A DNA stretch of 64,000 nt. Source: Actinomycetes bacterium (lineage in GTDB: Bacteria; Actinomycetota; Acidimicrobiia; Acidimicrobiales; Microtrichaceae). The stretch is taken from the NCBI GenBank assembly GCA_024222295.1, contig JAAEPF010000017.1:434001-498000 (forward strand), read 5' to 3'. Below are positions 1 through 64,000 of the stretch, one piece after another. Every line of letters begins with the position of its first letter. The stretch's first letter is position 1. The position numbers and the translations under genes are program-made. The notes under the pieces are model-generated. The model made no database searches, had not been told where the DNA came from, and worked only from the letters and a program-made list of their open reading frames with translations.

Positions 1-1
1 T

Positions 2-1042
2 GCCGCTGTGGCGACGGCGACAGAGTTGATGGCGGCGGCCGAACGGCCGGTCGTGGTGGTTGGCCACGGTGCCCGCGATGCGGTCGATCCCGTGCTTCGC
101 CTGGCCGAGCGGCTGGGTGCGCCGGTCTTCACCACGTTCAAGGCAAAGGGCTTGGTCGGCGATGACCATCCGCTCGGCGCGGGAGTGCTCGGTCGGTCTG
201 GGACGCCTGTTGCGAGCTGGCTCATGAACGAGTCGGACCTCGTGATCGCCCTCGGTGTGTCGTTCTCGAACCACACCGGAGTGGCCGACTACAAGGACAT
301 CGTGCAGGTCGACCATGACCCGGCGGCACTGGGACGGTTCCACCCGGTCACCTGTGGGCTGCTCGGCGATGTGGCTGCGACGGTCGGCCAGCTGTGTGAC
401 TCACTCGGAGACGATCTCGCTGCTGTGGACCAGCGAGGCGACCTGGCTCACCGCTGGGGGCTGTGGCGAGCGGAGAAGCAGCGCCGACTCGGCGAAGAGC
501 GTGGTCGGGGCGTCGCTTCGGTGGCCGTGTTCGACGCGCTGGGACGGCACTGTCCCGACGATGCCGTGATCTGTGTCGACGTGGGCAACAACACATACTC
601 GTTCGGCCGCTACTTCGAGTCCTCCGGCGATCAGGCGGTGTTGATGTCGGGCTATCTGGGGTCGATCGGATTCGGCCTGCCCGCAGCGCTGGGGGCGTGG
701 GCTGCGGATCCCGTTCGCCCACTTGTGTCGATCAGCGGCGACGGTGGGTTCGGCCAGTACATGGCCGAGCTGACGACGTTCGTGAAGTACGGGATCCCGG
801 TGCGTCACGTGCTCATCGACAACTCCGAGCTCGGCAAGATCTCCAAGGAGCAGCGTGCTGCCCAACTCGATGTCTGGCAGACCAGCCTCGTGAACCCTGA
901 CTTCGCCGCCTACGCGGAGCTGTGCGGCGCATCCGGGTTCACGGCGCGCACGTCCGGTGAGCTCGACGACGCGCTCGCCGGTGCATTCGCAGCAGACGGT
1001 CCCGCGCTCGTGCACGTGGTTGCCGACGGTGACCTCGTCTGA
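2..1042 (+). CDS. Thiamine-diphosphate-dependent enzyme, C-terminal part (cut by window edge)
   Basis: The reading frame is open to the window edge, so the N-terminal pyrimidine-binding domain lies outside; the GTG at position 8 is an internal codon or at best an accidental start. What is visible is the central domain of the acetolactate synthase/pyruvate oxidase family followed by the pyrophosphate-binding domain. The ThDP signature is seen as GDGGF, with an Asn (in IDNSE) about 28 residues after GDG. The segment KAKGLVGDDHPLGAG is typical of the central domain of PoxB/AlsS-like enzymes. The substrate (pyruvate, oxalyl-CoA, glyoxylate or other 2-oxo acid) cannot be chosen without the N-terminal domain. 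The next gene converges on it after 28 bases. Confidence 0.85.
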   Translation, partial: AAVATATELMAAAERPVVVVGHGARDAVDPVLRLAERLGAPVFTTFKAKGLVGDDHPLGAGVLGRSGTPVASWLMNESDLVIALGVSFSNHTGVADYKDIVQVDHDPAALGRFHPVTCGLLGDVAATVGQLCDSLGDDLAAVDQRGDLAHRWGLWRAEKQRRLGEERGRGVASVAVFDALGRHCPDDAVICVDVGNNTYSFGRYFESSGDQAVLMSGYLGSIGFGLPAALGAWAADPVRPLVSISGDGGFGQYMAELTTFVKYGIPVRHVLIDNSELGKISKEQRAAQLDVWQTSLVNPDFAAYAELCGASGFTARTSGELDDALAGAFAADGPALVHVVADGDLV

Positions 1043-1070
1043 CCTCTGACCAGCCGTCCGGCGTGTCCGT

Positions 1071-1763
1071 TCAGATGGCTGCGCGCAGGCCCTCGGTGAA
1101 GAAGCTGACCGCGTCGTCGACCGAGGAGATGCGGTCGTAGCTGTAGCTGGCACCGAAGGGCTCGGTCCAGAACTCGCCCTCACGGGGCTCCCACGGGCCC
1201 ACATACAGGTAGGGCTCGGCGATGCCGTCGTCGCCGGGGCTGGCGCCGAAGTTGACCTCGGCCATGCTGAACGCGAGGTCGAAGTGTTCGGGCCAGAGCT
1301 GCACGATGGCGGGGGAGCGCTCGGCATTGGCCCGTCTGACCGCCTCCAGCGCCTGCTGCACCAGTGCGTACCAGGCGGCGAGACGCGTAGCGGCGTGCGC
1401 GTCGATGCGCAGCTCGGCGTCCGCGTCGGCGGCAGTGCCGGGTGTGAATACCTGGGTGGGGGCGCCGAGTCGGACCGAGGCCGATTCGGCGGCGGCACCC
1501 AGCGTGGTGAGCGGGTGCCAAGTCTCGTGGTCGCCTTCGAGCACCACCAGCGATGTGCTGTCGACTCTGAGACGCCGGCGAACGCCGCCGACGGAGAACT
1601 CGGGCTGGCCGAACCCGCCAGGTGTGGCCCGCAGGCCGATCCTGCCGGTGTGGTGGTGCAGGTCGGCGGCGAGAACGTGCTCGGCCACCGACTGGAGTGC
1701 GAGTCGGGTGTCGGTGTGGGCTTCGAGGTCGGCGATCCCGAATGGGGAGGTCATGGTGTCCAT
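1071..1763 (-). CDS. Conserved hypothetical protein (DUF5996-like C-terminus)
   Basis: This is a 230-residue soluble protein with no signal peptide or membrane segment. The C-terminal third carries the string LWPEHFDLAF followed by a GASPGDDGIAEPYLYVGPW segment, which recalls the ligand-like end of DUF5996 proteins; that resemblance is from memory and not confirmed. The start ATG encodes MDTMTSPFG; a second ATG three codons later is possible. It is the last of three minus-strand genes (after 2302-3864 and 1812-2246) with gaps of about 50 bases, so it may be co-transcribed with the thioesterase. The function is unknown. Confidence 0.7.
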   Translation of the reverse strand: MDTMTSPFGIADLEAHTDTRLALQSVAEHVLAADLHHHTGRIGLRATPGGFGQPEFSVGGVRRRLRVDSTSLVVLEGDHETWHPLTTLGAAAESASVRLGAPTQVFTPGTAADADAELRIDAHAATRLAAWYALVQQALEAVRRANAERSPAIVQLWPEHFDLAFSMAEVNFGASPGDDGIAEPYLYVGPWEPREGEFWTEPFGASYSYDRISSVDDAVSFFTEGLRAAI

Positions 1764-1811
1764 GGTGCACTGAACACACCGAGTTCGCGAAACATGCCGT
1801 TCGCTCGTGCC

Positions 1812-2246
1812 TCAGACGATGCGGTAGGTCTGCACTGCGTGGGCGATGACCTTGCCGTCCGCGTCGGTGGCGGTGATCTCGGTGAAGGTGAGTTCCTTGC
1901 CGCGCTTCACTGTGGTGGCGTGGCACAGCAGGTCCGACTTCTTCGCGGCCCCCACGTACTGCACGGTCATCGACACGGTCGAGGCCCGGGTGCCCTTGTC
2001 GAAGTCGTGGTTGCTCCAGGTGACCGCTGCGCCTGCGGTGTCTATGACCGTGGCGATCACGCCTCCGTGGTAGAAGATGCCGTCGTTGGTCAGGTCCTCG
2101 CGGAAGGGGAGCCTGATGACAACGTCGTCGGGCTCGTACCTGTCGAACTGGATCCCCATGCCGTTCATGAACGGCGTGCCCATGAAGGTCTTCGGTATCG
2201 CTGCGCGCATTGCGCGTTGGGTTTCCTCGTCGATTCCGTCGCTCAT
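1812..2246 (-). CDS. PaaI-type hot-dog fold thioesterase
   Basis: The 144-residue protein matches the length and layout of PaaI/YbgC-like single hot-dog acyl-CoA thioesterases: the segment GIFYHGGVIATVIDTAGA is the central helix with the HGG motif and the downstream acidic residue (Asp) used as catalytic base. The expected reaction is hydrolysis of acyl- or aryl-CoA esters. The ATG at 2246 is preferred because GAGGCGAGG lies directly upstream and because the residues of the open frame before it are Arg-rich and unlike the family. It sits 55 bases downstream of the DUF169 fusion gene and 48 bases upstream of the hypothetical gene, which suggests one minus-strand unit. Confidence 0.85.
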   Translation of the reverse strand: MSDGIDEETQRAMRAAIPKTFMGTPFMNGMGIQFDRYEPDDVVIRLPFREDLTNDGIFYHGGVIATVIDTAGAAVTWSNHDFDKGTRASTVSMTVQYVGAAKKSDLLCHATTVKRGKELTFTEITATDADGKVIAHAVQTYRIV

Positions 2247-2301
2247 CGCCTCGCCTCTGCTCACGGTCTTGTTGACTCGCCAGTCAGTATTGCCGATCTG
2301 G

Positions 2302-3864
2302 TCACGACGAGTCGTCGTCACCTGCCGAGCCACCCTCGGGATCGGTCGCGGCCTTGCTGTGCAGGGCTTCCAGCCACTGCGGCAGGGATGTGTCGGCGAT
2401 CCTCTGCAGCACGGGACGCATCGTGCGCGCCGCAATGCCGTCGGTCACCTGGCGGAGCGTGACCAGCGTGCCCTCCGGCCGGGCATGCAGGTGGAAGCGG
2501 TACGTCGAGGTGCTGCCCTTGGAACGACCCACGAACTCGAGCACCTCCTCGTGCTCGAAGCGTGACACCTCGGCGCTCACCTTCACCGGGCCTGTCGAGA
2601 AGCGCATCTTGGCTCCGTGGCCGACTTCGTCGCGCATGCGGACGTCGCGGATGTCCGAGTACCAGCTTCCCCACCCCCCAACGTCCGCTATGACCTCCCA
2701 CACCTGGGCTGCATCGGTCGGGATCAGGCGGGTGGCGTGCGAACGCACCCTTCCGGGTCCCAGGTCGTCCTCGTCGGCAGGTTCGTGCACCGTCGCTGCG
2801 AGGTCGGACAGGTCCTCCGCGGCTTCACGCCCGGCCACGTCGCCGACCTCGTCACGATCAGCCAGGGCGGCCTCGGCCTCGTCGTCACCCAACTCGAGGA
2901 CATCCTCGAGACGCATGCCGATGGATTCCATCTGCTTGGCGATCACCTCGACGGTGACGGTGTGGTGGCCGTGTTCGCGTGCGTACTCCTCCATCGTGGG
3001 GCCGGCGAAGTCACGGATCGGCTCCGGTGCCGCCGCCAGCAATTCCAGCGCTTCGGGTTCCCATTCGACGTCTTCACCCGCCGCTGCGCGTGCCTCGCGC
3101 TTGGCTTCGCGCTCGGCGGCGTAGCCGGGCTTGATCGAATCGAGCAGTCCCGTCAGGTCGGGGCGCGAGCCGAGCACCTCGGGCACCATGTGGACCCACC
3201 GCGCCGGGATGATCACGAACATCTCGTGGGGCTTGATCTTGTTGAACATCCGCCCGCCCACGTCGCCGGTGCTGACCACCACGTTGGGTTCGTGCCAGGG
3301 GAGGGCGAAGAGGTCGCCGCACAACGACGTGCCGGCCGCACCCGTCGGAGGCGTGCCGTCGACGGCCACGCGCACTCCGCCGACCATTGCTGCGATCGAG
3401 GGGTCACACACCACCACGACCACGTCGATCGCGACACCAGCGGGCACCTGGTCAAGTGGGCAGGCTCCGATCGCGCGAGCGGTTCCCTGGGGGAGCACGT
3501 TGTTGCCGTTCTTCACAACCCGAGCGCCCTCCTCGGTGAAGAAGTCGGTGTGGGTGGCGAGGTACTTGCCCGAGCTGATCTCGGCCGGCGGCTCGATGAA
3601 CCCAGCCTGCCAGGCACCCGCGAGGCAGGCATGGTGCTCCGCGTCCACGTAGACGTGATGGCCGAAGTCCATGGCCTCGCGCACGATCGCGCACGGCTCG
3701 ACCGGCTTGGCGCCGTACTCGGGCGGGATCTCCGATTCGAACAGCGAGATGGCGACGGGTTCGCCGCGCACGCGTCCGCGGCGCCTGAGTAGGTCTGCCA
3801 CCTCTGCGGTGTCGAATTCGGCGACTGTGTCCAGGCTGAGCCCCATGACCAGCACGTTAGCCAT
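2302..3864 (-). CDS. DUF169 - PCP_red - SRPBCC three-domain fusion protein
   Basis: A 520-residue protein with three recognisable parts. Residues 1-235 look like DUF169 (conserved Cys58 in EPCAIVREA, Cys80 in HHACLAG, and the GNNVLP turn). Residues 267-315 match the short PCP_red module first named from the light-independent protochlorophyllide reductase 57-kDa subunit (WEPEALELL, then IRDFAGPTMEEYARE, then VTVEVI). After an acidic linker (about 318-372), residues 375-505 form an SRPBCC/polyketide-cyclase-like lipid or small-ligand pocket (HATRLIPTDAAQVWEVIADV). The ATG at 3864 starts the family-like sequence; about 62 upstream residues of open frame are antisense to the neighbour. It is divergent from the diiron protein at 3926, with 61 bases between. 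No enzymatic activity is established for this combination. Confidence 0.8.
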   Translation of the reverse strand: MANVLVMGLSLDTVAEFDTAEVADLLRRRGRVRGEPVAISLFESEIPPEYGAKPVEPCAIVREAMDFGHHVYVDAEHHACLAGAWQAGFIEPPAEISSGKYLATHTDFFTEEGARVVKNGNNVLPQGTARAIGACPLDQVPAGVAIDVVVVVCDPSIAAMVGGVRVAVDGTPPTGAAGTSLCGDLFALPWHEPNVVVSTGDVGGRMFNKIKPHEMFVIIPARWVHMVPEVLGSRPDLTGLLDSIKPGYAAEREAKREARAAAGEDVEWEPEALELLAAAPEPIRDFAGPTMEEYAREHGHHTVTVEVIAKQMESIGMRLEDVLELGDDEAEAALADRDEVGDVAGREAAEDLSDLAATVHEPADEDDLGPGRVRSHATRLIPTDAAQVWEVIADVGGWGSWYSDIRDVRMRDEVGHGAKMRFSTGPVKVSAEVSRFEHEEVLEFVGRSKGSTSTYRFHLHARPEGTLVTLRQVTDGIAARTMRPVLQRIADTSLPQWLEALHSKAATDPEGGSAGDDDSS

Positions 3865-3925
3865 ACATCGAGGTGTGCGGGCGAGTCGAGGTGGTGCCCC
3901 TGTATGGTCGTGTCCTCGGGGAACC

Positions 3926-5053
3926 ATGACGACACCGGGGAGTGCCGTGAGAACTGTCAGCGATGCCGAGATCGAGTCGATTGTCGATGCGGGGCGCAGC
4001 CCGACCGGCACCGAGCACGCCGTTGCCGCGACGGCTACCACGGCGTTCACCTGGGACTACGAGAGAAGCCGCGACGGCCTCTCGAAGCTCTATGAGAAGG
4101 CGAAGGCGTCGCAGTGGAACGTGACCACCGACCTGCCATGGGACACCGACGTGGACCAGGAGCGCATGGCGGTCGCGATGGGCGGCAGCGAGTCGTCGCA
4201 GCGCTTCCGCACCAAGGCCGCGGAGTTCTCGCCCGACCTCGCCAAGTGGGGTGACAAGGAGTGGGTCCACCACTCGATCCAGGAGCAGAACTCGATGCTC
4301 TCGCAGTTCCTGCACGGTGAGCAGGGAGCCCTGCTGGTGACGGGCAAGATCGTCGAGACCGTGCCGTGGATCGACGCCAAGTACTACGCCTCGACCCAGG
4401 TCATGGACGAGGCCCGCCATGTCGAGGCGTTCCAGCGCTACCTGGACGAGAAGTTCTCCGAGCACCTGCCGATCAACCCGCATCTCGGCCGGCTGCTCGA
4501 CGACATCGTCATCGACAGCCGCTGGGACATCACCTACCTCGGCATGCAGATCATGGTGGAGGGCCTGGCGCTCGCCGCGTTCGGCTTCATCCACCAGATG
4601 ACCGACGAGCCGCTGCTGAAGAAGATGCTGCGCTACGTGATGAGCGACGAAGCCCGACACGTGGCCTTCGGGGTGCTCACCCTGCAGGAGCTCTACGGCG
4701 AGATGAACGCTGCTGAGATCCGCGAGCGCCAGGAGTTCGCCTACGAGGCGGTCGTGCGCCTGCGAAACCGCTGGTTCCACACCGATGTGTGGGAGCGCGA
4801 AGGCGTCGACCCGCGCCCTCTGGTGCGCTTCATGATGGAGCACCCCACCGAGGAGGAGGACATGTTCCGCAGCCTCCTGTTCTCCAAGATCGTGCCCAAC
4901 TGCAAGAAGCTCGGCCTGCTCGATGCAGGCGATGGCTGGCTACGCGAGCGTTTCGAGGAAGTGGGAATCATCCAGTTCGAGGACTGGGTGGACACCTCGG
5001 CGGAGTACAACGAGCTCGACGAGGTGGCGAAGGACCGCGCCGGAGCCAACTGA
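3926..5053 (+). CDS. Ferritin-like diiron protein (RNR-R2/oxygenase superfamily)
   Basis: The 375-residue protein shows the complete diiron carboxylate set of the ferritin-like superfamily: E132 (HGEQGALL), E162xxH165 (DEARHVEAF), E212 (MVEGLALAAFGF) and E242xxH245 (DEARHVAFG). This predicts an O2-activating di-metal centre in a four-helix bundle, as in R2-like oxidases, AurF or fatty-acid desaturases; the substrate is not evident. Two in-frame starts compete: ATG 3926 behind CGGGGAA, and GTG 3947 behind GGGGAG with five bases spacing. I keep ATG 3926, with GTG 3947 as a real alternative. The gene is divergent from the DUF169 fusion, sharing a 61-base promoter region, which hints at a functional link. 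Confidence 0.85.
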   Translation: MTTPGSAVRTVSDAEIESIVDAGRSPTGTEHAVAATATTAFTWDYERSRDGLSKLYEKAKASQWNVTTDLPWDTDVDQERMAVAMGGSESSQRFRTKAAEFSPDLAKWGDKEWVHHSIQEQNSMLSQFLHGEQGALLVTGKIVETVPWIDAKYYASTQVMDEARHVEAFQRYLDEKFSEHLPINPHLGRLLDDIVIDSRWDITYLGMQIMVEGLALAAFGFIHQMTDEPLLKKMLRYVMSDEARHVAFGVLTLQELYGEMNAAEIRERQEFAYEAVVRLRNRWFHTDVWEREGVDPRPLVRFMMEHPTEEEDMFRSLLFSKIVPNCKKLGLLDAGDGWLRERFEEVGIIQFEDWVDTSAEYNELDEVAKDRAGAN

Positions 5054-5101
5054 TCCTGCCGGGTCACCCTCGACGCAACAGAGGGTTCCTAGGCTGGGCT
5101 G

Positions 5102-5761
5102 ATGGTCCGCACCGCAGAAACCGCCATGCGGCTGGCGGCACGGGCGCTGTCCCAGCCGGACACGCTTGGCGACGCGGACTGCGAGGACCTCCACGGCGGC
5201 CTGATCGGCCAGCCGGTCAACACCGCCACTTCGATCGGCTACGTGGCCGCCGGGGTCTGGCTTCTGGCCCGCACACGGCGGTTGCCTCGCGGCTCCAGGG
5301 GAGTGGCCGGCGCATACGGCGCGTTCGTGGCACTGAGTGGGGCGGGGAGTGTCGCCTACCACGGACCGCAGTTCGCCGGCGCCCAGCTGTTCCATGACCT
5401 TCCGATCGTGGGCATGCTCGGCCTCGGCCTCGGTGTGCCCGTCGTGCGCAGGTTCCGCGGGGTGCCGATGATCGAAGGTGCTCTGGGTCCAAGGGTCTGG
5501 GCGGCAGCGGGATTGGGGGCCGCGGGTGGGCTCGCATTCCTCGCCGGCCGCACAGGCGCTCCGACCTGCGACTCCGGGTCGGTGCTCCAGTTCCACGGCC
5601 TGTGGCACCTGTGCACCGCCGGCGCCGCTGGAGTCTGGGGCACCGTGCTGTGGCCCTTGCCCGATCCGGCGGAGGACCGTTCCTCGCCAGCGGCGTCGGA
5701 AGGTGCCGCTGCCGGTGCGGCTGACGGCGCGGCCGAGGACGAGAGTGGAGGCGGCCGATGA
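5102..5761 (+). CDS. CREST-superfamily (ceramidase-like) membrane hydrolase
   Basis: A 219-residue polytopic membrane protein carrying the scattered metal-hydrolase residues of the CREST superfamily (alkaline ceramidases, PAQR receptors, Per1): C27-E28 near the N-terminus, S83xxxH87 (GSVAYHGP), D99 (FHDLPIVG) and H165xxxH169 (FHGLWHLC). Family members cleave amide or ester bonds of lipids within the membrane with a Zn site. The last 30 residues are an Ala/Gly/Ser/Asp-rich cytosolic tail. The stop overlaps the next start as ATGA at 5758-5761, so translation is coupled to the acyltransferase. The substrate is unknown; assignment rests on the motif spacing, not on a search. Confidence 0.75.
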   Translation: MVRTAETAMRLAARALSQPDTLGDADCEDLHGGLIGQPVNTATSIGYVAAGVWLLARTRRLPRGSRGVAGAYGAFVALSGAGSVAYHGPQFAGAQLFHDLPIVGMLGLGLGVPVVRRFRGVPMIEGALGPRVWAAAGLGAAGGLAFLAGRTGAPTCDSGSVLQFHGLWHLCTAGAAGVWGTVLWPLPDPAEDRSSPAASEGAAAGAADGAAEDESGGGR

Positions 5762-7125
5762 AGTCGCACGTCGGTTCCTGGACCGACCACCCGGTCCAGC
5801 TGCGACTGATCGACGCCATTGCGGCGGTCACGTGGCGTGAGGTGGCAGCCGGCGACCTGGCTCCGACGGAGGACGGGCCGGTGCTGCTGGTGTCCAACCA
5901 CTTCGGTGGGGCGGCCGACGCCATCGTGTTGATGTCGGTGCTGCCGCGACGGCCGCGGATCCTGGCCGACGACACCATCTGGCGTTACCCGGTGGCCCGG
6001 CAGGTCATGTCGTGGCTGGGCGCGATCCCCGTGCACCGGGGTCGTTCGCGATCCGGCGGCGAGGCGAAGTCGGGCGCCGACAACACGGACATGTTCTCTT
6101 CCTGCCACGACGCCCTCCGAGAGGGCGACACGCTGTTGATCTTTCCGGAGGGCATCACCCGTGAGGAGCCGAGCATCGGTGAGGTGAAGACCGGAGCGGC
6201 GCGCATAGCGCTCGGCGCGCGGGAGTCGGGCGTCGAGGGCATCAGCATCGTGCCGGTGGGAATCCACTACGACGACAAGGCGGCGTTCCGCAGCTCGGTG
6301 TACGTGCGCCGCGGCGACCCACTGGACCTGGATGCCCTGGTTGAGGGGTACCGTCCCGACCTCGAGATCGGCGACGAGCGTGCGGCTGTGGACGAGCTGA
6401 CCGAGTTGATCGAAGCGCGGCTGCGGGCTTCGGCGCCCAACTACGAGGACTGGCGTGAGGCCAGGGCCCTGCAGACCGCTGCCGAGGTCTTCATGCGCTC
6501 GATGGCACCCGACCGTTCCGTTCCGATCGGCCTGCGTGACCGGCTGGCGTCGTGGCTCGCAGCTCGCGAGGACCACGGGGAGATCGAGGACTACGCAGCC
6601 GACTACCGCGACGCCCTCGCCCACTCGGGGCTCGCCGACGGCTGGGCGGTGGAAGGGGCCGGCGGGCTGCGCTGGCGCAGCGTGCTCACGGTGCTCACGT
6701 GGGTCCTGATGCTGCCTTACGCGGCACTCGGACTCGTTGCGCACGCCGTGCCGATGGCCCTCACCTGGCTGGTCACCAAGCTGCGGCTGGCCCCGGCGAT
6801 GATGGCGACGGTCATGCCGGTGGCAGCGGCGGTGCTGTTCGGCATCGCGATGTGCCTGTGGACGTGGGTGGGGTGGCGCATCGACGGTGCCGATGGTGCG
6901 TTCTCACTGGCGTTGCTGTTCCCGATCTCGTTCTCGGCGCTGATCCTCGTGGCCGAGCGGGCGGCACTGTGGTGGCGCGGCCTGCGCAACAGGCTCTGGG
7001 GTGCCCGCCGCGGCCGCCGCGTCGGGCTCAGGTCGGACCGCGACCAGTTGGTCTCGATGGTCGGAGCAGAAGTGTCGGCCGCGCTCGGCGCCGCCGCGGG
7101 CAGTCCGGGCGGAACTGCTGGATGA
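5758..7125 (+). CDS. PlsC-like lysophospholipid acyltransferase with C-terminal membrane segments
   Basis: Residues about 40-230 form a PlsC/LPLAT domain: motif I is NHFGGAAD (H48, D54, an HX5D spacing seen in the NHPNGLLD-type branch), motif III is FPEGITREEPS with the following KTGAARIA, and IVPVGIHY is motif IV. The expected reaction is transfer of an acyl group from acyl-CoA or acyl-ACP to a lysolipid or glycerol phosphate. Residues about 300-420 add four predicted hydrophobic helices, unlike the compact 240-residue PlsC enzymes, giving 455 residues. It overlaps the upstream CREST gene by 4 bases and the downstream gene by 4 bases, so all three are probably made together at the membrane. 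Confidence 0.88.
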   Translation: MKSHVGSWTDHPVQLRLIDAIAAVTWREVAAGDLAPTEDGPVLLVSNHFGGAADAIVLMSVLPRRPRILADDTIWRYPVARQVMSWLGAIPVHRGRSRSGGEAKSGADNTDMFSSCHDALREGDTLLIFPEGITREEPSIGEVKTGAARIALGARESGVEGISIVPVGIHYDDKAAFRSSVYVRRGDPLDLDALVEGYRPDLEIGDERAAVDELTELIEARLRASAPNYEDWREARALQTAAEVFMRSMAPDRSVPIGLRDRLASWLAAREDHGEIEDYAADYRDALAHSGLADGWAVEGAGGLRWRSVLTVLTWVLMLPYAALGLVAHAVPMALTWLVTKLRLAPAMMATVMPVAAAVLFGIAMCLWTWVGWRIDGADGAFSLALLFPISFSALILVAERAALWWRGLRNRLWGARRGRRVGLRSDRDQLVSMVGAEVSAALGAAAGSPGGTAG

Positions 7126-7451
7126 GCATGGAGGATGCGATCGGGATCCTTGTGTTCCTGCCTGCGATCGCGGTCTGGGTCATGGCGGTGGTGGATGTGG
7201 CGACCCGCAAGGACATCGGCCGCGGACGCCGGACACTCACCGCCATCGTGATAGCGCTCGTGTTCCCGCTCACCCTGCTCTACCTGCTTGCGCGGCCTCC
7301 GTCCACCGTCAGGCGTGGCCCGGAGAGCGCCGGTGATCCGCGACGCGACCTGGTGCGCCGACTCGAGACGGGCGAAGCGTCGCCGCGTGACGAGGAGTGG
7401 GGGCACTGGGTGGACCTGGCGGTCGAGGGGAAGGTACCCCGCACGCGTTGA
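7122..7451 (+). CDS. Small PLDc_N-like membrane protein
   Basis: A 109-residue protein with two hydrophobic helices (IGILVFLPAIAVWVMAVVDV and LTAIVIALVFPLTLLYLLAR) joined by a short basic loop. The pattern (Trp, V-D, basic turn, FP, LYLLARP) is that of the PLDc_N domain that precedes cardiolipin synthases, here without the phospholipase D part. The C-terminal 50 residues are charged and cytosolic. The ATG overlaps the acyltransferase stop (ATGA, 7122-7125), making it the third member of the coupled cassette. It may act as an accessory or assembly protein for the lipid enzymes; that role is inference. Confidence 0.75.
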   Translation: MSMEDAIGILVFLPAIAVWVMAVVDVATRKDIGRGRRTLTAIVIALVFPLTLLYLLARPPSTVRRGPESAGDPRRDLVRRLETGEASPRDEEWGHWVDLAVEGKVPRTR

Positions 7452-7478
7452 ACGCGCGCCCGGCCACGGCCGGTGAAG

Positions 7479-8147
7479 TCAGACCGTAGCGATTCCCTTG
7501 CCGATCAGCACCGCACCGATGATCAGGAAGATCACCGCCACCACAGCGGCGTTGTTGTCGAACAGCCAGACCCTCCAGCCCTTGAGCAGCGCTTCGGAGC
7601 GCGAGCCCATGGCCACCGCAACCACGAGGGGAGCGAGCACGCCGAGTGTGGCGAACACGGCATAGGCGATGACCACGCCGACCTCCTGGCCGACCGGCAG
7701 CGCTGCCTCGGCGATCGCCACGCCCGCGGCGAGGCCGACGATGATGTTCTTGGGGTTGAGCGCCCCGATTCCCAGACCGACCACCAACGATCTCGGCGGG
7801 CTGAACGCCTCGATGCCCGACATCCATCGCGGGGTCTCGGCCTCTCCCGGTGCAGGCCGGTTGCGGAACCGGCGGATGCCGCCGAACACAAGCGCTGCGC
7901 CCAGCACGATCTTCAGCCATGAAGTCCAGCCGGCCGAGTCGCCGGAAGTGCCTACGTCGGTCGTGGTGGCGAGCAGTGTGAACAGGCCGAGCGCCGCTCC
8001 CACGCCGAGTAGGAACCCGGTCACGTAGGCCGCCGCATTGGGCTTCGGCTTGTCGGAGAACAGCAGCAGGATCTCGGCTGCAATGGGCAGCGGTGAGATG
8101 AGCACCGCAAGTGCCAGGGGCAGGACCTCGCCGATCACCTGGTTCAT
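7479..8147 (-). CDS. GAP-family (Sap/LysE-like) polytopic membrane protein
   Basis: The protein is 222 residues with about six hydrophobic segments, a central loop rich in Arg and Pro, and the motif LNPKN following a glycine-rich helix. This matches GAP-family proteins (the mycobacterial Sap glycopeptidolipid/sulfolipid-addressing group, LysE superfamily). The role would be export or addressing of a small lipid or metabolite. The ATG at 8147 (MNQVIGEV) is chosen over an upstream ATG (MQKRGP) because AGAGAGG lies five bases before it. It is divergent from the acyl-CoA dehydrogenase at 8272; the 124-base gap contains three inverted repeats. Confidence 0.8.
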   Translation of the reverse strand: MNQVIGEVLPLALAVLISPLPIAAEILLLFSDKPKPNAAAYVTGFLLGVGAALGLFTLLATTTDVGTSGDSAGWTSWLKIVLGAALVFGGIRRFRNRPAPGEAETPRWMSGIEAFSPPRSLVVGLGIGALNPKNIIVGLAAGVAIAEAALPVGQEVGVVIAYAVFATLGVLAPLVVAVAMGSRSEALLKGWRVWLFDNNAAVVAVIFLIIGAVLIGKGIATV

Positions 8148-8161
8148 CGGGCCTCTCTTCT

Positions 8162-8207
8162 GCACACTTGCCGGTGTGCGCTAGTGACTGCTGTCACGGT
8201 AGTACCG
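8162..8207. promoter_or_regulatory. Three stacked inverted repeats in a divergent promoter region
   Basis: Between the GAP-family gene and the acyl-CoA dehydrogenase lie three perfect short inverted repeats in series: GCACAC-6-GTGTGC (8162-8179), GTGAC-4-GTCAC (8184-8197) and CGGTA-1-TACCG (8197-8207). The geometry suggests binding sites for one or more dimeric repressors. No regulator gene is adjacent, so any TetR- or GntR-type assignment would be a guess. Confidence 0.4.
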
Positions 8208-8271
8208 CTGCGCTTGCCGCCCGGCCCTGTCCAATGCAGACTCACTGTCATTACCAGGGGGTAACTTACCG

Positions 8272-9630
8272 ATGACTGACAGCACGACCACAGGCTTGAC
8301 CGGCGACGCGGCGGGCACCGACATGGCTCGCGGCGACCTGATCGAAGAGGTCCGCACCTGGCTCGAGGACAACTGGGATCCCGACCTCACCGTGGCGCAA
8401 TGGTGGGAGAAGCTCGGCACGGCCGGTTGGTCCGCTCCCAACCTCCCCGCCGACTCCTACGGCCGCGGGCTGTCACGCAGCGACGGCGTGAAGGTCGCCC
8501 GCGAGATCGGGTCCTTCGGTGCGCTCGGTGCTCCGTCCGGCCTGGGCCTGCTGCTCGCAGCGCCCACGATCACCACGCACGGCAGCCGCGAGCAGATAGA
8601 CACATACGTGCGAGACATCGTGACCGGGCAGAAGGCCTGGTGTCAGCTGTTCTCCGAGCCCGGGGCCGGCTCCGACCTGGCGGGGCTAACCTGCAAGGCC
8701 GAAAAGGACGGCGAGGAGTGGATCATCAACGGCCAGAAGGTGTGGACCTCACTCGGCCAGTCGGCCGACCTGGGCATGCTGTTGGCCCGCACCGCTCCCG
8801 ACGCCCCCAAGCACCGCGGCATCACCTGGATGGCAATCGACATGCACCAACCGGGCGTCGAGCTGCGCCCGCTGCGCGAGCTCACCGGGCACGCGATGTT
8901 CAACGAGGTGTTCCTGAGCGACGCACGGGTGCCCGACGCAGCGATCATCGGTGACCTCAACAACGGCTGGGCTGCTGCCAACACCACGCTCGCCAATGAG
9001 CGTGCCGGCCTCGGTGCCGGTGGAGGCGGAGCCGCCGCGACGGCGGTGCCGGGAACCGTCTCAGGCAACCTCGACAAGCGCGTGGGTGACTTCGTCAAGG
9101 AGAAGCCCAAGAAGAAGTCGACCGCTCCGGCCGACTCCAAGCCGCACAGGCGCCAGTCGAGCGCACAGCTCTACATCGACCTGGCCAAGGGAAATGGCAA
9201 GGTCGACGATCCCACGATCCGCCAGGACCTGGTGCGCCTGCACATCATCGGCGAGCTCGGTCGCATCGGTGCAGAGCGGGTGAAGGCCGCCAAGGCCAAC
9301 GGCAGCGACATTCCCGGCATGGCCAACATCCAGAAGCTCTCGATGAGCGACATGGTGCGGCTCCAACGTGACCTCGGACTGCGCATCGTCGGGCCGGCGG
9401 GCACGCTGCACGCCTACAAGCCCGAGGATCGTGCCGCGATCGACCAGGCCACCGGCAACCCCTTCCTGGCGATGGTCACCGGCGCGGCGCTGTACGCACA
9501 GGCGCCCCCGATCTACGGCGGCACCGACCAGATCCAGAAGAACATCATCGGTGAGCGGGTCCTGGGCCTGCCCAAGGAGCCGGGAGACATCAACACGGTG
9601 CCGTTCTCGTCTCTGCCCAAGAACGCCTGA
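8272..9630 (+). CDS. Acyl-CoA dehydrogenase with a basic inserted segment
   Basis: A 452-residue flavoprotein of the acyl-CoA dehydrogenase family, catalysing FAD-linked alpha,beta-oxidation of acyl-CoA. The signatures are FSEPGAGSDLAGL (FAD/substrate contact in the beta domain), NGQKVWTS, and YGGTDQIQKNIIGERVLGLP at the C-terminus. The YEGT glutamate used as base by medium-chain enzymes is Gly here (YGGT), as in many actinobacterial FadE proteins that supply the base elsewhere. Between the beta and alpha domains (roughly residues 245-300) sits a Gly/Ala run followed by a Lys/Arg-rich stretch (VKEKPKKKS, KPHRR), lengthening the protein by about 50 residues. The start ATG 8272 follows a GGGGG tract 12 bases upstream. 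Confidence 0.9.
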   Translation: MTDSTTTGLTGDAAGTDMARGDLIEEVRTWLEDNWDPDLTVAQWWEKLGTAGWSAPNLPADSYGRGLSRSDGVKVAREIGSFGALGAPSGLGLLLAAPTITTHGSREQIDTYVRDIVTGQKAWCQLFSEPGAGSDLAGLTCKAEKDGEEWIINGQKVWTSLGQSADLGMLLARTAPDAPKHRGITWMAIDMHQPGVELRPLRELTGHAMFNEVFLSDARVPDAAIIGDLNNGWAAANTTLANERAGLGAGGGGAAATAVPGTVSGNLDKRVGDFVKEKPKKKSTAPADSKPHRRQSSAQLYIDLAKGNGKVDDPTIRQDLVRLHIIGELGRIGAERVKAAKANGSDIPGMANIQKLSMSDMVRLQRDLGLRIVGPAGTLHAYKPEDRAAIDQATGNPFLAMVTGAALYAQAPPIYGGTDQIQKNIIGERVLGLPKEPGDINTVPFSSLPKNA

Positions 9631-9689
9631 TCAGCCACAGCCGCTCCCGAGGGGCCGAACTCGTCGTTTCGGCGGCCGGCGGTGGGCGT

Positions 9690-10499
9690 TCAGCGCTCGG
9701 CCAGACCCTGCAGGTAGCGGTTCGCTGCCTCGCGGGACTCCTCATCGTGCAGCGCTGTGACCAGCGTGTCCGCTTCCATCCAGCCGCGCCCCTGTCCGGT
9801 CATCTGTGACGTGGTGGCGTTTATGTGGGCCTTCGTCGACAGCAATGGAAGCGCCGCCTTGCCCGCCAACTGGGTGACCAGGGCTTCGACCGCCACGTCG
9901 AGGTCGGGCTCCGGAACCACGCGCTGCACGAATCCGATCTCGCGGGCCTCGACAGGGTCGAAGCGCCGGCAGGTCATGACAAGGTCCCGTGTGGCTGCCG
10001 CGCCGATCTCGCGGATCAACCGCGGTATGCCACCCCACGCGAGTGGGATGCCCAGGTCGATCTCGGGGATCGAGAAGCTGGCGTCATCGGCCGCGATGCG
10101 GAAGTCGCAAGCCGAGGCGATGACCACGCCTCCGCCGATGCAGTGACCCTGGATGCGGGCCACCGTGATAGCGGCCATGGCCTCGAGCGCGTCGGCCGCT
10201 CTCCGGCCGGCGTCGGCCCGGTCGCGCGCTGTCAGCCCGTCACCGGGGTCCGTCACGAACCCCGCTACATCCGCGCCTGCGGAGAACGAGCTGCCTTCAC
10301 CCCACAGCACGACGACCTTCAGCCCGCGCTGGGTGTCGAACCACCGGGCGGCCGCCTCGATTCCGAACAGGACGTCGGTCGACAAGGCGTTCAGCTTGTC
10401 CGGCCTGTTGAGCACCAAGCTGCCCACGGGACCGTCTGCCGACACGCGGAGCCCCGGCCCCAGGTCTGGCGGATGGGCGTCATGCGATGGGTCTGCCAT
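9690..10499 (-). CDS. Enoyl-CoA hydratase/isomerase family protein
   Basis: The 269-residue protein is a crotonase-fold enzyme. It shows the first oxyanion-hole segment FSAGADVAGF and the second HCIGGGVVIASACDFRIA, followed by FSIPEIDLGIPLAWGG, where the acid/base Glu of the hydratases would be expected (the Glu in IPEIDLG). The probable activity is hydration or isomerisation of an enoyl-CoA in beta-oxidation or a branched route. The start ATG at 10499 gives MADPSHDAHPPD, a slightly long N-terminus. It converges on the upstream acyl-CoA dehydrogenase with 59 bases between, so it is separately transcribed. Confidence 0.9.
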   Translation of the reverse strand: MADPSHDAHPPDLGPGLRVSADGPVGSLVLNRPDKLNALSTDVLFGIEAAARWFDTQRGLKVVVLWGEGSSFSAGADVAGFVTDPGDGLTARDRADAGRRAADALEAMAAITVARIQGHCIGGGVVIASACDFRIAADDASFSIPEIDLGIPLAWGGIPRLIREIGAAATRDLVMTCRRFDPVEAREIGFVQRVVPEPDLDVAVEALVTQLAGKAALPLLSTKAHINATTSQMTGQGRGWMEADTLVTALHDEESREAANRYLQGLAER

Positions 10500-10660
10500 G
10501 GCGGCAACCTAGAGGATTCCGCTGCTGAGGAGAGGCCGTGGAGCCGGGCGATTGGGTTGGCCGGGTGTCGGCTCCGGCGAAGCGCCACTCGCACCGGTCG
10601 GCTGACGACGACCGTCCACATCCGGCTCATCCCCCTCAGGGGGCTGGCTAGCGTCGGGCC
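10500..10660. other. Divergent intergenic region with a small GC hairpin
   Basis: This 161-base gap separates the divergent enoyl-CoA hydratase and dienelactone hydrolase genes and must contain both promoters. The only structure I see is CCCCC-TCA-GGGGG at 10631-10643, in the leader of the plus-strand gene. No convincing promoter hexamers or regulator site can be read. Confidence 0.3.
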
Positions 10661-11473
10661 ATGGCCGACGACCCGCTGGACGACTTCGAGAAGACCACCT
10701 TCACCCACGGGGGCAAGACCCGCGATGTGTACCGCCTGGGCGAGGGACCGGCCGTGATCGTCATGGCCGAGATCCCTGGCATCACCCCGAAGGTGGCTGA
10801 CTTTGCCCGCAAGGTGGCTGGCATCGGGTGCACCGCGGTGCTGCCCCACCTCTTCGGTGATCCGGGCCGGGATCCCGACTCCCGCGGCCGGCTGGGCAGC
10901 CTGTCGATGATCGCGAGGTCGATGGGGCCGTCGTGCGTGAGCCGCGACTTCACGGTGTGGGCGACCGGCAGGAGTTCGCCCGTCATCGACTGGCTCCGGG
11001 CACTGGCAGCCGATGAGCACGAGAAGTGCGGCGGCCCGGGCGTGGGCGCGATCGGCATGTGTTTCACCGGCGGCTTCGCCCTGGCGATGGCCACCGATGA
11101 CCGTCTGCTGGCTCCCGTGCTCTCACAGCCGTCGCTACCGTTCGGTGCCGGCAGGTCGCGTGCCCGCAACATCGACATCTCGCCCGAGGAGCTGGAAGTG
11201 GTCAAGGGGCGCTGCGCGGCCGAAGGGCTAACGGTGCTCGGCATGCGTTTCAGCAGTGACCGACTGGTGCCCGGTGCTCGATTCGAGTTCCTGCGCGAAC
11301 ACCTCGGCGACGCGTTCGTCGCGATAGAGCTCGACGACGAGGCCGCCAATCCCGATTCGGCGATGCCGCCGCACTCGGTGGTCACCGAGCACCTGATCGA
11401 CGAGCCGGGTGAGCCCACCCGCGAAGCCCTCGAGCAGGTCCTCGAGCTGTTCAGGGAGAGGCTGCTCACCTGA
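10661..11473 (+). CDS. Dienelactone hydrolase family protein
   Basis: A 270-residue alpha/beta hydrolase with the Cys nucleophile elbow GMCFTGG (C134), characteristic of dienelactone hydrolases rather than serine esterases. D200 (SSDRLVPG) and one of the histidines H238/H244 (PHSVVTEHL) complete the probable triad. Such enzymes open enol-lactones in chloro- or hydroxy-aromatic degradation; many actinobacterial relatives act on other small esters. It begins at an ATG 34 bases after the small hairpin and stands alone, followed 56 bases later by the secreted esterase. No aromatic ring-cleavage genes are nearby, so the physiological substrate is open. Confidence 0.85.
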   Translation: MADDPLDDFEKTTFTHGGKTRDVYRLGEGPAVIVMAEIPGITPKVADFARKVAGIGCTAVLPHLFGDPGRDPDSRGRLGSLSMIARSMGPSCVSRDFTVWATGRSSPVIDWLRALAADEHEKCGGPGVGAIGMCFTGGFALAMATDDRLLAPVLSQPSLPFGAGRSRARNIDISPEELEVVKGRCAAEGLTVLGMRFSSDRLVPGARFEFLREHLGDAFVAIELDDEAANPDSAMPPHSVVTEHLIDEPGEPTREALEQVLELFRERLLT

Positions 11474-11529
11474 ACCTGCCTCCGACACTCTCGCTGAACG
11501 CGGTCTTGGGTGCCGGATAGGGTGCGCGG

Positions 11530-12666
11530 ATGCTCCCATGGCCTGCACAGACGCAAGCACTGTCATCAACTCGCGCGTCATGGCGTCCACTAGCGGTTCT
11601 GTTTGTCGCCGCCTCCCTGTTCACCGGCGCCTGTTCCACCGAGTCGGGCGACGGCGAAGCGAACGCCGCGGAGGCTGAATCCGACCCATCCGGCCAGGAT
11701 GCCAATGGGTCGGCTGACCAGGGCAACGCCGAGGGGTCCTCGGCCGCCCCGACCGCTGTTGCTTCCGCCGGATGCGAAACGCCAGGGGCGCCGGCGGCCA
11801 CGTTGGCGAAGGAAGGGATCGACTCCGATGGCCAGCGGCGCTGGTGGCTTCTCACAGCACCCGAGGCAGCGACCGGCTCGGATCCGGTTCCGCTGGTGCT
11901 CGACTTCCACGGACTGTCCGAGGGAGCCGAGTTCCACTCCGGGTCGACCGGTTGGAGTGAGCTCGCCGAACGGGAGGGTTTCGTGGTGGCCTTCCCGCAA
12001 GGGTCGGGGCGCAGCGTCGGCTGGGATGTGCGTTCGTCGGGGCCCAATCCCGACCTCGACTTCGTCGACTCGATGCTCGCTGACATCGAGGCCCGCTACT
12101 GCATAGACACCTCGCGGGTCTACTCCACCGGCCTGTCCAACGGCGCGTTCCTTTCCTCGGTACTGGCATGCACGCGCCCGGATGTGTTTGCCGCCGTCGG
12201 CCCGGTGGCCGGTGTCACCTACCCGCCCGACTGCGATCCAGGCAAGGCCGTGCCCGTGATCTCCTTCCACGGCACCGCGGACCCACTCCTGCCCTTCAAC
12301 GGCTCCGTGGCGGCCGACGCGCTCTCGTCCATCACCTCGGGGGGCAGCGGCAGCACCACCTCGGCCCCGCCGGGTGACATCGATGGCGACGGCTACCCCG
12401 CGAACGCGGCCGATTGGGCCGCCAACAACGGCTGCGGCCAGCCCACGGACGAGCAGGTTGCAGGATCGGTCGTGCGCAGGAGCTATGACTGCCCCGACGG
12501 GGCCGAGGTCGTCTTCTACATGATCCAGGACGGCGGCCATACGTGGCCCGGGTCCGACGCACTCACCGCAGAGGGCATCGCCCGCATCGTGGGACCGACC
12601 AACATGGAGATCGACGCCACCGAACTCACCTGGGAGTTCTTTGCACGCCACCAGCTGGCGGCCTGA
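11530..12666 (+). CDS. Secreted PHB-depolymerase/LpqC-type esterase
   Basis: A 378-residue exported hydrolase. The N-terminus has a basic stretch, a hydrophobic run (LAVLFVAASLFTGAC) ending in a possible lipobox Cys35, then a Ser/Gly/Asp/Ala-rich linker to about residue 80. The catalytic domain resembles feruloyl esterase/poly(3-hydroxybutyrate) depolymerase (LpqC): D125-F-H-G oxyanion strand (LDFHGLS), nucleophile S203 (GLSNGAF), D251 (HGTADPLLPF) and H337 (DGGHTWPG). A DIDGDGY calcium-loop-like insertion lies near residue 283, within a Cys-containing segment. It probably cleaves polyester, polysaccharide esters or other extracellular esters. Confidence 0.85.
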   Translation: MLPWPAQTQALSSTRASWRPLAVLFVAASLFTGACSTESGDGEANAAEAESDPSGQDANGSADQGNAEGSSAAPTAVASAGCETPGAPAATLAKEGIDSDGQRRWWLLTAPEAATGSDPVPLVLDFHGLSEGAEFHSGSTGWSELAEREGFVVAFPQGSGRSVGWDVRSSGPNPDLDFVDSMLADIEARYCIDTSRVYSTGLSNGAFLSSVLACTRPDVFAAVGPVAGVTYPPDCDPGKAVPVISFHGTADPLLPFNGSVAADALSSITSGGSGSTTSAPPGDIDGDGYPANAADWAANNGCGQPTDEQVAGSVVRRSYDCPDGAEVVFYMIQDGGHTWPGSDALTAEGIARIVGPTNMEIDATELTWEFFARHQLAA

Positions 12667-12684
12667 GCTGTGGGGTTCTGCCGC

Positions 12685-13446
12685 TCAGCGTGCGAAGAGG
12701 AGCTGGAACTCGACGGTCCCTTCATCGGACACGGACAGCACCACCGGTGCCGTCGGGGCCTCCACGCCGAAGTCCGAGAAGACGATCGGGATGGATCCGA
12801 TCACCACCGGTGTGCCGTCCACCAACTGGGCCTCGAGCGCCACGGTGACAGCGTTGGTGACGCCGTGGATCGTGAGGTCGCCCGTCGCGTCCACACTCAC
12901 AGCGTCACCCTCCGCAGCCCCCGGCCCGAGGTCGATGGGCTCCGTCAGCACGAACGTGGCGGTCGGGAACTGCTCGGTCTCCAGTGCGTCCTGCACCCGT
13001 GAGTCGCGGCGGCTCTGGTCAGTGACGATCTGGGTGAGGTCGACCTCGAGGTCGGCAGACTCGAGGGTGTTGCCGGTGATCGTGATCGACCCGGTCACAT
13101 CGTCGGTGCGGCCGACCGCCGTGGTCGCGCCGATGCTGGCCAGTTCCTCCTCGACGCGGAATCCCGCGAACGACCCGGTCGCCGTCTCGAGGTTGAAGTC
13201 GCCGGACTCGTTGTCGACTACCCACGTGCCTTCGATCCCTGCAGGGGCAGCCTGCGTGGTGTCGGTACTCCCGGTGCCGGCGCCATCGCCTCCGTCGGCC
13301 GTGGTGCTGGTCAGCTGCTCGGTTGCAGCCTCGAGGTTGACCGCCTCCGGCGCATCGTCGCGCAGGTAGAAGTACCAAACGCCCACAGCCAGAAGCGCAA
13401 CGATGACCACCGCGGCCGCGATGATGCCCTTCGTACGGTTCGTCAT
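12685..13446 (-). CDS. Membrane-anchored YceI family protein
   Basis: 253 residues: a short basic cytosolic start (MTNRTKG), one transmembrane helix (about 8-27), an acidic Thr/Gly-rich linker, then a YceI-type lipocalin-like beta barrel from about residue 70 (GTWVVDNESGDFNLETATGSFAGFRVEEEL, described here only as its first strand region). Typical YceI strands such as SRRDSRVQDALETEQFPTA and LTIHGVTNAV are present. YceI proteins bind isoprenoid-like lipids. The ATG at 13446 is the natural start; the longer frame overlaps the PhzF gene. It lies 17 bases after the PhzF stop, last in a patatin-PhzF-YceI minus-strand series. Confidence 0.88.
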   Translation of the reverse strand: MTNRTKGIIAAAVVIVALLAVGVWYFYLRDDAPEAVNLEAATEQLTSTTADGGDGAGTGSTDTTQAAPAGIEGTWVVDNESGDFNLETATGSFAGFRVEEELASIGATTAVGRTDDVTGSITITGNTLESADLEVDLTQIVTDQSRRDSRVQDALETEQFPTATFVLTEPIDLGPGAAEGDAVSVDATGDLTIHGVTNAVTVALEAQLVDGTPVVIGSIPIVFSDFGVEAPTAPVVLSVSDEGTVEFQLLFAR

Positions 13447-13463
13447 CCCACGATTGTGGCTGA

Positions 13464-14270
13464 TCAGAGCGGCGACAGGGTGAGATGCCCCTCGATCACC
13501 TCGGCACACGTGCCCCGCAGGAGCACCCGTTCGCCGACGAGCTCACAGTCGACTTCGCCACCGCGGGCCGATACCTGGCGGGCCCGCAACCTGCTGCGCC
13601 CAAGGCGGCCAGCCCAGTAGGGCGTGAGCGCACAGTGCGCCGAGCCGGTCACCGGGTCCTCGTCGATACCGGCACCCGGGGCGAAGAAGCGCGACACGAA
13701 GTCGACCCCCGAATCAGGATCCCCGGGGCCGGTCACGTTGAGGTAAGGGACCTGCAGTGCGGCGACCTGGCCGATGTCAGGGTCGAGTGATTCCACCTCG
13801 GAGGCGGAGGGCAGCACCGCGATCCACGTGCTTCCGCCCAGCAGCGCGAGGGGCTCGTTGCCGAGTATCGCGGCTATGGCGGGCTCATGGCCGGCCTCGC
13901 GCGGGTCGGCCGGCAGGTCCATGCGAAGCGAACCCGTTGCCTCGCGGTGTACGCGCAGGACGCCCGAGCGGGTGGAGAACGAGACGGCCTCAGCGTCGGG
14001 GCGAAGGTGGCGCAGTGCCACATGGCCCGACGCGAGGGTTGCATGGCCACAGAGGTCGACCTCGATCTCCGGAGTGAACCACCGCAGCTCGTAGTCGGCC
14101 TCGCGGGTCCGGCTCGGCACGAGGAACGCCGTTTCCGAGAGGTTGTTCTCCGCTGCGATCGAGCCGAGCAGCTCGTCGGCGGGCCAGTTGTCGAGCAGGC
14201 ACACCGCAGCCGGGTTGCCGCCGAAGGGCTTGCTCGTGAAGGCGTCGACCTGGAAGAACGGGATCGTCAT
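13464..14270 (-). CDS. PhzF family isomerase/epimerase
   Basis: A 268-residue two-lobed protein of the diaminopimelate-epimerase fold. Family marks are FQVDAFTSKPFGGNPAAV at the N-terminus, the catalytic glutamate in NNLSETAFL, VDLCGHATLASGH at the lobe junction, and GIDEDPVTGSAHCAL in the second lobe. PhzF itself isomerises dihydro-3-hydroxyanthranilate in phenazine synthesis; most homologues, as probably here, act on unknown metabolites because no phenazine genes are close. The ATG at 14270 gives MTIPFFQVD, the usual family start. It is 49 bases downstream of the patatin gene. Confidence 0.9.
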   Translation of the reverse strand: MTIPFFQVDAFTSKPFGGNPAAVCLLDNWPADELLGSIAAENNLSETAFLVPSRTREADYELRWFTPEIEVDLCGHATLASGHVALRHLRPDAEAVSFSTRSGVLRVHREATGSLRMDLPADPREAGHEPAIAAILGNEPLALLGGSTWIAVLPSASEVESLDPDIGQVAALQVPYLNVTGPGDPDSGVDFVSRFFAPGAGIDEDPVTGSAHCALTPYWAGRLGRSRLRARQVSARGGEVDCELVGERVLLRGTCAEVIEGHLTLSPL

Positions 14271-14319
14271 GCAGCGATCCTGCCGCAAGTCCCACGGTCG
14301 CGCCTGTCGGTTTCGGGCC

Positions 14320-15726
14320 TCAGCCCAGCACCGCCTGCAGCGCCGGTGGTGGGTCCCCGCGGTGCACCTCGAGGCTGTTTTGCCAGGCGTCGGCTCCGGC
14401 CGGAATCGCGAATCCGAGGTCGCGGCGGGCGGACAGCGCGTCGGAGATCTGCGACTTCAGGGCACGCAGCGCCTCGGCGCGGGCCGCTGAGACCGTCCCA
14501 TCCGCGATGCAGGCTGACTCGAGGTACCAGGCCCGCTCGCGCGCGATGACCAACGAGTCCGAAGTGGCCATGGCCGCAGCCCGGTCGTCCTCGGACACAT
14601 CGGCCAGGGCGTCCTCACCGCGCATCCGGCCGTAGTCCATGTCGAGCAGCATCAGGCCCGGCTCCACCTCGAAAGGGCTCACGACGTCAACCGTCGGTGC
14701 GATGACGTTGAGCCGGCCGCCGGGCGGCAGGGGAGTGCGCAGGTTCTGGCGCTGGGTGTTGGCGAATCCGATCTCGGCGGAGGTTCGCAGGTAGATGCCC
14801 ACGAAGTTCATCGACGTGAAGTCCTCGGTGGATGGCTGGGGGTCGATCGGGACCGCAACCACCGCGTGAATGTCTGTGGCTCCCAGGGCCACCGCCGCCT
14901 GCACGGGGATGTTCTGCAGGCACCCACCGTCGACGTACACCTCGGGCCCGATCTGCCGCGGGGCGAAGATCATCGGCACCGTGCTCGATGCGAGGGCCCC
15001 CTCGATAGCGTCGACGGCGCTGTGGCCCACGGGTGTCACGGCGTCGGGTCCCAGGATCGTGCCGTCCCCGCACACATAGTGCGATTCTCCGGCCACGAGG
15101 GCGGTCACCGTCATGCGCAGCCTCACCCCATCGGCAGCAAGCAGCGCCGGATCGACGGATCGAAAGCCGATGTCGGAGCGCCCGCGCAGGGCGGCCTCGA
15201 GCGGGTCGAGTGTGAGAATCGACCCCATGTGGCCCTCGATGCCCTTGCGTGCCCGCGCCGCAGCGGGAAGCTCGGACAGCACAGAGGTGAATCGCTGCCA
15301 GTTCATGTGCGGGCGCCGCCTGTGGTGCCCAGCGGTTGCCTCGGCATCGGGGTCGGGGTCACCTCCCGGGACATCAGGTCGGCCCTTCGTGCTCACGAAC
15401 GACTCCACCGAATCGCCGAACGGCGTACCGTCGAATGCTTCGAGCCACGGTTGGCGGCCGAACACGGCCGCCGTGTCGGTCATTGCGAGCAGGTCGGCCC
15501 TCATGTCGCCGACCCTGGCGGCGAGCTGCTCCGTGCCCCGCGCCTGGCCGAGAACAGCGGCGAGGATCGAGCCCGCGGAGGTGGACGTGATGATTCCCGG
15601 GTCGAGCCCGCGCTCCACTATCAGGTGTTCGAGGACCCCCACCTCGAAAGCGCCCTTGGTGCCGCCGCCGGCCAGGACCAGCGCTGTTTCCTCGCGAGGG
15701 GTGCCCGCCATGTCGTGAGAACTCAT
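14320..15726 (-). CDS. Patatin-like phospholipase
   Basis: A 468-residue protein with the patatin Ser-Asp dyad layout. The oxyanion glycine motif is LAGGGTKGAFEVGVL near residue 17; the nucleophile elbow reads STSAGS, so the first Gly of GxSxG is replaced by Ser; the catalytic Asp is in VDGGCLQNIP. An insertion rich in Asp, Pro and His (PGGDPDPDAEATAGHHRRRP) precedes a helical region, and the C-terminal 120 residues are helical. Predicted role: lipid acyl hydrolase at the membrane. The ATG at 15726 (MSSHDMAG) is 39 bases from the divergent start at 15766, so the two promoters overlap. Confidence 0.88.
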   Translation of the reverse strand: MSSHDMAGTPREETALVLAGGGTKGAFEVGVLEHLIVERGLDPGIITSTSAGSILAAVLGQARGTEQLAARVGDMRADLLAMTDTAAVFGRQPWLEAFDGTPFGDSVESFVSTKGRPDVPGGDPDPDAEATAGHHRRRPHMNWQRFTSVLSELPAAARARKGIEGHMGSILTLDPLEAALRGRSDIGFRSVDPALLAADGVRLRMTVTALVAGESHYVCGDGTILGPDAVTPVGHSAVDAIEGALASSTVPMIFAPRQIGPEVYVDGGCLQNIPVQAAVALGATDIHAVVAVPIDPQPSTEDFTSMNFVGIYLRTSAEIGFANTQRQNLRTPLPPGGRLNVIAPTVDVVSPFEVEPGLMLLDMDYGRMRGEDALADVSEDDRAAAMATSDSLVIARERAWYLESACIADGTVSAARAEALRALKSQISDALSARRDLGFAIPAGADAWQNSLEVHRGDPPPALQAVLG

Positions 15727-15765
15727 GGCACCATCATGGCGACAGTCGGCCGGAAACGTGGGGAC

Positions 15766-16863
15766 ATGATGGGTACACCAGTGGGGGTTTGGGGCACCGG
15801 CAACATGGGCCGCGCTGCGATCAGGGCGGTGCTCGGCCATCCGCAACTGGACCTGGCGACCGTGGTGACCAGCAGCGCCGACAAGGTCGGAGTGGACGCG
15901 GCCGTGCTCGCGGCGAGCAGCGGCGCGGCGGCGGAGCCCGTCGGCGTCGGGGCCTCGGGGCGCGAGTCGGTGCTCGAAGCCGGATGTGCGGCGGTGGCAT
16001 ACATGGCATCGGGTGACGTCCGCCCCGACGACGCGGCAGCCGATGTGCAGTGGTGCCTGTCGCAGGGGGTGACCGTGGTGACACCGTCGCTGTACGCGCT
16101 CTACGACCCGGACTCTGCGCCGGCTGAAGTGCTCGCGCCGATGCACGACGCGTGCCGGCAGGGTTCGTCGAGACTGTTCGTGTCGGGGGTCGACCCCGGC
16201 TGGGGCAACGACGTGCTCGCGTTGTTCGCCAGCGGTCTGTGCCACTCGATCACCGAAGTGCGTTCCCAGGAGATCTTCGACTACTCGACCTACGACCAGG
16301 AGTTCTCGGTGAGGGAACTGGTCGGCATGGGCAAGCCGATGCACGAGGTGCCTCCAATGGTTGCCCCGGGCGTGCCCACGATGGTCTGGGGTGGCCAGGT
16401 TCGGATGCTGGCTCGTGCGCTCGAAGTGGAACTCGACGCCGTGGAGGAATCCCTGGAGCGGGTTGCGCTCGATGACGAGGTCACCAACGCCATGGGCTCG
16501 TTCGCCGCCGGAACCCAGGGAGCGCTGCGGTTCGAAGTGAAGGGCGTCGTGGGAGACCGGACGCCGATCGTGATCGAGCATGTCACCAGGATCGACCCGT
16601 CAGTTGCCCCGCAGTGGCCCCAGCCCGCCTCGGGAGCGGGTAGTCACCGGGTGGTGATCGAGGGTGAACCCCGCCTGGAGGTCACGATCGAGGCTGAAGC
16701 GGAGGGCGGCAATCGGGCGGCCGGTGGGAACGCCACCGCTGCGATGCGGCTCGTGGGCGCGGTGCCATGGCTGCTGGAGCGTCCGGCGGGGGTCTACGAC
16801 GCGTCGGACGTGCCTGTGCTCGCCGGCGCGGGCAGGCTGGTGGGGCAGCCAGGAGGGATCTGA
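15766..16863 (+). CDS. DapB-like NAD(P)-dependent dehydrogenase
   Basis: 365 residues with an N-terminal Rossmann fold (VGVWGTGNMGRAAIRAVL) and the domain order of dihydrodipicolinate reductase-like proteins, such as 2,4-diaminopentanoate dehydrogenase. The middle segment FVSGVDPGWGNDVLALF and SQEIFDYSTYDQEFSVRELVG are conserved in the actinobacterial subfamily often annotated as dihydrodipicolinate reductase. A lysine pathway role is unlikely given the length and isolation. The start is one of two consecutive ATGs (15766 or 15769). The stop TGA overlaps the ATG of the AhpD-like gene (ATG at 16863), which indicates translational coupling with it. Confidence 0.8.
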   Translation: MMGTPVGVWGTGNMGRAAIRAVLGHPQLDLATVVTSSADKVGVDAAVLAASSGAAAEPVGVGASGRESVLEAGCAAVAYMASGDVRPDDAAADVQWCLSQGVTVVTPSLYALYDPDSAPAEVLAPMHDACRQGSSRLFVSGVDPGWGNDVLALFASGLCHSITEVRSQEIFDYSTYDQEFSVRELVGMGKPMHEVPPMVAPGVPTMVWGGQVRMLARALEVELDAVEESLERVALDDEVTNAMGSFAAGTQGALRFEVKGVVGDRTPIVIEHVTRIDPSVAPQWPQPASGAGSHRVVIEGEPRLEVTIEAEAEGGNRAAGGNATAAMRLVGAVPWLLERPAGVYDASDVPVLAGAGRLVGQPGGI

Positions 16864-17399
16864 TGGCCGAAGAGCGCAGTGCAGGCGAGATGTTCCTCGA
16901 CGTGCCCGATGGCAACGACCCCATCACCCATGTGTGGGGGTACATGGTCCCCGGCATCGGGCCGGCTGCCGCGGCCTTCTCCGCAGCGGTGTACGAGCAC
17001 AGCAGCCTCGGCCTCGAGGAGTTCGAGGCGGCGAGGCTCCGGATCGCCCAGGTGAACGGTTGCATGTTCTGTCTCGACTGGCGCACCGACCGCGACGGCG
17101 AGACGGTGCCCGACTGGTTCATGGGTGAGGTGGAGAACTGGCGTGAGTCAGGGCGCCTCGATGAGCGTTCGAAGCTCGCGGCGGAGTTCGCCGAGCGTTT
17201 CGCCCTCGACCACCGTGGGATCGACGACGAGTTCTGGTCACGCCTGCGGGCCGCGTACACGGACGAGGAACTGGTGGAGCTGGCGATGTCGGTGGGGTCG
17301 TGGCTCACGTTCGGTCGGATCAACCGGGTTTTCGGGCTCGACGCTGCCTGCACCCTGCCGGGCCCCGCTCACAGCCCCGGCAGCGGCCTCGGCGAGTAG
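16863..17399 (+). CDS. AhpD-like/carboxymuconolactone decarboxylase family protein
   Basis: A 178-residue all-helical protein with the CxxC of the AhpD fold in RIAQVNGCMFCLDWR. In AhpD proteins this pair, helped by a nearby His, supports peroxidatic thiol chemistry; here the usual His after the second Cys is replaced (CLDWR), so activity may differ. The ATG starts on the last base of the DapB-like gene's reading frame end, so the pair is co-translated. Its last 31 bases overlap, tail to tail, the end of the minus-strand SDR gene. Confidence 0.8.
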   Translation: MAEERSAGEMFLDVPDGNDPITHVWGYMVPGIGPAAAAFSAAVYEHSSLGLEEFEAARLRIAQVNGCMFCLDWRTDRDGETVPDWFMGEVENWRESGRLDERSKLAAEFAERFALDHRGIDDEFWSRLRAAYTDEELVELAMSVGSWLTFGRINRVFGLDAACTLPGPAHSPGSGLGE

Positions 17400-18208
17400 C
17401 CGATCAGGCCTGCTGCCAGCGAGGAGTCGAACGCCAGGTCCGTGGGGCGGTCGCCGGCCGTCGAAGACGAGGGCGCCAAGGCGAGCAGGGCGGCATCGAT
17501 GCCGAGTGGCCCTGCGAGGGCCACCGCGATGTCGGCACGGCTGAGGCGCCGCGGGCCACCCAGGTGCACCACTTCGGGGCGTTCGGTCGCATCGAGTTCG
17601 AGTATGTCGACGATGCCCGCGGCGACGTCGTCGACGTGTGCGGGGCAGCGGAACTCGTCGGTGAAGTGAGCCATGCCGTTCGACGTGTCCGTCGAGGCCA
17701 CTACAGCCTGTTCGAGGGAGCTGCCACCCCTCAGGTCGTACAGCAGGGTGGTGCGCACGATGGTCGCCTCGGCGAACGACATCCGCACCAGGCGTTCGGC
17801 GTCGGTCTTCTGTCGGCCGTACTCGAAACCCTCGACCGGGCCCACTGCATCGGTCTCGCGGTAGCCCTGTGGGCGGGGCGGATGCCCGCCGAACACCACG
17901 TCGCTGGACAGGTGCAGCATTGGCACGCCGGAGGCGTCACATGCTGTTGCGACGATCGCGGGTGCTTCTGCGTTGACCGCCGGTGCCATGTCGCCCCCTC
18001 GGGCGTAGGCCGTGTGCACGACTGCATCGACTCCCTTGACCGCATTGCCCACGGAGCACGCGTCGGTGACTTCGAGCGGCACCCAGCTCCAAGGCTGGTC
18101 GGACCGGGAGTTGTGCGCCCCTGCCCGAACGCTGTGTCCACGACGAGCCAGTGCACGGCAGGTGGCCGATCCGAGGAGTCCGGTAGCCCCTGTCACGAGT
18201 ACTTGCAC
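17369..18208 (-). CDS. RmlD/epimerase-type SDR family protein
   Basis: The 279-residue protein is an extended SDR: GATGLLGSATCRAL nucleotide-binding loop at the N-terminus, the active-site Tyr-Lys in YGRQK and a preceding Ser in LHLSSDVVF. The layout resembles dTDP-4-dehydrorhamnose reductase and related NDP-sugar or flavonoid-type reductases. No sugar-nucleotide genes are adjacent. The only start fitting the N-terminus is GTG at 18208 (VQVLVTGATG); no upstream ATG fits. It is divergent from the MFS gene with 66 bases between, and its 3' end overlaps the AhpD-like gene by 31 bases. Confidence 0.85.
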   Translation of the reverse strand: MQVLVTGATGLLGSATCRALARRGHSVRAGAHNSRSDQPWSWVPLEVTDACSVGNAVKGVDAVVHTAYARGGDMAPAVNAEAPAIVATACDASGVPMLHLSSDVVFGGHPPRPQGYRETDAVGPVEGFEYGRQKTDAERLVRMSFAEATIVRTTLLYDLRGGSSLEQAVVASTDTSNGMAHFTDEFRCPAHVDDVAAGIVDILELDATERPEVVHLGGPRRLSRADIAVALAGPLGIDAALLALAPSSSTAGDRPTDLAFDSSLAAGLIGYSPRPLPGL

Positions 18209-18274
18209 AGCCCCATTGTGCAGTCCCCGGCTTGCATCGCGTCGCACCGCGTGTGGGGCTGCAACCATGTGTTG

Positions 18275-19897
18275 ATGGCCGACGCCACCCAAACGGACGC
18301 CGCTGTGCCCGAAGGAACCGCTCCGGACCGTGCGCCGTTGGTACTCGTCGCGCTCATCCTGGTTGCCGCAGTGGCAAACCTGAACCTGGCGGTCGCCAAC
18401 GTGGCGTTGCCGGACATCGGACAGCACTTCGATGCCTCCCAGACCGGACTCGACATCGTCGCCATCGGCTTCTCGCTGGGCCTCGCCGCCTCGGTGCTGT
18501 GGCTCGGCGCGCTTGGCGACCGCTACGGCCGCAAACAGATGGTCATGCTCGGCATGGCGCTGTCGATACCGGCAAGCATCGTGGCCGCATGGGCGCCGTC
18601 GATGCTGGTGTTGAGCATTGCGCGCCTGGCGGGCGGCGTAGCTGCCGGGATGGCCTTTCCGACCACCCTCGCGCTGATCACCGCACTCTGGAGTGGTGCG
18701 AAACGCACGCGGGCGATCGCGCTCTGGTCAGCGATCGGCGGCGGTTTCTCCGCTCTCGGCCCGCTTGCCTCCGGCGCCCTGCTCGAGGTGGCGTGGTGGG
18801 GCTCTGTGTTCCTGATCACCCTCCCGCTCGCGGTGATTGCGTTCGGGCTCGCCGCATTCGTGCTGCCCAACCATGTCAACGAGGCCACCGAGTCCGTCGA
18901 CAACCTGGGCGGGGCGCTGTCGGTTGTGTTCGTTGCCACGCTCGTGCTCGCGATCAACCTGGCTCCCGTGCCGGGCGCGAAGCCGCTGGCCGGTGGCCTG
19001 GCCGCCGCGGCCCTGCTGTTCGGTGCAGGGTTCGTGTGGCGCCAGAAGCGTGCCGCCAATCCGCTCTATGACCTGGATGTGGCCGCGAGGCGACTGTTCT
19101 GGGTGGCGGCCCTCGCCGGAGTGATCGTGTTCGGCTCGCTGATGGGTGCGATGTTCATCGGCCAGCAGTACCTGCAGGACGTACTCGGGTACTCCACGCT
19201 CGAAGCCGGTGCCGCCATACTTCCTGCGGTCGTCCTGATGATCCTGGTGGCGCCACGCTCAGCTCGCCTGGTTGGCGCGATCGGATCCCGGTACACGTTG
19301 CTGATCGGCTACGCGTTCTGCGTGGCTGGATTCCTCGTGATGCTGCTGATCTGGGGCGACGGCACCAACTACGCGTTCGTGGCCCTCGCGTACATGTGCG
19401 TGGGTGCGGGGGTCGGGTTCGCGGGCACTCCGGCATCCAACTCGCTGACGGGCTCGGTCCCGGTGTGGCGAGCGGGCATGGCATCGGCCACCGCCGACCT
19501 GCAGCGAGACCTGGGCGGGGCGATCATGCAGTCGGTGCTCGGGGCGTTGCTCACCGCCGGATACGCCCGGGCCATCACCGCGCAGATCGATGCTGCGCCG
19601 TCCTCGGAGCAGGCGGCCATCACCGACCAGGTGCAACAGGAACTCCAGAAGTCGTTCTCGAGCGCGGTCAACACCGCCGAGCGCTACCCGCAGTACGCGA
19701 AGCAGATCGTTTCCAGCGCCCAGGAGTCATTCGTCGACGGACAGCGATGGGCATACGCGGCCGGCATCGCAGCGGCCCTGCTCGGAGCGCTGATCGTGGC
19801 GACCCGGTACCCGGACCACGCCGGGGAGAAGGAGCTGCTCGAGCGCTACCATGCGGCCGATGCCGAGGCTGCCGGCGCTGCCATTCGTCAAGGGTGA
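18275..19897 (+). CDS. DHA2-type MFS drug/metabolite exporter
   Basis: A 540-residue transporter with about 14 hydrophobic helices, the size of the DHA2 (EmrB/QacA) family. The MFS loop 2-3 signature is seen as GALGDRYGRKQMV, and the 14-TM motif C-like glycine-rich helix GGGFSALGPLASGALLE follows. A 40-residue soluble loop near residue 430-490 is rich in Gln and Ser. It should export hydrophobic compounds by proton antiport from the cytoplasmic membrane. The ATG at 18275 gives a short cytosolic N-terminus. It is divergent from the SDR gene and upstream of the lipase-fold gene by 48 bases. Confidence 0.88.
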   Translation: MADATQTDAAVPEGTAPDRAPLVLVALILVAAVANLNLAVANVALPDIGQHFDASQTGLDIVAIGFSLGLAASVLWLGALGDRYGRKQMVMLGMALSIPASIVAAWAPSMLVLSIARLAGGVAAGMAFPTTLALITALWSGAKRTRAIALWSAIGGGFSALGPLASGALLEVAWWGSVFLITLPLAVIAFGLAAFVLPNHVNEATESVDNLGGALSVVFVATLVLAINLAPVPGAKPLAGGLAAAALLFGAGFVWRQKRAANPLYDLDVAARRLFWVAALAGVIVFGSLMGAMFIGQQYLQDVLGYSTLEAGAAILPAVVLMILVAPRSARLVGAIGSRYTLLIGYAFCVAGFLVMLLIWGDGTNYAFVALAYMCVGAGVGFAGTPASNSLTGSVPVWRAGMASATADLQRDLGGAIMQSVLGALLTAGYARAITAQIDAAPSSEQAAITDQVQQELQKSFSSAVNTAERYPQYAKQIVSSAQESFVDGQRWAYAAGIAAALLGALIVATRYPDHAGEKELLERYHAADAEAAGAAIRQG

Positions 19898-19945
19898 GCC
19901 GTAGCTCCGGCCAGTCGGCCGTCACGAAGCCCGGAGGCGCACACG

Positions 19946-20689
19946 ATGTCAGCAGTGGTCCTGGTTCACGGAGCCTTCAACGAGCTGTGGGGCCCCCACG
20001 AGATGAAGGCCCGCTGGCTGCCGTCGTTGCGCGACGGCCTTGAGCATCACATCGGGTCGATCGACGCGTCGGATGTGGCCGTGTGCTTCTACGGAGACCT
20101 GTTCCGGATCGATCCGGAGACGCTGGATGAGCAAGCCTGGCAGCAGAGCCGGGCCGGTACATCGGAGCTGCTCGAGTCGTTCGCCGGCGACGGTGGCCTC
20201 GACGTGCTCAGCCAGGCCGCGAGCAAGGCTGCATTCGATCGCACCGTGGACCTTGTGGCCACCCTTGCGTCCAATCCCTCGGTCGCGGACACGGCGCGGA
20301 GCCGCCTGGTCGAGGCCATCGGCGATGGGGCAAGGGCGGTGGTGGCGCACTCGCTTGGCACGGTGCTGGCCTACAACACGCTCGTGAGCGAGCCGAAGCT
20401 GTCGATCGACACGCTCGTGACGCTGGGGTCACCACTCGGGTTGCCCATGACCGATCCGATGCTGCCCGATGCCGGCGCCGATGGCGTGCGGCCATGGCCC
20501 GAGGGGCTGCGGCGCTGGGTCAACGTGGCTGCGGTGGGCGACCTGGCCACCGGCGAGGGCCTGCTGGCGCCGCGGTTCGGCGATCGGGTGGAGGACCGCC
20601 GTGTCGACAACGGCCACCGTGCGCATGACCCCGAGCCGTACCTCAACAATCCCCGCACCGGGGAGGCGGTGATGTCGGCGATCAGCTGA
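19946..20689 (+). CDS. Alpha/beta-hydrolase (lipase-fold) protein of unknown substrate
   Basis: 247 residues with an N-terminal strand-loop LVHGAF, nucleophile elbow S136 in AHSLGTVL, a conserved GSPLGLP segment after the next strand, and a C-terminal His in GHRAHDPEPYL (H224 or H227). This is the pattern of soluble lipase-like or esterase-like proteins similar to those that act next to toxins or transporters, but no specific role can be named. ATG 19946 is preceded by GGAGGCGCACACG. It ends 4 bases from the converging MarR gene. Confidence 0.75.
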   Translation: MSAVVLVHGAFNELWGPHEMKARWLPSLRDGLEHHIGSIDASDVAVCFYGDLFRIDPETLDEQAWQQSRAGTSELLESFAGDGGLDVLSQAASKAAFDRTVDLVATLASNPSVADTARSRLVEAIGDGARAVVAHSLGTVLAYNTLVSEPKLSIDTLVTLGSPLGLPMTDPMLPDAGADGVRPWPEGLRRWVNVAAVGDLATGEGLLAPRFGDRVEDRRVDNGHRAHDPEPYLNNPRTGEAVMSAIS

Positions 20690-20693
20690 TGGC

Positions 20694-21215
20694 TCAGATC
20701 CCGTCGGACCGTCGCTGGTTCTCGACCAGGGTGAACAGCTCGATGACCATCTCGAGCATTTGCTCGCGACGGGCGGTATCCACGCCCTCGAACGTCTGCG
20801 TGAACCAGTCCGCCATTGCGGAAAAGGACTGCAGGCCGATCTCCTGGCCCTTGTCCGTGAGCTTCGCGAGGCTGACGCGTCCATCGCTTGGATCTGCGAT
20901 GCGTTCCACCATTGCGGTGGACTCGAGGCGCCGCAGCGTCGCAGTCATGCCGCCGGTGGTCTGTTCCATCACCTCTGCCAGGAACGACGGCCGCAGTCCC
21001 GAGGACGGACCGGCCATCCACAGGGTCATCAGAACCCCGGTCTCAGAGCGCAGTAGTCCGTGTTGTTCGTTGAGCCTCGCCACCACTGATTCGTAGGCGC
21101 GGGCGAGTCTCGACAGCCACACCACGATTCCTGCCACCTCGGGCGGCGAATCAGGAGCCGCGCGCGAGATCGAGCGGTTCAGGTTCTCGTTCCAGTCTTG
21201 CGCGTCCAGGCTCAT
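20694..21215 (-). CDS. MarR family transcriptional regulator
   Basis: A 173-residue winged-helix regulator. The DNA-binding part reads LLRSETGVLMTLW, PSFLAEVMEQTTGGMTATL (recognition helix region) and ERIADPSDGRVSLAKLTDKG, the wing with the conserved D-x-R. Flanking helices provide the dimer interface. The ATG at 21215 is the best start; open frame continues upstream without family similarity. It is divergent from the TauD-like dioxygenase (start 21367), and a perfect 18-bp palindrome lies at 21327-21344, so this regulator probably represses the dioxygenase and perhaps itself. Confidence 0.9.
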   Translation of the reverse strand: MSLDAQDWNENLNRSISRAAPDSPPEVAGIVVWLSRLARAYESVVARLNEQHGLLRSETGVLMTLWMAGPSSGLRPSFLAEVMEQTTGGMTATLRRLESTAMVERIADPSDGRVSLAKLTDKGQEIGLQSFSAMADWFTQTFEGVDTARREQMLEMVIELFTLVENQRRSDGI

Positions 21216-21326
21216 GGCATCCGTCCCAGCATGCCCTCCCCATTGCCTCCGGTTGTGGTCATTGCGGCGTATCCGCCTGATGCTCCCCGCAAGGAATTGT
21301 CCGGTGAGGTCGCAGATCAGGAGAAG

Positions 21327-21344
21327 TACCTTGCCAGCAAGGTA
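21327..21344. promoter_or_regulatory. Perfect 18-bp palindrome, candidate MarR operator
   Basis: TACCTTGC-CA-GCAAGGTA is a perfect palindrome of the size bound by MarR dimers. It sits in the 151-base gap between the divergent marR-like and tauD-like genes, ending 22 bases before the dioxygenase ATG, where binding would block RNA polymerase. Assignment to the neighbouring MarR protein is inference from position. Confidence 0.7.
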
Positions 21345-21366
21345 AAGCTGGTCTACCGTTGACGGC

Positions 21367-22317
21367 ATGACGGATACAGCTGCGCAACCACAGGCACTTG
21401 CCGGGCTCGCCCGGGTGCGGATCAAGGGCCGGCGAAACGCCGAGCTGGGCCCCACGACCTTCCTTGCCGACCGCCGCTCGGAGCTGGCCGCGATCGACTG
21501 GGAGCGCTTCGACCTGCAGGCCCTCGGGTCGACCATCGGCGCAGCCGTCAACGGTGTGGACCTCTCCACGGATCTTGATGCCGAGACCGTCGCGGAGCTC
21601 CGTGCCGCCCTGGTGGCCCACAAGGTGCTCGTGTTCGAAGGCCAGTCCCTCGATGCCGAGACCCAGTCGCGTTTCGCGTCGCGCTTCGGCGAACTCGAGC
21701 ACCACCCCTTCCTCGGTGGCACCGAGGAGACTCCCTATCTCGTGCGCCTCGCCAAGGACGAAGCTGTCGGGGGCTACGAGAACATCTGGCACAGCGACGT
21801 GACGTGGCGTGAGCAACCGGCGATGGCGGCGGTGCTCCGCGCCGTGGAGCTGCCGGACAGTGGTGGCGACACGCTCTGGGCGGACATGGAAGCCGCGTGG
21901 GAAGGGTTGTCCGACCGGGTGAAGGAGCAGATCGAGGGCCGGGTGGCGGTGCACGACTTCACCCTTTCCTACGGAGCAGCGATGTCCTCCGAAGACCGGG
22001 CCCGTGCCGGCGAGGAGTTCCCGGCCGTAGAGCACCCGATCGTGCGTATCCACCCCGAATCAGGCCGTCGGGCGCTGTACGTCAACCGGATCTTCACCAG
22101 CCACATCGTGGGAATGGATGAAGACGACAGCGAGACGCTGCTCGACCACCTGTTCGCGCAGGCCGAGGTGCCCGAGTACCAGTTCCGTCTGCGTTGGTCG
22201 CCCGGTACGGTTGCGATGTGGGACAACCGCTCCACGCAGCACTACGCATCCAGCGACTACTGGCCCCAGGCCCGGGTCATGGAGCGCGCCGCGATCATCG
22301 GTGATCGACCCCGCTGA
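21367..22317 (+). CDS. TauD/TfdA-type Fe(II)/2-oxoglutarate dioxygenase
   Basis: 316 residues with the complete facial triad H142-x-D144 (WHSDVTW) and H292 (STQHYASSDY), and the 2-oxoglutarate-binding Arg near 303-307 (ARVMERAAI). The family hydroxylates taurine, alkyl sulfates, 2,4-D or short acids; length and N-terminus (ALGSTIGAAVNGVDL) fit the TauD/alkylsulfatase branch. No sulfonate transporter is near. Its start lies 22 bases after the 18-bp palindrome, so it is probably induced by a ligand of the divergent MarR regulator, perhaps its own substrate. Confidence 0.88.
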   Translation: MTDTAAQPQALAGLARVRIKGRRNAELGPTTFLADRRSELAAIDWERFDLQALGSTIGAAVNGVDLSTDLDAETVAELRAALVAHKVLVFEGQSLDAETQSRFASRFGELEHHPFLGGTEETPYLVRLAKDEAVGGYENIWHSDVTWREQPAMAAVLRAVELPDSGGDTLWADMEAAWEGLSDRVKEQIEGRVAVHDFTLSYGAAMSSEDRARAGEEFPAVEHPIVRIHPESGRRALYVNRIFTSHIVGMDEDDSETLLDHLFAQAEVPEYQFRLRWSPGTVAMWDNRSTQHYASSDYWPQARVMERAAIIGDRPR

Positions 22318-22389
22318 CACCTGACCGCTTCGCCGCCGGAGGTGCCGAGGCGGCGGAGTCGGCGACCCCCGGGCAATTGAGCTCAAGGC

Positions 22390-23865
22390 GTGACCTCCAT
22401 GCGCCGATCACTCCTTAGCCGAAGCACGGCCAAGGGGGAACCGACGTGGGCTCCCGCATCAGCACTGAACGCGCGCGCACCGGGGGCGACATTGGACCAG
22501 GCATCTGTCACAGGAGAACAGCCACGGCCTTTCACCGAGCCACCGCCGTTCCAGCTGCCGGTGGACGCGCAACAACAGCTCGCCGATGCCGGTGCGCCGC
22601 CGGACCGGTCCCCGGTTGCTCCAACCGGCGGATTGGAGTACCGCCTGCGGGCCCCCGGATCGCCTGAGGCCCTCGGTGTCACCCTCGCGGTTGCCGAGGA
22701 CATCCTGCTGCGCCAGATCGTGATCGACCTGCGCACCGCGACGACCGACCTGGCGCGCAAGCTGCACGTCAGCCCGGGCGTGGTCGACACGCTCGTGCAG
22801 TCGATGCGCGACCGCAACCTGGTCGAGTTCCAGGGAATGGAGGGGCGCGCCTACGTGGTGAGCCCGACCGAGGTGGGCCGCAGCCAGGCGAGTCAACGCT
22901 CGGCCGAATGCCGATACGCAGGCCCCATGCCCGTGCCGCTGCCGCTCTACCACGAAGTGGTCCGGGCCCAGCACCCGCAGCTCACGCTCAGTCGATCGTC
23001 GCTGGGCGATGCGTTCTCCGATCTGGTCGTTTCCCCGGAGCTCCTCGACGAACTCGGGCCGGCCATGCACAGCGATGGCGCGATGTTCCTCTACGGCCCG
23101 CCCGGCACGGGCAAGTCGAGTGTGGCAGAGCGCATAGTGCGCGCCCACGAGGACTACGTACTCGTGCCGTACTGCCTCGAGGTGGAGGGCCAGATCATCT
23201 CGGTGTTCGACCCCACCCTGCACGAGCCGCTCGCGCAGCAGCCCGACGGACTCGATCCCCGTTGGGTCGCCTGCCTGCGTCCGTCTGTGATCACCGGCGG
23301 CGAGTTGCATCCCGGGATGCTCGACCTACAGCTCGAGGCCGACAGCGGTGTCTACCTGGCCCCGCTGCAACTCAAGGCCAACAACGGTGTCTTCGTGATC
23401 GATGACTTCGGCCGGCAGGCGGCGACACCCGAGGAGTTGCTCAACCGCTGGATTGTGCCGCTCGACCGGGGTATCGACTACCTGACTCTGATGGGCCGCA
23501 AGTTCGAGGTGCCGTTCGACCTCAAGGTGGTGTTGTCCTCCAACATGCAGCCGGCGAAGCTGGGTGATGACGCCTTCTTCCGCCGGATCCACGCCAAGGT
23601 GTTCGTCGGCGCGTGCAGCGACGACGAGTTCGACGAGATCCTCCGGCGCGCAAGTGCGATGGCCGGGGTCGAGGTGGCGCCGGGCACCTCGGAGCACTTG
23701 CGTCACTTCGCCCGCACCCAGGGCGACGGCGAGTTGCGCGCCTACCTGCCGGGCACGATCTGCAAGCTCGCACGCTCGATCAGTGGCTACATGGGCACCG
23801 ATGCCGTACTCACACCGGAGATGGTCGACAGGGTCATGTCGTTGTACTTCACCCGCGACTTCTGA
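22390..23865 (+). CDS. AAA+ ATPase with N-terminal winged-helix domain
   Basis: A 491-residue protein. Residues 1-85 are Pro/Ala/Gln-rich and probably disordered. Residues 98-160 fit a winged helix-turn-helix (TDLARKLHVSPGVVDTLVQSM). The AAA+ module follows with Walker A GPPGTGKS (236-243), Walker B VFVIDDF (334-340), sensor-1 Asn in LSSNMQP (385) and an FRR arginine finger (397-399). A helical lid ends the protein. There is no transmembrane or toxin domain and no adjacent partner gene; it may be a regulator or a remodelling ATPase. The start is GTG 22390 or ATG 22399. The pilus/tad cluster where similar ATPases can be found is absent. Confidence 0.8.
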   Translation: MTSMRRSLLSRSTAKGEPTWAPASALNARAPGATLDQASVTGEQPRPFTEPPPFQLPVDAQQQLADAGAPPDRSPVAPTGGLEYRLRAPGSPEALGVTLAVAEDILLRQIVIDLRTATTDLARKLHVSPGVVDTLVQSMRDRNLVEFQGMEGRAYVVSPTEVGRSQASQRSAECRYAGPMPVPLPLYHEVVRAQHPQLTLSRSSLGDAFSDLVVSPELLDELGPAMHSDGAMFLYGPPGTGKSSVAERIVRAHEDYVLVPYCLEVEGQIISVFDPTLHEPLAQQPDGLDPRWVACLRPSVITGGELHPGMLDLQLEADSGVYLAPLQLKANNGVFVIDDFGRQAATPEELLNRWIVPLDRGIDYLTLMGRKFEVPFDLKVVLSSNMQPAKLGDDAFFRRIHAKVFVGACSDDEFDEILRRASAMAGVEVAPGTSEHLRHFARTQGDGELRAYLPGTICKLARSISGYMGTDAVLTPEMVDRVMSLYFTRDF

Positions 23866-23919
23866 CCGTCAACGGAGCGGCAACTGGAGGCACGCGGTCG
23901 TGGTAGGTAGCTTGCCGGA

Positions 23920-24762
23920 GTGCCCGATGGAGCTCTTCCTCCCTCGGCCGGCCTCGATCCCGTGGCCCGCCGCTATCTGGACCTGCTGAGTCGCTGCCTG
24001 ACCCGCGAGGCGTTCCTCGACCAGGAATGGTGGGACGTTCGCCTAGACGACGTCCCCGGTGGCCGCGACGAGTTGCTGCCGATGCTGTCGCGGAACCAAT
24101 GGCGGCTGGTTCGACGTGGCGACGAGGCCGCTCGTGGCGAGGGGCGCGACTGGCCACCGACGGCCGAAACCATGATCGGCACCGCCCGGCTCGACAACGT
24201 GCTGCAGTGCTGTGTGGCAGCGGTGCGCGACGGCGTGCCCGGTGACTTCATCGAGACGGGAGTCTGGCGCGGCGGGGCGACGATCCTGATGCGCGGTGTG
24301 CTCGAGGCCATGGGTGACATCCAGCGCCGCGTGTGGGTGGCCGACTCGTTCGAGGGACTCCCGGTTCCCGATGCCGCCCGGTACCCGGCCGATGACGGTC
24401 TCGACTGGTCTGGTGTAGGCGTGCTCAAGGTCGACGGCGACACCGTGCGCTCGAACTTCGAGCGTTACGGGCTTCTCGACGACCGGGTTCGGTTCCTCGA
24501 GGGCTGGTTCGCAGACACCCTTCCGGCCGCACCGATTGATGCTCTCGCAGTGCTCCGGCTCGATGGCGACCTCTACGAGTCGACCATGGACGCGCTGGTG
24601 CACCTGGAGCCGAAGGTCTCTCCCCGCGGCTTCGTGGTGGTGGATGACCATGGTGGTTGGGAACCGTGCCGCCAGGCCGTGGCGGACTACCGGAAGGCCA
24701 ACGGCATCGATGCCCGCATGCACGAGGTGGACTGGACCGGCGTGTGGTGGCGTAAGGACTGA
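23920..24762 (+). CDS. TylF/MycF-type O-methyltransferase
   Basis: A 280-residue SAM-dependent methyltransferase of the macrocin O-methyltransferase family: GDFIETGVWRGGATILM is the SAM-binding loop, VADSFEGLPVPD follows the second strand, and LRLDGDLYEST plus VDDHGGWEPC carry the acidic Mg2+ ligands of the family. Such enzymes methylate hydroxyl groups of sugars in macrolides or glycans. The substrate is unknown, since no glycosyltransferase is adjacent. The GTG at 23920 is the only start close to the family N-terminus, 54 bases after the ATPase stop. Confidence 0.88.
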   Translation: MPDGALPPSAGLDPVARRYLDLLSRCLTREAFLDQEWWDVRLDDVPGGRDELLPMLSRNQWRLVRRGDEAARGEGRDWPPTAETMIGTARLDNVLQCCVAAVRDGVPGDFIETGVWRGGATILMRGVLEAMGDIQRRVWVADSFEGLPVPDAARYPADDGLDWSGVGVLKVDGDTVRSNFERYGLLDDRVRFLEGWFADTLPAAPIDALAVLRLDGDLYESTMDALVHLEPKVSPRGFVVVDDHGGWEPCRQAVADYRKANGIDARMHEVDWTGVWWRKD

Positions 24763-24831
24763 CTCATCGGTGGCAGTATTTGTCAGTAGTTGTGGATTGA
24801 CGCCAACTCCTGGCTGACGGACAGTGTTGGG

Positions 24832-25821
24832 GTGAAGCCAGCACAGACCAGCAAACGAGTCGTGATCGTGGTGTTCGAGCAGCTCCAGCTGCTCGACCTC
24901 GCCGGACCGGTGGAAGTGCTCAGCCTCGCCGGCTTCATCGATGCCCGCGCTGCCTACGAGCATGTGCTGGCCTCACCGGACGGCCGCGGCGTCACCTCGA
25001 GCTCCGGGGTGCGCCTCGCCGTCGACACGTCACTGGCCGACGAGGTCGCGTCGCGTGCGCCTCTGCACACACTGGTGGTGGTCGGTGGCCCAGGAACCGA
25101 GATGGCGGCCGCGGACCCCGCGGTGACCGAAGCCGTGGCGGAACTGGCCGCCCGGGCCTCAAGGGTCGCTTCGGTCTGCACAGGCGCAATGGTCCTGGCC
25201 GCTGCAGGGCTGCTCGATGGCCGCACGGTCACGACCCACTGGGCAATGTGCGACACCCTTGCCCGCAGGCATCCGGGCCTGGATGTCGACGACGACAAGA
25301 TCTTCGTGCAGCACGACGACGTGTGGACCTCTGCCGGAGTGACTGCGGGGATCGACCTCACGCTGGCGCTCGTCGCCGAGGACCACGGCGACCACCTCGC
25401 ACAGGAGATCGCCGGCTGGCTCGTCGTGTTCTCGCGCAGACCGGGCGGCCAGTCACAGTTCTCCGCCACCCTGCAGGCGCAGAGCGTGCAGAGCCCCGCA
25501 TTCGCAGAGCTGCTTGCGTGGCTTCCCGGGAACCTCGACGCCGACCTCGGCGTGGCCGCGCTCGCGGAGCGCTGCCACATGAGCCCGCGCACCTTCGCCC
25601 GCAACTTCGGACGCGAGGTCGGAACCACTCCGGCTGCCCACATCGAGCGGCTGCGGGTCGAGACCGCCCGCACGCTGCTGGCCACGAGCGACCTCGGAAT
25701 CGACACCATTGCCCGCCGGGTGGGCTACCGACGAGTGGAGACACTTCACCGGGCATTTCGCCGGACGGTCGGGACCACCCCGGACCGGTATCGCCAGCAC
25801 TTCTCGCGCCAGCCCGCCTAG
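24832..25821 (+). CDS. GlxA-type regulator (DJ-1/PfpI domain plus AraC HTH)
   Basis: 329 residues. Residues about 8-175 form a class I glutamine amidotransferase-like DJ-1/PfpI domain (VVIVVFEQLQLLDLAGPVEVL, nucleophile-position Cys in SVCTGAMVLA). Residues 225-320 are a two-helix-turn-helix AraC module (MSPRTFARNFGREVG and IARRVGYRRVETLHRAFRR). Regulators of this architecture control amidase, nitrile, arginine-catabolic or stress genes. The start is uncertain: GTG 24832 gives the usual family N-terminus, whereas a TTG at 24790 would add 14 residues. The DJ-1 gene 47 bases downstream is the obvious target or partner. Confidence 0.85.
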   Translation: MKPAQTSKRVVIVVFEQLQLLDLAGPVEVLSLAGFIDARAAYEHVLASPDGRGVTSSSGVRLAVDTSLADEVASRAPLHTLVVVGGPGTEMAAADPAVTEAVAELAARASRVASVCTGAMVLAAAGLLDGRTVTTHWAMCDTLARRHPGLDVDDDKIFVQHDDVWTSAGVTAGIDLTLALVAEDHGDHLAQEIAGWLVVFSRRPGGQSQFSATLQAQSVQSPAFAELLAWLPGNLDADLGVAALAERCHMSPRTFARNFGREVGTTPAAHIERLRVETARTLLATSDLGIDTIARRVGYRRVETLHRAFRRTVGTTPDRYRQHFSRQPA

Positions 25822-25868
25822 GGGGCGCTTCAGCCGGCCGACATTCCGCACACCGACAGGAGACCACC

Positions 25869-26498
25869 ATGCAGATAGCCATCGCCCTGTACCCCGAGCT
25901 CACCGCCCTGGATGCCATGGGGCCGTACGCCGTGCTCAGCCAGCTCCCCGGAGCGGAGGTCGTGCTGTGCGCGCCCGAGCGTGGCCGGGTCAGCGACGAC
26001 AACGGGCTGCTGCACCTCGAGGTGGACCACGCCCTTGCCGATGTGCCTGAACCCGATGTGCTCCTGGTGCCCGGAGGGTTCGTGACCCGCTCGATGGCGC
26101 GTGAGGGCAACCCGGTCGTGGAATGGGTGCGCGCTGCTCACCCCGGCACCACCTTCACCACATCGGTCTGCACGGGGTCACTGGTCCTGGGCGCCGCCGG
26201 CGTGCTCGACGGCCTGGATGCCACGACGCACTGGAGCGCATACGACGCACTTGCCTCATTCGGGGCGAAGCCCACCGGCACCCGGGTGGTGCGCCAGGGC
26301 AAGGTGATCACCGCGGCCGGAGTGTCCGCCGGGATCGACATGGCCCTGACGCTCGCTGCCGCAATCGCCGGTGACGAGGTGGCCCAGGCGATCCAGTTGG
26401 GTATCGAGTACGACCCGCAGCCACCGTTCGACTCGGGCTCTCCGGACAAGTCGTCCCCCGATGTGCGCGACCTGGTGGCGGCTGTGATGGCCGACTGA
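25869..26498 (+). CDS. DJ-1/PfpI family protein
   Basis: 209 residues, a single DJ-1/PfpI domain. The nucleophile elbow SVCTGSLVLGAAGVLDG has the family Cys, with the acidic partner in the N-terminal part (YPELTALDAMGPYAVL). It resembles the catalytic half of its upstream neighbour and isonitrile-hydratase-like proteins (InhA-type), which suggests hydration of an isonitrile or a glyoxalase-like activity. ACAGGAG lies eight bases before the ATG. Following the GlxA-type regulator by 47 bases, it is probably its target; the order fits a regulator and enzyme derived from a common ancestor. Confidence 0.85.
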   Translation: MQIAIALYPELTALDAMGPYAVLSQLPGAEVVLCAPERGRVSDDNGLLHLEVDHALADVPEPDVLLVPGGFVTRSMAREGNPVVEWVRAAHPGTTFTTSVCTGSLVLGAAGVLDGLDATTHWSAYDALASFGAKPTGTRVVRQGKVITAAGVSAGIDMALTLAAAIAGDEVAQAIQLGIEYDPQPPFDSGSPDKSSPDVRDLVAAVMAD

Positions 26499-26505
26499 CC
26501 AGGCA

Positions 26506-27570
26506 TCAGAGCGGCGCGACGCCGCCAGGGGGTTCGTCGAGGGTGCTGTCGGCGTGTACGGCGAAACGGCCCGCGTCGGGCCCGTGGTTGGGATCGTCGT
26601 CGTCCCAGGGCCAGCCACCGAACCCGCCGGCTCGGTAGTCGGCGAATGCGGCACGGATCTCGTCCTCGCTGTTCATCACGAACGGCCCGTACTGCGCCAC
26701 TGGTTCCCCGATGGGGCGGCCGCCGAGGACGAGCACCTCGCCGCCGGTTGCGCTGGTCACCTCGACCGCATCGGCTGACAGCAGTCCGACCGTGCCGGCG
26801 TCGAGTTGGCTTGCGCCGACTGTTGCGGCTGACGAGTTGTGGGGCAGGTAGAGCGCCCGTGCCACGTCACCGGTGGTTGCCGGGATGCTCCAGGTGGCCC
26901 CCGGTGCCAGGTCTGCGAGCCAGATCGTGACTCCTGAACCGTCGCGTGCAGCCCAGGAGTCGGGAGGCGGTGCCGGTGGCGTGTGTTCGCCGTAGGTCCC
27001 GGCGGCCACAGTGACCGTGACGGGCAGACCAGCGCCGTCCGGCTCCTCGACGACGGGCACGGACTCCGCCCACAGCATCTCGAAGTGGGGTTCGGCCATC
27101 TTCGACTCCGCGGGCAGGTTGAGCCAGATCTGGAACAGTTCCAGGGGATTGTCGGCCCCGGTCTCCACGAGCGGGAACATCTCAGCGTGCTCGATGCCGC
27201 CCGCCGCGGTCAGCCACTGGATGTCGCCGCGGCCGTAGCGAGCCGTTGCTCCCATCGAGTCGGCGTGGTCGACCAGTCCCTGGCGCACGAACGTCACCGT
27301 CTCGAAGCCCCGGTGCGGGTGGCGGGGGAATCCGGGGATCCGGTCGCCGTGGTACATGCTCCATCCGTCGAGCACGGAGAAGTCACTGCCGATCTGGCGT
27401 TCTGAAAGGTCGGCGTCGGGTCCGAGCCGGCCGTTGCCCTTCGGGTAGGTGTCGAGGTGGTGCACGCAGAACAGGAACGGGTCGACCGTGGGCCATGGGC
27501 CGCTGGCCGGCAGCGAAGCGGTCTGCAGAACCGGCCCCTCGGGTTGTCCGACACGGCCGAAATCGTTCAT
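26506..27570 (-). CDS. Pirin family protein
   Basis: A 354-residue bicupin. The N-terminal cupin has the pirin signature RHPHRGFETVTFV and the metal-binding His/Glu set HPH...GIEHAEMFP; the second cupin spans about residues 180-290. Pirins bind Fe or Ni; some have quercetin 2,3-dioxygenase activity, others act as redox sensors. A C-terminal extension (about 300-354) is acidic and Trp/Pro-rich. It converges on the DJ-1 gene with 7 bases between, and is divergent from the Thr-rich lipoprotein. Confidence 0.9.
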   Translation of the reverse strand: MNDFGRVGQPEGPVLQTASLPASGPWPTVDPFLFCVHHLDTYPKGNGRLGPDADLSERQIGSDFSVLDGWSMYHGDRIPGFPRHPHRGFETVTFVRQGLVDHADSMGATARYGRGDIQWLTAAGGIEHAEMFPLVETGADNPLELFQIWLNLPAESKMAEPHFEMLWAESVPVVEEPDGAGLPVTVTVAAGTYGEHTPPAPPPDSWAARDGSGVTIWLADLAPGATWSIPATTGDVARALYLPHNSSAATVGASQLDAGTVGLLSADAVEVTSATGGEVLVLGGRPIGEPVAQYGPFVMNSEDEIRAAFADYRAGGFGGWPWDDDDPNHGPDAGRFAVHADSTLDEPPGGVAPL

Positions 27571-27674
27571 GCCGCAGAGACTACGCCGCGCAGGATCGGT
27601 GGACGGCTTCGTGGTGAGCGGCTAGAACGGTCCCGTAGCCGGTTCGTGGCGAGTCGGCGTCATGAGGGGGAATC

Positions 27675-28532
27675 ATGGATGGGAACTCGTTTGCTCGCGG
27701 TGCCGGCGCGCCCCGCCGGGCAGCGGCCAGCCTTGCGGCGGTCGTTGCGGTGGTGGCGGTGAGTTGCGTGCAACCTCCGGGTCCTGGCCCTTCGCCCACG
27801 TCGACCACGACGACCGCGGCGCCCACGACCACGACGACTGCGCCCACCACGACCACGACGCCGACCACTACGACTTCGACCACCACGACCACGACCACGA
27901 CGTCGACCACCACGACCACCACGACCACCACGGCGCCCACGACCACCACGTCGACGACCACTACGACCACCGTTGCGCCGTCGCTGTACACACCGATAGC
28001 GATGAGCTGTCGTACGCCCAACCCGATTGGTTCGGCGAGCATCGACGCTTTCGACAACGGAGTCACCACCAATGCGCCGTCGAGCGTGGCTGCAGGGTCC
28101 AACTTCCAGGTGGAGATGACGGCCGACCCGATCGAGGTGCCCACATCGGGCGGTGGCCAGACGATCCTGCACCTGACCAACGTGAAGATACGCTTCGACA
28201 TCCCTGCTAACAGCTCGTTTGTCTCGGCGACCGTGGCGGGTGGCAGCAACCTGGGTGCCGGCACGCCGACCGTGGCGCAGGTGGGCAACCAGATCGTCCT
28301 GACCGTGCCCGGTCAGTTGGCTGCTGGAACCACCGCCAACCTGCCCACCGTGACGGCGACCCTGCAGGCAACCGGCGCTCCCGGTTCCACCATCGAGACG
28401 CAGATGTCCGGCACCGGCTACTCCGATCCCGGCATCACCTGGACGACCACGATCCAGTTGTTCGGCATCACCGCCAACTCGAGCTGCTATGCACCGGTCA
28501 ACCCGGTCCTGAGCACCACCGACATCACCTGA
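27675..28532 (+). CDS. Secreted lipoprotein with long Thr-rich linker
   Basis: 285 residues. The signal peptide (basic start, then ASLAAVVAVVAVSC) ends in a lipobox-like AVSC with Cys31. Residues 42-99 are almost pure Thr, with a few Ala, Pro and Ser, encoded by ACG/ACC/ACT triplets; such segments are usually O-glycosylated spacers to reach through the cell wall. The C-terminal 185 residues form a beta-rich domain with a Cys pair (SCRTPNPIG near 112 and NSSCYAPVNP near the end), which may be a disulphide. The domain is not assigned to a known family by me. GAGGGGGAATC precedes the ATG. Confidence 0.8.
   Translation: MDGNSFARGAGAPRRAAASLAAVVAVVAVSCVQPPGPGPSPTSTTTTAAPTTTTTAPTTTTTPTTTTSTTTTTTTTSTTTTTTTTTAPTTTTSTTTTTTVAPSLYTPIAMSCRTPNPIGSASIDAFDNGVTTNAPSSVAAGSNFQVEMTADPIEVPTSGGGQTILHLTNVKIRFDIPANSSFVSATVAGGSNLGAGTPTVAQVGNQIVLTVPGQLAAGTTANLPTVTATLQATGAPGSTIETQMSGTGYSDPGITWTTTIQLFGITANSSCYAPVNPVLSTTDIT
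27798..27971 (+). repeat. Threonine-codon low-complexity tract
   Basis: About 174 bases of imperfect three-base repeats (ACG, ACC, ACT with occasional GCG, CCC and TCG) within the lipoprotein gene. It encodes the Thr-rich linker. Imperfect triplet tracts of this type change length by replication slippage without breaking the frame. Confidence 0.8.
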
Positions 28533-28593
28533 GGCACGGCTGGGGAGCTACGCCGCCCGACCTGGCTCCAACGATTCCGGCGTTCCAGAGGCT

Positions 28594-29382
28594 CTAGCGG
28601 CGCAGGCGCTTGGTGTCGGAGAGGAGTTCCTCGATGGCGCGCTCCAGCTGCTGGCCGAACACGATGCGGGCACCCTCGCCGGCCGCGGACCGCAGGGCAT
28701 CCACGAGCACGCCGGTGTCGACGCCGGTTCCCAGGCCCTGGCGGATTGCAGTCACGAACAGGTCGATGAGCTCGTCCGCCGCCTTTCCCAGGTGCACGCC
28801 GAGGATCGACACGGCATCGATCACGATGTCGACATCGACTCCGGTGCGCACCAGTCCGGCGGCCACGTTGAGCAGTGGCTCGCTCGGCACGAGCCAGGCG
28901 TGGCCCTGGCGACTCACGAGTCCGGCATCCTCGAGGATGCCCTGGGTGCCCGGCGGTGTGCCCGCGAGCAACTCCGCCAGCTCTGCAGCCGAGACGATCC
29001 GCGGCTCGTCGTGGCCCCATGAGCCGCGCAATGACGAGTCGAGGCCGAGCCAGTCGGCCACCCTGGTCGAAGCATCGCCTTCCTGCAGGAGGCCGCGAAT
29101 CGCGGGCAGCTTCAGGCCCCGGTCGCGCAGTTCGGCCACCAGTCGGAGCCGTTCCACGTGCTCGTCGGTGTAGCGGGCGACGCGTGCATCTGAGCTGTCA
29201 CGGTTGGGCTTCTGGAGCAGCTTCTCCGCCTGGTAGTAGCGGATGGTCCTGGCGGGAATGCCCGTGTCCGCGGCCAGCTCCTCGAGCGTCATCCCGTCCG
29301 CGTCAGCCGGCCCGGGTTCCTTCGCGCGCGCGTCCTTTCGTGACTTCTTGTCCCGCTTCGGCGTATCCCTCGTTGCGGTCAT
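28594..29382 (-). CDS. MerR family regulator of the desaturase locus
   Basis: 262 residues: a basic Lys/Arg-rich N-terminus (1-28), then a MerR winged helix (LEELAADTGIPARTIRYYQAEKLL, wing through ARYTDEHVERLRLV and LRDRGLKLPAIRGLL), and a long helical effector domain (about 115-262) not resembling the metal-binding loops of CueR/MerR. The effector may be an acyl-CoA or lipid, given the neighbours. The ATG at 29382 (MTATRDTPK) is 30 bases from the 45-bp palindrome. It is divergent from the ferredoxin reductase and desaturase, the likely targets, and probably autoregulated by the same site. Confidence 0.85.
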   Translation of the reverse strand: MTATRDTPKRDKKSRKDARAKEPGPADADGMTLEELAADTGIPARTIRYYQAEKLLQKPNRDSSDARVARYTDEHVERLRLVAELRDRGLKLPAIRGLLQEGDASTRVADWLGLDSSLRGSWGHDEPRIVSAAELAELLAGTPPGTQGILEDAGLVSRQGHAWLVPSEPLLNVAAGLVRTGVDVDIVIDAVSILGVHLGKAADELIDLFVTAIRQGLGTGVDTGVLVDALRSAAGEGARIVFGQQLERAIEELLSDTKRLRR

Positions 29383-29411
29383 CCACCGATCGTGCCATAT
29401 GTCGCACTTCC

Positions 29412-29456
29412 TGACAGTATGCGCTGCCAAGAATCTCTTGACAGCGCATACTGTCA
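29412..29456. promoter_or_regulatory. Near-perfect 45-bp palindrome, candidate MerR operator
   Basis: Arms TGACAGTATGCGCTG (29412-29426) and CAGCGCATACTGTCA (29442-29456) are perfectly complementary. Between them an inner pair CAAGA (29428-29432) and TCTTG (29436-29440) flanks ATC, so of the whole 45 bases only the base pair 29427/29441 fails. TTGACA hexamers occur on the plus strand at 29438 and on the minus strand at 29457-29452, so the palindrome covers both divergent promoters. Its position between a MerR gene and its neighbours makes it the likely operator. Confidence 0.75.
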
Positions 29457-29474
29457 ACAATCAGGATGTCGTGC

Positions 29475-30549
29475 ATGGGAGCACTTCTGGAGCGCTTCAC
29501 CACGCCGCACAATCCCGGGGAGCTGCTGCAGGCCCTCCATCCGCGCCTCGGCTGGCGACTGGCGGGCGGACGCAGCCAGGGCACCATCGACTCGGTCACG
29601 GCCACCGGTATCGACGCCGCAGCAGTGCGGATCCGCCCGCCCAGGGGATGGCGCCCGCACGTGCCCGGGCAGTTCATCACCATCGGCGTGGACGTCGACG
29701 GGGTCCGCCACAGCCGGAGCTTCACGGTCACCTCACTGCCGGGCGAGCGGTTCATCGAGGTCATCGTGCAGTCATCTCCCACCGGAGTCGTGTCGCGGCA
29801 CCTGGTTGGCGACGCCCGCCCCGGCGACGTCATCCAACTCGACGAGCCGGCCGGGGACTTCGTACTCGGCGATCCCGCGGGTGAGCGGCGGAAGCGGTAT
29901 CACACCGATGCTCGCCATGCTGCGGGGGCTCGCCGTCGAGTCGATGACCGACTGCGCGCCGCGCCCTGACGTCGTGATGATCCACCATGCGTCGGCTCCC
30001 GCCGCCGTCCTGCAGCGCGACGAGGTGCGCGCACTCGACGCGGCCATGCCGTGGCTCACGGTCCACGAGGTGACCACCCGCGACGAATCCGGTGGCCGAC
30101 TGGTCGGCACCCACCTTGACGCCGCACGTCTCGAATCAATGTGCCCGGACTGGGCCCAACGCCGGTCGTTCGTGTGCGGGCCCTACGGGATGCTCGAGTT
30201 CGCGCGTGCGCACTGGGCCGGGTCCGGCCACAGCGACCGCTTGGAACTGGAGGCGTTCGGGGCCCCGGAGTTCACCGTTCCCGCCGATGGCGTCGCGAGC
30301 TTCCGGGCATCCTTCGAGCGCACAGGCACCACCACCGACGCCGGCGCCGGTGAGACCCTGCTGGATGTGGCGGAGTCGGCCGGCCTTGCGCCGAAGCACG
30401 GATGCCGGATGGGCATCTGCCGCAGCTGTTCCACCGCGGTGTGTTCGGGCCGGGCCCGTGACCTGCGCGACGGCAGTGTCATCGACTCCGGCAGTCATGT
30501 GCAGATCTGCATCTCCGCCGCCGCCACCGACATCAGCCTCGACCTCTGA
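29475..30549 (+). pseudogene. Frameshifted ferredoxin/flavodoxin reductase with 2Fe-2S domain
   Basis: The two halves of an FNR-type oxidoreductase are in different frames. From ATG 29475 (MGALLERFTTP) the FAD-binding domain is open through VPGQFITIGVDVDG, HSRSFTVTS and DEPAGDFVLGDPAG, then runs out of frame and stops at 29969. The NAD domain resumes in the frame one base later at about 29880 (SGGSGITPMLAMLRG), followed by CGPYGMLEF and a plant-type 2Fe-2S domain with CRMGICRSC and a distal Cys in VQICIS. The junction lacks about six residues normally seen between DP and SGGSG, so an insertion of one base or a deletion of about 17 would explain it. This is either a damaged gene or a sequence error; elsewhere the gene is well preserved. 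An intact copy would feed electrons to the desaturase, as Rv3230c does for DesA3. Confidence 0.75.
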
Positions 30550-30586
30550 CCAAGTTCCCGACCGCGCACCTGCCGATGGACTCCTG

Positions 30587-31777
30587 ATGACACCAACGCT
30601 CACCCCGACAGAGAACAAGACGCTGCTTCCGGCGTCCGACGACGACGTCAACGGCCTGCCCGAAGTTGTCCGCACGGCCGGGGCCGGCGCGGCCGGCCGC
30701 CCCGACGGCTTCGATGCCGATGCGTTCGCCGCCGAACTCGACGCCCTGCGCGCCGAGGTGCTCGACACGATCGGGGCCGGCGACGCCGACTACATCCGCC
30801 GCATGATCCGCCTGCAGCGTCGCCTCGAGCTGGCAGGCCGGGCGGCGCTGGTTGCAGGGGTGTTCCCGCCCGCGTGGTTCGCAGGCGTGGCGATGCTGAG
30901 CCTCTCCAAGATTCTCGAGAACATGGAGATCGGCCACAACGTGATGCACGGCCAGTGGGACTGGATGCAGGACCCCGCGATCCACTCCACCAATTGGGAG
31001 TGGGACAACGTGTGTCCGTCCTCGCAGTGGAAGCACACCCACAACCACATGCACCACCAGTGGACCAACGTGCGGGGGGTGGATGCCGACATCGGCTACG
31101 GGCTGTTCAGGGTCGACCCCGAACAGCCGTGGTCGCCCGCGACGCGGTGGCAGCCGCTGTCGTTCGTGGGGCTGGCCACGGTGTTCGAGTACGGGGTCGG
31201 GTTCCACGACGCCCGCAACAGCGCCAAGGCGGACAACGCGGAGCTGCCCGAGGGCGAGTCGCCGCGCAAGAGCATGGCGGAGACGTTCGCCAAGATCCGC
31301 AAGCAGGTCCTCAAGGACTTCGTCGCCTGGCCGGCGGTTGCCGTTCCGTTCGGAGTCGGTTCCGTTGTCTCCTCGGTGACCGGTGCGGCCGCGGCCAATG
31401 TGGTGCGCAACCTGTGGAGCTTCGCGGTGATCTTCTGCGGTCACTTCCCCGACGGGGTCGACTTCTTCGACCCCGAGGACATCGAGGGTGAGACCCGCGG
31501 AGACTGGTACCGCCGCCAGGTGCTCGGCTCGGTCAACTTCACCGGCGGTCCCCTCATGGACGTGATGTCGGGCAACCTCGACCACCAGATCGAGCACCAC
31601 CTGTTCCCCGACGTGCCTTCCAACCGCTACGCCGAGATGCAACCGCGGGTGCGCGACATCTGCGCTCGCCACGGTGTCGAGTACAACACCGCCTCGTTCG
31701 CGCGCCAGATCGGAACAGTGATCCGCAAGGTCTGGCGGCTCGCCTCCAAGCGCACTGCCTTGTCAACGACTGGCTGA
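30587..31777 (+). CDS. Membrane fatty-acid desaturase
   Basis: 396 residues, an integral membrane di-iron desaturase. The histidine boxes are HNVMH (117-121), HTHNHMHH (150-157) and HQIEHH near the C-terminus, with hydrophobic helices between. Short bacterial relatives introduce a double bond in acyl-CoA or phospholipid chains, using a ferredoxin reductase. An N-terminal extension of about 45 residues is Thr/Pro/Asp-rich. The ATG at 30587 starts 37 bases after the reductase frame ends. With the divergent MerR and the reductase, it forms a regulated desaturation unit like Rv3230c-DesA3 of mycobacteria. Confidence 0.9.
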   Translation: MTPTLTPTENKTLLPASDDDVNGLPEVVRTAGAGAAGRPDGFDADAFAAELDALRAEVLDTIGAGDADYIRRMIRLQRRLELAGRAALVAGVFPPAWFAGVAMLSLSKILENMEIGHNVMHGQWDWMQDPAIHSTNWEWDNVCPSSQWKHTHNHMHHQWTNVRGVDADIGYGLFRVDPEQPWSPATRWQPLSFVGLATVFEYGVGFHDARNSAKADNAELPEGESPRKSMAETFAKIRKQVLKDFVAWPAVAVPFGVGSVVSSVTGAAAANVVRNLWSFAVIFCGHFPDGVDFFDPEDIEGETRGDWYRRQVLGSVNFTGGPLMDVMSGNLDHQIEHHLFPDVPSNRYAEMQPRVRDICARHGVEYNTASFARQIGTVIRKVWRLASKRTALSTTG

Positions 31778-31908
31778 GCCATCCTGATGTCCCGGATGTT
31801 CGGGTCGCTGCTCGAACCGCTCGAGGCGATCGTGCTCAAGACTCGCAGATATACACGTATTGGCCCGGCGACCTCGCAAATCCGAGCCAACTGAGCGACA
31901 ATCACCGG

Positions 31909-32307
31909 ATGAGCGAGTTCAGTGTTGGTGAAGTTGCCGATCTGCTGGGGGTGAGTGTCGACACGGTTCGTCGCTGGTGCGACGACGGCCGACTGGACAC
32001 CACCCGCCGCGGTGGTGGCCACCGGCTCATCCCGGGTGCGGGCCTGGCCGAGTACCTGACCACGACCGACGTGGCCTGGGAGCCGGAAGCGACGATGGCC
32101 CAGTCGGCCCGCAACCGCTTCACCGGCATCGTCACGAGGGTCGAGCGGGACAAGGTCACGGCACTTGTGGAGCTGCGGGCCGGCCCTCACCGGATCGTGT
32201 CGCTGATGACCGCCGAGGCGGTCGACGACCTGGGCCTGGCGCCGGGCGAACTCGCAGTCGCCGCGGTGAAGTCCACCAACGTGGTGATCGAGGTGCCGGG
32301 GCGGTGA
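31909..32307 (+). CDS. HTH-Mop molybdate-responsive regulator (ModE-like)
   Basis: A 132-residue protein joining an excisionase/MerR-type HTH (EVADLLGVSVDTVRRWCDDGRLDTTRRGGGHRL, described by its first helix and the GGGHR turn) to a single Mop/TOBE domain (FTGIVTRVERDKVTALVEL ... STNVVIEVP). ModE has a different HTH and two Mop domains, so this is a minimal analogue. It probably senses molybdate or tungstate and regulates its own operon; the AT-rich stretch ATACACGTAT at 31851-31860, 49 bases upstream of its start, could be a site, though arms are only four bases. It overlaps modA by four bases (GTGA at 32304). Confidence 0.85.
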   Translation: MSEFSVGEVADLLGVSVDTVRRWCDDGRLDTTRRGGGHRLIPGAGLAEYLTTTDVAWEPEATMAQSARNRFTGIVTRVERDKVTALVELRAGPHRIVSLMTAEAVDDLGLAPGELAVAAVKSTNVVIEVPGR

Positions 32308-33092
32308 CCGCGAGGGTCCGTGCGGCAGTCGGACTGGTGGTGGCCATGGCCGCGGCCGCCACAGCCACCTGTGCGTCTGACTCCGAACCGGTGGCGGGCG
32401 ACCAACGCCGCCAGGAACTGCTCGTCTCCGTGGCCGCCTCGCTCACCGACGCGTTCGCCGAGATCACGGAAGACTTCGAAGCAGCCAACCCCGGCGTGGC
32501 TGTGGTGCTGAACCTCGACTCGTCCGCCACGCTGGCGTCGCAGATATCCAGCGGTGCGCCTGTCGACGTGTTCGCCTCCGCGGACGAACCCAACATGGCC
32601 GAAGTCGTCGACTCCGGCGACGTCGTCGGTGAGCCGGTCGAGTTCGCCCGCAACGGGCTCGTGATCGTGACCGCTCCGGGGAATCCGCTCGGCATCGAAG
32701 ACCAGGACGATCTGGCCCAGGTGACCGAGTCCGGCGAGGTGGTCGCTCTATGTGTCGCCACGGCGCCGTGCGGGACGCTGGCCGACCGGGCGCTCGGCCA
32801 GGGCGAGGCGGTGCTCTCCGAGGACCGGGTGACCCGTGCGGCGAATGCCCGGGCGACCCTGGCTGCGGTCACCCGTGGCGACGCTGCCGCCGCTCTGGTG
32901 TATGCCTCCGATGCTCTTGCAGCGGGCGACGCCGTGGAGATCGTGCGCCTGAAGGGCCGGCAGGGGTCCAACCGCTATCTGGTGGCAGCACTCGCAAACG
33001 GGGAGGCAGACGGTGACCTGGCGTCTGCCTTCGTGGGGTTCGTGGCCTCCGAGGATGGGCGACGCGTGCTCGATCGCTGGGGATTCGAGTGA
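32304..33092 (+). CDS. modA: Molybdate ABC transporter substrate-binding protein
   Basis: 262 residues with an exported N-terminus (AVGLVVAMAAAATATC) ending in a possible lipobox Cys. The binding fold shows the ModA marks VSVAASLTDAF, SSATLASQISSGAPVDVFASAD and RNGLVIV, and the final GFVASEDGRRVLDRWGF. It captures molybdate or tungstate outside the membrane for ModBC. The GTG start overlaps the regulator's stop by four bases, and its stop overlaps modB by four bases, indicating a tightly coupled operon. Confidence 0.9.
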   Translation: MTARVRAAVGLVVAMAAAATATCASDSEPVAGDQRRQELLVSVAASLTDAFAEITEDFEAANPGVAVVLNLDSSATLASQISSGAPVDVFASADEPNMAEVVDSGDVVGEPVEFARNGLVIVTAPGNPLGIEDQDDLAQVTESGEVVALCVATAPCGTLADRALGQGEAVLSEDRVTRAANARATLAAVTRGDAAAALVYASDALAAGDAVEIVRLKGRQGSNRYLVAALANGEADGDLASAFVGFVASEDGRRVLDRWGFE

Positions 33093-33892
33093 CGGCCGTG
33101 CGTGCCCGCCGAGGGTCCCGCCCGCCCCTGTGGGCGGCAGTGCCCGCGGTGATGGCGATCCTGTTCCTGGTTGGTCCGGTCGCGGGGTTGCTCGCTTCGG
33201 CTCAGTGGTCGTCGTTCTGGTCCGACATCACCAGCGCCGAGGCGCTCACAGCACTGCGGCTCTCGGTCGGTGCATCACTGGCTGCCGTGTTGGTCGTGGT
33301 GGTGCTCGGCCTGCCGCTGGCCTGGGTGCTGGCGCGAGTCGAGTTCCCCGGCCGCCGCGTCGCCCGCGCATTGGTGGTGCTGCCGATGGTGATGCCCCCG
33401 GTGGTGGGGGGTGTGGCTCTGCTCTCGGCACTGGGGCGCGACTCGGCGTTGGGCGGATGGCTGTGGGACACCTTCGGCATCCAGCTCACCTTCTCGGGTG
33501 CGGGCGTAGTACTGGCGGAGGCCTTCGTGGCGATGCCCTTTTTCGTGCTGACCGTGGAGGCGGCTCTGCGCTCAGCCGGTCGCCGCCACGAGGAGCTCGC
33601 GTCCACTCTGGGAGCCGGGCCGTGGACGGTGCTGTGGCGGGTCACGATCCCCGCCGCCTTACCATCCATCGTGGCGGGCGCGGTGCTCGCCTGGGCCCGC
33701 GCACTCGGCGAGTTCGGCGCCACCATCACTTTCGCCGGCAACATCGCCGGTCGGACCCGTACCCTGCCGCTCGCGGTCTATCTCGGGCTCGACTCCGATC
33801 CGGGCGGTGCCGTGTCGCTGAGCATTGTGCTGCTGGTCGTGTCGATCGTCGTGCTCGTGGGCCTGCGTGACCGCTGGTTGGTGCGGCCATGA
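33089..33892 (+). CDS. modB: Molybdate ABC transporter permease
   Basis: 267 residues with about five to six transmembrane helices. The permease EAA loop reads EELASTLGAGPWTVLWRVTIPAALPSIV, the contact to the ATPase, and the ModB hallmark ALGEFGATITFAGNIAGRTRTLP follows. It forms the membrane channel for molybdate with ModA and ModC. The start overlaps modA by four bases and the stop overlaps modC by four bases. Confidence 0.93.
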   Translation: MTAVRARRGSRPPLWAAVPAVMAILFLVGPVAGLLASAQWSSFWSDITSAEALTALRLSVGASLAAVLVVVVLGLPLAWVLARVEFPGRRVARALVVLPMVMPPVVGGVALLSALGRDSALGGWLWDTFGIQLTFSGAGVVLAEAFVAMPFFVLTVEAALRSAGRRHEELASTLGAGPWTVLWRVTIPAALPSIVAGAVLAWARALGEFGATITFAGNIAGRTRTLPLAVYLGLDSDPGGAVSLSIVLLVVSIVVLVGLRDRWLVRP

Positions 33893-34977
33893 GCGCAACG
33901 GCCACTGCGGGTGCCGCCGGCCTGTCGGGACGGGTGGCCGTCGAACTCGAGGGATTCCGCCTCGACGTGTCGCTCGCGGTGCAGCCGGGCACCGTCACTG
34001 CCGTGCTCGGACCCAATGGAGCTGGCAAGACCACGTTGCTGCGGGCGGTCGCAGGACTGGAGCCACTCGGCGCCGGATCGCTCAGCCTGGCAGGCCGGAC
34101 CCTGGACGATGGTGGCGCCACGTTCATGGTGCCCGAGGCTCGGCAGGTCGCGCTGGTGCCCCAGGACCACCTGCTGTTCGCCCACATGTCCGTGCTGGAC
34201 AACGTCGCGTTCGGGCTGCGCTGCGGCGGCGTGGGCAGGCGTGCCGCCCGTGAGCGTGCCGCCGAGGTGCTGGATCGTGTCGGTCTCGGTGGATTCGGGG
34301 ACCGTCGACCGGGCGGGCTCTCCGGTGGTCAGTCCCAGCGGGTCGCCCTCGCCCGGGCACTGGCGGCGGAGCCCGGGGTGCTGCTGCTGGACGAGCCACT
34401 CGCCGCGCTGGACGCGCGGCTGCGCCCGGCGATGCGTGCCGAGTTGCGCCACTGGCTCGCCGACTTCGAAGGGGCGGCGCTGATGGTCACCCATGACCCG
34501 CTCGACGCCTACGCGCTCGCCGATGACCTGGTGGTGCTCGAAGCCGGCTGTGTCACCCAGTCCGGCTCACTTCGAGATGTGACGGCACGGCCGCGATCGC
34601 GCTACGTGGCGGACCTCGTGGGCACCAACCTGCTTGTCGGCTCCGGCGAGGGCCACGTGGTGTCGGTGGGGGCGGCGAGGGTCGCCGTTGCCGAGTCGGT
34701 GTCGGGTGAGGTGTTCGCCACCGTCGCCCCGAGTGCCGTTGCGGTGGCGCTGCGGTCACCCGGTCGCGAGCCGCCGGCCGGGTCGGCCCGCAACCACTGG
34801 GCCATGACCGTCACCTCGACCGAGCCGATGGGGGAGCGCGTTCGGGTGGCCCTCAGCGGCGACCTCGACCTGACCGCCGAGCTCACCGCAGAGTCGGTCG
34901 CCGAGCTCGGGCTCGGGAATGGAGTCGATGTCTGGGCCACGGCGAAGGCCACCGAGGTGTTCGCCTACCCCCGATAG
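33889..34977 (+). CDS. modC: Molybdate ABC transporter ATP-binding protein
   Basis: 362 residues. The nucleotide-binding domain (about 10-235) has Walker A GPNGAGKTT, the Q-loop in LVPQDHLLF, signature LSGGQSQR, Walker B LLLDEPLAALD and the switch His in VTHDP. A C-terminal TOBE/Mop-like domain (about 245-360) may bind oxyanion and give trans-inhibition, as in other ModC proteins. It ends the molybdate operon; a perfect inverted repeat follows directly after the stop. Confidence 0.93.
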   Translation: MSATATAGAAGLSGRVAVELEGFRLDVSLAVQPGTVTAVLGPNGAGKTTLLRAVAGLEPLGAGSLSLAGRTLDDGGATFMVPEARQVALVPQDHLLFAHMSVLDNVAFGLRCGGVGRRAARERAAEVLDRVGLGGFGDRRPGGLSGGQSQRVALARALAAEPGVLLLDEPLAALDARLRPAMRAELRHWLADFEGAALMVTHDPLDAYALADDLVVLEAGCVTQSGSLRDVTARPRSRYVADLVGTNLLVGSGEGHVVSVGAARVAVAESVSGEVFATVAPSAVAVALRSPGREPPAGSARNHWAMTVTSTEPMGERVRVALSGDLDLTAELTAESVAELGLGNGVDVWATAKATEVFAYPR

Positions 34978-34979
34978 CT

Positions 34980-34996
34980 CGTTCTGTCACAGAACG
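34980..34996. terminator. Short hairpin between convergent genes
   Basis: CGTTCTG-TCA-CAGAACG is a perfect 7-bp stem with a three-base loop, 3 bases after the modC stop. The minus-strand ABC ATPase gene ends at 35009. No T-tract follows, so termination strength is uncertain; it may serve both strands. Confidence 0.5.
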
Positions 34997-35008
34997 GCCT
35001 GGTGGTGC

Positions 35009-35677
35009 CTAGACGGTGTGCAGCTTGCCGGCCTCGAGGCGGAACGAGCGGTCGAAGAGATCCACATGGGTGGGATCATGCGACACGACCACCGTTGCGA
35101 GGTTGCGGGTGCGCGCCTCGCCGGTGATCAGCTCCATGACCTCGCGGCCCCGCTCAGGGTCGAGCGATGATGTCGGCTCGTCGGCCAGCAGCACCGACGG
35201 CTCGTTCATGAGGGCCCGGGCGATGCCGACTCGCTGGCGTTCACCACCGGACAGCTTGCCGGGGCGGCTGTCCTGGCGGCGTTGCAGGCCCACCTCGTCG
35301 AGCAGTGCGGCCGCCCGTTCACGGGCTTCGCCGTTGAGCCGGTGGCTGATGTGGGCCACGAGTTCGAGTTGCTCGATGGCGGTGAGCGATGGGAACAGCT
35401 CGGCGGACTGGTAGATGATGCCGACTTCGTCGCGGCGCAGCCGCGTGCGCGCCTTGTTCGACATGGCGGTTGCGTCGTGCTCAGCAAAGGAGATCGTCCC
35501 GGAGTCCGGCTTGCGCAACAGCCCGGCGATCGCAAGGAGTGTCGATTTGCCGGAGCCGGAGCGGCCGGAGACGGAGACCACCTCGCCCTGGTCCACCCGC
35601 AGCTCGGTGTGGTCGAGGATCGCCAACGTCTCCTCGCCGTCGGGGATCGTCACGCAGATGTCGTTGAGTTCGAGCAC
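35009..35677 (-). CDS. MacB/LolD-type ABC transporter ATP-binding protein
   Basis: 222 residues, a full ABC nucleotide-binding domain of the LolD/MacB type: Walker A GRSGSGKST, signature LSGGERQR, Walker B LLADEPTSSLD and switch His in VSHDPTH. The start must be GTG 35677 (VLELNDICVTIPDG), one base after the permease stop (TGA C GTG), so translation is coupled. Together with the FtsX-type permease and the ArsR regulator it forms a metal- or metalloid-controlled exporter or lipoprotein-release system; that coupling is inference from the order. Confidence 0.9.
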   Translation of the reverse strand: MLELNDICVTIPDGEETLAILDHTELRVDQGEVVSVSGRSGSGKSTLLAIAGLLRKPDSGTISFAEHDATAMSNKARTRLRRDEVGIIYQSAELFPSLTAIEQLELVAHISHRLNGEARERAAALLDEVGLQRRQDSRPGKLSGGERQRVGIARALMNEPSVLLADEPTSSLDPERGREVMELITGEARTRNLATVVVSHDPTHVDLFDRSFRLEAGKLHTV

Positions 35678-35678
35678 G

Positions 35679-36782
35679 TCACACTCCCGCCGTGAGTGAG
35701 ATGGCCGGGTCGACCGAGGTGATGCGGCGCAGCGCCACCAGGCTGCCGGCCATGCCCACGAAGGTGAGGATGCCGGCAGTCCAGAGCACGGAGCCGAAGC
35801 TGAGGTTGAACGGTGCTTCGTCGCCGATGATGGCGCCCATCCCGAAAGCGGCGGCGGAGCCGATCGTGACGGCGATGATGAGTACCACCAGCAGCTGGCC
35901 GAGCGCATCGCGGATGATGTAGCCCGACGATGCTCCGAGCGCCTTGAGCAGGCCGATCTGGCGGGTTCGCTGGATGGTCCACACCGTGAAGAACGCGCCG
36001 ACGACGAGCGCCGAGATCACGAGCAGGAAGCCCCGGATGAGCGTCATCGTGGCCGACTCGGCGGTGTAGCCGGGCGAGCCGGCGTAGGCCTCGGTCTTGG
36101 TGAGCAGCTCGGTGCCGCTCTGCCCGGCTGCGGCTTCGAGCGCAGTTTCGTCTCCCTCGCCGATCGCCACTGCGGAGAAGCGACCATCCGCGTCGTCGCC
36201 GTAGAGCAGGTCCTGCCAGGTGGACAGCGATGTGTAGGCGATCGGGACGTGGCCGTATGTGCCCGAGAACGTGAAGCCGATCACCGGCAAGGTGATGTCG
36301 GTTCCGACGATCGTGAACTCGTCACCCACGGCCGCCTTGTCGCTGAACTCATGGCTGAGCACGAGTCCACCGTCCAGCGACCGGGTTGCGTCAACCGCAG
36401 CCCCGGCTTCGGATGCATCGGCCAGGAAGCCGTCGTCGTCCACGCCGAACAGCACGATGTCGATCGCCTCGCCGTCGCCCGAGTCATCGGCGGGGCGGGC
36501 GTTGAAGAAGGACGCACCGACCGGGGTCGCTTCGTCGGTGACCTCCTGGTAGGCGGCCAGTTCTTCCTCGGTGAGGATCGAGCGGGAGAACACGGCTTGG
36601 GAGTTCTCCGCGAATGCCATGTGGCTGATCGGCAGCTCCCGCAGCCCGGAGATCCCGTCGTCGACGAGGCCGTTGGCCAGGCCGGCCAGCATCGTGGCCA
36701 GGAACGCGATCAGGCCGATCACGATGCCCACGAGGGCGAAGCGGCCCCTGGCCGCCCGGAGGTCCTTCCTTGCCAGATACAC
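35679..36782 (-). CDS. FtsX-type ABC transporter permease
   Basis: 367 residues. One N-terminal transmembrane helix (RFALVGIVIGLIAFLATMLAG), a large extracytoplasmic domain of about 210 residues, then three C-terminal helices in the FtsX arrangement (LIRGFLLVISALVVGAFFTVW, GLLKALGASSGYIIRDAL coupling loop, VALRRITSVDPAISL). MacB, LolC and DevC proteins have this shape. The start is GTG 36782 (VYLARKDL); no ATG fits. It follows the ArsR gene by 11 bases and precedes the ATPase by one base, so all three form one operon. Confidence 0.88.
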   Translation of the reverse strand: MYLARKDLRAARGRFALVGIVIGLIAFLATMLAGLANGLVDDGISGLRELPISHMAFAENSQAVFSRSILTEEELAAYQEVTDEATPVGASFFNARPADDSGDGEAIDIVLFGVDDDGFLADASEAGAAVDATRSLDGGLVLSHEFSDKAAVGDEFTIVGTDITLPVIGFTFSGTYGHVPIAYTSLSTWQDLLYGDDADGRFSAVAIGEGDETALEAAAGQSGTELLTKTEAYAGSPGYTAESATMTLIRGFLLVISALVVGAFFTVWTIQRTRQIGLLKALGASSGYIIRDALGQLLVVLIIAVTIGSAAAFGMGAIIGDEAPFNLSFGSVLWTAGILTFVGMAGSLVALRRITSVDPAISLTAGV

Positions 36783-36793
36783 GGCGGTACGTT

Positions 36794-37168
36794 CTAGTCG
36801 CGGGCCCCCAGCCTCACGGCATCGGAAACCTCGGCGAGTCGGTCGGCGCGGGCCCTGAACCAGGCCCACTTGCCACGCTGTTCGCGCTCGATCAGGCCCG
36901 CCTTGGTGAGCAGGGTCAGGTGGTGGCTGACGGTGGGCTGGGAGCGGCCGAGGGGGGTGGCGAGGTCGCAGGCGCAGGTCTCGCCGGTGGGGGAGTTGGC
37001 GATGAGCGACAGCAGGCGGAGGCGCACGGGATCGGCAAGCGCCTTCATGACGAGGGCCATCTCCTCGGCCTCGGCTTCGTCCAGCAGGGGACCGTCGAGG
37101 GGGGTGCAGCAAGCGGGTGCGTCGGGGTCGACCGGATCGGCCACGGGGATGCTCTGCTTCGTTGCCAT
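36794..37168 (-). CDS. ArsR family metal/metalloid-responsive repressor
   Basis: 124 residues with the winged helix LGRSQPTVSHHLTLLTKAGLIERE. The alpha-3 metal motif is ETCACDLA, a C-x-C variant of the ELCVCDL arsenic/cadmium site, and a further Cys pair is near the N-terminus (PACCTPLDG). It probably binds As(III), Sb(III), Cd or Pb by three cysteines. It is the first gene of the ArsR-permease-ATPase operon and is divergent from the ArsI-like enzyme; two inverted repeats lie between. Chemically it matches the neighbour's likely metalloid role. Confidence 0.9.
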   Translation of the reverse strand: MATKQSIPVADPVDPDAPACCTPLDGPLLDEAEAEEMALVMKALADPVRLRLLSLIANSPTGETCACDLATPLGRSQPTVSHHLTLLTKAGLIEREQRGKWAWFRARADRLAEVSDAVRLGARD

Positions 37169-37199
37169 GGGTCCATTCTGGCATACATATTGACAAACG

Positions 37200-37222
37200 T
37201 CGATGTGTACGACACACTTCGA
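37200..37222. promoter_or_regulatory. Imperfect palindrome, candidate ArsR site 1
   Basis: TCGA-T-GTGT and ACAC-T-TCGA form an imperfect 23-base palindrome with eight of eleven base pairs, centred at 37211. It lies 32 bases upstream of the ArsR start in the divergent arsR/arsI-like gap. A TTGACA hexamer at 37190-37195 is next to it. Confidence 0.5.
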
Positions 37223-37249
37223 TAGTCATCAATTCGATGATTGTCTATC
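37221..37249. promoter_or_regulatory. Nested inverted repeat, candidate ArsR site 2
   Basis: TCATC (37226-37230) and GATGA (37236-37240) flank AATTC as a perfect 15-base palindrome; an outer pair GATAG (37221-37225) and CTATC (37245-37249) is also complementary, but offset by four bases. It is the second candidate operator in the arsR/arsI-like gap and is nearer the plus-strand gene. Confidence 0.5.
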
Positions 37250-37300
37250 TGACATCAAGCTCCGTCCGGTACGGTCGGATCAGAGACCCGGAGGTCCCAC

Positions 37301-37741
37301 ATGCGCCTGCAGCTCGCCCTCAACGTCGACGACATCGATGAAGCAGTCGACTTCTACTCGAAGATGTTCGGGACCACGCCCGACAAGATCCGAACCGGCT
37401 ACGCCAACTTCGCCATCGCCGAGCCGCCACTCAAGCTCGTGCTCTTCGCCGGAGCCGGTGATGCAGGCTCGATCAACCACCTCGGTGTGGAGGTCGAGGA
37501 GGGTACGCAGGTCACCGCGGCCGCCTCCAGGCTGCAGGCCGAGGGCCTCATCACCACCGAGGTGGAGGACACCACCTGTTGCTTCGCCGAGAAGACCGAG
37601 ACCTGGCTCGACGGACCCGACGGCACCCGTTGGGAGTGGTACGTGAAGAACGCCGACAGCGAGGCCACCGAAGCCGAGGTGCTCGCCGATGACGGGTCGT
37701 GTTGCGCACCCGCCGCCGGCGGAGCCACAAGCTGCTGCTGA
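37301..37741 (+). CDS. ArsI/CadI-type metalloenzyme (vicinal oxygen chelate fold)
   Basis: 146 residues, a glyoxalase-fold protein of the ArsI/CadI family. ArsI C-As lyases use Gln/His, His and Glu as metal ligands and a Cys pair; here Q4 (RLQLALNV), a His in INHLGVEVE, the Cys-Cys in TTCCFAEKTETW and Glu in WEWYV are all present. Extra cysteines end the protein (GSCCAPAAGG, TSCC). It would demethylate organoarsenicals (methylarsenite) or be a cadmium-induced protein. Divergent from the ArsR operon and placed 20 bases before the carboxylase, it is probably ArsR-regulated. Confidence 0.85.
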   Translation: MRLQLALNVDDIDEAVDFYSKMFGTTPDKIRTGYANFAIAEPPLKLVLFAGAGDAGSINHLGVEVEEGTQVTAAASRLQAEGLITTEVEDTTCCFAEKTETWLDGPDGTRWEWYVKNADSEATEAEVLADDGSCCAPAAGGATSCC

Positions 37742-37760
37742 CGACTAGCGTTCGGCGGCA

Positions 37761-39380
37761 ATGAGTGCCGCCACGTCCAACAGCCACCCGGTGCTGCGCA
37801 GCCGACTGGATGTCGGCAGCGGCGAGTGGAACGCCAACGTCGAGGCCATGGAGGCTCTCTGGGCGCAGGTTGCCGACAAGCTCGCCGAGCTGCCGGCCAT
37901 CGGCGGTCAGGCGAAGGTGGACCGCCACCGACGCAGGGGAAAGATGCTCGTGCGCGAGCGCATCGAAGCGCTCGTGGACCCGGACACCCCGTTCCTCGAG
38001 CTGATGTCCCTAGCGGCCGCGGAGACCGACGACCCGATCGGCGCAGGCACCGTCAACGGCATCGGGATCGTGGAGGGTGTCGAGTGCATGATCGGGGGCA
38101 CCGACATGACCGTGCGGGGTGGCTCCGCCAACCCACACACCGTCGCAAAGGGCATGCGCGCATTCGAGATCGCCCGCGCCAACCGGCTCCCGATGATCTC
38201 GCTGTCGGAGTCAGCCGGCGCCGACCTGCCGCGCCAGGCAGACATCTTCGTGCCCGGCGGTGCCCAGTTCCGCAACCTCACCCGGCTCTCCAAGGAAGGC
38301 ATCCCCACCATCACCGTCGGCTTCGGCCCGGCCACTGCCGGCGGTGCGTATGCGCTGGGGATGAGCGACTACGTGGTGATGGTGAAGAACCGCTCGTTCG
38401 CCTATCTCGGTGGTCCACCGCTGGTGAAGATGGCCATCGACGAGGACGTCGACGAGGAGACCCTCGGCGGCGCCGAGATGCACTCGCGCACCTCCGGGCT
38501 GTCCGACTACCTCGCCGTCGACGAGATGGACGCCATCCGCATCACGCGTGACATCGTGCGCCACCTCAACTGGCAGAAGCTCGGCCCGGGGCCCAGCGAG
38601 CCGGCCGACGAGCCGCTCCATGACCCCGGTGAGCTGATCGGGTGTGCCCAGGCGGATGTGAAGGTGCCCTTCGAGGTACGCGAGATCCTCGCCCGCACCC
38701 TCGACGGCAGCCGCTTCGAGGAGTTCAAGCCGCTCTACGGCGACAAGCTCGTGTGCGGCTGGGGCTCGATCTGTGGCTTCCCCGTGGGCGTGCTCGCCAA
38801 CAACGGGATCCTGTTCTCCGAGGAGTCCGAGAAGGGTGCGCAGTTCATCCAGCTTTGCAACCGCACCAGCACCCCGCTGGTGTTCGTGCAGAACATCACG
38901 GGCTTCATGGTGGGCACCGCCGCCGAGCAGGGCGGCATCATCAAGGACGGCGCCAAGCTCATCAACGCCGTCTCCAACAGCGAGGTGCCGCACTTCGTGC
39001 TGATGGTCGGAGCCAGCTACGGCGCCGGCAACTACGGCATGTCGGGGCGGGCCTACGACCCACGCTTCATCTTCACCTGGCCCAACCACCGCATCGCCGT
39101 GATGGGTCCCAAGCAGCTGGCCGGAGTGATGGGGATCATCGCCCGCAACGCAGCAGCGGCAAAGGGCCAGGAGATCGATGAGGCCACCCTCGCCGAGCAG
39201 ACCGGCATGCTCGAGATGCTGGTCGAGTCCCAGTCGAGCGCGCTGTACGCCACCGGCCGCATGTGGGACGACGGGGTCATCCACCCGCGCGACACGCGTA
39301 CCGTGCTGGGCATAGCCCTGTCCGCCTCGCACTCGAACGTCGTATCCGGCGCCGAGGCCTACGGCGTCTGGAGGCACTGA
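37761..39380 (+). CDS. Acyl-CoA carboxylase, carboxyltransferase (beta) subunit
   Basis: 539 residues with the two crotonase-like halves of biotin-dependent carboxyltransferases. The acyl-CoA half has MISLSESAGADLPRQAD and GFGPATAGGAYALGMSDY; the carboxybiotin half has VFVQNITGFMVG and MVGASYGAGNYGMSGRAYDP. The sequence ESAGADLPRQADIF and the LGGAEMHSRTSG motif place it nearest methylcrotonyl-CoA or geranyl-CoA carboxylase, though propionyl-CoA enzymes cannot be excluded. It transfers CO2 from carboxybiotin to the acyl-CoA with the alpha subunit encoded 87 bases downstream. Confidence 0.9.
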   Translation: MSAATSNSHPVLRSRLDVGSGEWNANVEAMEALWAQVADKLAELPAIGGQAKVDRHRRRGKMLVRERIEALVDPDTPFLELMSLAAAETDDPIGAGTVNGIGIVEGVECMIGGTDMTVRGGSANPHTVAKGMRAFEIARANRLPMISLSESAGADLPRQADIFVPGGAQFRNLTRLSKEGIPTITVGFGPATAGGAYALGMSDYVVMVKNRSFAYLGGPPLVKMAIDEDVDEETLGGAEMHSRTSGLSDYLAVDEMDAIRITRDIVRHLNWQKLGPGPSEPADEPLHDPGELIGCAQADVKVPFEVREILARTLDGSRFEEFKPLYGDKLVCGWGSICGFPVGVLANNGILFSEESEKGAQFIQLCNRTSTPLVFVQNITGFMVGTAAEQGGIIKDGAKLINAVSNSEVPHFVLMVGASYGAGNYGMSGRAYDPRFIFTWPNHRIAVMGPKQLAGVMGIIARNAAAAKGQEIDEATLAEQTGMLEMLVESQSSALYATGRMWDDGVIHPRDTRTVLGIALSASHSNVVSGAEAYGVWRH

Positions 39381-39457
39381 GGTGGACTGCTCTTCGCGCG
39401 AGCGCTCATCGCTGCCGTGGCGGCGCCCCAACCGCCCCATCGGACGCAGGAACGCCC

Positions 39458-39463
39458 AGGAGG
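39458..39463 (+). promoter_or_regulatory. Shine-Dalgarno deciding a TTG start
   Basis: A perfect AGGAGG four bases before TTG 39468 marks the true start of the biotin carboxylase. It lies inside the longer open frame, whose upstream ATG or GTG codons have no comparable site. Confidence 0.75.
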
Positions 39464-39467
39464 ACGC

Positions 39468-41498
39468 TTGATACGCAGGCTGATGATTGCGAACCGGGGG
39501 GAGATCGCCGTGCGCATAGCCCGCACGGCGCACCGGCTCGGGATCGACACCGTCGGTGTGTTCTCCGAGGCCGACCGCACGGCGCTTCACACCCGCACCG
39601 TGGACAGGGCCGTCGCGCTCGGTGGCACCAGCGCGGCCGAGTCGTACCTGCGCGGCGACGCCGTGATCGAAGCCGCCCTCAGCACCGGCTGCGATGCTGT
39701 TCACCCTGGTTACGGGTTCCTCGCGGAGGACCCATCGTTCGCCCGTGACGTCGAGTCCGCCGGTCTCATCTGGGTCGGCCCGACTCCCGAACAGATCGAG
39801 CTGCTCGGCGACAAGGTCGCGGCCAAGGTGGAGGCCATCGAGGCCGGTGTGCCCACCACCGAGGCCACCGTGGTCACAGCCGATGACCTGCCCGACGGCC
39901 TGCCGGTTCCTGCCATGGTCAAGGCCGCGGCCGGTGGTGGTGGCCGCGGTATGCGCACGGTGCACGACTCGGCGGACATGGCCGAGGTGGTCGCATCGGC
40001 CAGCCGGGAGGCAGAGGCGGCGTTCGGTGACGGCACCGTGTTCGTCGAGCCGCTCATCGAGCACGGCCGCCACATCGAGGTGCAGGTCCTTGGCGACACC
40101 CACGGCAACGTCGTGCATCTCGGGGAGCGGGACTGCTCGATCCAGCGGCGCCACCAGAAGGTGGTGGAGGAGGCGCCGTCGCCCGGCATCGGCGAGGCGG
40201 TCCGCACCAAGCTGTGCGAGGGAGCGGTGGCGCTCGCCCGACGCGTCGGCTACCGAGGTGCCGGCACCGTCGAGTTCCTGGTCAGCTCCGACGCCACGAT
40301 CGCCTTCCTCGAGGTCAACACGCGACTGCAGGTCGAGCATCCGGTCACCGAGGCGGTCTGGGGCGTGGATCTGGTGGAGCTCCAGCTGCTGGTCGCCGAC
40401 GGTCGGCCGCTGCCGTTCACCCAAGGCGACCTGGCCCCCAGCGGTCACGCCATCGAAGTCCGCCTTGTCGCTGAGGATCCGGCCGCCGGGTGGCTGCCCT
40501 CCACAGGCACCCTCGGCGACTTCGCGATCGACGGTCTTGCTGTGCGGGTCGATTCCGGTGTTGCGGCGGGATCCGTCGTCTCGGCCGATTACGACTCCCT
40601 CCTGGCAAAGGTGATCGCCTGGGCGCCGGAACGCGACAGGGCTGCGGGTGCTCTGGCCCGAGCCCTGCGCACCGCCGAACTGTCGGGCGTGCGCACCAAC
40701 GCGGACGCGCTGGCTGCGATCCTCACAGAGGAGTCCTTCGGCAGTGGTGAGGCCACCACCGCGTATCTCAGCGAGCACCCGGAGGTCGCCGAAGCGACCG
40801 GGCCGTCCGGGGAGGACCGTACGGTTCACCTCGTCGCGGCCGCCATGGCGCAGCAGGCAGCGGACCGCGAGGCCGACTCGCTCTGGTCGTTCGCCCCGTC
40901 GGGGTGGCGCAACGTCGCAACCGTGGGGCAACGGCGGGCCTTCTCGGATCTGGTAGCCGGTGAGGGCGCAGAACCGATCCAGCTCGAATACTCACTGGAG
41001 TCGGCATCTAATCCCGAGTCGGTTCGCGGCCACGTCTTGGTGGGGGCACCGCCCGAGCCCGGTGGCGACGGTGTGCTCGGCCAGGACGCGCGCCGGTCGT
41101 TCATGCTCGCGGCGCACCTGGTCGCGCCGGACCGTTGGCAGGTCGAGCTCGACGGCGTGGCTGCCGAGGTGCGTGTGCGTCGCAATGACGAGGGCACGCT
41201 GACTGTCGCCGGCGCCGCGGGACGGACCGTCTGGCAGCCTGTGTCGCCCTTTGCCGACCACGACGCGGCCGGTGCTGCCGGGGGCCCTGTGTCGCCGCTG
41301 CCCGGCTCTGTCATCTCCGTGCATGTCTCCGAGGGTGACTCGGTGTCCGACGGAGACCTGCTCGTGGTGGTGGAGGCCATGAAGATGGAACACCGCATCA
41401 CGGCGCGCTCAGATGCCGTGGTCGGCGAGGTGCTCGTGGCCGAGGGCGACAAGGTCGACGCCGGAGACCTGCTCGTCACCCTCGTCGAGCCCTCCTGA
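39468..41498 (+). CDS. Acyl-CoA carboxylase, biotin carboxylase/biotin carrier (alpha) subunit
   Basis: 676 residues from a TTG start (LIRRLMIANRGEIAVRIART). The biotin carboxylase domain covers about 1-445: ATP-grasp glycine-rich loop AAAGGGGRGMR, IEVQVLGDTHGNVVHLGERDCS and EVNTRLQVEHPVTE. A linker region (about 450-590) corresponds to the BT domain, and the C-terminus (about 605-676) is the biotinyl domain with the biotinylated Lys in VVEAMKMEHR. It carboxylates its own biotin for transfer by the beta subunit. The pair serves leucine, isoprenoid or odd-chain acyl-CoA degradation. A strong hairpin follows the stop. Confidence 0.93.
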   Translation: MIRRLMIANRGEIAVRIARTAHRLGIDTVGVFSEADRTALHTRTVDRAVALGGTSAAESYLRGDAVIEAALSTGCDAVHPGYGFLAEDPSFARDVESAGLIWVGPTPEQIELLGDKVAAKVEAIEAGVPTTEATVVTADDLPDGLPVPAMVKAAAGGGGRGMRTVHDSADMAEVVASASREAEAAFGDGTVFVEPLIEHGRHIEVQVLGDTHGNVVHLGERDCSIQRRHQKVVEEAPSPGIGEAVRTKLCEGAVALARRVGYRGAGTVEFLVSSDATIAFLEVNTRLQVEHPVTEAVWGVDLVELQLLVADGRPLPFTQGDLAPSGHAIEVRLVAEDPAAGWLPSTGTLGDFAIDGLAVRVDSGVAAGSVVSADYDSLLAKVIAWAPERDRAAGALARALRTAELSGVRTNADALAAILTEESFGSGEATTAYLSEHPEVAEATGPSGEDRTVHLVAAAMAQQAADREADSLWSFAPSGWRNVATVGQRRAFSDLVAGEGAEPIQLEYSLESASNPESVRGHVLVGAPPEPGGDGVLGQDARRSFMLAAHLVAPDRWQVELDGVAAEVRVRRNDEGTLTVAGAAGRTVWQPVSPFADHDAAGAAGGPVSPLPGSVISVHVSEGDSVSDGDLLVVVEAMKMEHRITARSDAVVGEVLVAEGDKVDAGDLLVTLVEPS

Positions 41499-41538
41499 GC
41501 GGCCCGGACGCCGCGCTCGACGCCGGCGGCCGGGCGCG

Positions 41539-41568
41539 GAACGGGGACGCCCGAAGGCGCCCCCGTTC
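41539..41568. terminator. Large GC hairpin after the carboxylase genes
   Basis: GAACGGGGACGCC (41539-41551) and GGCGCCCCCGTTC (41556-41568) form a 13-bp stem with one mismatch and a CGAA loop. It lies in the 140-base gap between the carboxylase alpha gene and the convergent membrane gene. There is no T-tract, but for a GC-rich actinobacterium this is a reasonable bidirectional terminator. Confidence 0.65.
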
Positions 41569-41638
41569 ATCGGGCAACTGTGTCGAGTCAGCCTGCCCGG
41601 GCCGACCCGGCCTGGCGCTGCCCCAGTTGGCCCCAGGC

Positions 41639-42055
41639 TCAGTCGAGGGCCTTGGCCTTCAACTTGTCGAACTCCTCCTGGGTGATGGCACCCGAGTCGA
41701 GGAGGTCCTTGGCCTGGCTGATCTGCTGAGCGGCATGGCCCTGGCCTTCGCCGGACTGGGCGACCACCTGGGATGCATAGGCCTGCATCTGCTTCTGCGC
41801 GTCGGCCTGGGCTTCGACTGCCCGGTCGGCCATCCCGCTGCCGCGCACGATCAGGTAGATCAGCGGGCCGATGAAGATGAGCAGGAAGATGACCAGCACC
41901 CAGAGCACCTTCGCCAGGCCGCTCAGGTCCTTCGAGCGGAACAGGTCACCGAAGATGCTGAACAGGATCATGAAGTAGATGACCATGAAGAAGATGGAAA
42001 GCAGACCCCAGAGCAGGTGCCCGAACTCGTAGCCGCCGGATTCAGCGAGAAGCAT
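41639..42055 (-). CDS. PLDc_N-SHOCT membrane protein
   Basis: 138 residues: two transmembrane helices (LLWGLLSIFFMVIYFMILFS and VLWVLVIFLLIFIGPLIYLI, the second in a PLDc_N-like context), an amphipathic Gln/Ala-rich stretch, then a SHOCT motif at the C-terminus (ISQAKDLLDSGAITQEEFDKLKAKAL). SHOCT modules are short and occur on many membrane proteins of unknown function; oligomerisation is the usual suggestion. The function is unknown. It is transcribed alone between two convergent or tandem neighbours. Confidence 0.85.
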   Translation of the reverse strand: MLLAESGGYEFGHLLWGLLSIFFMVIYFMILFSIFGDLFRSKDLSGLAKVLWVLVIFLLIFIGPLIYLIVRGSGMADRAVEAQADAQKQMQAYASQVVAQSGEGQGHAAQQISQAKDLLDSGAITQEEFDKLKAKALD

Positions 42056-42153
42056 TGTTTCTCCTATCGAGGGATTGGAACGCGGCCGACGCTAGTTCAG
42101 TTTCGGCCGGGCGCCACCACGTCGGGCCCAGCGGGGCATCACGACGTCAGCGA

Positions 42154-42606
42154 TCAGAAGGCGCCAAGAGTGGCGGCCAACACGGAGCCGAGTTCATTGC
42201 AGCGGTCGAGCTCGCCGGGCTCCTCCCCGATGAGTTCGACCGGTTCGCTGGCGGCGCGCCACTGCAGGCCGGTGACGATCCGTTCGATGCCCAGTCGGGC
42301 CCCCGCTGTGTCGCTGGAGCCGTGTATCCACATGCCCCAGGGCCGCCCGGCCGTCGTGTCGATGCATGCGTCGTAGACGGTGTCGAAGAAGTGCTTGAGG
42401 GCCCCTGACATGTACCCGAGATTCGCCGGAGTACCGAGCAGGTATCCGTCGGCGTCGAGCACGTCTCGCTCATGGGCTTCGAGTGCGGGCCGCTCGACCA
42501 CCTCGACTCCGGCGATGTCTGGGTGCCGGGCCCCCTCGAGCACGGCGCCGGCCAGTGCTCTGAGGTGGGGCGTGGGGGAGTGGTGCACGACCAGCAGGCG
42601 GGTCAT
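42154..42606 (-). CDS. Flavodoxin-like NAD(P)H oxidoreductase
   Basis: 150 residues of flavodoxin fold: strand 1 LLVVHHSPTPH with the phosphate-binding loop, and GTPANLGYMSGALKHFFDT, typical of the loop contacting the FMN ring in WrbA-like or FMN reductase proteins. It has no extra domain. It may reduce quinones or small electrophiles. The gap of 98 bases downstream and 141 upstream has no other feature that I can read. Confidence 0.8.
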   Translation of the reverse strand: MTRLLVVHHSPTPHLRALAGAVLEGARHPDIAGVEVVERPALEAHERDVLDADGYLLGTPANLGYMSGALKHFFDTVYDACIDTTAGRPWGMWIHGSSDTAGARLGIERIVTGLQWRAASEPVELIGEEPGELDRCNELGSVLAATLGAF

Positions 42607-42747
42607 CCTGCCGACGCTATCCCGCGGCGCAGCCGATTTCTGAACGTGCTTCGGGCGCAGTTAGCCTCCGTGGAACAGGTGGGGCGGAGCACCCGTGGTT
42701 GGTTGAGCTAGTGGGGTGGCTGTGTCGGATGGCTGCGGGAGGCGACC

Positions 42748-44280
42748 ATGAACCCGTCGATGGATCCAATGAAGCGGCACGTGAGCCCTGCGGGCACCGA
42801 TGCCGACGCCGACACGTTCGCCAACACCGGCGTGAGGACCACCTTCCGTGGCCCGTACTCCGACGGTCCGCCGCCGGAGGCGCTGGAGGTGCACTACCCG
42901 CCCCTCGACAGGTTCGGCCCCCGCGAGGCATGGGCCCTGGTGGCGAACTCAGCGCTGCTCGTGGTGTTCGTGCTCAAGGGTCTTCTCGCGAAGCTCCTGC
43001 ACTGGCGCAGAGGCTCCTGGCTGTGGTGTGCCAGCGAGGGGATGGTCGAGGGCTTCTTCAGGATGGGCCCCACCTGGGTGAAGGTCGGCCAGATGATCGC
43101 GAGTTCGCCGGGTATGTTCCCCGACCACATGTCGCGCCCAGCCCAACGGTGCCTGCAGGACGTGCCGCCGTTCTCGTTCGATCTGGTGCGGGCGACGATC
43201 GTGGAGGACCTCGGTCATGATCCGCGCGAGCTGTTCGCGTCGATAGACGAGGTGCCGCTTTCCGCGGCGTCGGTCGGCCAGGTGCACGCCGTGGTGCTGC
43301 CCGACGGGCGCCAAGCGGTCGTGAAGCTGCTGCGCCCGCACATCCTCGAGCGGATGAACCGGGACCTCAGGGTCGCCAACGTGATTGCGAAGGCCCTGAT
43401 GCGCACCACGCTCGGGCGGCGCGCCAACGCCGTGGGAATGGTGCGCGACCTGCATCGGGTCACCAACCAGGAGCTCAACACTGCCCTCGAGGCCTACCGC
43501 CAGGACTCGTTTCGCTCCCACCTGCACGACTTCGGCGACAACGCGATGGTCACCGCACCCGAGGTGGTCTGGGACTACTGCGGTCCGCAGATGATCTGCA
43601 TGGAACGGGTCTTCGGTGTGCCGATGGATGACTTCGCGGCGCACGAAGCCATGGGTTTCGACGCCCAGTCCAACCTGCGGCGTGGCATGAAGGCGTGGAT
43701 CGAGGCGATGGTCCTTCATGGCCCCTTCCACGGCGACCTCCATGCGGGCAACATCTGGGCACTCGAGGACGGCCGTTGCTGTTTCCTCGACTTCGGCATC
43801 ATGGGGGAGTTCAGCGATGAGTGGCGCGACATGGTGCGCGACATCCTCTACACCTTCATGGTCGACCACGAGTTCGCCCGGATCATCCGCGGCTACAAGA
43901 AGCTCGGGGTGATCCGCGGTGACCTCGGCGACGACGAGCAGCTCGGGGCCATGCTCAAGGTGGTGTTCGACCCGATCATGGCGTCGCGCATGGAGGACCT
44001 GCAGTTCGCAGACCTTTTCCAGCAGTCGCTTGTGCTCTCAGAGCAGATGGGCGACATCTCCGCGCCGGAGGAGCTGAACCTTCTCGGCAAGCAGTTTCTC
44101 TACTTCGAGCGCTACGTCAAGGGCATCGCACCTGACTACCTGATGGTGCATGACCCCTACCTCATCAAGAACATCTTCCCTGCCGAAGCCGAGCGGCTGA
44201 TGGCAGAGCGACGCGCTGGGACGCCGCACATGCCCGTTGATCCCGACGATGACCTCCCCGGGGTGACGGCAGAGGGCTAG
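42748..44280 (+). CDS. ABC1/AarF/UbiB family atypical kinase
   Basis: 510 residues, a UbiB-fold atypical kinase. The KxGQ motif reads TWVKVGQMIASSPGMFP, the Ala-rich nucleotide loop SAASVGQVHAV, the ATP Lys in AVVKLLRP, and the catalytic and metal residues in HGDLHAGNIW and FLDFGIMG. UbiB proteins support ubiquinone or menaquinone and lipid metabolism, probably by extracting lipids from the membrane. Near residues 67-90 there is a hydrophobic stretch. GGGAGG stands eight bases before ATG 42748. Confidence 0.93.
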   Translation: MNPSMDPMKRHVSPAGTDADADTFANTGVRTTFRGPYSDGPPPEALEVHYPPLDRFGPREAWALVANSALLVVFVLKGLLAKLLHWRRGSWLWCASEGMVEGFFRMGPTWVKVGQMIASSPGMFPDHMSRPAQRCLQDVPPFSFDLVRATIVEDLGHDPRELFASIDEVPLSAASVGQVHAVVLPDGRQAVVKLLRPHILERMNRDLRVANVIAKALMRTTLGRRANAVGMVRDLHRVTNQELNTALEAYRQDSFRSHLHDFGDNAMVTAPEVVWDYCGPQMICMERVFGVPMDDFAAHEAMGFDAQSNLRRGMKAWIEAMVLHGPFHGDLHAGNIWALEDGRCCFLDFGIMGEFSDEWRDMVRDILYTFMVDHEFARIIRGYKKLGVIRGDLGDDEQLGAMLKVVFDPIMASRMEDLQFADLFQQSLVLSEQMGDISAPEELNLLGKQFLYFERYVKGIAPDYLMVHDPYLIKNIFPAEAERLMAERRAGTPHMPVDPDDDLPGVTAEG

Positions 44281-44323
44281 CGGCGGGGCGCGTCGCCCGG
44301 CGGCCGGTGGTTCTGCGCCGGGT

Positions 44324-45361
44324 TCAGGCCCTGACCGACCGGTCGTCGCAGTCGCGGAGGTCGATTCCGCCGGGCACCTCACCGCTGCGGAGGTACTCGC
44401 GGAACAGCTCGGGATCGAACTGGGCCGGCTCGTTGCGGGCGACGAAGTCAGTCACTTCTGCGATGAATCGTTGCGGGTCCTGGTGGTGCGGGAAGTGACC
44501 GGCCCCCTCGTACAGGGACACGGTCGCATGAGGACAGGACTCGGCCAGCAACTCTGCGTGGTCCGGCGGTATGACCCCGTCATTGGTTCCCCACATGACC
44601 GCCATCGGGATCATCGACGCCAGGTAGACGCGGTCCCGCATCGTGACGACCTGGCCGCGCCAGTCGACCACTGCGCGCAACGTGCGGGTGAACGCGTCGT
44701 AGGCGCCGTCCTCGGGCAGTCCGTCGAGGACGCGCTGGAGTTCCTCGGCATCGATCGCGAGGTCGTGCCCGAACACCTTGAGCAGCCGTGTGCCGAAGCG
44801 CACGAAGAGGCGGCCCGGAGGTGTGTGGATGACCGGCACCGCCAGCTCGGTGAAGGGTGCCGCCGCGAGCCGCAACAGCGGCGAGACATCACGGTCGACC
44901 CCGCCGGCCGACACGAGCACGAGTCGTTCCACGCGGTCGGGGTACTGGTAGGAGAACTGCGCCGCGACGCCCCCGCCCAGGCTGTGGCCGATGACCGTGG
45001 CCCTCTCGATGCCGAGAACCTCGAGCAGGTCTCGCATGCCGTTGGCGAAGGCGGCAGCGCTGTAGTCGGCGCGAGGCTTCTCGCTGTCGCCGTGTCCGAG
45101 AAGGTCGGGGGCTATGACCCGGTGGTCCTTCGCCAGGCCTTCCATGACCGGCAGCCAGGACTCCGAGCTATCGCCGATGCCGTGCAGGAGCAGGAGGGTC
45201 GGGCGCCCGTCGTCGTTGGCCGTGCCACCCGATTCGAGCGACGTATCCCCGGCCACCCGGTAGGCGCGCTCATAGCCATGGATGACACGGTGGTGCACCG
45301 CCGCACCTGCGGGCTCGCCCCGGGAGGCCCGCTTCGTCCGCTGCGTGGCCTTCGTAGCCAT
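44324..45361 (-). CDS. Alpha/beta hydrolase
   Basis: 345 residues. The fold is clear: oxyanion strand LLLLHGIGDSSESW, nucleophile elbow GHSLGGGVAAQ, an Asp in WGTNDGVIPP and His in EGAGHFPHHQDP. A lid of about 70 residues sits between. Similar proteins act as lipases, epoxide hydrolases or meta-cleavage hydrolases; the substrate is unknown. The N-terminal 30 residues are basic (TQRTKRASRGEP). The ATG at 45361 is 75 bases from the divergent MOSC gene. Confidence 0.88.
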   Translation of the reverse strand: MATKATQRTKRASRGEPAGAAVHHRVIHGYERAYRVAGDTSLESGGTANDDGRPTLLLLHGIGDSSESWLPVMEGLAKDHRVIAPDLLGHGDSEKPRADYSAAAFANGMRDLLEVLGIERATVIGHSLGGGVAAQFSYQYPDRVERLVLVSAGGVDRDVSPLLRLAAAPFTELAVPVIHTPPGRLFVRFGTRLLKVFGHDLAIDAEELQRVLDGLPEDGAYDAFTRTLRAVVDWRGQVVTMRDRVYLASMIPMAVMWGTNDGVIPPDHAELLAESCPHATVSLYEGAGHFPHHQDPQRFIAEVTDFVARNEPAQFDPELFREYLRSGEVPGGIDLRDCDDRSVRA

Positions 45362-45436
45362 GCCCCACCATTGCACCGATTCGTCACACGGGGAAACCCG
45401 GGTGACCGTCCGCGCCACCGATGGGACACTGAGGCC

Positions 45437-45997
45437 ATGGGATACCGGACTCGAGACGAACTGAACGCAGGACTCGACCATGTACTCGAGGCCCCAACCG
45501 ATGTGGGCACACTCACGATGGTGGTGCGTCGGCCGGCGGAGAACGAGCGGGAGATCCTCGAGGTCGGGCATCTCAACGTTGCCGAAGGCCTGGCGGGTGA
45601 CTGCTGGAACGTGCGCGGATCATCGCGGACCGACGACGGAAGCTCGCATCCGGACATGCAGCTCAACCTGATCAGCTCACGCGTGATCGAACTCCTGGCG
45701 GATGCGGATGACCTCGAGCATCGCGCGCTGGCGGGTGACCAACTCCATGTGGATCTGGACGTGAGCGAGGCCAATCTGCCCGCAGGTACGCGCCTGGCCC
45801 TCGGTGGTGCCGTGATCGAGGTGACCGACGAGCCACACACGGGCTGCGTGAAGTTCGCCGAGCGCTACGGACCCGATGCACGCAGGTGGGTCAACGCGGG
45901 CGACCGCGACGGCCTCCGCCTGCGCGGCTTGAATGCCCGGGTCGTGGTTGAGGGGGCCGTGCGACCTGGAGACACGGTGGGGAAGTTGGCGCCCTGA
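45437..45997 (+). CDS. MOSC domain protein
   Basis: 186 residues, a single MOSC domain, the sulfur-carrier module of molybdenum cofactor sulfurase. The family's conserved Cys is seen in HTGCVKFAERYG, followed by the final RVVVEGAVRPGDTV strand. MOSC proteins bind Moco and are linked to sulfuration or reductive activity (YiiM, YcbX, mARC). It could rely on the molybdate operon at 31.9-35 kb, but that is not physically adjacent. It is divergent from the hydrolase and converges on the PhyH gene with 9 bases between. Confidence 0.85.
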   Translation: MGYRTRDELNAGLDHVLEAPTDVGTLTMVVRRPAENEREILEVGHLNVAEGLAGDCWNVRGSSRTDDGSSHPDMQLNLISSRVIELLADADDLEHRALAGDQLHVDLDVSEANLPAGTRLALGGAVIEVTDEPHTGCVKFAERYGPDARRWVNAGDRDGLRLRGLNARVVVEGAVRPGDTVGKLAP

Positions 45998-46006
45998 CGC
46001 CCCGGA

Positions 46007-46858
46007 TCAGGGCGCGAAGGTGGGGCGCTCGGTGTCGGCGTCGGCGGCCTCGCGCAGCACGCTGATCGGATCGCGCAGGTTGCCCACGTAGCCGAGTGCG
46101 TAGGCGCCCATCTGGTAGCCCATCAGGCGCTGCACCTTTTCGGGAAGCGCTGCGGCGACTTCGCGTGGAACCGAGAGGTACTGGTTCTCCTCCTGGCGAA
46201 GCCAGCCGAGCACGTAGTCGACGTTGATGCCGATGCGCGTGCGGTCGCTCGTGTTGGCACCACCGCCGTGCACCGCGCGGCCGGTGTAGAGAACCACCGA
46301 CCCGCGCGGCATTTCTGCGGCCACGGTGTCGGCGGGGTCGATCGCGGCCACATCCGCATCGGCCAAGGCATGGGCTCCCAGTGCCACGCGGGTGGCGCCG
46401 TTGGCCTCGGTGAAGTCGGTCAGTGCCCAGATCGTCGACACCTCCACCTCCACGTCCGAGGGGAACTGGAAGAAGTCGAATGCCCACTGGTCGCGGTGGA
46501 GCTGCTGCGCGGATTCCCCCGGGCCGATGGCGATCGCCTGTGTCAGGTGAAGCTGGAAGCTCGACTTCTGTGGCCACAGCACCTCATCGGCAACCTGCAA
46601 CACCAGGTCGTGGGCCACCATCTCGACCGATGACGGACAGCTGGCCAGTAGCGCTCCGGGCCGTTTGGTCAGGTCACCCACGAAGTCGTCACCCCCGGCC
46701 TCGGTGGCCATCAGGATGGGATCCAGCTCTGCTGCGACGCGGTCACACAGCTCTTCGGGCGCGAGGCGTTCCACGATGGCCACGCCATCGCTGCGAAGTG
46801 CCGCGGCCACCTCTGGGGCGCTCGAGTCGGGGCCGAACCTCGCGATTGCGTCTGCCAT
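46007..46858 (-). CDS. Phytanoyl-CoA dioxygenase (PhyH) family protein
   Basis: 283 residues, an Fe(II)/2-oxoglutarate oxygenase of the PhyH type. The first ligands are H and D in QLHRDQWAFD, the distal His is in GRAVHGGGAN and the 2OG-binding Arg is in SDRTRIGINVDY. The family hydroxylates phytanoyl-CoA and many secondary metabolites. The gene is divergent from the RetSat/phytoene-desaturase-like flavoprotein with 34 bases between, so the two share a promoter region and possibly a pathway for an isoprenoid or polyene substrate. Confidence 0.88.
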   Translation of the reverse strand: MADAIARFGPDSSAPEVAAALRSDGVAIVERLAPEELCDRVAAELDPILMATEAGGDDFVGDLTKRPGALLASCPSSVEMVAHDLVLQVADEVLWPQKSSFQLHLTQAIAIGPGESAQQLHRDQWAFDFFQFPSDVEVEVSTIWALTDFTEANGATRVALGAHALADADVAAIDPADTVAAEMPRGSVVLYTGRAVHGGGANTSDRTRIGINVDYVLGWLRQEENQYLSVPREVAAALPEKVQRLMGYQMGAYALGYVGNLRDPISVLREAADADTERPTFAP

Positions 46859-46892
46859 TCGTAGATCCTGCCATGTGTGATACGAACCATGG

Positions 46893-48629
46893 ATGGCCGA
46901 TCACGGAGACTCGACATCAGATGAGACCTGGGACGTGGTCGTCGTCGGCTCCGGGCCCGGCGGCTTGACCGCCGCAGCCTGCCTGGCCGCGGAGGGCAGA
47001 CGGGTGTTGGTGCTCGAAGCGCATGACCTGGCGGGCGGAAACACGCAGGTGTTCCGACGCCACCACAAGGTCGAGGACGGCTCGATGGCCACCTACGAGT
47101 TCGACGTGGGCATCCACTACATCGGTGACTGCGGACCCGGCGGGTTGTTCCCGTCGATCTTCACCGCCCTGGGAGTCGGCGACAGGATCGACTTCCGGCC
47201 CCTCGATCCCGATGGGTTCGACACGCTGCACTTCCCCGACCTCGACTTCTCCGTGCCGGTCGGCTGGGATCGCTACCGTGACCGTCTGGTCGAGGCGTTT
47301 CCGTCCGAACAAGCCGGCCTCGAACGGGTGGTCGGCGTGCTGCGGGAAGTGGCAGAGGAGTCACGGGCCCGTTCCATCCCCGGAGCCGAGACCCCCACGT
47401 TCGACCACTGGGCGTTTCGCACCCTCGACGAGCTGTTCGCAGAGGGCGAGCTCTCCCAGCGCGCGCAGGCGGTTCTGGACCACTGGTCGGGTCTGTACGC
47501 GGGTGGCCCGTCGCAGACCGCAGTGTCGATGCACGCAGCGATCATCGACCACTACATGCGTGGCGCCTACTACCCCGAGGGTGGGGGGCAGATGATGCCC
47601 GCACGGCTCATCCAGGTGATCGAGGCGTTCGGCGGCGAGGTGCGAACGCTGGCACCCGTCGACCGGATCATCGTGCAGGACCGTCGCGCCACCGGCGTGC
47701 TGATGGAGGACGGCCGCACGGTCCACGCCACGGAGGCGGTCATCTCCAACGCGGACCACGCTCGCACGGTGTTCGGCCTGGTCGGCGAGCAACACTGGGA
47801 CCCGGGCACGGTCTCGTGGACCCGCGAAGCGCAGATGACGCTCGGGTTGGTGTGCGTGTACCTCGTGGTCGACATGGAGGTCGCGGGCCCCAACACCAAC
47901 CACTTCGTGTTCCCGACCTACGAGACCGATGGCCTATACGCCGAGCTCGACAACGGGATTCTCGAGGGGCCCGACATGTTCGCCTACATCGCCATGGCAT
48001 CGCGCAAGGACCCGGGCAACGAGTTGCTCTGCTCTGCGGGCCAGACCAACCTCCAGGTGATGACCCTGGCTCCCCGAGGCCTGAAGTGGTGGGGCGTGGA
48101 GCAGTCACCGGCCGACGGAGGCCGGTACCGGCGGGGCGAGCAGTACCGGGCCCGCAAGGCCCAACTCACCGACGCATTGATCGACGCAGCCCAGCGAGCG
48201 CTGGCCGAAGACCTGGGCGGCCAGCGCCTGCGTGACCACATCGCGCACGTGGAGACCGCAACGCCTCTGTCCCAGGAGCGCTACACGCGCTCCACGGGGG
48301 GTACGAGCTACGGCTACATCCACTCACCGGAACAGTCCGGTGAGAACCGTCCCCAGCACCGCACGGAAATCGACGGTCTCTGGCTCGTGGGAGCCAACAC
48401 CTCGTCAGGCCATGGCGTGGCGGGCACCATGGTGGGCGGCGTCAACTGCGCCGGCGAGATGCTTGGGCGGCCGCTTCTCATCGAGATGGTGCTCGGCACG
48501 CCGCTGGTGGACCCGGCGGACGTGCCGGCGGACCCGGTCGGCTTCGACGCGATGGAGTTCAGCCGCGGCGCAGCCCTGCGTGCCGAGCGCGAGCGTGGTC
48601 GCGCGGCGCGCGCCGCTGTGGCGGACTGA
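46893..48629 (+). CDS. RetSat/phytoene-desaturase-like FAD oxidoreductase
   Basis: 578 residues. The N-terminal dinucleotide fold is VVVVGSGPGGLTAAACLA, followed by LEAHDLAGGNTQVF, characteristic of the carotenoid desaturase/retinol saturase family. The C-terminal FAD segment reads DGLWLVGANTSSGHGVAGTM. The expected reaction is saturation or desaturation of a polyene chain. The substrate is open; no carotenoid synthase is in the window. It is the partner of the divergent PhyH gene. A second, shorter protein of the same superfamily is at 53922-55373. Confidence 0.88.
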   Translation: MADHGDSTSDETWDVVVVGSGPGGLTAAACLAAEGRRVLVLEAHDLAGGNTQVFRRHHKVEDGSMATYEFDVGIHYIGDCGPGGLFPSIFTALGVGDRIDFRPLDPDGFDTLHFPDLDFSVPVGWDRYRDRLVEAFPSEQAGLERVVGVLREVAEESRARSIPGAETPTFDHWAFRTLDELFAEGELSQRAQAVLDHWSGLYAGGPSQTAVSMHAAIIDHYMRGAYYPEGGGQMMPARLIQVIEAFGGEVRTLAPVDRIIVQDRRATGVLMEDGRTVHATEAVISNADHARTVFGLVGEQHWDPGTVSWTREAQMTLGLVCVYLVVDMEVAGPNTNHFVFPTYETDGLYAELDNGILEGPDMFAYIAMASRKDPGNELLCSAGQTNLQVMTLAPRGLKWWGVEQSPADGGRYRRGEQYRARKAQLTDALIDAAQRALAEDLGGQRLRDHIAHVETATPLSQERYTRSTGGTSYGYIHSPEQSGENRPQHRTEIDGLWLVGANTSSGHGVAGTMVGGVNCAGEMLGRPLLIEMVLGTPLVDPADVPADPVGFDAMEFSRGAALRAERERGRAARAAVAD

Positions 48630-48676
48630 CCGGTCTGCAACCCGCGCACCCGCATGGCGCGGGTACCGTCTCGCAC

Positions 48677-49666
48677 ATGAGCACCAGCATCGGAGCAGAG
48701 ACAACCACCGAAGAGGTCATCGAGGGCGTGGACCTCACCGGCAAGGTGGCCGTTGTCACCGGGGCGTCTGGCGGACTCGGCGAGGAGACCGCACGGGCGC
48801 TGGCCTCGAAGGGTGCGACCGTGGTCCTGGCCTCTCGCAACCCCGAGAAGCTGGCCGCTGCACAGGAGCGCATCGAGAGCACCGGTGTGGCCGGGTCCGT
48901 GGAGACACTCGTGCTCGACCTAGCCTCGTTCGACGCGGTGCGGGCGGCGGCCGGCGAGTTGGCCGGCCGACACCCCGCGATCGACCTGCTGATCCTCAAC
49001 GCGGGCGTGATGGCGCCCCCGCTGGGTCGCACCGTGGAGGGCCACGAGCTGCAGTTAGGCACCAACCACCTCGGTCACTTCCTGTTCACCTTGTCGTTGC
49101 GCGACAACCTCCGCGCCGCCGCGCCGTCGCGGGTCGTGGTGCTGTCATCGGCTGGACACCGCACGTCGCCGATCATCTGGGAGGACCCCGACTTCGAGCG
49201 CGGCGAGTACCACAACTTCATTGCGTACGGTCAGTCCAAGACCGCCAACGCGCTGTTCGCACTCGAGTTGGATCGCCGGATGTCCGGCGACGGGGTGCAT
49301 GCGTTCTCTGTGCACCCGGGCGTGATCATGACCGAACTGTCGCGGCACCTGACTGCGGAGGACATCCAGTGGATGGCCGACCGTGCCCGCGCCGAAGGCG
49401 GCGACGATGTCGACGGTGACGAATCCGGCAATGCGCTGGATGCATTCCAGTTCAAGACCGTGGAACAGGGGGCGGCCACATCGGTGTGGGCCGCCACTGC
49501 CGCCGAGCTCGACGACCACGGTGGCGCGTACCTGGAGGATTGCCACGTCGCCCCTCGGGCTGACGCGCCCGGGGCATCGGGTGGGGTGCAGTCGTGGGCC
49601 TGTGACCCCGCAGAAGCAGCGCGGTTGTGGGAGCTGTCGTTGCGGGTCGTCGGCCTCGACGCCTGA
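48677..49666 (+). CDS. WWOX/retinol-dehydrogenase-like SDR
   Basis: 329 residues, a classical-to-extended SDR: TGASGGLGEETARAL cofactor loop, NAGVMAPPLG, Ser in VVLSSAGHR and YGQSK catalytic Tyr-Lys. The C-terminal extension (about 255-329) makes it longer than classical SDRs and like the retinol dehydrogenase/WWOX subfamily. It follows the RetSat-like gene by 47 bases in the same direction and may belong with it in retinoid- or polyene-like chemistry. It ends 9 bases before the convergent LysR gene. Confidence 0.88.
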   Translation: MSTSIGAETTTEEVIEGVDLTGKVAVVTGASGGLGEETARALASKGATVVLASRNPEKLAAAQERIESTGVAGSVETLVLDLASFDAVRAAAGELAGRHPAIDLLILNAGVMAPPLGRTVEGHELQLGTNHLGHFLFTLSLRDNLRAAAPSRVVVLSSAGHRTSPIIWEDPDFERGEYHNFIAYGQSKTANALFALELDRRMSGDGVHAFSVHPGVIMTELSRHLTAEDIQWMADRARAEGGDDVDGDESGNALDAFQFKTVEQGAATSVWAATAAELDDHGGAYLEDCHVAPRADAPGASGGVQSWACDPAEAARLWELSLRVVGLDA

Positions 49667-49675
49667 GGTCCGCAC

Positions 49676-50593
49676 TCAGCTGCGCGTCGGGTCGATTCCG
49701 TTGGCAACGCGGACCGCGGCCTGCACCACGGCCGTTGTGAGCGAACCGGGCTCACCGGAGCGGCGGGCGATCGCCAGCCGGCGCGGCGGCAGCTCGGGGC
49801 TGAGCTCGTGCACCTCGATGCCGTGTTGTGCGGGATCTATGGACAGGCGGGGCATGACCGCCACTCCCAGGCCGCTGGCCACCATCGCATGCACCGCACC
49901 GTTGTCGGCCGTGCGGTATCCGTAGGTGGTCGTGGTGCCCATGGCCCGAAGCGACTTGTCGACCATTCGTTCGCAGACGCCGGCCGGATTGCCGATGAGG
50001 GGCCGATCGGCGAGCTCCTCCACGGCCACTGGCCCGCGGTGTTCCCCCTGCGGTGTGATGGCCAGGTACGGATCACGCAGCAGTTCGGTCAGGTGCATGC
50101 CCGACGGGTCGCCCTCCTCCTGCATCACGAGGAACGTGGCGTCGAGCTCCCCGCTCAGCAGCATGTGTTCCAGTTCGATTTCATCATCGGTTTCGAACAG
50201 CTCGACTTCCACCAGTGGCAGCTCGTCGCGCAGCCGGGCGAGAAGCGGTGGCGCAAGGTGCACCGAGACTGACTGGAACGAACCGAGCCGCACCTTGCCT
50301 CGCTCTCCGTCACGGACCTGGTCGAGCTCTGCAAGCATCACGCCGAGCGAGTCGATGACCGCTCCGGTGTGACGGGCCAGGAGCCGACCAGCTGCGGTCG
50401 GTACCACTGGCCGTGGGCCGCCCGGCCGGTCGAAGAGTTGCTGTCCGAGTGCGTTCTCGAGCGCGGACACCTGCTGGCTGATGGCTGACTGGGTGTAGCC
50501 GAGCTGGTCAGCGGCCCTTCCGAATGTCCCCGTGCGCGCGACCGTTGTTGCCGCCACCAGGTGCCGGAGCTCGAGCCCCCGCAGGTCGGTCAT
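49676..50593 (-). CDS. LysR family transcriptional regulator
   Basis: 305 residues from ATG 50593 (MTDLRGLELRHL). The N-terminal HTH reads FGRAADQLGYTQSAISQQVSALENALGQQLF; the rest is a two-lobed substrate-binding domain with no extra module. An in-frame GTG at 50602 is the alternative start. LysR regulators usually activate an adjacent divergent gene, yet the 296-base region upstream leads only to the end of a minus-strand hydrolase. The target may be the convergent SDR/flavoprotein set or elsewhere. Confidence 0.9.
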   Translation of the reverse strand: MTDLRGLELRHLVAATTVARTGTFGRAADQLGYTQSAISQQVSALENALGQQLFDRPGGPRPVVPTAAGRLLARHTGAVIDSLGVMLAELDQVRDGERGKVRLGSFQSVSVHLAPPLLARLRDELPLVEVELFETDDEIELEHMLLSGELDATFLVMQEEGDPSGMHLTELLRDPYLAITPQGEHRGPVAVEELADRPLIGNPAGVCERMVDKSLRAMGTTTTYGYRTADNGAVHAMVASGLGVAVMPRLSIDPAQHGIEVHELSPELPPRRLAIARRSGEPGSLTTAVVQAAVRVANGIDPTRS

Positions 50594-50889
50594 CTCATTC
50601 ACCGGCGTTCACTTAACATCAATAATGCTTATGAATATGTGCAGAAACCATCGCTGTACATGATGTACCAGTTCGGGTGATGCTGGCCACATGGCTACGA
50701 ACACTCCTGCACGAATCCGCCCCCGAGCCACCCGGTACGAGCAGTCAGCCATGGCCACACGAGGGGTCGGATCCTGCGGTGCACGGGTGCACCGTGACGG
50801 CATCGTGGTCTGTCGGCGGGCCGACTGCAGCGGCCTCGCCTGTGATGGCGCGAGTCAGGCGGCCTGACTGCGCCCCCAGGCGGGAGGTG
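50594..50889. other. Non-coding gap upstream of the LysR gene
   Basis: The 296-base gap has no gene I trust. It is less GC-rich near the LysR start, where ATAA-TGC-TTAT (50622-50632) is a small perfect inverted repeat of LysR-box type (T-N11-A spacing is not clear). Short open frames in it (minus 50609-50803, plus 50677-51060) lack family similarity and overlap neighbours. Confidence 0.4.
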
Positions 50890-52131
50890 TCAGGCCGGTT
50901 GTGCTTCGGGGTCGCCGTTGGAGTGGCTGTCGGAACGAAGCGTCCGCGAGGTCTTGTCGGCGGCTGCAACGGCGGCGGCACCCAACTGCATGATCCGCAG
51001 GTCGCCGATCGGCGTGCCGCTTCCGCGGCTGCACACGAATCCGAGCGCCAGATCCCGTGAGGGGTCGGCCCAGCCACCCGACCCGCCGAAGCCGAAGTGG
51101 CCGAAGGCAGGTCCTACGCCGCCGCGGCTGGTGTAGACGCGGTGGTAGCCGAGTCGCCAGTCCATCGGCAGCACGAGCACGTGATCGCGGCCACGGCGCT
51201 GCACCGTGCTGATCGTGCCGACCGTCTCCTCGGACAGGATCCGGGTGCCGTCGATCTCTCCCCAGCCGGCGAGCATTCCGTACATGCGGCCCAGTGAGCG
51301 GGCCGTGAAGAACCCGTTGGCCGCCGGCATCGCCGAATCCATCGCATCGGGGCCGTAGAGCGCCTCCTCCACGTTGCGCGGCGCGAGGGCGTTGATCAGG
51401 CGCCGCGTGTTGAGCGGCCCCGGCACGGCCGAGACGACCTTGCCCATCGCGGTGCCGATCTGCTTCTCGATCTGCCTGACCGTGGCGTTGGTCGGTCTCG
51501 GCAGGCCCATGGTTGCCAGCGGTGCCACCCGGTGCCGCTCGGATCGGGGAAGGCCGATGAACAGTCCGTCCAGCTCGAGCGGCTGGGCCAGTTCCTTGTC
51601 GACGAACGTCGCGATGTCATCGCCGGACACCCGCCTCACGATCTCGCCGACCAACCAGCCGTAGGTGAGCGCGTGGTAGCCGTGGCGCGTGCCGGGCTCG
51701 TAGGCGGGCTCGGCCTCGGCAAGGGCCTCCACCATGTGGTCCCAGTCGTGCATGCGCGAGCCGTGGTCCACGAGGCTGCGGATGCGGTGCAGGCCGGCGG
51801 AGTGGGTGATCACGTGGCGCACGGTCACGTCCTGCTTGCCCCCCTGGGCGAACTCCGGCCAGTAGGTGGCTACCGGCTCGTCGTAGTCGACCTCGCCTCG
51901 GTCGGCCAGCACGTGCAGGGCCGTGGACGACACGCCCTTGGTGGTCGAGAAGCACATGGCGACCGTGTCCTGCTCCCACGGGTCGTCATCGGTGCGGTTG
52001 CCACCCCAGATGTCGACCACTGGTTTGCCGCGGTGATAGATGCACACCGCCGCGCCGCCGTTGGTGCGCTTCAGCTGCCGCCTGAAGACGTCGCCGACCG
52101 CCGAGAAATCCTTGTGAACGAAACCTTCCAC
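50890..52131 (-). CDS. Beta-lactamase-family serine hydrolase (EstB-like)
   Basis: 413 residues of class C beta-lactamase/EstB fold. The nucleophile is S62-T-T-K65 (CFSTTKG), the Tyr motif is GYHALTYGW and the third motif is HFGFGGSGGW. Related proteins are esterases, D-aminopeptidases or lactamases; an esterase is more likely. GTG 52131 gives the family N-terminus (VEGFVHKDF); an ATG four bases upstream is in another frame. It is separate from the M90 gene by a 91-base gap with a hairpin. Confidence 0.85.
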   Translation of the reverse strand: MEGFVHKDFSAVGDVFRRQLKRTNGGAAVCIYHRGKPVVDIWGGNRTDDDPWEQDTVAMCFSTTKGVSSTALHVLADRGEVDYDEPVATYWPEFAQGGKQDVTVRHVITHSAGLHRIRSLVDHGSRMHDWDHMVEALAEAEPAYEPGTRHGYHALTYGWLVGEIVRRVSGDDIATFVDKELAQPLELDGLFIGLPRSERHRVAPLATMGLPRPTNATVRQIEKQIGTAMGKVVSAVPGPLNTRRLINALAPRNVEEALYGPDAMDSAMPAANGFFTARSLGRMYGMLAGWGEIDGTRILSEETVGTISTVQRRGRDHVLVLPMDWRLGYHRVYTSRGGVGPAFGHFGFGGSGGWADPSRDLALGFVCSRGSGTPIGDLRIMQLGAAAVAAADKTSRTLRSDSHSNGDPEAQPA

Positions 52132-52215
52132 CCATCCATTGTGCCGCGTTCTGTGAGCGGTTCGCTGGCATAGCGCGCAAACGGCTCCGGCGATGCGCGA
52201 ACGGCCAGGATCGCA

Positions 52216-52232
52216 GCGCTCCTCAGGAGCGC
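52216..52232 (-). terminator. Hairpin overlapping the M90 peptidase stop codon
   Basis: GCGCTCC-TCA-GGAGCGC is a perfect 7-bp stem. The three-base loop is exactly the stop codon (TGA on the minus strand) of the M90 peptidase gene. It would terminate transcription at the end of that gene before the serine-hydrolase gene. Confidence 0.5.
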
Positions 52233-52984
52233 ATCTGGACCCTGGAAGCCGGATCCTGGTTGTAGAACGCGGAGAGAACCTCGTAGAGGTCTGCCTTGTG
52301 CGCACGCATCTCCACCGGCCGGTCGAAGAACACCTCGGTGGCCACGGCGAAGAACTCGCCGACGTTTACCCCGGCGTAGCTCGACAGCAGCTTGTCGCGC
52401 CCTGCCTGCAGGTGCTCGTACTCCGCGGTGCACACCTCCACCCAGCGATCGCGCTGGTCGGCCGGAAGCGGCGGTGTGCCGTCGACGACGTCGTCGAGCA
52501 TGTCGAGCTTGTGGGCGAACTCGTGGAACACCACGTTGTGACCCTTCTCCGGATGGCGGGCGTCACGCCTCACCGCATCCCAGGCGATGATGATCGGCCC
52601 CTTGTGGGCGGCCTGCCCGAGTATCGGCACCGGTGCGTCCGTCATCAGCCCCGCGACCGGTGCGCCACGCGGCCCCTTGAGCACGACCGTGGTCGGGTGC
52701 ACGATGATCGCGCCCACCTCGCGGTAGTGCTGGAAGCTGAGCCCGAGAATCAGAAGGGCGGCCTGCGCTGCGATCATCAGCGTCATCTCGTCGGTCAGCT
52801 CGAAGTCCTTCGCCGCCTCCCAGTTCTTGCGCGAGAGCAGCATGCCGGCGTAGTCGGCAAGCAGTTCCTGTTCGGCCTCATCGAGGTGGCGCCAGTGCTG
52901 GATGCGGTCCTCTAGCACCTCGCGCCAACCCTCGGGAAGGGCTTCCCGGGGTGGCTTGCGACGGAAGAACCGTGAGAGTCCGAT
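52223..52984 (-). CDS. M90/MtfA-like zinc metallopeptidase (start unclear)
   Basis: About 230-250 residues with the MtfA-family catalytic helix HEFAHKLDMLDD (HExxH) and the distal Glu in GEFFAVATEVFF. MtfA binds the Mlc repressor in enterobacteria and has aminopeptidase activity; in actinobacteria the role is unknown. The problem is the start: the family's N-terminus (LSRFFRRKPP, LPEGWREVLEDR) is in frame, but no ATG, GTG or TTG precedes it before the neighbouring gene. The first canonical in-frame start is GTG 52918, inside that conserved part. An ATC codon at 52984 is the closest match to the expected start, and a GTG two bases out of frame lies beside it. I give the longer extent. Confidence 0.75.
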   Translation of the reverse strand: MGLSRFFRRKPPREALPEGWREVLEDRIQHWRHLDEAEQELLADYAGMLLSRKNWEAAKDFELTDEMTLMIAAQAALLILGLSFQHYREVGAIIVHPTTVVLKGPRGAPVAGLMTDAPVPILGQAAHKGPIIIAWDAVRRDARHPEKGHNVVFHEFAHKLDMLDDVVDGTPPLPADQRDRWVEVCTAEYEHLQAGRDKLLSSYAGVNVGEFFAVATEVFFDRPVEMRAHKADLYEVLSAFYNQDPASRVQMRS

Positions 52985-53047
52985 GCCACTTTCTACCGTG
53001 CCGACCGGCCGCGGCGGGCGACGTGTACGTCTGAAAGGATCTGGCCC

Positions 53048-53884
53048 ATGCGCTACGCAATCAAGACCGCCCCCCAGATGACCACGTTCGACGCGATGCT
53101 CGAGGTCTGGCAGGCCGCCGACGACATCGAGCTGTTCGAGTCGGCGTGGAACTTCGATCACTTCGAACCGATCATCGCCCAGCCGCGCACAGGGCCCTGC
53201 CTCGAGGGCTGGACGAGCCTCGCTGCTCTGGCACAGGCGACCAGGCGCATCCGTGTTGGCTGCATGGTGACGGGCATGCCCTACCGCCATCCCTCAGTGC
53301 TGGCCAACATGGCCGCAACGGTGGACGTGATCTCGGGCGGTCGACTCGAGCTGGGTCTGGGCGCCGGCTGGAACCAGGAGGAGTCCAACGCGCTCGGCAT
53401 CGACCTGCCTCCGCTCAAGGAACGTTTCGACCGCTTCGACGAGGGCCTCGAGGTGATCACCAGGCTGTTGCGCGACGAGGTCGCCAACTTCGAGGGCGAT
53501 CACTACAGCCTCACCGACGCCAACTGCGAACCGAAGCCGATCCAGAAGCCGTGGCCACCCATCTGGATCGGAGGCGACGGCCCGAAGCGCACGCTGCGTG
53601 CCGTCGCCCGTCACGCGGACTACTGGAACACCCCTTTCACATCGCCAGAGGCACTGGCACGCAGTGTGGAGACCCTGCACGGCCACTGCGCGGACGTGGG
53701 CCGGGATCCCTCGGAGATCACCATCACGGCCCAGCTGATCCACAACCCGGAAGCCGGCATCGGCGCAACGGTCGAAGGCGCGGCCCGGTTGGGGGAGGCC
53801 GGCTGCGAGCTCGTCGTGCTGTACCTGCCCGAGACGGTGCACAACGCCGCCGAGGTCGAGAAGCTGGCAGAAGCCCTCCGGTGA
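53048..53884 (+). CDS. LLM-class F420-dependent oxidoreductase
   Basis: 278 residues of the luciferase-like monooxygenase fold: ESAWNFDHF near the N-terminus, IRVGCMVTGMPYRHPSVLANMAATVDV, GRLELGLGAGWNQEE, and PWPPIWIGGDGPKRTLR. Actinobacterial members are mostly F420-dependent reductases rather than light-emitting or FMN monooxygenases. A DUF-like linker is absent. ATG 53048 follows GAAAGGATCTGG. It starts 64 bases from the likely start of the divergent M90 gene and is followed by a phytoene-desaturase-like gene at 37 bases, possibly co-transcribed. Confidence 0.88.
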   Translation: MRYAIKTAPQMTTFDAMLEVWQAADDIELFESAWNFDHFEPIIAQPRTGPCLEGWTSLAALAQATRRIRVGCMVTGMPYRHPSVLANMAATVDVISGGRLELGLGAGWNQEESNALGIDLPPLKERFDRFDEGLEVITRLLRDEVANFEGDHYSLTDANCEPKPIQKPWPPIWIGGDGPKRTLRAVARHADYWNTPFTSPEALARSVETLHGHCADVGRDPSEITITAQLIHNPEAGIGATVEGAARLGEAGCELVVLYLPETVHNAAEVEKLAEALR

Positions 53885-53921
53885 GCCGGCCGCGCACTGG
53901 CCCGACGACCGGTGTCCACAG

Positions 53922-55373
53922 ATGAAGTCGGCGGTCGTCGTCGGCTCGGGGCCCAACGGCCTCGTGGCAGCAGTCACGCTCGCGCGCGCTGGTTGGCGCG
54001 TCACCGTCCACGAGGCGTCGGACACGCCGGGAGGAGGCACCCGCTCGGCCGAACTGACCGCTCCCGGTGCCCTCAGCGACGTGTGCTCCGCCGTGCACCC
54101 GCTCGCAGTTGCCTCACCCGTGATGCGGTCGCTTCCGCTCGAGGAGCACGGCCTGGCGTGGGTGCACCCCGAGGCACCCCTCGGTCACGCTCTGGCCGAC
54201 GGTCGCGCCGTGATGCTCGAACGGTCTATCCAGGCGACAGCAGACGGACTCGGTCCCGACGCCGCTGCCTGGAAGACCCTGATGGGCCCGCTCGCTGACA
54301 GCGCCGGCCAACTGGTCGACACGGTGCTGACCCGCTCGCCGGCCGCCCTCGAGTTCTCCCCGCGGTCACTGGCTGCGGCGGGGAGGTTCGCACTGGCGGC
54401 CAGTCGCTCGGCGAGCGCGCTGGCCGGCCGCTTCGAAGGTGAACGGGCGCGTGCACTGCTGGCAGGTCTGGCCGGGCACTCCGTGCTCCGCCTCGACCGC
54501 GCCCCCTCGGGCGGTGTCGGTCTCATGCTCGGGTTGCTTGCCCATGTGGTCGGGTGGCCGGTCGCCCGAGGCGGGTCGCAGGCGATCGCCGACGCGCTCG
54601 TTTCCGTCCTGCACGCCGAGGGCGGAGAGGTGGTCACGGCGCACCGGGTCGAGTCGCTCGCGGAACTGGGCGATGTCGACGCGGTGTTGCTGGACACGTC
54701 TGTCATGGAGTTCGCGCGACTGGCCGGCCACGCACTACCGGCCGGCTACGAGCGCTCGCTGGGCAGGGTCCGCCAGGGCCCCGGCGTGTGCAAGGTGGAC
54801 TGGCTGCTCGACGGCCAGGTGCCATGGGCCGACGAGCGCCTGCTGCGGGCAGGCACCGTGCACCTCGGTGGCAATCTCGAGCAGATAGCGGCCGCGGAGT
54901 CAGGGGTGTGGGCAGGCCGGCACCCGGAGCGGCCCTACGTACTGCTGGCCCAGCAGAGTCTCTTCGACCCGACGCGCCTCCGCTCGGCAGCGGTGTCCGG
55001 GGCACAGGTGGTGTGGGCCTACACACACACCCCCGTGGGCTCCACGCTGGACGTTTCCGACTCGGTCGCAGCGGTGGTCGAGCAAGCCGCGCCCGGGTTC
55101 CGCGACCGAATCCTGTCCACCAGGGTGATGAGCGCCACCGACATGCAGCGCCACAACACCAACTACCCGGGTGGCGACATCACCGGCGGGATAGCGGACC
55201 TTCGCGGGATGCTGGTGCGCCCCACCGTCGTCGCCCCCTGGCGGACACCACTGGCAGGGCTCTACCTCTGTTCGGCCTCGACTCCACCCGGTGCCGGCGT
55301 GCACGGCATGTGTGGCTGGCATGCGGCCCGTTGCGTGCTCGTTGACCACGGCTCCGGCCGTCCTCGTGTCTGA
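53922..55373 (+). CDS. Phytoene-desaturase-like FAD oxidoreductase
   Basis: 483 residues with the N-terminal FAD motif VVVGSGPNGLVAAVTLARAG and the glycine-rich second motif TPGGGTRSAELT. The C-terminal motif reads LYLCSASTPPGAGVHGMCG. This is the amine-oxidase/CrtI superfamily, in the branch annotated as PNDRD1-like; the natural substrate is unknown. The FAD fold is well preserved. It follows the LLM gene by 37 bases. It is distinct in length and motif from the RetSat-like protein at 46893-48629. Confidence 0.85.
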   Translation: MKSAVVVGSGPNGLVAAVTLARAGWRVTVHEASDTPGGGTRSAELTAPGALSDVCSAVHPLAVASPVMRSLPLEEHGLAWVHPEAPLGHALADGRAVMLERSIQATADGLGPDAAAWKTLMGPLADSAGQLVDTVLTRSPAALEFSPRSLAAAGRFALAASRSASALAGRFEGERARALLAGLAGHSVLRLDRAPSGGVGLMLGLLAHVVGWPVARGGSQAIADALVSVLHAEGGEVVTAHRVESLAELGDVDAVLLDTSVMEFARLAGHALPAGYERSLGRVRQGPGVCKVDWLLDGQVPWADERLLRAGTVHLGGNLEQIAAAESGVWAGRHPERPYVLLAQQSLFDPTRLRSAAVSGAQVVWAYTHTPVGSTLDVSDSVAAVVEQAAPGFRDRILSTRVMSATDMQRHNTNYPGGDITGGIADLRGMLVRPTVVAPWRTPLAGLYLCSASTPPGAGVHGMCGWHAARCVLVDHGSGRPRV

Positions 55374-55391
55374 ATCCCGGTGGGGAAGCGG

Positions 55392-56204
55392 TCAGTTGCC
55401 GCCCGCGGCCGGGCCTGTGGTGGCGCCGCCCGCGAAAGCCTGGGCCACCCTCATCCAGTCCGATGCAGCCTCGCCGGCCACGTCGAGGCGGGTGTCGTCC
55501 ACATGGCGTCGCTGGGTGACCACGAGGCAGAAGTCCTGCGCAGGGCCGCGCACCGAGGCCTCGGCGTCCGGCGGACCCCATGACCACTGGTCTCCCGATG
55601 GTGCCACCAGCTCGACTCGAACGTCGCCGGCCGGAGCTTGCGCGTCGCGGACCGCATACGACCAGCCCCGCGTGACGAAACCGAGGTGCGCTATGTGGCG
55701 CAGACGGTCCGTGGTCGGCCTGTCAGCGGTTCCACCCGAGCGGACCACCGCGTCGATGATGTCCTGGCCGTGAGCCCATACCTCCATGAGCCGTGCAGTC
55801 AGGAACGAGCGAGCCGACATCGACGGTCCGTACCACTCGACGCGGTCACCATCAGCAAGGCGGGATGCCGTCTCGGCCAGTTCCGCTCGGCCCGCCCGCC
55901 ACTCGGCGAGCAGCTCGGCGGGGGACATGGCGAGGTAGGCGCCGAGCGTGAGGTCGTCGACTGAGTCGGGGTTCTCGAAGCCCTTCGTGATCAGTTCGTC
56001 ACGCGAGGTCATGAATGCCGGCGGGTCGCTGATCGCGAGGGCGGCGGTGCGGTCGAAGTAGGTCAGGTGGGCGACCTGATGGGCTACGGACCATCCGGGG
56101 CTCGGGGTCGACAGACTCCACTGCGCGTCCTGGAGCGCGCCCACCACCTCGTCGGGGGCGTCCTGCTCCTCGACCAGGTCCCGGAGTACCTCCGCTGTGT
56201 CCAC
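55392..56204 (-). CDS. TIGR03084-type DinB-fold metal-binding protein
   Basis: 270 residues of the DinB/mycothiol-dependent maleylpyruvate isomerase type. The metal His residues are in VAHQVAHLTYFD and in MEVWAHGQDI, with the long insertion of the TIGR03084 group. The family is limited mostly to actinobacteria that make mycothiol, which supports the phylogenetic guess. The catalytic role may be thiol transfer. It converges on the phytoene-desaturase-like gene with 18 bases between; upstream is a 196-base gap. Confidence 0.85.
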   Translation of the reverse strand: MDTAEVLRDLVEEQDAPDEVVGALQDAQWSLSTPSPGWSVAHQVAHLTYFDRTAALAISDPPAFMTSRDELITKGFENPDSVDDLTLGAYLAMSPAELLAEWRAGRAELAETASRLADGDRVEWYGPSMSARSFLTARLMEVWAHGQDIIDAVVRSGGTADRPTTDRLRHIAHLGFVTRGWSYAVRDAQAPAGDVRVELVAPSGDQWSWGPPDAEASVRGPAQDFCLVVTQRRHVDDTRLDVAGEAASDWMRVAQAFAGGATTGPAAGGN

Positions 56205-56400
56205 GTTTCATGCCTCCAAGCGGGTCCGCACCCGTGGGGACCCCGTGGCCGCCGAACCGTAGTCCGCGGCCGGCCGCTCCGCGTCTGGCCGCGTATTGGG
56301 CAACAATGTTCCTCGCTGGGCCCAGACTCTGACTGGTTGCCATGGTTCTTCCTCTCGCCAATCCCTCAACACTCGCGTCGCTGACCCGACAGGCATGCTG

Positions 56401-57735
56401 ATGGTTTCGATCGTGAGTGCCGCGCTCTCCTATCCGCAGGTGATCCTCGGTGTCGTGGGGTCGATGGTGCTCATGGTGCTCGCCACGGCCCTGCTCGAGA
56501 CCCACACGCCGGCACCTCGTCGGAGGGCTACCAGGCTGTCGATGCCCCGCCGGGTCGAGGAGCGCCCAGAGGAGTCCGAGGACATCGAGCCCGCTGAACT
56601 GCGCGCCCGGTATGACCGCGAGCTGGCGCGCCGGCTCACGCCGGGCCCGATGGTGCTTCTGCGGCCCGGTCCTGCCGGTCCGGAGCCAGTGGCCGCTGTC
56701 TCGATCGACGAAGTCGCGGCTGCAGCGGCGGTCGTTGACGCAGGTGAGGACCAGGTCGATGTGCACGGGCCACCCACGCAGGAAGTGCCGGTCGTGGTGC
56801 TGCCGGCAGTCGCCCGAACCGAGTCGTTCGATCCGCGGGCCCGGACGGCTATTCGCTCTGCCGTGGCCCACCGGATGGCACCTGCGGAGCAGTTCGAGCC
56901 GGGGGCATCTGAGCTCAGCGTTCCGGTTCCGGCTGTGACGGGTGCCGAGGTGTTCTTCGAGGACACTCTGGTGACATCGCTCGAATCGCTGGATGCCATG
57001 CCCGGGGACTCCGCGGTGTCTGGTGAGCCCCGGGGCGACGAGGCCGAACCCGTCCCTTCAGCGCAGCCCGCAGCCATCTCGGCGGTCGAGGCCGACGGTC
57101 CATCGACGGTGTTCGCGGCGCGGGTCGAACTACCCGGCGGCTCGCTTGTGGAGCTGGGTGAGCCAGGCATGGACCGCACGCTGGCCGGCGTCTTGTTCGC
57201 TGCCTATGTGGTGTCGGGCGGCGCAGAACGCAAGCGGGTCACCGGATGGGTCGCCGCCGCGGAGGCGCCGCCCAGCCTCAGCGACCTCACGCCCGAGGTA
57301 CGCCTGCGCGGCCGCCCCGGCAAGGTCGCGGCCCTGCTGTCGTGCGGCGACGGCGGGCGCAACTGGGTGACCCTCGACGACCGCACCGCAATCAGACGGG
57401 GACTGACGAGCAGGCCTCCGACCGACGAGGTGCTCAAGGGCCTCGTGTGGTGGTGGTTCATGGCGACCGACGATCAGGCGGCTATCCCTGCCGAGCACGT
57501 GGCAGTGCTCCGTGGCGCCCTGGAGGCCGTCCTGGGTGCACTCGAGGACCACCCGCTCGGGGGTCTCGTAGGTGACCTCGCGGCGGCCGCCGCCGAAGCC
57601 GAGGAGGCACGGGTGGGCATGCGCGTCGAATCCGTGCGGGCCGGCACCGGCGGGTCACCAACGCGCCGTGATGGTGCCGGCAAGGACGTCCCTGACACCG
57701 GCGATGACGTGGCCGAAGTCGCTGTCGCGAGCTGA
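56401..57735 (+). CDS. Orphan membrane-anchored protein of unknown function
   Basis: 444 residues (start ATG 56401; another ATG six bases upstream at 56395). A single N-terminal transmembrane helix (YPQVILGVVGSMVLMVLATALL) is followed by a long acidic, Pro/Ala-rich middle region (about 40-270) and a C-terminal globular part (about 270-420) containing the phrases ELPGGSLVELGEPG, RKRVTGWVAAAEAPPSL and GLVWWWFMA. I do not recognise a family. The middle looks disordered, giving an anchored intracellular protein. AGG lies seven bases before ATG 56401. The upstream gap (56205-56400) contains no other gene. Confidence 0.65.
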   Translation: MVSIVSAALSYPQVILGVVGSMVLMVLATALLETHTPAPRRRATRLSMPRRVEERPEESEDIEPAELRARYDRELARRLTPGPMVLLRPGPAGPEPVAAVSIDEVAAAAAVVDAGEDQVDVHGPPTQEVPVVVLPAVARTESFDPRARTAIRSAVAHRMAPAEQFEPGASELSVPVPAVTGAEVFFEDTLVTSLESLDAMPGDSAVSGEPRGDEAEPVPSAQPAAISAVEADGPSTVFAARVELPGGSLVELGEPGMDRTLAGVLFAAYVVSGGAERKRVTGWVAAAEAPPSLSDLTPEVRLRGRPGKVAALLSCGDGGRNWVTLDDRTAIRRGLTSRPPTDEVLKGLVWWWFMATDDQAAIPAEHVAVLRGALEAVLGALEDHPLGGLVGDLAAAAAEAEEARVGMRVESVRAGTGGSPTRRDGAGKDVPDTGDDVAEVAVAS

Positions 57736-57797
57736 CCGGGTGCGCCACGCGCTGCCACGCATGTAGGTTTCCCACCCAGACCGAACGGGGGGAAACC

Positions 57798-59033
57798 GTG
57801 AGCATCGACTTCAGCCTGTCGCCCGAACTCGAAGAGTTCCGGGGGAGGATCCGCACATTCGTGGAGGATGAGATCGTCCCCGCCGAGAAGCGGATCAACG
57901 ACGGCCATCTCGAGGAGAACGATCGCGACGCCTACATCGGCGAGCTCATCGCACTGCGCCAGAAGGCCCATGCGGCGGGGATCTGGCTGCCCCACATGCC
58001 CGAGGAGTGGGGCGGCATGGGCCTCGGCCACGTCGAGTTGGCAATGGTGCAGGCCGAGGCGGCGAAGTCCTACTACGGCCCGTGGGTGTTCAACTGCCAG
58101 GCGCCCGACGAAGGCAACATGCACACACTGCTGCACTGGGGCACCGACGAGCAGAAGGACAAGTACCTCAAGGCGCTCTGCGAGGGTACGACGTGGTCCT
58201 GTTTCGCGATGACGGAGCCGGAGGTCGCCGGTTCGGACCCCACGCTCATCCGCACCAACGGGTACCAGGACGGTGAGGAATGGGTGATCAACGGCCACAA
58301 GTGGTTCATCTCCAATGCCCACCGCGCCAGCTTCGCGATCCTCGTCGCCCGCACCGAGGAAGATCCCGACAAGCCGCAGGCGGCCAACTCGGCCTTCATC
58401 GTCGACATCCCGAGCGACGGCTGGAACGAGGTCCGCCAGATCGAGACCATGCACGGCTCCACCGGGCACTCGGAAATCGTCATCGAGGACCTGCGCGTTC
58501 ACGAGTCGGCGATGCTCGGCGGACGGGGCCAGGGTCACCTGCTGGGCCAGTACCGTCTGGGCCCGGCACGCCTGGCGCACTGCATGCGATGGATCGCCCA
58601 GGCCGAGACCGCGCTGGACATGATGGTGGAGCGCTCGCTCGACCGGTTCAGCCACGGTTCGATCCTCGCCGAGAAGCAGGGCGTGCAGTGGATGATTGCC
58701 GACTCGGCGATGGAGCTGTACCAGGCGAAGCTGATGGTCCTGCACGCGGCCTACAAGATCGACAATGGCGAGGACTTCAAGTCCGAGGTGTCGATGGCCA
58801 AGCACTTCGTGGCAAACATGCTGAACCGCGTGATCGATCGCTCGATCCAGGTGCACGGTGCGCTCGGCTACTCCACGGATACGCCGCTGGCGCACATGTA
58901 CCAGCACGCCCGCTGGGCACGTTTCGCCGATGGCGCTGATGAGATCCACCAGATGCGCATCGCCCAGCGCACCATCGCAGCCTGGAAGGACCACGGCTCC
59001 ACCCGTGCCGCGACGGGTGACCTGCCCATCTGA
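57798..59033 (+). CDS. Acyl-CoA dehydrogenase (ACAD10/11-like)
   Basis: 411 residues with the three acyl-CoA dehydrogenase domains: CFAMTEPEVAGSDPTLIRT (beta domain contact), NGHKWFISNAHR, STGHSEIVIEDL, and the C-terminal DGADEIHQMRIAQRTIA. The C-terminal pattern QVHGALGYSTDTPLAHMY with DGADE, rather than YEGTSEIQ, fits the ACAD10/11 branch, where Asp is the base. It oxidises long-chain or branched acyl-CoA. GGGGGGAAACC precedes GTG 57798. A hairpin with a T-tract follows the stop. Confidence 0.93.
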   Translation: MSIDFSLSPELEEFRGRIRTFVEDEIVPAEKRINDGHLEENDRDAYIGELIALRQKAHAAGIWLPHMPEEWGGMGLGHVELAMVQAEAAKSYYGPWVFNCQAPDEGNMHTLLHWGTDEQKDKYLKALCEGTTWSCFAMTEPEVAGSDPTLIRTNGYQDGEEWVINGHKWFISNAHRASFAILVARTEEDPDKPQAANSAFIVDIPSDGWNEVRQIETMHGSTGHSEIVIEDLRVHESAMLGGRGQGHLLGQYRLGPARLAHCMRWIAQAETALDMMVERSLDRFSHGSILAEKQGVQWMIADSAMELYQAKLMVLHAAYKIDNGEDFKSEVSMAKHFVANMLNRVIDRSIQVHGALGYSTDTPLAHMYQHARWARFADGADEIHQMRIAQRTIAAWKDHGSTRAATGDLPI

Positions 59034-59034
59034 G

Positions 59035-59072
59035 TCCCGTTGGGGTCCCCGGCCCGGCGGGAACTAGCTTTT
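59035..59072 (+). terminator. Nested hairpin with short T-tract
   Basis: TCCCG (59035-59039) pairs with CGGGA (59058-59062) around an inner GGGG-T-CCCC (59042-59050), and CTAGCTTTT ends the element at 59072. It lies directly after the acyl-CoA dehydrogenase stop and six bases before the lipoprotein ATG. It is a candidate intrinsic terminator, one of the few with a T run here. Confidence 0.5.
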
Positions 59073-59077
59073 CGGCC

Positions 59078-61297
59078 ATGTTCAGCAGGGGTTGGGGTTC
59101 AGTCGTTCTGCTCGCGGTCGGTGCGGTGCTCGCGGCGAGTTGCTCGGATACGGGTTCGGCCGCCGCCGACGGCGGTGGATCCGGGGATTCCGGCGGCGAC
59201 GTTTCCTCCGGCGCCGAGCTGGTCACGACGGTGTCGTCGCGTCCCGACATGGTGACGGGAGGCAGCACGGTCATAGAGGTGGCTGCCGAATCGGTGGACT
59301 CGGTGAGCGTGGACGGCGAGGAGTCCGACGTCGAGTTCGAGTCGGGCGATGGCGTCTCCCGTGGCCTCGTGGAGGGACTCCCCGAGGGCACGGCAATCAT
59401 AGAGGTCTCGGCCGACGGAGAGACCGGCGAGGTGGAGGTCACTAACCACCCCATCTCGGGGCCGGTGTTCGCCGGCGAGCGGGTACCGGTGGTGACCTGC
59501 ACCACGGACCGCTACGGCCTCGGCGAGTCCACGCCTCCTGAGTGCGACGCCGAGCCCACCGTGCGCTTCGCGTACGTGGACGCCACCGAGGACCTCAAGT
59601 ACATCGATGACCCGGCCGACGTGCCCGAGGGCGCCGAGACCGTCGAGGTCGACGGCGAGGAGCGTCCCGCGGTGCTGCGGGTCGAGCCCGGTGTCCCCGA
59701 CGGCGGTGTCTACCCCATCACGACGCTCGCCAACGGCTCCGCAGCCGATGCCGGAACGGGCGACACATGGGACGAGGACCACTGGAACGGCCGTCTCGTC
59801 TATCGCTTCGGTGGGGGTTGCGGCACCACCTACTCCCAGGGCTTCAACTTCTTCGGGGCCCCTTCACTGAGCCTGCTCGCGGATGGCTACGCCTTCGCCA
59901 CCAACACCCTCAACACCTTCCAGGTGCAGTGCCAGGACATCGTGTCGGCCGAGGCCGCGATGATGACCAAGGAGTACTTCGCCAAGAACTACGGCGTGCC
60001 CGAGGTGACCATCGGCGAGGGTGGCTCCGGCGGCGCGATCCAGCAGTATCTGGTCGCCCAGAACTACCCCGGGATCCTCGACGCGATCGCCCCGTCGCTC
60101 CCGTTCCCCGACGCCGTCACGATCTCGCCCGGCGTGGTCGACTGCGCCCTGCTCAACCAGTTCTACGGCACCGAAGCAGGAGCTGCGCTCAGCGCCGAAC
60201 AGCGCCAGGCCATCAACGGCCACATCTCGGGGCTCACCTGCACGTTCTGGCAGGAGACGTTCGTGCCGATCATCGACCCGTCACGCTGTGGCTTCGGCGA
60301 CACCGCCGGCTCGTTCGTGACCTCGCTGCCGGGCCTCGAAGAGGGCCTGCCGACGGTCCCGGAGGACCAGCAGTATGACGCGGAGACCAACCCCGAGGGC
60401 CTGCGCTGCACCTTCCAGGACGGCTACCCGCAGGTGTTCCCGATCGACGAGGCAACCGGCTTGCGCGAGCGACCGGTTGACAACACCGGGCTCCAGTACG
60501 GCCTGCAGGCCTTCAATGAGGGCGTGCTCTCCTTCGAGGAGTTCGTGGCGGTCAACGAGCTGATCGGAGGATTCGACCTCGACGCCAACCCGATCCCGGA
60601 GCGCATGGTCGCCAACCCGGACACCCTCCGGGTGCTCTACGAGACCGGCCGCGTAACGACCGGCGACGGGCCGCTCGCGGACATCCCGATCCTCACGACC
60701 AACGTGTACACCGATCCCGAAGGTGACATCCACGACCGCATCCGCATGTTCACGATGAACGAGCGACTGGCGGATGAAGACGGTGCCCAGGCTCCGAACT
60801 ACGTGATGTGGACGCGCCCCACGACACCCGATGGTGAGCTCACCGACCGGCTCGCCGGCGCGCTCGACACCGGGGCTTCGGTGACCCGCCTGCTCGATGA
60901 GTGGGCCACCGCGCTGAAGGCCGACGACTCCGCTGCCCCGATGGCGGAGAGGCTTGCTTCGACCCGTCCCGAAGAGGCCGTCAACACCTGCTTCGACGTC
61001 GAGGGCAACGTGGTCGACTCGGGGCCGGACATCTACGAAGAGGAAGGCCCCTGCCGTGACGACTACCCGCTCGGCGGCACACCCCGCACCGTGGCCGGTG
61101 CGCCATTGGTGAACAACATCGCCAAGTGCGCCCTCGTGCCGGTGGCCGACGCAGTCGCCAGCGGCACCTACGAAGTGGAGCTGACCACCGAGCAGGTCGC
61201 GCGCCTCGAGGCCCTGTTCCCGGAAGGCGTCTGTGACTGGACCCAGCCGGGCGCCGGCCAGGTCCCGCTCGGCTCCCCCTGGCACAGCTTCGACTGA
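59078..61297 (+). CDS. DUF6351-type secreted lipoprotein hydrolase
   Basis: 739 residues. The signal peptide (VVLLAVGAVLAASC) ends at lipobox Cys22, followed by a Ser/Gly/Asp linker, an Ig-like beta domain (about 50-135) and a large alpha/beta-hydrolase-like domain. The putative nucleophile elbow is GEGGSGGAIQQYL; oxyanion and cap segments contain several Cys. This is the arrangement I know as DUF6351, a family of predicted secreted esterases related to tannases. The active-site Asp and His cannot be placed confidently. A separate domain of acidic strands lies at the C-terminus. Substrate unknown. Confidence 0.8.
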   Translation: MFSRGWGSVVLLAVGAVLAASCSDTGSAAADGGGSGDSGGDVSSGAELVTTVSSRPDMVTGGSTVIEVAAESVDSVSVDGEESDVEFESGDGVSRGLVEGLPEGTAIIEVSADGETGEVEVTNHPISGPVFAGERVPVVTCTTDRYGLGESTPPECDAEPTVRFAYVDATEDLKYIDDPADVPEGAETVEVDGEERPAVLRVEPGVPDGGVYPITTLANGSAADAGTGDTWDEDHWNGRLVYRFGGGCGTTYSQGFNFFGAPSLSLLADGYAFATNTLNTFQVQCQDIVSAEAAMMTKEYFAKNYGVPEVTIGEGGSGGAIQQYLVAQNYPGILDAIAPSLPFPDAVTISPGVVDCALLNQFYGTEAGAALSAEQRQAINGHISGLTCTFWQETFVPIIDPSRCGFGDTAGSFVTSLPGLEEGLPTVPEDQQYDAETNPEGLRCTFQDGYPQVFPIDEATGLRERPVDNTGLQYGLQAFNEGVLSFEEFVAVNELIGGFDLDANPIPERMVANPDTLRVLYETGRVTTGDGPLADIPILTTNVYTDPEGDIHDRIRMFTMNERLADEDGAQAPNYVMWTRPTTPDGELTDRLAGALDTGASVTRLLDEWATALKADDSAAPMAERLASTRPEEAVNTCFDVEGNVVDSGPDIYEEEGPCRDDYPLGGTPRTVAGAPLVNNIAKCALVPVADAVASGTYEVELTTEQVARLEALFPEGVCDWTQPGAGQVPLGSPWHSFD

Positions 61298-61336
61298 CCC
61301 CCGCGACCTCGGTCCTTTCGCTCCTCGTGCGGGGCG

Positions 61337-62350
61337 TCAGTCCTTCTTGGCGCGGCTCGGGGCCACCCTCGGGGGTTCGTCGGGCATCTTCGGGTAGACC
61401 GGTGGCCACGGCGCGTCCTTGAGGCCGGCGGCCATGTCGGCCTCATGCATCTCCAGCAGCGGTTCGAGCGACTGCGCGTTCTCCCAGCGGTCGGCCCAAG
61501 GATCCCCGGTCGCTGCCACCCGGGCGGGCACGGTGTCGATCGTGAGCGAATTCGCGTCCACCGTGTCGAGTTCGTCCCATTCGATCGGCGTTGAGACCTG
61601 GCCACCCACCCGTGGCCTCGCCGACCATGCCCCGAACACCGTCTTGTGTGGGGCGTTCTGGTTGAAGTCGATGAACACCCGCTCACCGCGCTCTTCCTTC
61701 CACCAGGCATCGGTGATTTCCGACGGGTGACGCCGGGCAAGCTCGCGCGCGAGCGCGACGGCCGCCGAGCGCACGGCGAAGGAATCCCAGCGGGGCTCGA
61801 GCGGCACGTACACATGCAGTCCCTTGCTGCCCGAGGTCTTCACCCACGAACGAACGCCCTTTTGCGCCAGCAGGTCGCGCACCATCGCCGCGGCGATGCG
61901 CACATCGTCAAAGGTGACTCCGGGCATGGGGTCGAGGTCGAGGCGGAGTTCGTCGGCATGCAGAGGGTCGGCAGCCCGGTTCGGCCACACGTGGAAGCCG
62001 AGGCATCCCAGGTTCACCGCCCACAACACATGGGCGATGTCTTCGATCACCAGCACCTCGGAGGTGGTGCCGTTGGGGGTGGAGACGATCGACGTCGCCA
62101 GCCAGTCGGGACGCGACTTGGGCACCCGCTTCTGGAAGAACGACTTGCCACCCGCTCCGTCGGGGTAACGCTCCATCAGCACGGGCCTGCCGCCCATGGC
62201 GTCCATCACAGCGTCTTCGACAGACAGGTAGTACTCGACCAGGTCGAGCTTGGTGGCGCCCAAGCGCCTGAAGAAGACCTTGTCGGGACTGCTCACGCGC
62301 ACGTCGCGGCCAGCCGCCGCCACTTCGACCTCTTCCTTGGGCGAGCCCAT
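61337..62350 (-). CDS. LigD-type polymerase (primase-polymerase) domain, stand-alone
   Basis: 337 residues of archaeo-eukaryotic primase fold. The metal Asp pair is in ADELRLDLDPMPG, and KTSGSKGLHVYVP and RVFIDFNQNAPHKT are the typical LigD-polymerase segments. In mycobacteria this is fused to ligase and nuclease domains for non-homologous end joining; here it is separate, and no Ku or ATP ligase lies in the window. The ATG at 62350 (MGSPKEEVE) is the best start; a longer frame adds 14 residues without similarity. Confidence 0.92.
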   Translation of the reverse strand: MGSPKEEVEVAAAGRDVRVSSPDKVFFRRLGATKLDLVEYYLSVEDAVMDAMGGRPVLMERYPDGAGGKSFFQKRVPKSRPDWLATSIVSTPNGTTSEVLVIEDIAHVLWAVNLGCLGFHVWPNRAADPLHADELRLDLDPMPGVTFDDVRIAAAMVRDLLAQKGVRSWVKTSGSKGLHVYVPLEPRWDSFAVRSAAVALARELARRHPSEITDAWWKEERGERVFIDFNQNAPHKTVFGAWSARPRVGGQVSTPIEWDELDTVDANSLTIDTVPARVAATGDPWADRWENAQSLEPLLEMHEADMAAGLKDAPWPPVYPKMPDEPPRVAPSRAKKD

Positions 62351-62416
62351 CGCGTGGACGCTAGTACCGCGGGTGCGGACCGGACCCGGCACGCGGACTC
62401 CGCGCCCCGCGGGTCA

Positions 62417-62860
62417 TCAGCTTGCCGGACCCGCCGCCTTGGGGGATCGCGGTGCCCGGTTCGCCGCGCTGCGACGCCGGTGGCCGATCACGACCGGCGC
62501 GAGGCAGACCAGCGCGTAGACGCCCACGACCCACCAGAAGAGGCCGTCGCCGGGGTCGCGCATGTAGCGGGCGAGACCCACTCCCACAGCGGGCGCGCAC
62601 AGCAGTGAGAAGGCGACGTTGCGCCACGCCGAGTACCTGGCGAGATCGAGGTGTTCGACCCACCACTCGACCACGACCGGCACCGGCAGCAGCCAGAGCA
62701 GCCAGGCGTCCAGCGATTCCGGCCAGCGCACACCAGCCAGGGCCAGTCCCATCGCCATGAAGCATGCGGGATAGAAGACCGCGCAACGCCGGCACAGGTG
62801 CGTGCGACCGACCTTGATGCATCGGTCGTACTCGTTGGGGTAGTGGTGGCTCAGCCACAG
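62417..62860 (-). CDS. DUF2085-like membrane protein with Cys motif (start unclear)
   Basis: About 113-148 residues with three or four hydrophobic helices (LDAWLLWLLPVPVVVEW, VAFSLLCAPAVGVG, GLFWWVVGVYALVCLAPVVI). The frame continues upstream of the first ATG (62758) with a well-ordered C-x8-C-x2-C segment (DRCIKVGRTHLCRRC, then FYPACF) and HHYPNEYD, which resemble DUF2085-like proteins. No ATG, GTG or TTG precedes that part before an in-frame stop. CTG 62860 and ATC 62878 are the closest non-canonical candidates; an ATG one base out of frame (ATGGGTATG) also lies just upstream. I mark it from CTG 62860 to keep the Cys motif. Confidence 0.55.
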   Translation of the reverse strand: MWLSHHYPNEYDRCIKVGRTHLCRRCAVFYPACFMAMGLALAGVRWPESLDAWLLWLLPVPVVVEWWVEHLDLARYSAWRNVAFSLLCAPAVGVGLARYMRDPGDGLFWWVVGVYALVCLAPVVIGHRRRSAANRAPRSPKAAGPAS

Positions 62861-62967
62861 GGGAGTGCGTCTCTCGATGCCATACCCATCGGCCGCATCG
62901 TGCGGAACTGAAGGCCGTGAACCGAAACAGGTCGACTCGACCGCCCGTGGCCGGGAGTGTGCTCGGT

Positions 62968-63984
62968 TTAGCGGGCGCCAGACCGCACGAGCTCACCCAT
63001 CTGGGCTGACATGTCCTCGATGATCTGCAGGATGCCCGGCAGTGTCCCCATGCCGAAGAAGCCGTGGATCAGGTCGTCGTAGCAGCGGTAATGCGTGGGC
63101 ACCCCGGCCTTCTCCAGCTTCTCGGCGTACGCACAGCCCTCGTCCCTGAGTGGGTCGAAGCCGGCAGTCCACACCAGGGCGGGAGCAGCACCGGAAACGT
63201 CTTCGGCCACGAGCGGGGAGGCCTTCGGGTCGGAGTACTGGGCGGGGTCGTGCACGTAGTGGTCCCGGAACCAGGTGCGCGATTCCTCGGTGAGGAAGAA
63301 CCCTTCGCCGAACAGCTCCACCGACCGGGTGTCCGTGGTGAAGTCGGTGGCCGGGTAGACCAGGCCCTGGGCGACCGGTGCAGGGGTCTCGGTGTCACGC
63401 GCCAGCAGCGCTACAACCGCCGCGAGGTTGCCCCCGGCGCTGTCTCCCATGACGCCGATCGCACCGGGATCGATGGACAGTTCCGCACCGTGGGCGACGA
63501 CCCACTCATAGGCGGCGAGGCAGTCCTCGACCGGGGTGGGGAACGGGTGCTCCGGCGCCAGTCGGTAGTCCACCGAGATCACCGCGCACTCGCTGGCACA
63601 CGCGAGAACCCGACACGACGCGTCGTGGGTGTCGAGATCGCCGACCACCCAGCCTCCGCCGTGGAAGAACACGATCGCCGGCGGTGTCGGCCCGGACCCG
63701 TGGGGTCGGAAGATGCGGAGCCGGATCTGTGACTCCGGTCCGTCCATGAGCCGCTCGTAGACGTGCACGTCGGTTGCCACGGGCATGCCGATCCTCGCCA
63801 CCCTGCTCATGTTGGCGCGCCGCTCCTGCACGTCCTGACCCTCCAGTGCGTTCTGCCCGGAGCGCTCGCCCAGCTCGATCAAAAGCTGGACACTGCGGTT
63901 GAGGACCCGTCCGTCGACTTCGACCGGATCGCCGGCGAGCCGCTGTACGAGCCAATCCGGGACGCCTGCCGACCGGCGTGCCAT
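62968..63984 (-). CDS. HSL-family alpha/beta-hydrolase esterase
   Basis: At least 338 residues. The HSL branch oxyanion motif is HGGGW, the nucleophile elbow GDSAGGN, and the catalytic Asp and His are in FDPLRDEG and LIHGFFGMG. The family hydrolyses short- to medium-chain esters. The ATG at 63984 is taken as the start, but the frame is open to the window edge (NPIISMARRS), and related proteins often begin a little further up, so the true N-terminus may be outside. The end is followed by the membrane-protein region at 62861-62967. Confidence 0.88.
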   Translation of the reverse strand: MARRSAGVPDWLVQRLAGDPVEVDGRVLNRSVQLLIELGERSGQNALEGQDVQERRANMSRVARIGMPVATDVHVYERLMDGPESQIRLRIFRPHGSGPTPPAIVFFHGGGWVVGDLDTHDASCRVLACASECAVISVDYRLAPEHPFPTPVEDCLAAYEWVVAHGAELSIDPGAIGVMGDSAGGNLAAVVALLARDTETPAPVAQGLVYPATDFTTDTRSVELFGEGFFLTEESRTWFRDHYVHDPAQYSDPKASPLVAEDVSGAAPALVWTAGFDPLRDEGCAYAEKLEKAGVPTHYRCYDDLIHGFFGMGTLPGILQIIEDMSAQMGELVRSGAR

Positions 63985-64000
63985 CGAGATGATCGGATTC

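What the first reader, a model, noticed from the sequence alone, without database searches (positions are those of the whole stretch)
2302..3864. DUF169-PCP_red-SRPBCC fusion beside a diiron protein
One protein joins DUF169 (conserved Cys residues), the short PCP_red module known from light-independent protochlorophyllide reduction proteins, and an SRPBCC lipid/ligand pocket. It is divergent, at 61 bases, from a ferritin-like protein with a complete diiron site. No photosynthesis genes are present. Seen directly: motif order and spacing; known: the domain names; inferred: the two genes form a small oxidative or lipid-handling unit. Function of the combination is, to my knowledge, undescribed.
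Basis: partly seen in the sequence, partly recalled or inferred. Interest (0 to 1): 0.62.

Follow-up and report, generated by a model that had tools for sequence, protein, structure and literature searches.

The report
Chlorophyll-linked DUF169 fusion in a non-phototroph
A bacterium in which no chlorophyll-reductase iron-protein gene was found carries a three-part protein whose first part is close to an unstudied gene inside the bacteriochlorophyll operon of green filamentous bacteria, which hints at an overlooked tetrapyrrole-handling protein family; the neighbouring diiron gene is probably unrelated.

Summary
The fusion is real: DUF169 (27-225), a PCP_red-like module (268-308) and a Polyketide_cyc2/SRPBCC domain (374-491). 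A unit with the diiron gene is not supported: that family matches in 55 of 61 relatives, the fusion in this genome only, and at 12 relatives' diiron loci no other window gene tested matched.

Its DUF169 belongs to a well-supported clade with motif DAxHHxC. Nearest are two-domain DUF169-PCP_red proteins (five, in 4 of 158 genomes of a Myxococcota-type phylum; 42-46% identity), which end where the SRPBCC tail begins here. Next are DUF169-only proteins in 8 of 201 Chloroflexota; 7 of the 8 lie among bacteriochlorophyll genes (six directly after bchX), the eighth at a contig end. In Chloroflexus aurantiacus it is by position the gene skipped between bchX (Caur_0417) and bchI (Caur_0419). The window's genome shows no NifH/BchL/BchX-type protein.

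Best explanation (0.4): a soluble protein that binds or hands over a chlorin-type tetrapyrrole or its metal, reused outside photosynthesis. Shown: homology, gene linkage, conserved Cys/His. Inferred: ligand and activity. Rival: a generic redox/docking protein, as PCP_red also occurs with Usp-rubredoxin. The three-domain form was found in no other genome searched.

The parts
2302..3864 (-). Fusion protein P0001, 520 aa (DUF169 - PCP_red - SRPBCC); start codon uncertain
3190..3786 (-). DUF169 domain (residues 27-225), DAxHHxC clade
   Evidence: Pfam 107 bits; tree; AF2 pLDDT 89.0, pTM 0.87 for residues 1-245
3625..3636 (-). H77-H78-A79-C80 of the clade motif (HHDC in the 13 others); with C58 and C182 the candidate ligand site
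   Evidence: C80 and C182 also invariant, C58 nearly so, in a 36-row DUF169 alignment
2941..3063 (-). PCP_red-like module (residues 268-308)
   Evidence: 32.9 bits in six frames, 27.5 bits in the protein, 27.1 bits with an independent small profile
2887..2940 (-). Residues 309-326, matching the C-terminus of the two-domain DUF169-PCP_red relatives (QM...GM.L)
2752..2886 (-). Acidic linker (about residues 327-371), absent from the two-domain relatives
   Evidence: coding-like GC pattern
2392..2745 (-). Polyketide_cyc2 / SRPBCC domain (residues 374-491)
   Evidence: Pfam 36.8 bits, cut-off 27.4
1812..2246 (-). Hotdog-fold thioesterase, same strand, about 55 bases downstream; possible operon partner (scanned as 1812-2249)
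   Evidence: 4HBT 45.4 bits, TIGR00369; gap read; operon is inference
1071..1763 (-). 230-aa protein without a family over a cut-off, same strand, 48 bases further
3926..5053 (+). Divergent ferritin-like diiron protein, 375 aa; probably independent of the fusion
   Evidence: weak AurF and R2lox-type matches; family in 55 of 61 relatives

Best explanation
P0001 is a non-photosynthetic member of a DUF169 clade tied to bacteriochlorophyll synthesis. Most likely it is a soluble tetrapyrrole-handling protein: the DUF169 domain holds the ligand or its metal with the conserved C58, H77-H78-x-C80 and C182; the PCP_red module, which elsewhere forms the tail of the DPOR subunit BchB, clamps or docks the macrocycle; and the added SRPBCC pocket stores or hands over a hydrophobic ligand. 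Shown: domain make-up, the clade, its linkage to bch genes in Chloroflexota, conserved residues, and that SRPBCC follows a complete DUF169-PCP_red protein. Inferred: that the ligand is a chlorin or related tetrapyrrole, that the residues bind it or a metal, and that the role is carrier or chaperone rather than enzyme.
For: Tree of 84 DUF169 rows: P0001, 5 DUF169-PCP_red and 8 Chloroflexota rows form one clade (100/99), with P0001 beside the PCP_red fusions (100/97). 45 columns are invariant over 14 rows, among them C58, H77, H78, C80, C182, R205. Among 264 held loci the motif DAxHHxCxxG was seen only in loci from the genomes of this clade. In Chloroflexota 7 of 8 loci are among bch genes: L208-L211 bchF-bchC-bchX-DUF169-bchI-bchD (families assigned on L210; the other three by homology); L212 and L213 bchX-DUF169-bchY-bchZ; L214 bchC-bchX...bchY-bchZ-x-DUF169 (bchC of L212 scores just under its cut-off, bchC and bchX of L214 are by homology). 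Three gene orders, so not one frozen order. Five of the 8 genomes were searched for NifH-class genes: 4 hit at that bchX, and the fifth (G835) has a hit of like score elsewhere. G916:C1 is 5258541 bases, the size of C. aurantiacus J-10-fl; its gene table names bchF 0415, bchC 0416, bchX 0417, bchI 0419, bchD 0420 and does not list 0418. 3 of the 4 genomes with DUF169-PCP_red also have a nitrogenase-like reductase whose BchB-like subunit carries PCP_red.
Against: The window's genome shows no BchL/BchX/NifH-type protein, so the ligand cannot be assumed to be a chlorophyll precursor, and nearby genes look like acyl-lipid metabolism. P0001 departs from columns fixed in all 13 others at 52, 79 (HHDC is HHAC), 82, 86 and 135. 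PCP_red is not chlorophyll-specific, and its score here is near or under the curated cut-off. The fourth genome with DUF169-PCP_red, G1069, lacks a full NifH-class gene (best 46.8 bits). The DUF169-PCP_red genes had no bch gene among the neighbours scanned (in; not every neighbour was scanned). No PDB structure matched the DUF169 model clearly, so the ligand site is unproven. P0001 and the clade's stem are long branches.
Confidence: 0.4

Rival explanations
1. Generic redox or metal-stress protein: PCP_red is a small docking module for electron-transfer partners, DUF169 carries a metal or redox-active cysteines, SRPBCC senses a hydrophobic signal; no tetrapyrrole is involved in this organism.
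For: PCP_red occurs with Usp plus a rubredoxin-like domain (L050), 12 times in one Nitrospirota MAG, and, weakly, at the end of flavin-reductase-like proteins (L099-L101: PCP_red 16.8-21.4 bits, under the cut-off; flavin reductase 19.8-30 bits, one of three over it). Some DUF169 stand behind a ferredoxin-like Cys-rich segment (L109, read by eye). A Desulfovibrio DUF169 gene appears in a nitrate-fitness table (PMC4001038, one passage).
Against: The specific clade of P0001 is linked to bchX/bchC in Chloroflexota, which a generic stress role does not explain.
Confidence: 0.3
2. Scavenging or turnover of chlorophyll breakdown products taken from the environment: the protein binds pheophorbide-like chlorins in a heterotroph.
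For: Clade link to chlorin synthesis in a genome without a recognisable DPOR/COR iron protein; pocket domain fused to DUF169 only here among the genomes searched.
Against: No uptake or chlorin-cleavage gene among the 17 window proteins scanned in the first 21 kb; not searched elsewhere in the genome.
Confidence: 0.12
3. One reading: fusion and diiron protein work together in oxidation or lipid handling.
For: Divergent starts 61 bases apart; lipid-type genes around.
Against: Diiron family in 55 of 61 relatives, the fusion in none of them but the own genome; at 12 diiron loci no other window gene tested matched.
Confidence: 0.1
4. A decaying horizontally acquired gene without function.
For: Singleton in the samples; changes at otherwise fixed sites.
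Against: Intact 520-aa frame with native-like codon usage (score 0.356 among 0.257-0.480 for 12 neighbours) and 45 invariant columns kept.
Confidence: 0.08

Closest known systems
Two-domain DUF169-PCP_red proteins in four genomes of a Myxococcota-type phylum (G1069, G1131, G1102, G1032)
   Same: DUF169 of the same clade plus PCP_red plus the short C-terminal QM...GM.L tail; 42-46% identity, within residues 9-324; PCP_red 22.4-33.9 bits in the five, one over the cut-off
   Different: No SRPBCC; each is followed by a second, divergent DUF169 gene (5 of 5 loci)
DUF169 gene between bchX and bchI in Chloroflexus aurantiacus (by position Caur_0418) and its Chloroflexota orthologues
   Same: Same clade, DAxHHxC, C58 and C182; 42% identity over 216 residues
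   Different: No PCP_red, no SRPBCC; lies among bacteriochlorophyll genes
BchB/ChlB, catalytic subunit of light-independent protochlorophyllide reductase (DPOR)
   Same: Homologous PCP_red tail
   Different: P0001 has no nitrogenase-type (PF00148) domain
Other DUF169 (PF02596, COG2043) proteins of Actinomycetota, Dehalococcoidia and archaea
   Same: Same family; C80 and C182 (and nearly always C58) conserved
   Different: 20-25% identical in the alignment; no DAxHHxC in the loci held
Polyketide_cyc2 / SRPBCC ligand-pocket proteins
   Same: C-terminal domain
   Different: Elsewhere in the order and in the own genome not fused to DUF169

Membership tests
DUF169 (PF02596) | Score over Pfam's gathering cut-off (27 bits) | tested here: met
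   107.1 bits
DUF169 DAxHHxC clade | Groups with the Chloroflexota bch-linked DUF169 and the DUF169-PCP_red rows | tested here: met
   support 100/99; sister of the PCP_red fusions 100/97; P0001 is a long branch (0.83)
DUF169 DAxHHxC clade | Complete HHDC plus H86 | tested here: not met
   P0001 has A79 and Q86 where all 13 others have D and H; H77, H78, C80 kept
PCP_red (PF08369) | Score over cut-off (32.5 bits) | tested here: inconclusive
   27.5 bits as protein, 32.9 bits in the six-frame search
BchB (DPOR subunit B) | Nitrogenase-type Oxidored_nitro domain and full-length BchB score | tested here: not met
   no PF00148 at E 0.1; TIGR01278 26.4 bits against cut-off 490
SRPBCC (Polyketide_cyc2, PF10604) | Score over cut-off (27.4 bits) | tested here: met
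   36.8 bits
SRPBCC (Polyketide_cyc2, PF10604) | Helix-grip pocket in a confident model | tested here: inconclusive
   block means of pLDDT in that part are 24-66
Bacteriochlorophyll biosynthesis protein | Lies with other bch genes, in a genome with the pathway's reductases | tested here: not met
   no NifH/BchL/BchX-type gene in G000, no bch gene among the 17 window proteins scanned; the linkage is met for 7 of 8 Chloroflexota orthologues
Tetrapyrrole-binding protein | Binds a tetrapyrrole in vitro | not testable with these tools
   needs purified protein

The most novel reading that the evidence does not exclude
The DAxHHxC DUF169 clade is an unrecognised tetrapyrrole-handling family: in phototrophic Chloroflexota (by position Caur_0418, and orthologues) it is an undescribed component of bacteriochlorophyll synthesis near the chlorophyllide reductase step, and in other lineages it was fused first to PCP_red and then, in the window's genome, to a ligand-pocket domain to carry or modify another tetrapyrrole.
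Probability: 0.3. Interest if true: 0.78.

Novelty: new variant of a known kind. Interest (0 to 1): 0.52.

Why it matters
DUF169 has no assigned function that I could find (search listings, passages). Linking one clade of it to the bch genes of Chloroflexota, and to the DPOR-type PCP_red module by fusion, gives a concrete, testable hypothesis: a missing helper or enzyme of bacteriochlorophyll synthesis in green filamentous phototrophs, and tetrapyrrole chemistry in bacteria not known to make chlorophyll.

Tried and rejected
Rejected: diiron pair as a functional unit. Assembly accident or chance frame: coding-like GC in all segments and relatives aligned up to residue 324. BchB remnant: no nitrogenase domain. 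BciC (chlorophyllide demethoxycarbonylase): not tested by sequence; judged unlikely because the DUF169 gene is also in G964, whose contig length I recall as that of Roseiflexus RS-1 (a passage says that R. castenholzii lacks chlorosomes), while BciC serves BChl c synthesis (passages) and is named as a protein of its own in C. aurantiacus.

Led nowhere: plasmid tblastn (no match); genome-contig scan with P0001 alone (98 pattern stretches, no relative; the patterns are exact 8-residue words, so only near copies would be found); Nitrospirota sample (2 of 148, PCP_red stretch only); promoter scan of 900-5300 (none; shuffles give 0.3); PDB comparisons of the DUF169 model (no clear match; absence shows nothing) and of the full-length model (none at E 0.001 or better). 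Other Actinomycetota DUF169: one search listed matches in 52 of 396 genomes; I held the 30 loci that call returned and fetched 20 regions more; apart from the window's genome none is of the clade by tblastn or motif; the remaining matches were not looked at. Coordinates of models were not available, so Cys/His distances could not be measured.

Controls: the home-made PCP_red profile contained the window's and L099's own stretches, so its finds there prove nothing. Rebuilt without these two it still finds the window protein, L099-L101 and all five DUF169-PCP_red proteins (17.0-30.9 bits), and none of the 43 DUF169 loci; it also gives weak hits (16.7-22.1 bits) to the BchZ genes of L212-L214.

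Rows dropped: from the tree, loci that were copies of others, frames under 200 aa and identical sequences; L026 and L035 did not pass the HMM cut-off. Gene calls in fetched loci came from a simple home-made caller, which missed the DUF169 gene in L208 and L212; these were found with the HMM. The motif print had left out loci from L178 on; one search repeats it over all 264 loci.

Full report
Observation. The frame 2302-3864 on the minus strand encodes 520 aa. Pfam finds DUF169 at 27-225 (107 bits), PCP_red at 268-308 (27.5 bits as a protein, under the cut-off of 32.5; 32.9 bits in the six-frame genome search, over it) and Polyketide_cyc2, an SRPBCC family, at 374-491 (36.8 bits). NCBIfam matches residues 252-316 to the C-terminus of BchB. 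All segments, linkers too, have a coding-like GC pattern by codon position, and codon usage is like that of the neighbours. The start is uncertain. The divergent gene at 3926-5053 is a ferritin-like protein with Glu and ExxH motifs of a diiron site.

The pair. The diiron family matches in 55 of 61 relatives (51 at E below 1e-40, the other four only weakly), the fusion in one, the window's genome; two other genomes match only in the SRPBCC part. In the class sample 4 of 395 genomes match and in the order sample 3 of 158; apart from the window's genome these are matches to the SRPBCC part, one of them to residues 306-444 (the samples overlap). At the 12 relatives' diiron loci that I fetched, no other of the 13 window genes used as queries matched; one of these queries was out of frame and five loci are under 12 kb. 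The pair is therefore not a conserved unit. On its own strand the fusion is followed by a hotdog thioesterase and a 230-aa protein with gaps of about 55 and 48 bases, a possible operon that I could not test in relatives.

Relatives of the DUF169 half. DUF169 occurs in 52 of 396 genomes of the phylum; those of its matches that I held as loci are, the own genome apart, at best about 28% identical to P0001 by tblastn and lack its HHxC motif. A pattern scan of named genomes gave 43 DUF169 loci, none with PCP_red in the fetched stretch. Searches round other centres were informative. In the phylum of a MAG that the tree tool labels Myxococcota, 9 of 158 genomes matched, and 4 of them encode five proteins of 324-339 aa aligned to P0001 within residues 9-324 at 42-46% identity: DUF169 plus PCP_red. 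PCP_red scores 24.8, 22.4, 30.3, 33.9 and 27.7 bits in the five, always at the same place, one over the cut-off. In Chloroflexota 13 of 201 matched, and 8 of these have DUF169 of 33-41% identity without PCP_red.

Tree and residues. Among 84 DUF169 rows these 14 form one clade (100/99), P0001 being the sister of the five DUF169-PCP_red rows (100/97); P0001 and the clade's stem are long. Invariant in all 14 are C58, D74, H77, H78, C80, C182, the GxxGGR of 200-205 and others, 45 columns in all; P0001 departs at 52, 79, 82, 86 and 135 where the 13 others agree. The two-domain proteins end at the point where residue ~326 of P0001 leads into an acidic linker and the SRPBCC domain. The simplest history is one DUF169-PCP_red fusion and a later C-terminal addition of SRPBCC; this is inference.

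Gene linkage. In L210 the order is methyltransferase, bchF, bchC, bchX, DUF169, bchI, bchD, with homologous genes in the same order in L208, L209 and L211 (the DUF169 coordinates of L208 are). In L212 and L213 the gene stands between bchX and bchY-bchZ, in L214 after bchY-bchZ. The eighth locus, L215, begins at a contig end. G916 has the exact size of the C. aurantiacus J-10-fl genome. The published table names bchF Caur_0415, bchC 0416, bchX 0417, bchI 0419 and bchD 0420 and does not list 0418 (PMC3150298, passages); a proteome paper calls bchI-1 and bchD-1 part of the operon of bchF, bchC and bchX (PMC9316378, passage). That the DUF169 gene is Caur_0418 follows from its position. 'Caur_0418' is in no held paper.

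Own genome. G000 has five PF00142 matches, the best 32.1 bits, a background that E. coli and the other controls show as well, hence no NifH/BchL/BchX-type protein, and only one PCP_red. Three of the four DUF169-PCP_red genomes (G1131, G1102, G1032) have two NifH-class genes each, beside one plain nitrogenase-component-1 gene and one that also carries PCP_red; in G1032 a bilin-reductase-like gene follows; G1069 has no full NifH-class gene.

PCP_red is not proof of chlorophyll. In the phylum 43 of 396 genomes match (40 over the cut-off), 38 of them in one family, where I read, by eye, BchB-like proteins and, by Pfam, a Usp-PCP_red-rubredoxin-like protein. It also occurs, under the cut-off, in flavin-reductase-like proteins and 12 times in a Nitrospirota MAG.

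Structure. Residues 1-245 with 35 relatives: pLDDT 89.0, pTM 0.87. Foldseek found no PDB match at E 0.001 or better, and VIA-align none at Z 5 or more among the 853 chains compared. The full-length model is weak outside DUF169, so domain packing is unknown.

Mechanism. I favour a tetrapyrrole-handling protein (0.4): the clade's setting among bch genes points to chlorins, and invariant Cys/His suggest a metal or metallo-tetrapyrrole site. What it handles in a genome without DPOR/COR iron proteins is open. A generic redox or docking role is the main rival (0.3).

Literature. Searches for DUF169 (16 papers listed), PCP_red (4, unrelated by title), PF08369 (1), COG2043 (1) and Caur_0418 (0) gave no functional study as far as the listings and the passages read show.

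Noticed in passing
L238:2714-9962, L237:5408-11576, L239:923-6244 (genomes G1032, G1131, G1102): Nitrogenase-like cluster: two NifH-class proteins, one Oxidored_nitro protein and one with Oxidored_nitro plus PCP_red (BchB-like, 178 bits against a cut-off of 490 in G1032); a MarR regulator in G1032 and G1131, and in G1032 an NmrA-type and a ferredoxin-dependent bilin reductase-like gene. Looks like an undescribed nitrogenase-like tetrapyrrole reductase.
   Followed up: partly
L037-L060 (one Actinomycetota family, f49): 38 genomes of one family carry up to five PCP_red matches each: BchB-like proteins (by eye), a Usp-PCP_red-rubredoxin-like protein (L050) and very short stand-alone PCP_red frames.
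   Followed up: partly
L099:2085-2933, L100:3458-4369, L101:2738-3607: Flavin-reductase-like proteins with a PCP_red-like C-terminus, under the PCP_red cut-off, in family f42.
   Followed up: partly
L203:8616-9383, L204:10205-10912, L205:690-1376, L206:1468-2154, L207:10373-11062: A second, divergent DUF169 gene directly follows each DUF169-PCP_red gene (5 of 5 loci).
   Followed up: no
L216:9162-9503: Short frame (114 aa) of the same DUF169 clade in G1102, a genome that also has a full-length one.
   Followed up: no
G795 (Nitrospirota MAG, L166, L168-L177): Twelve reported PCP_red matches in one genome, several within one frame.
   Followed up: no
window 5758-16581: Neighbourhood with acyl-lipid genes: acyltransferase, SfLAP/Sap-type membrane protein, acyl-CoA dehydrogenase, enoyl-CoA hydratase, patatin.
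   Followed up: no
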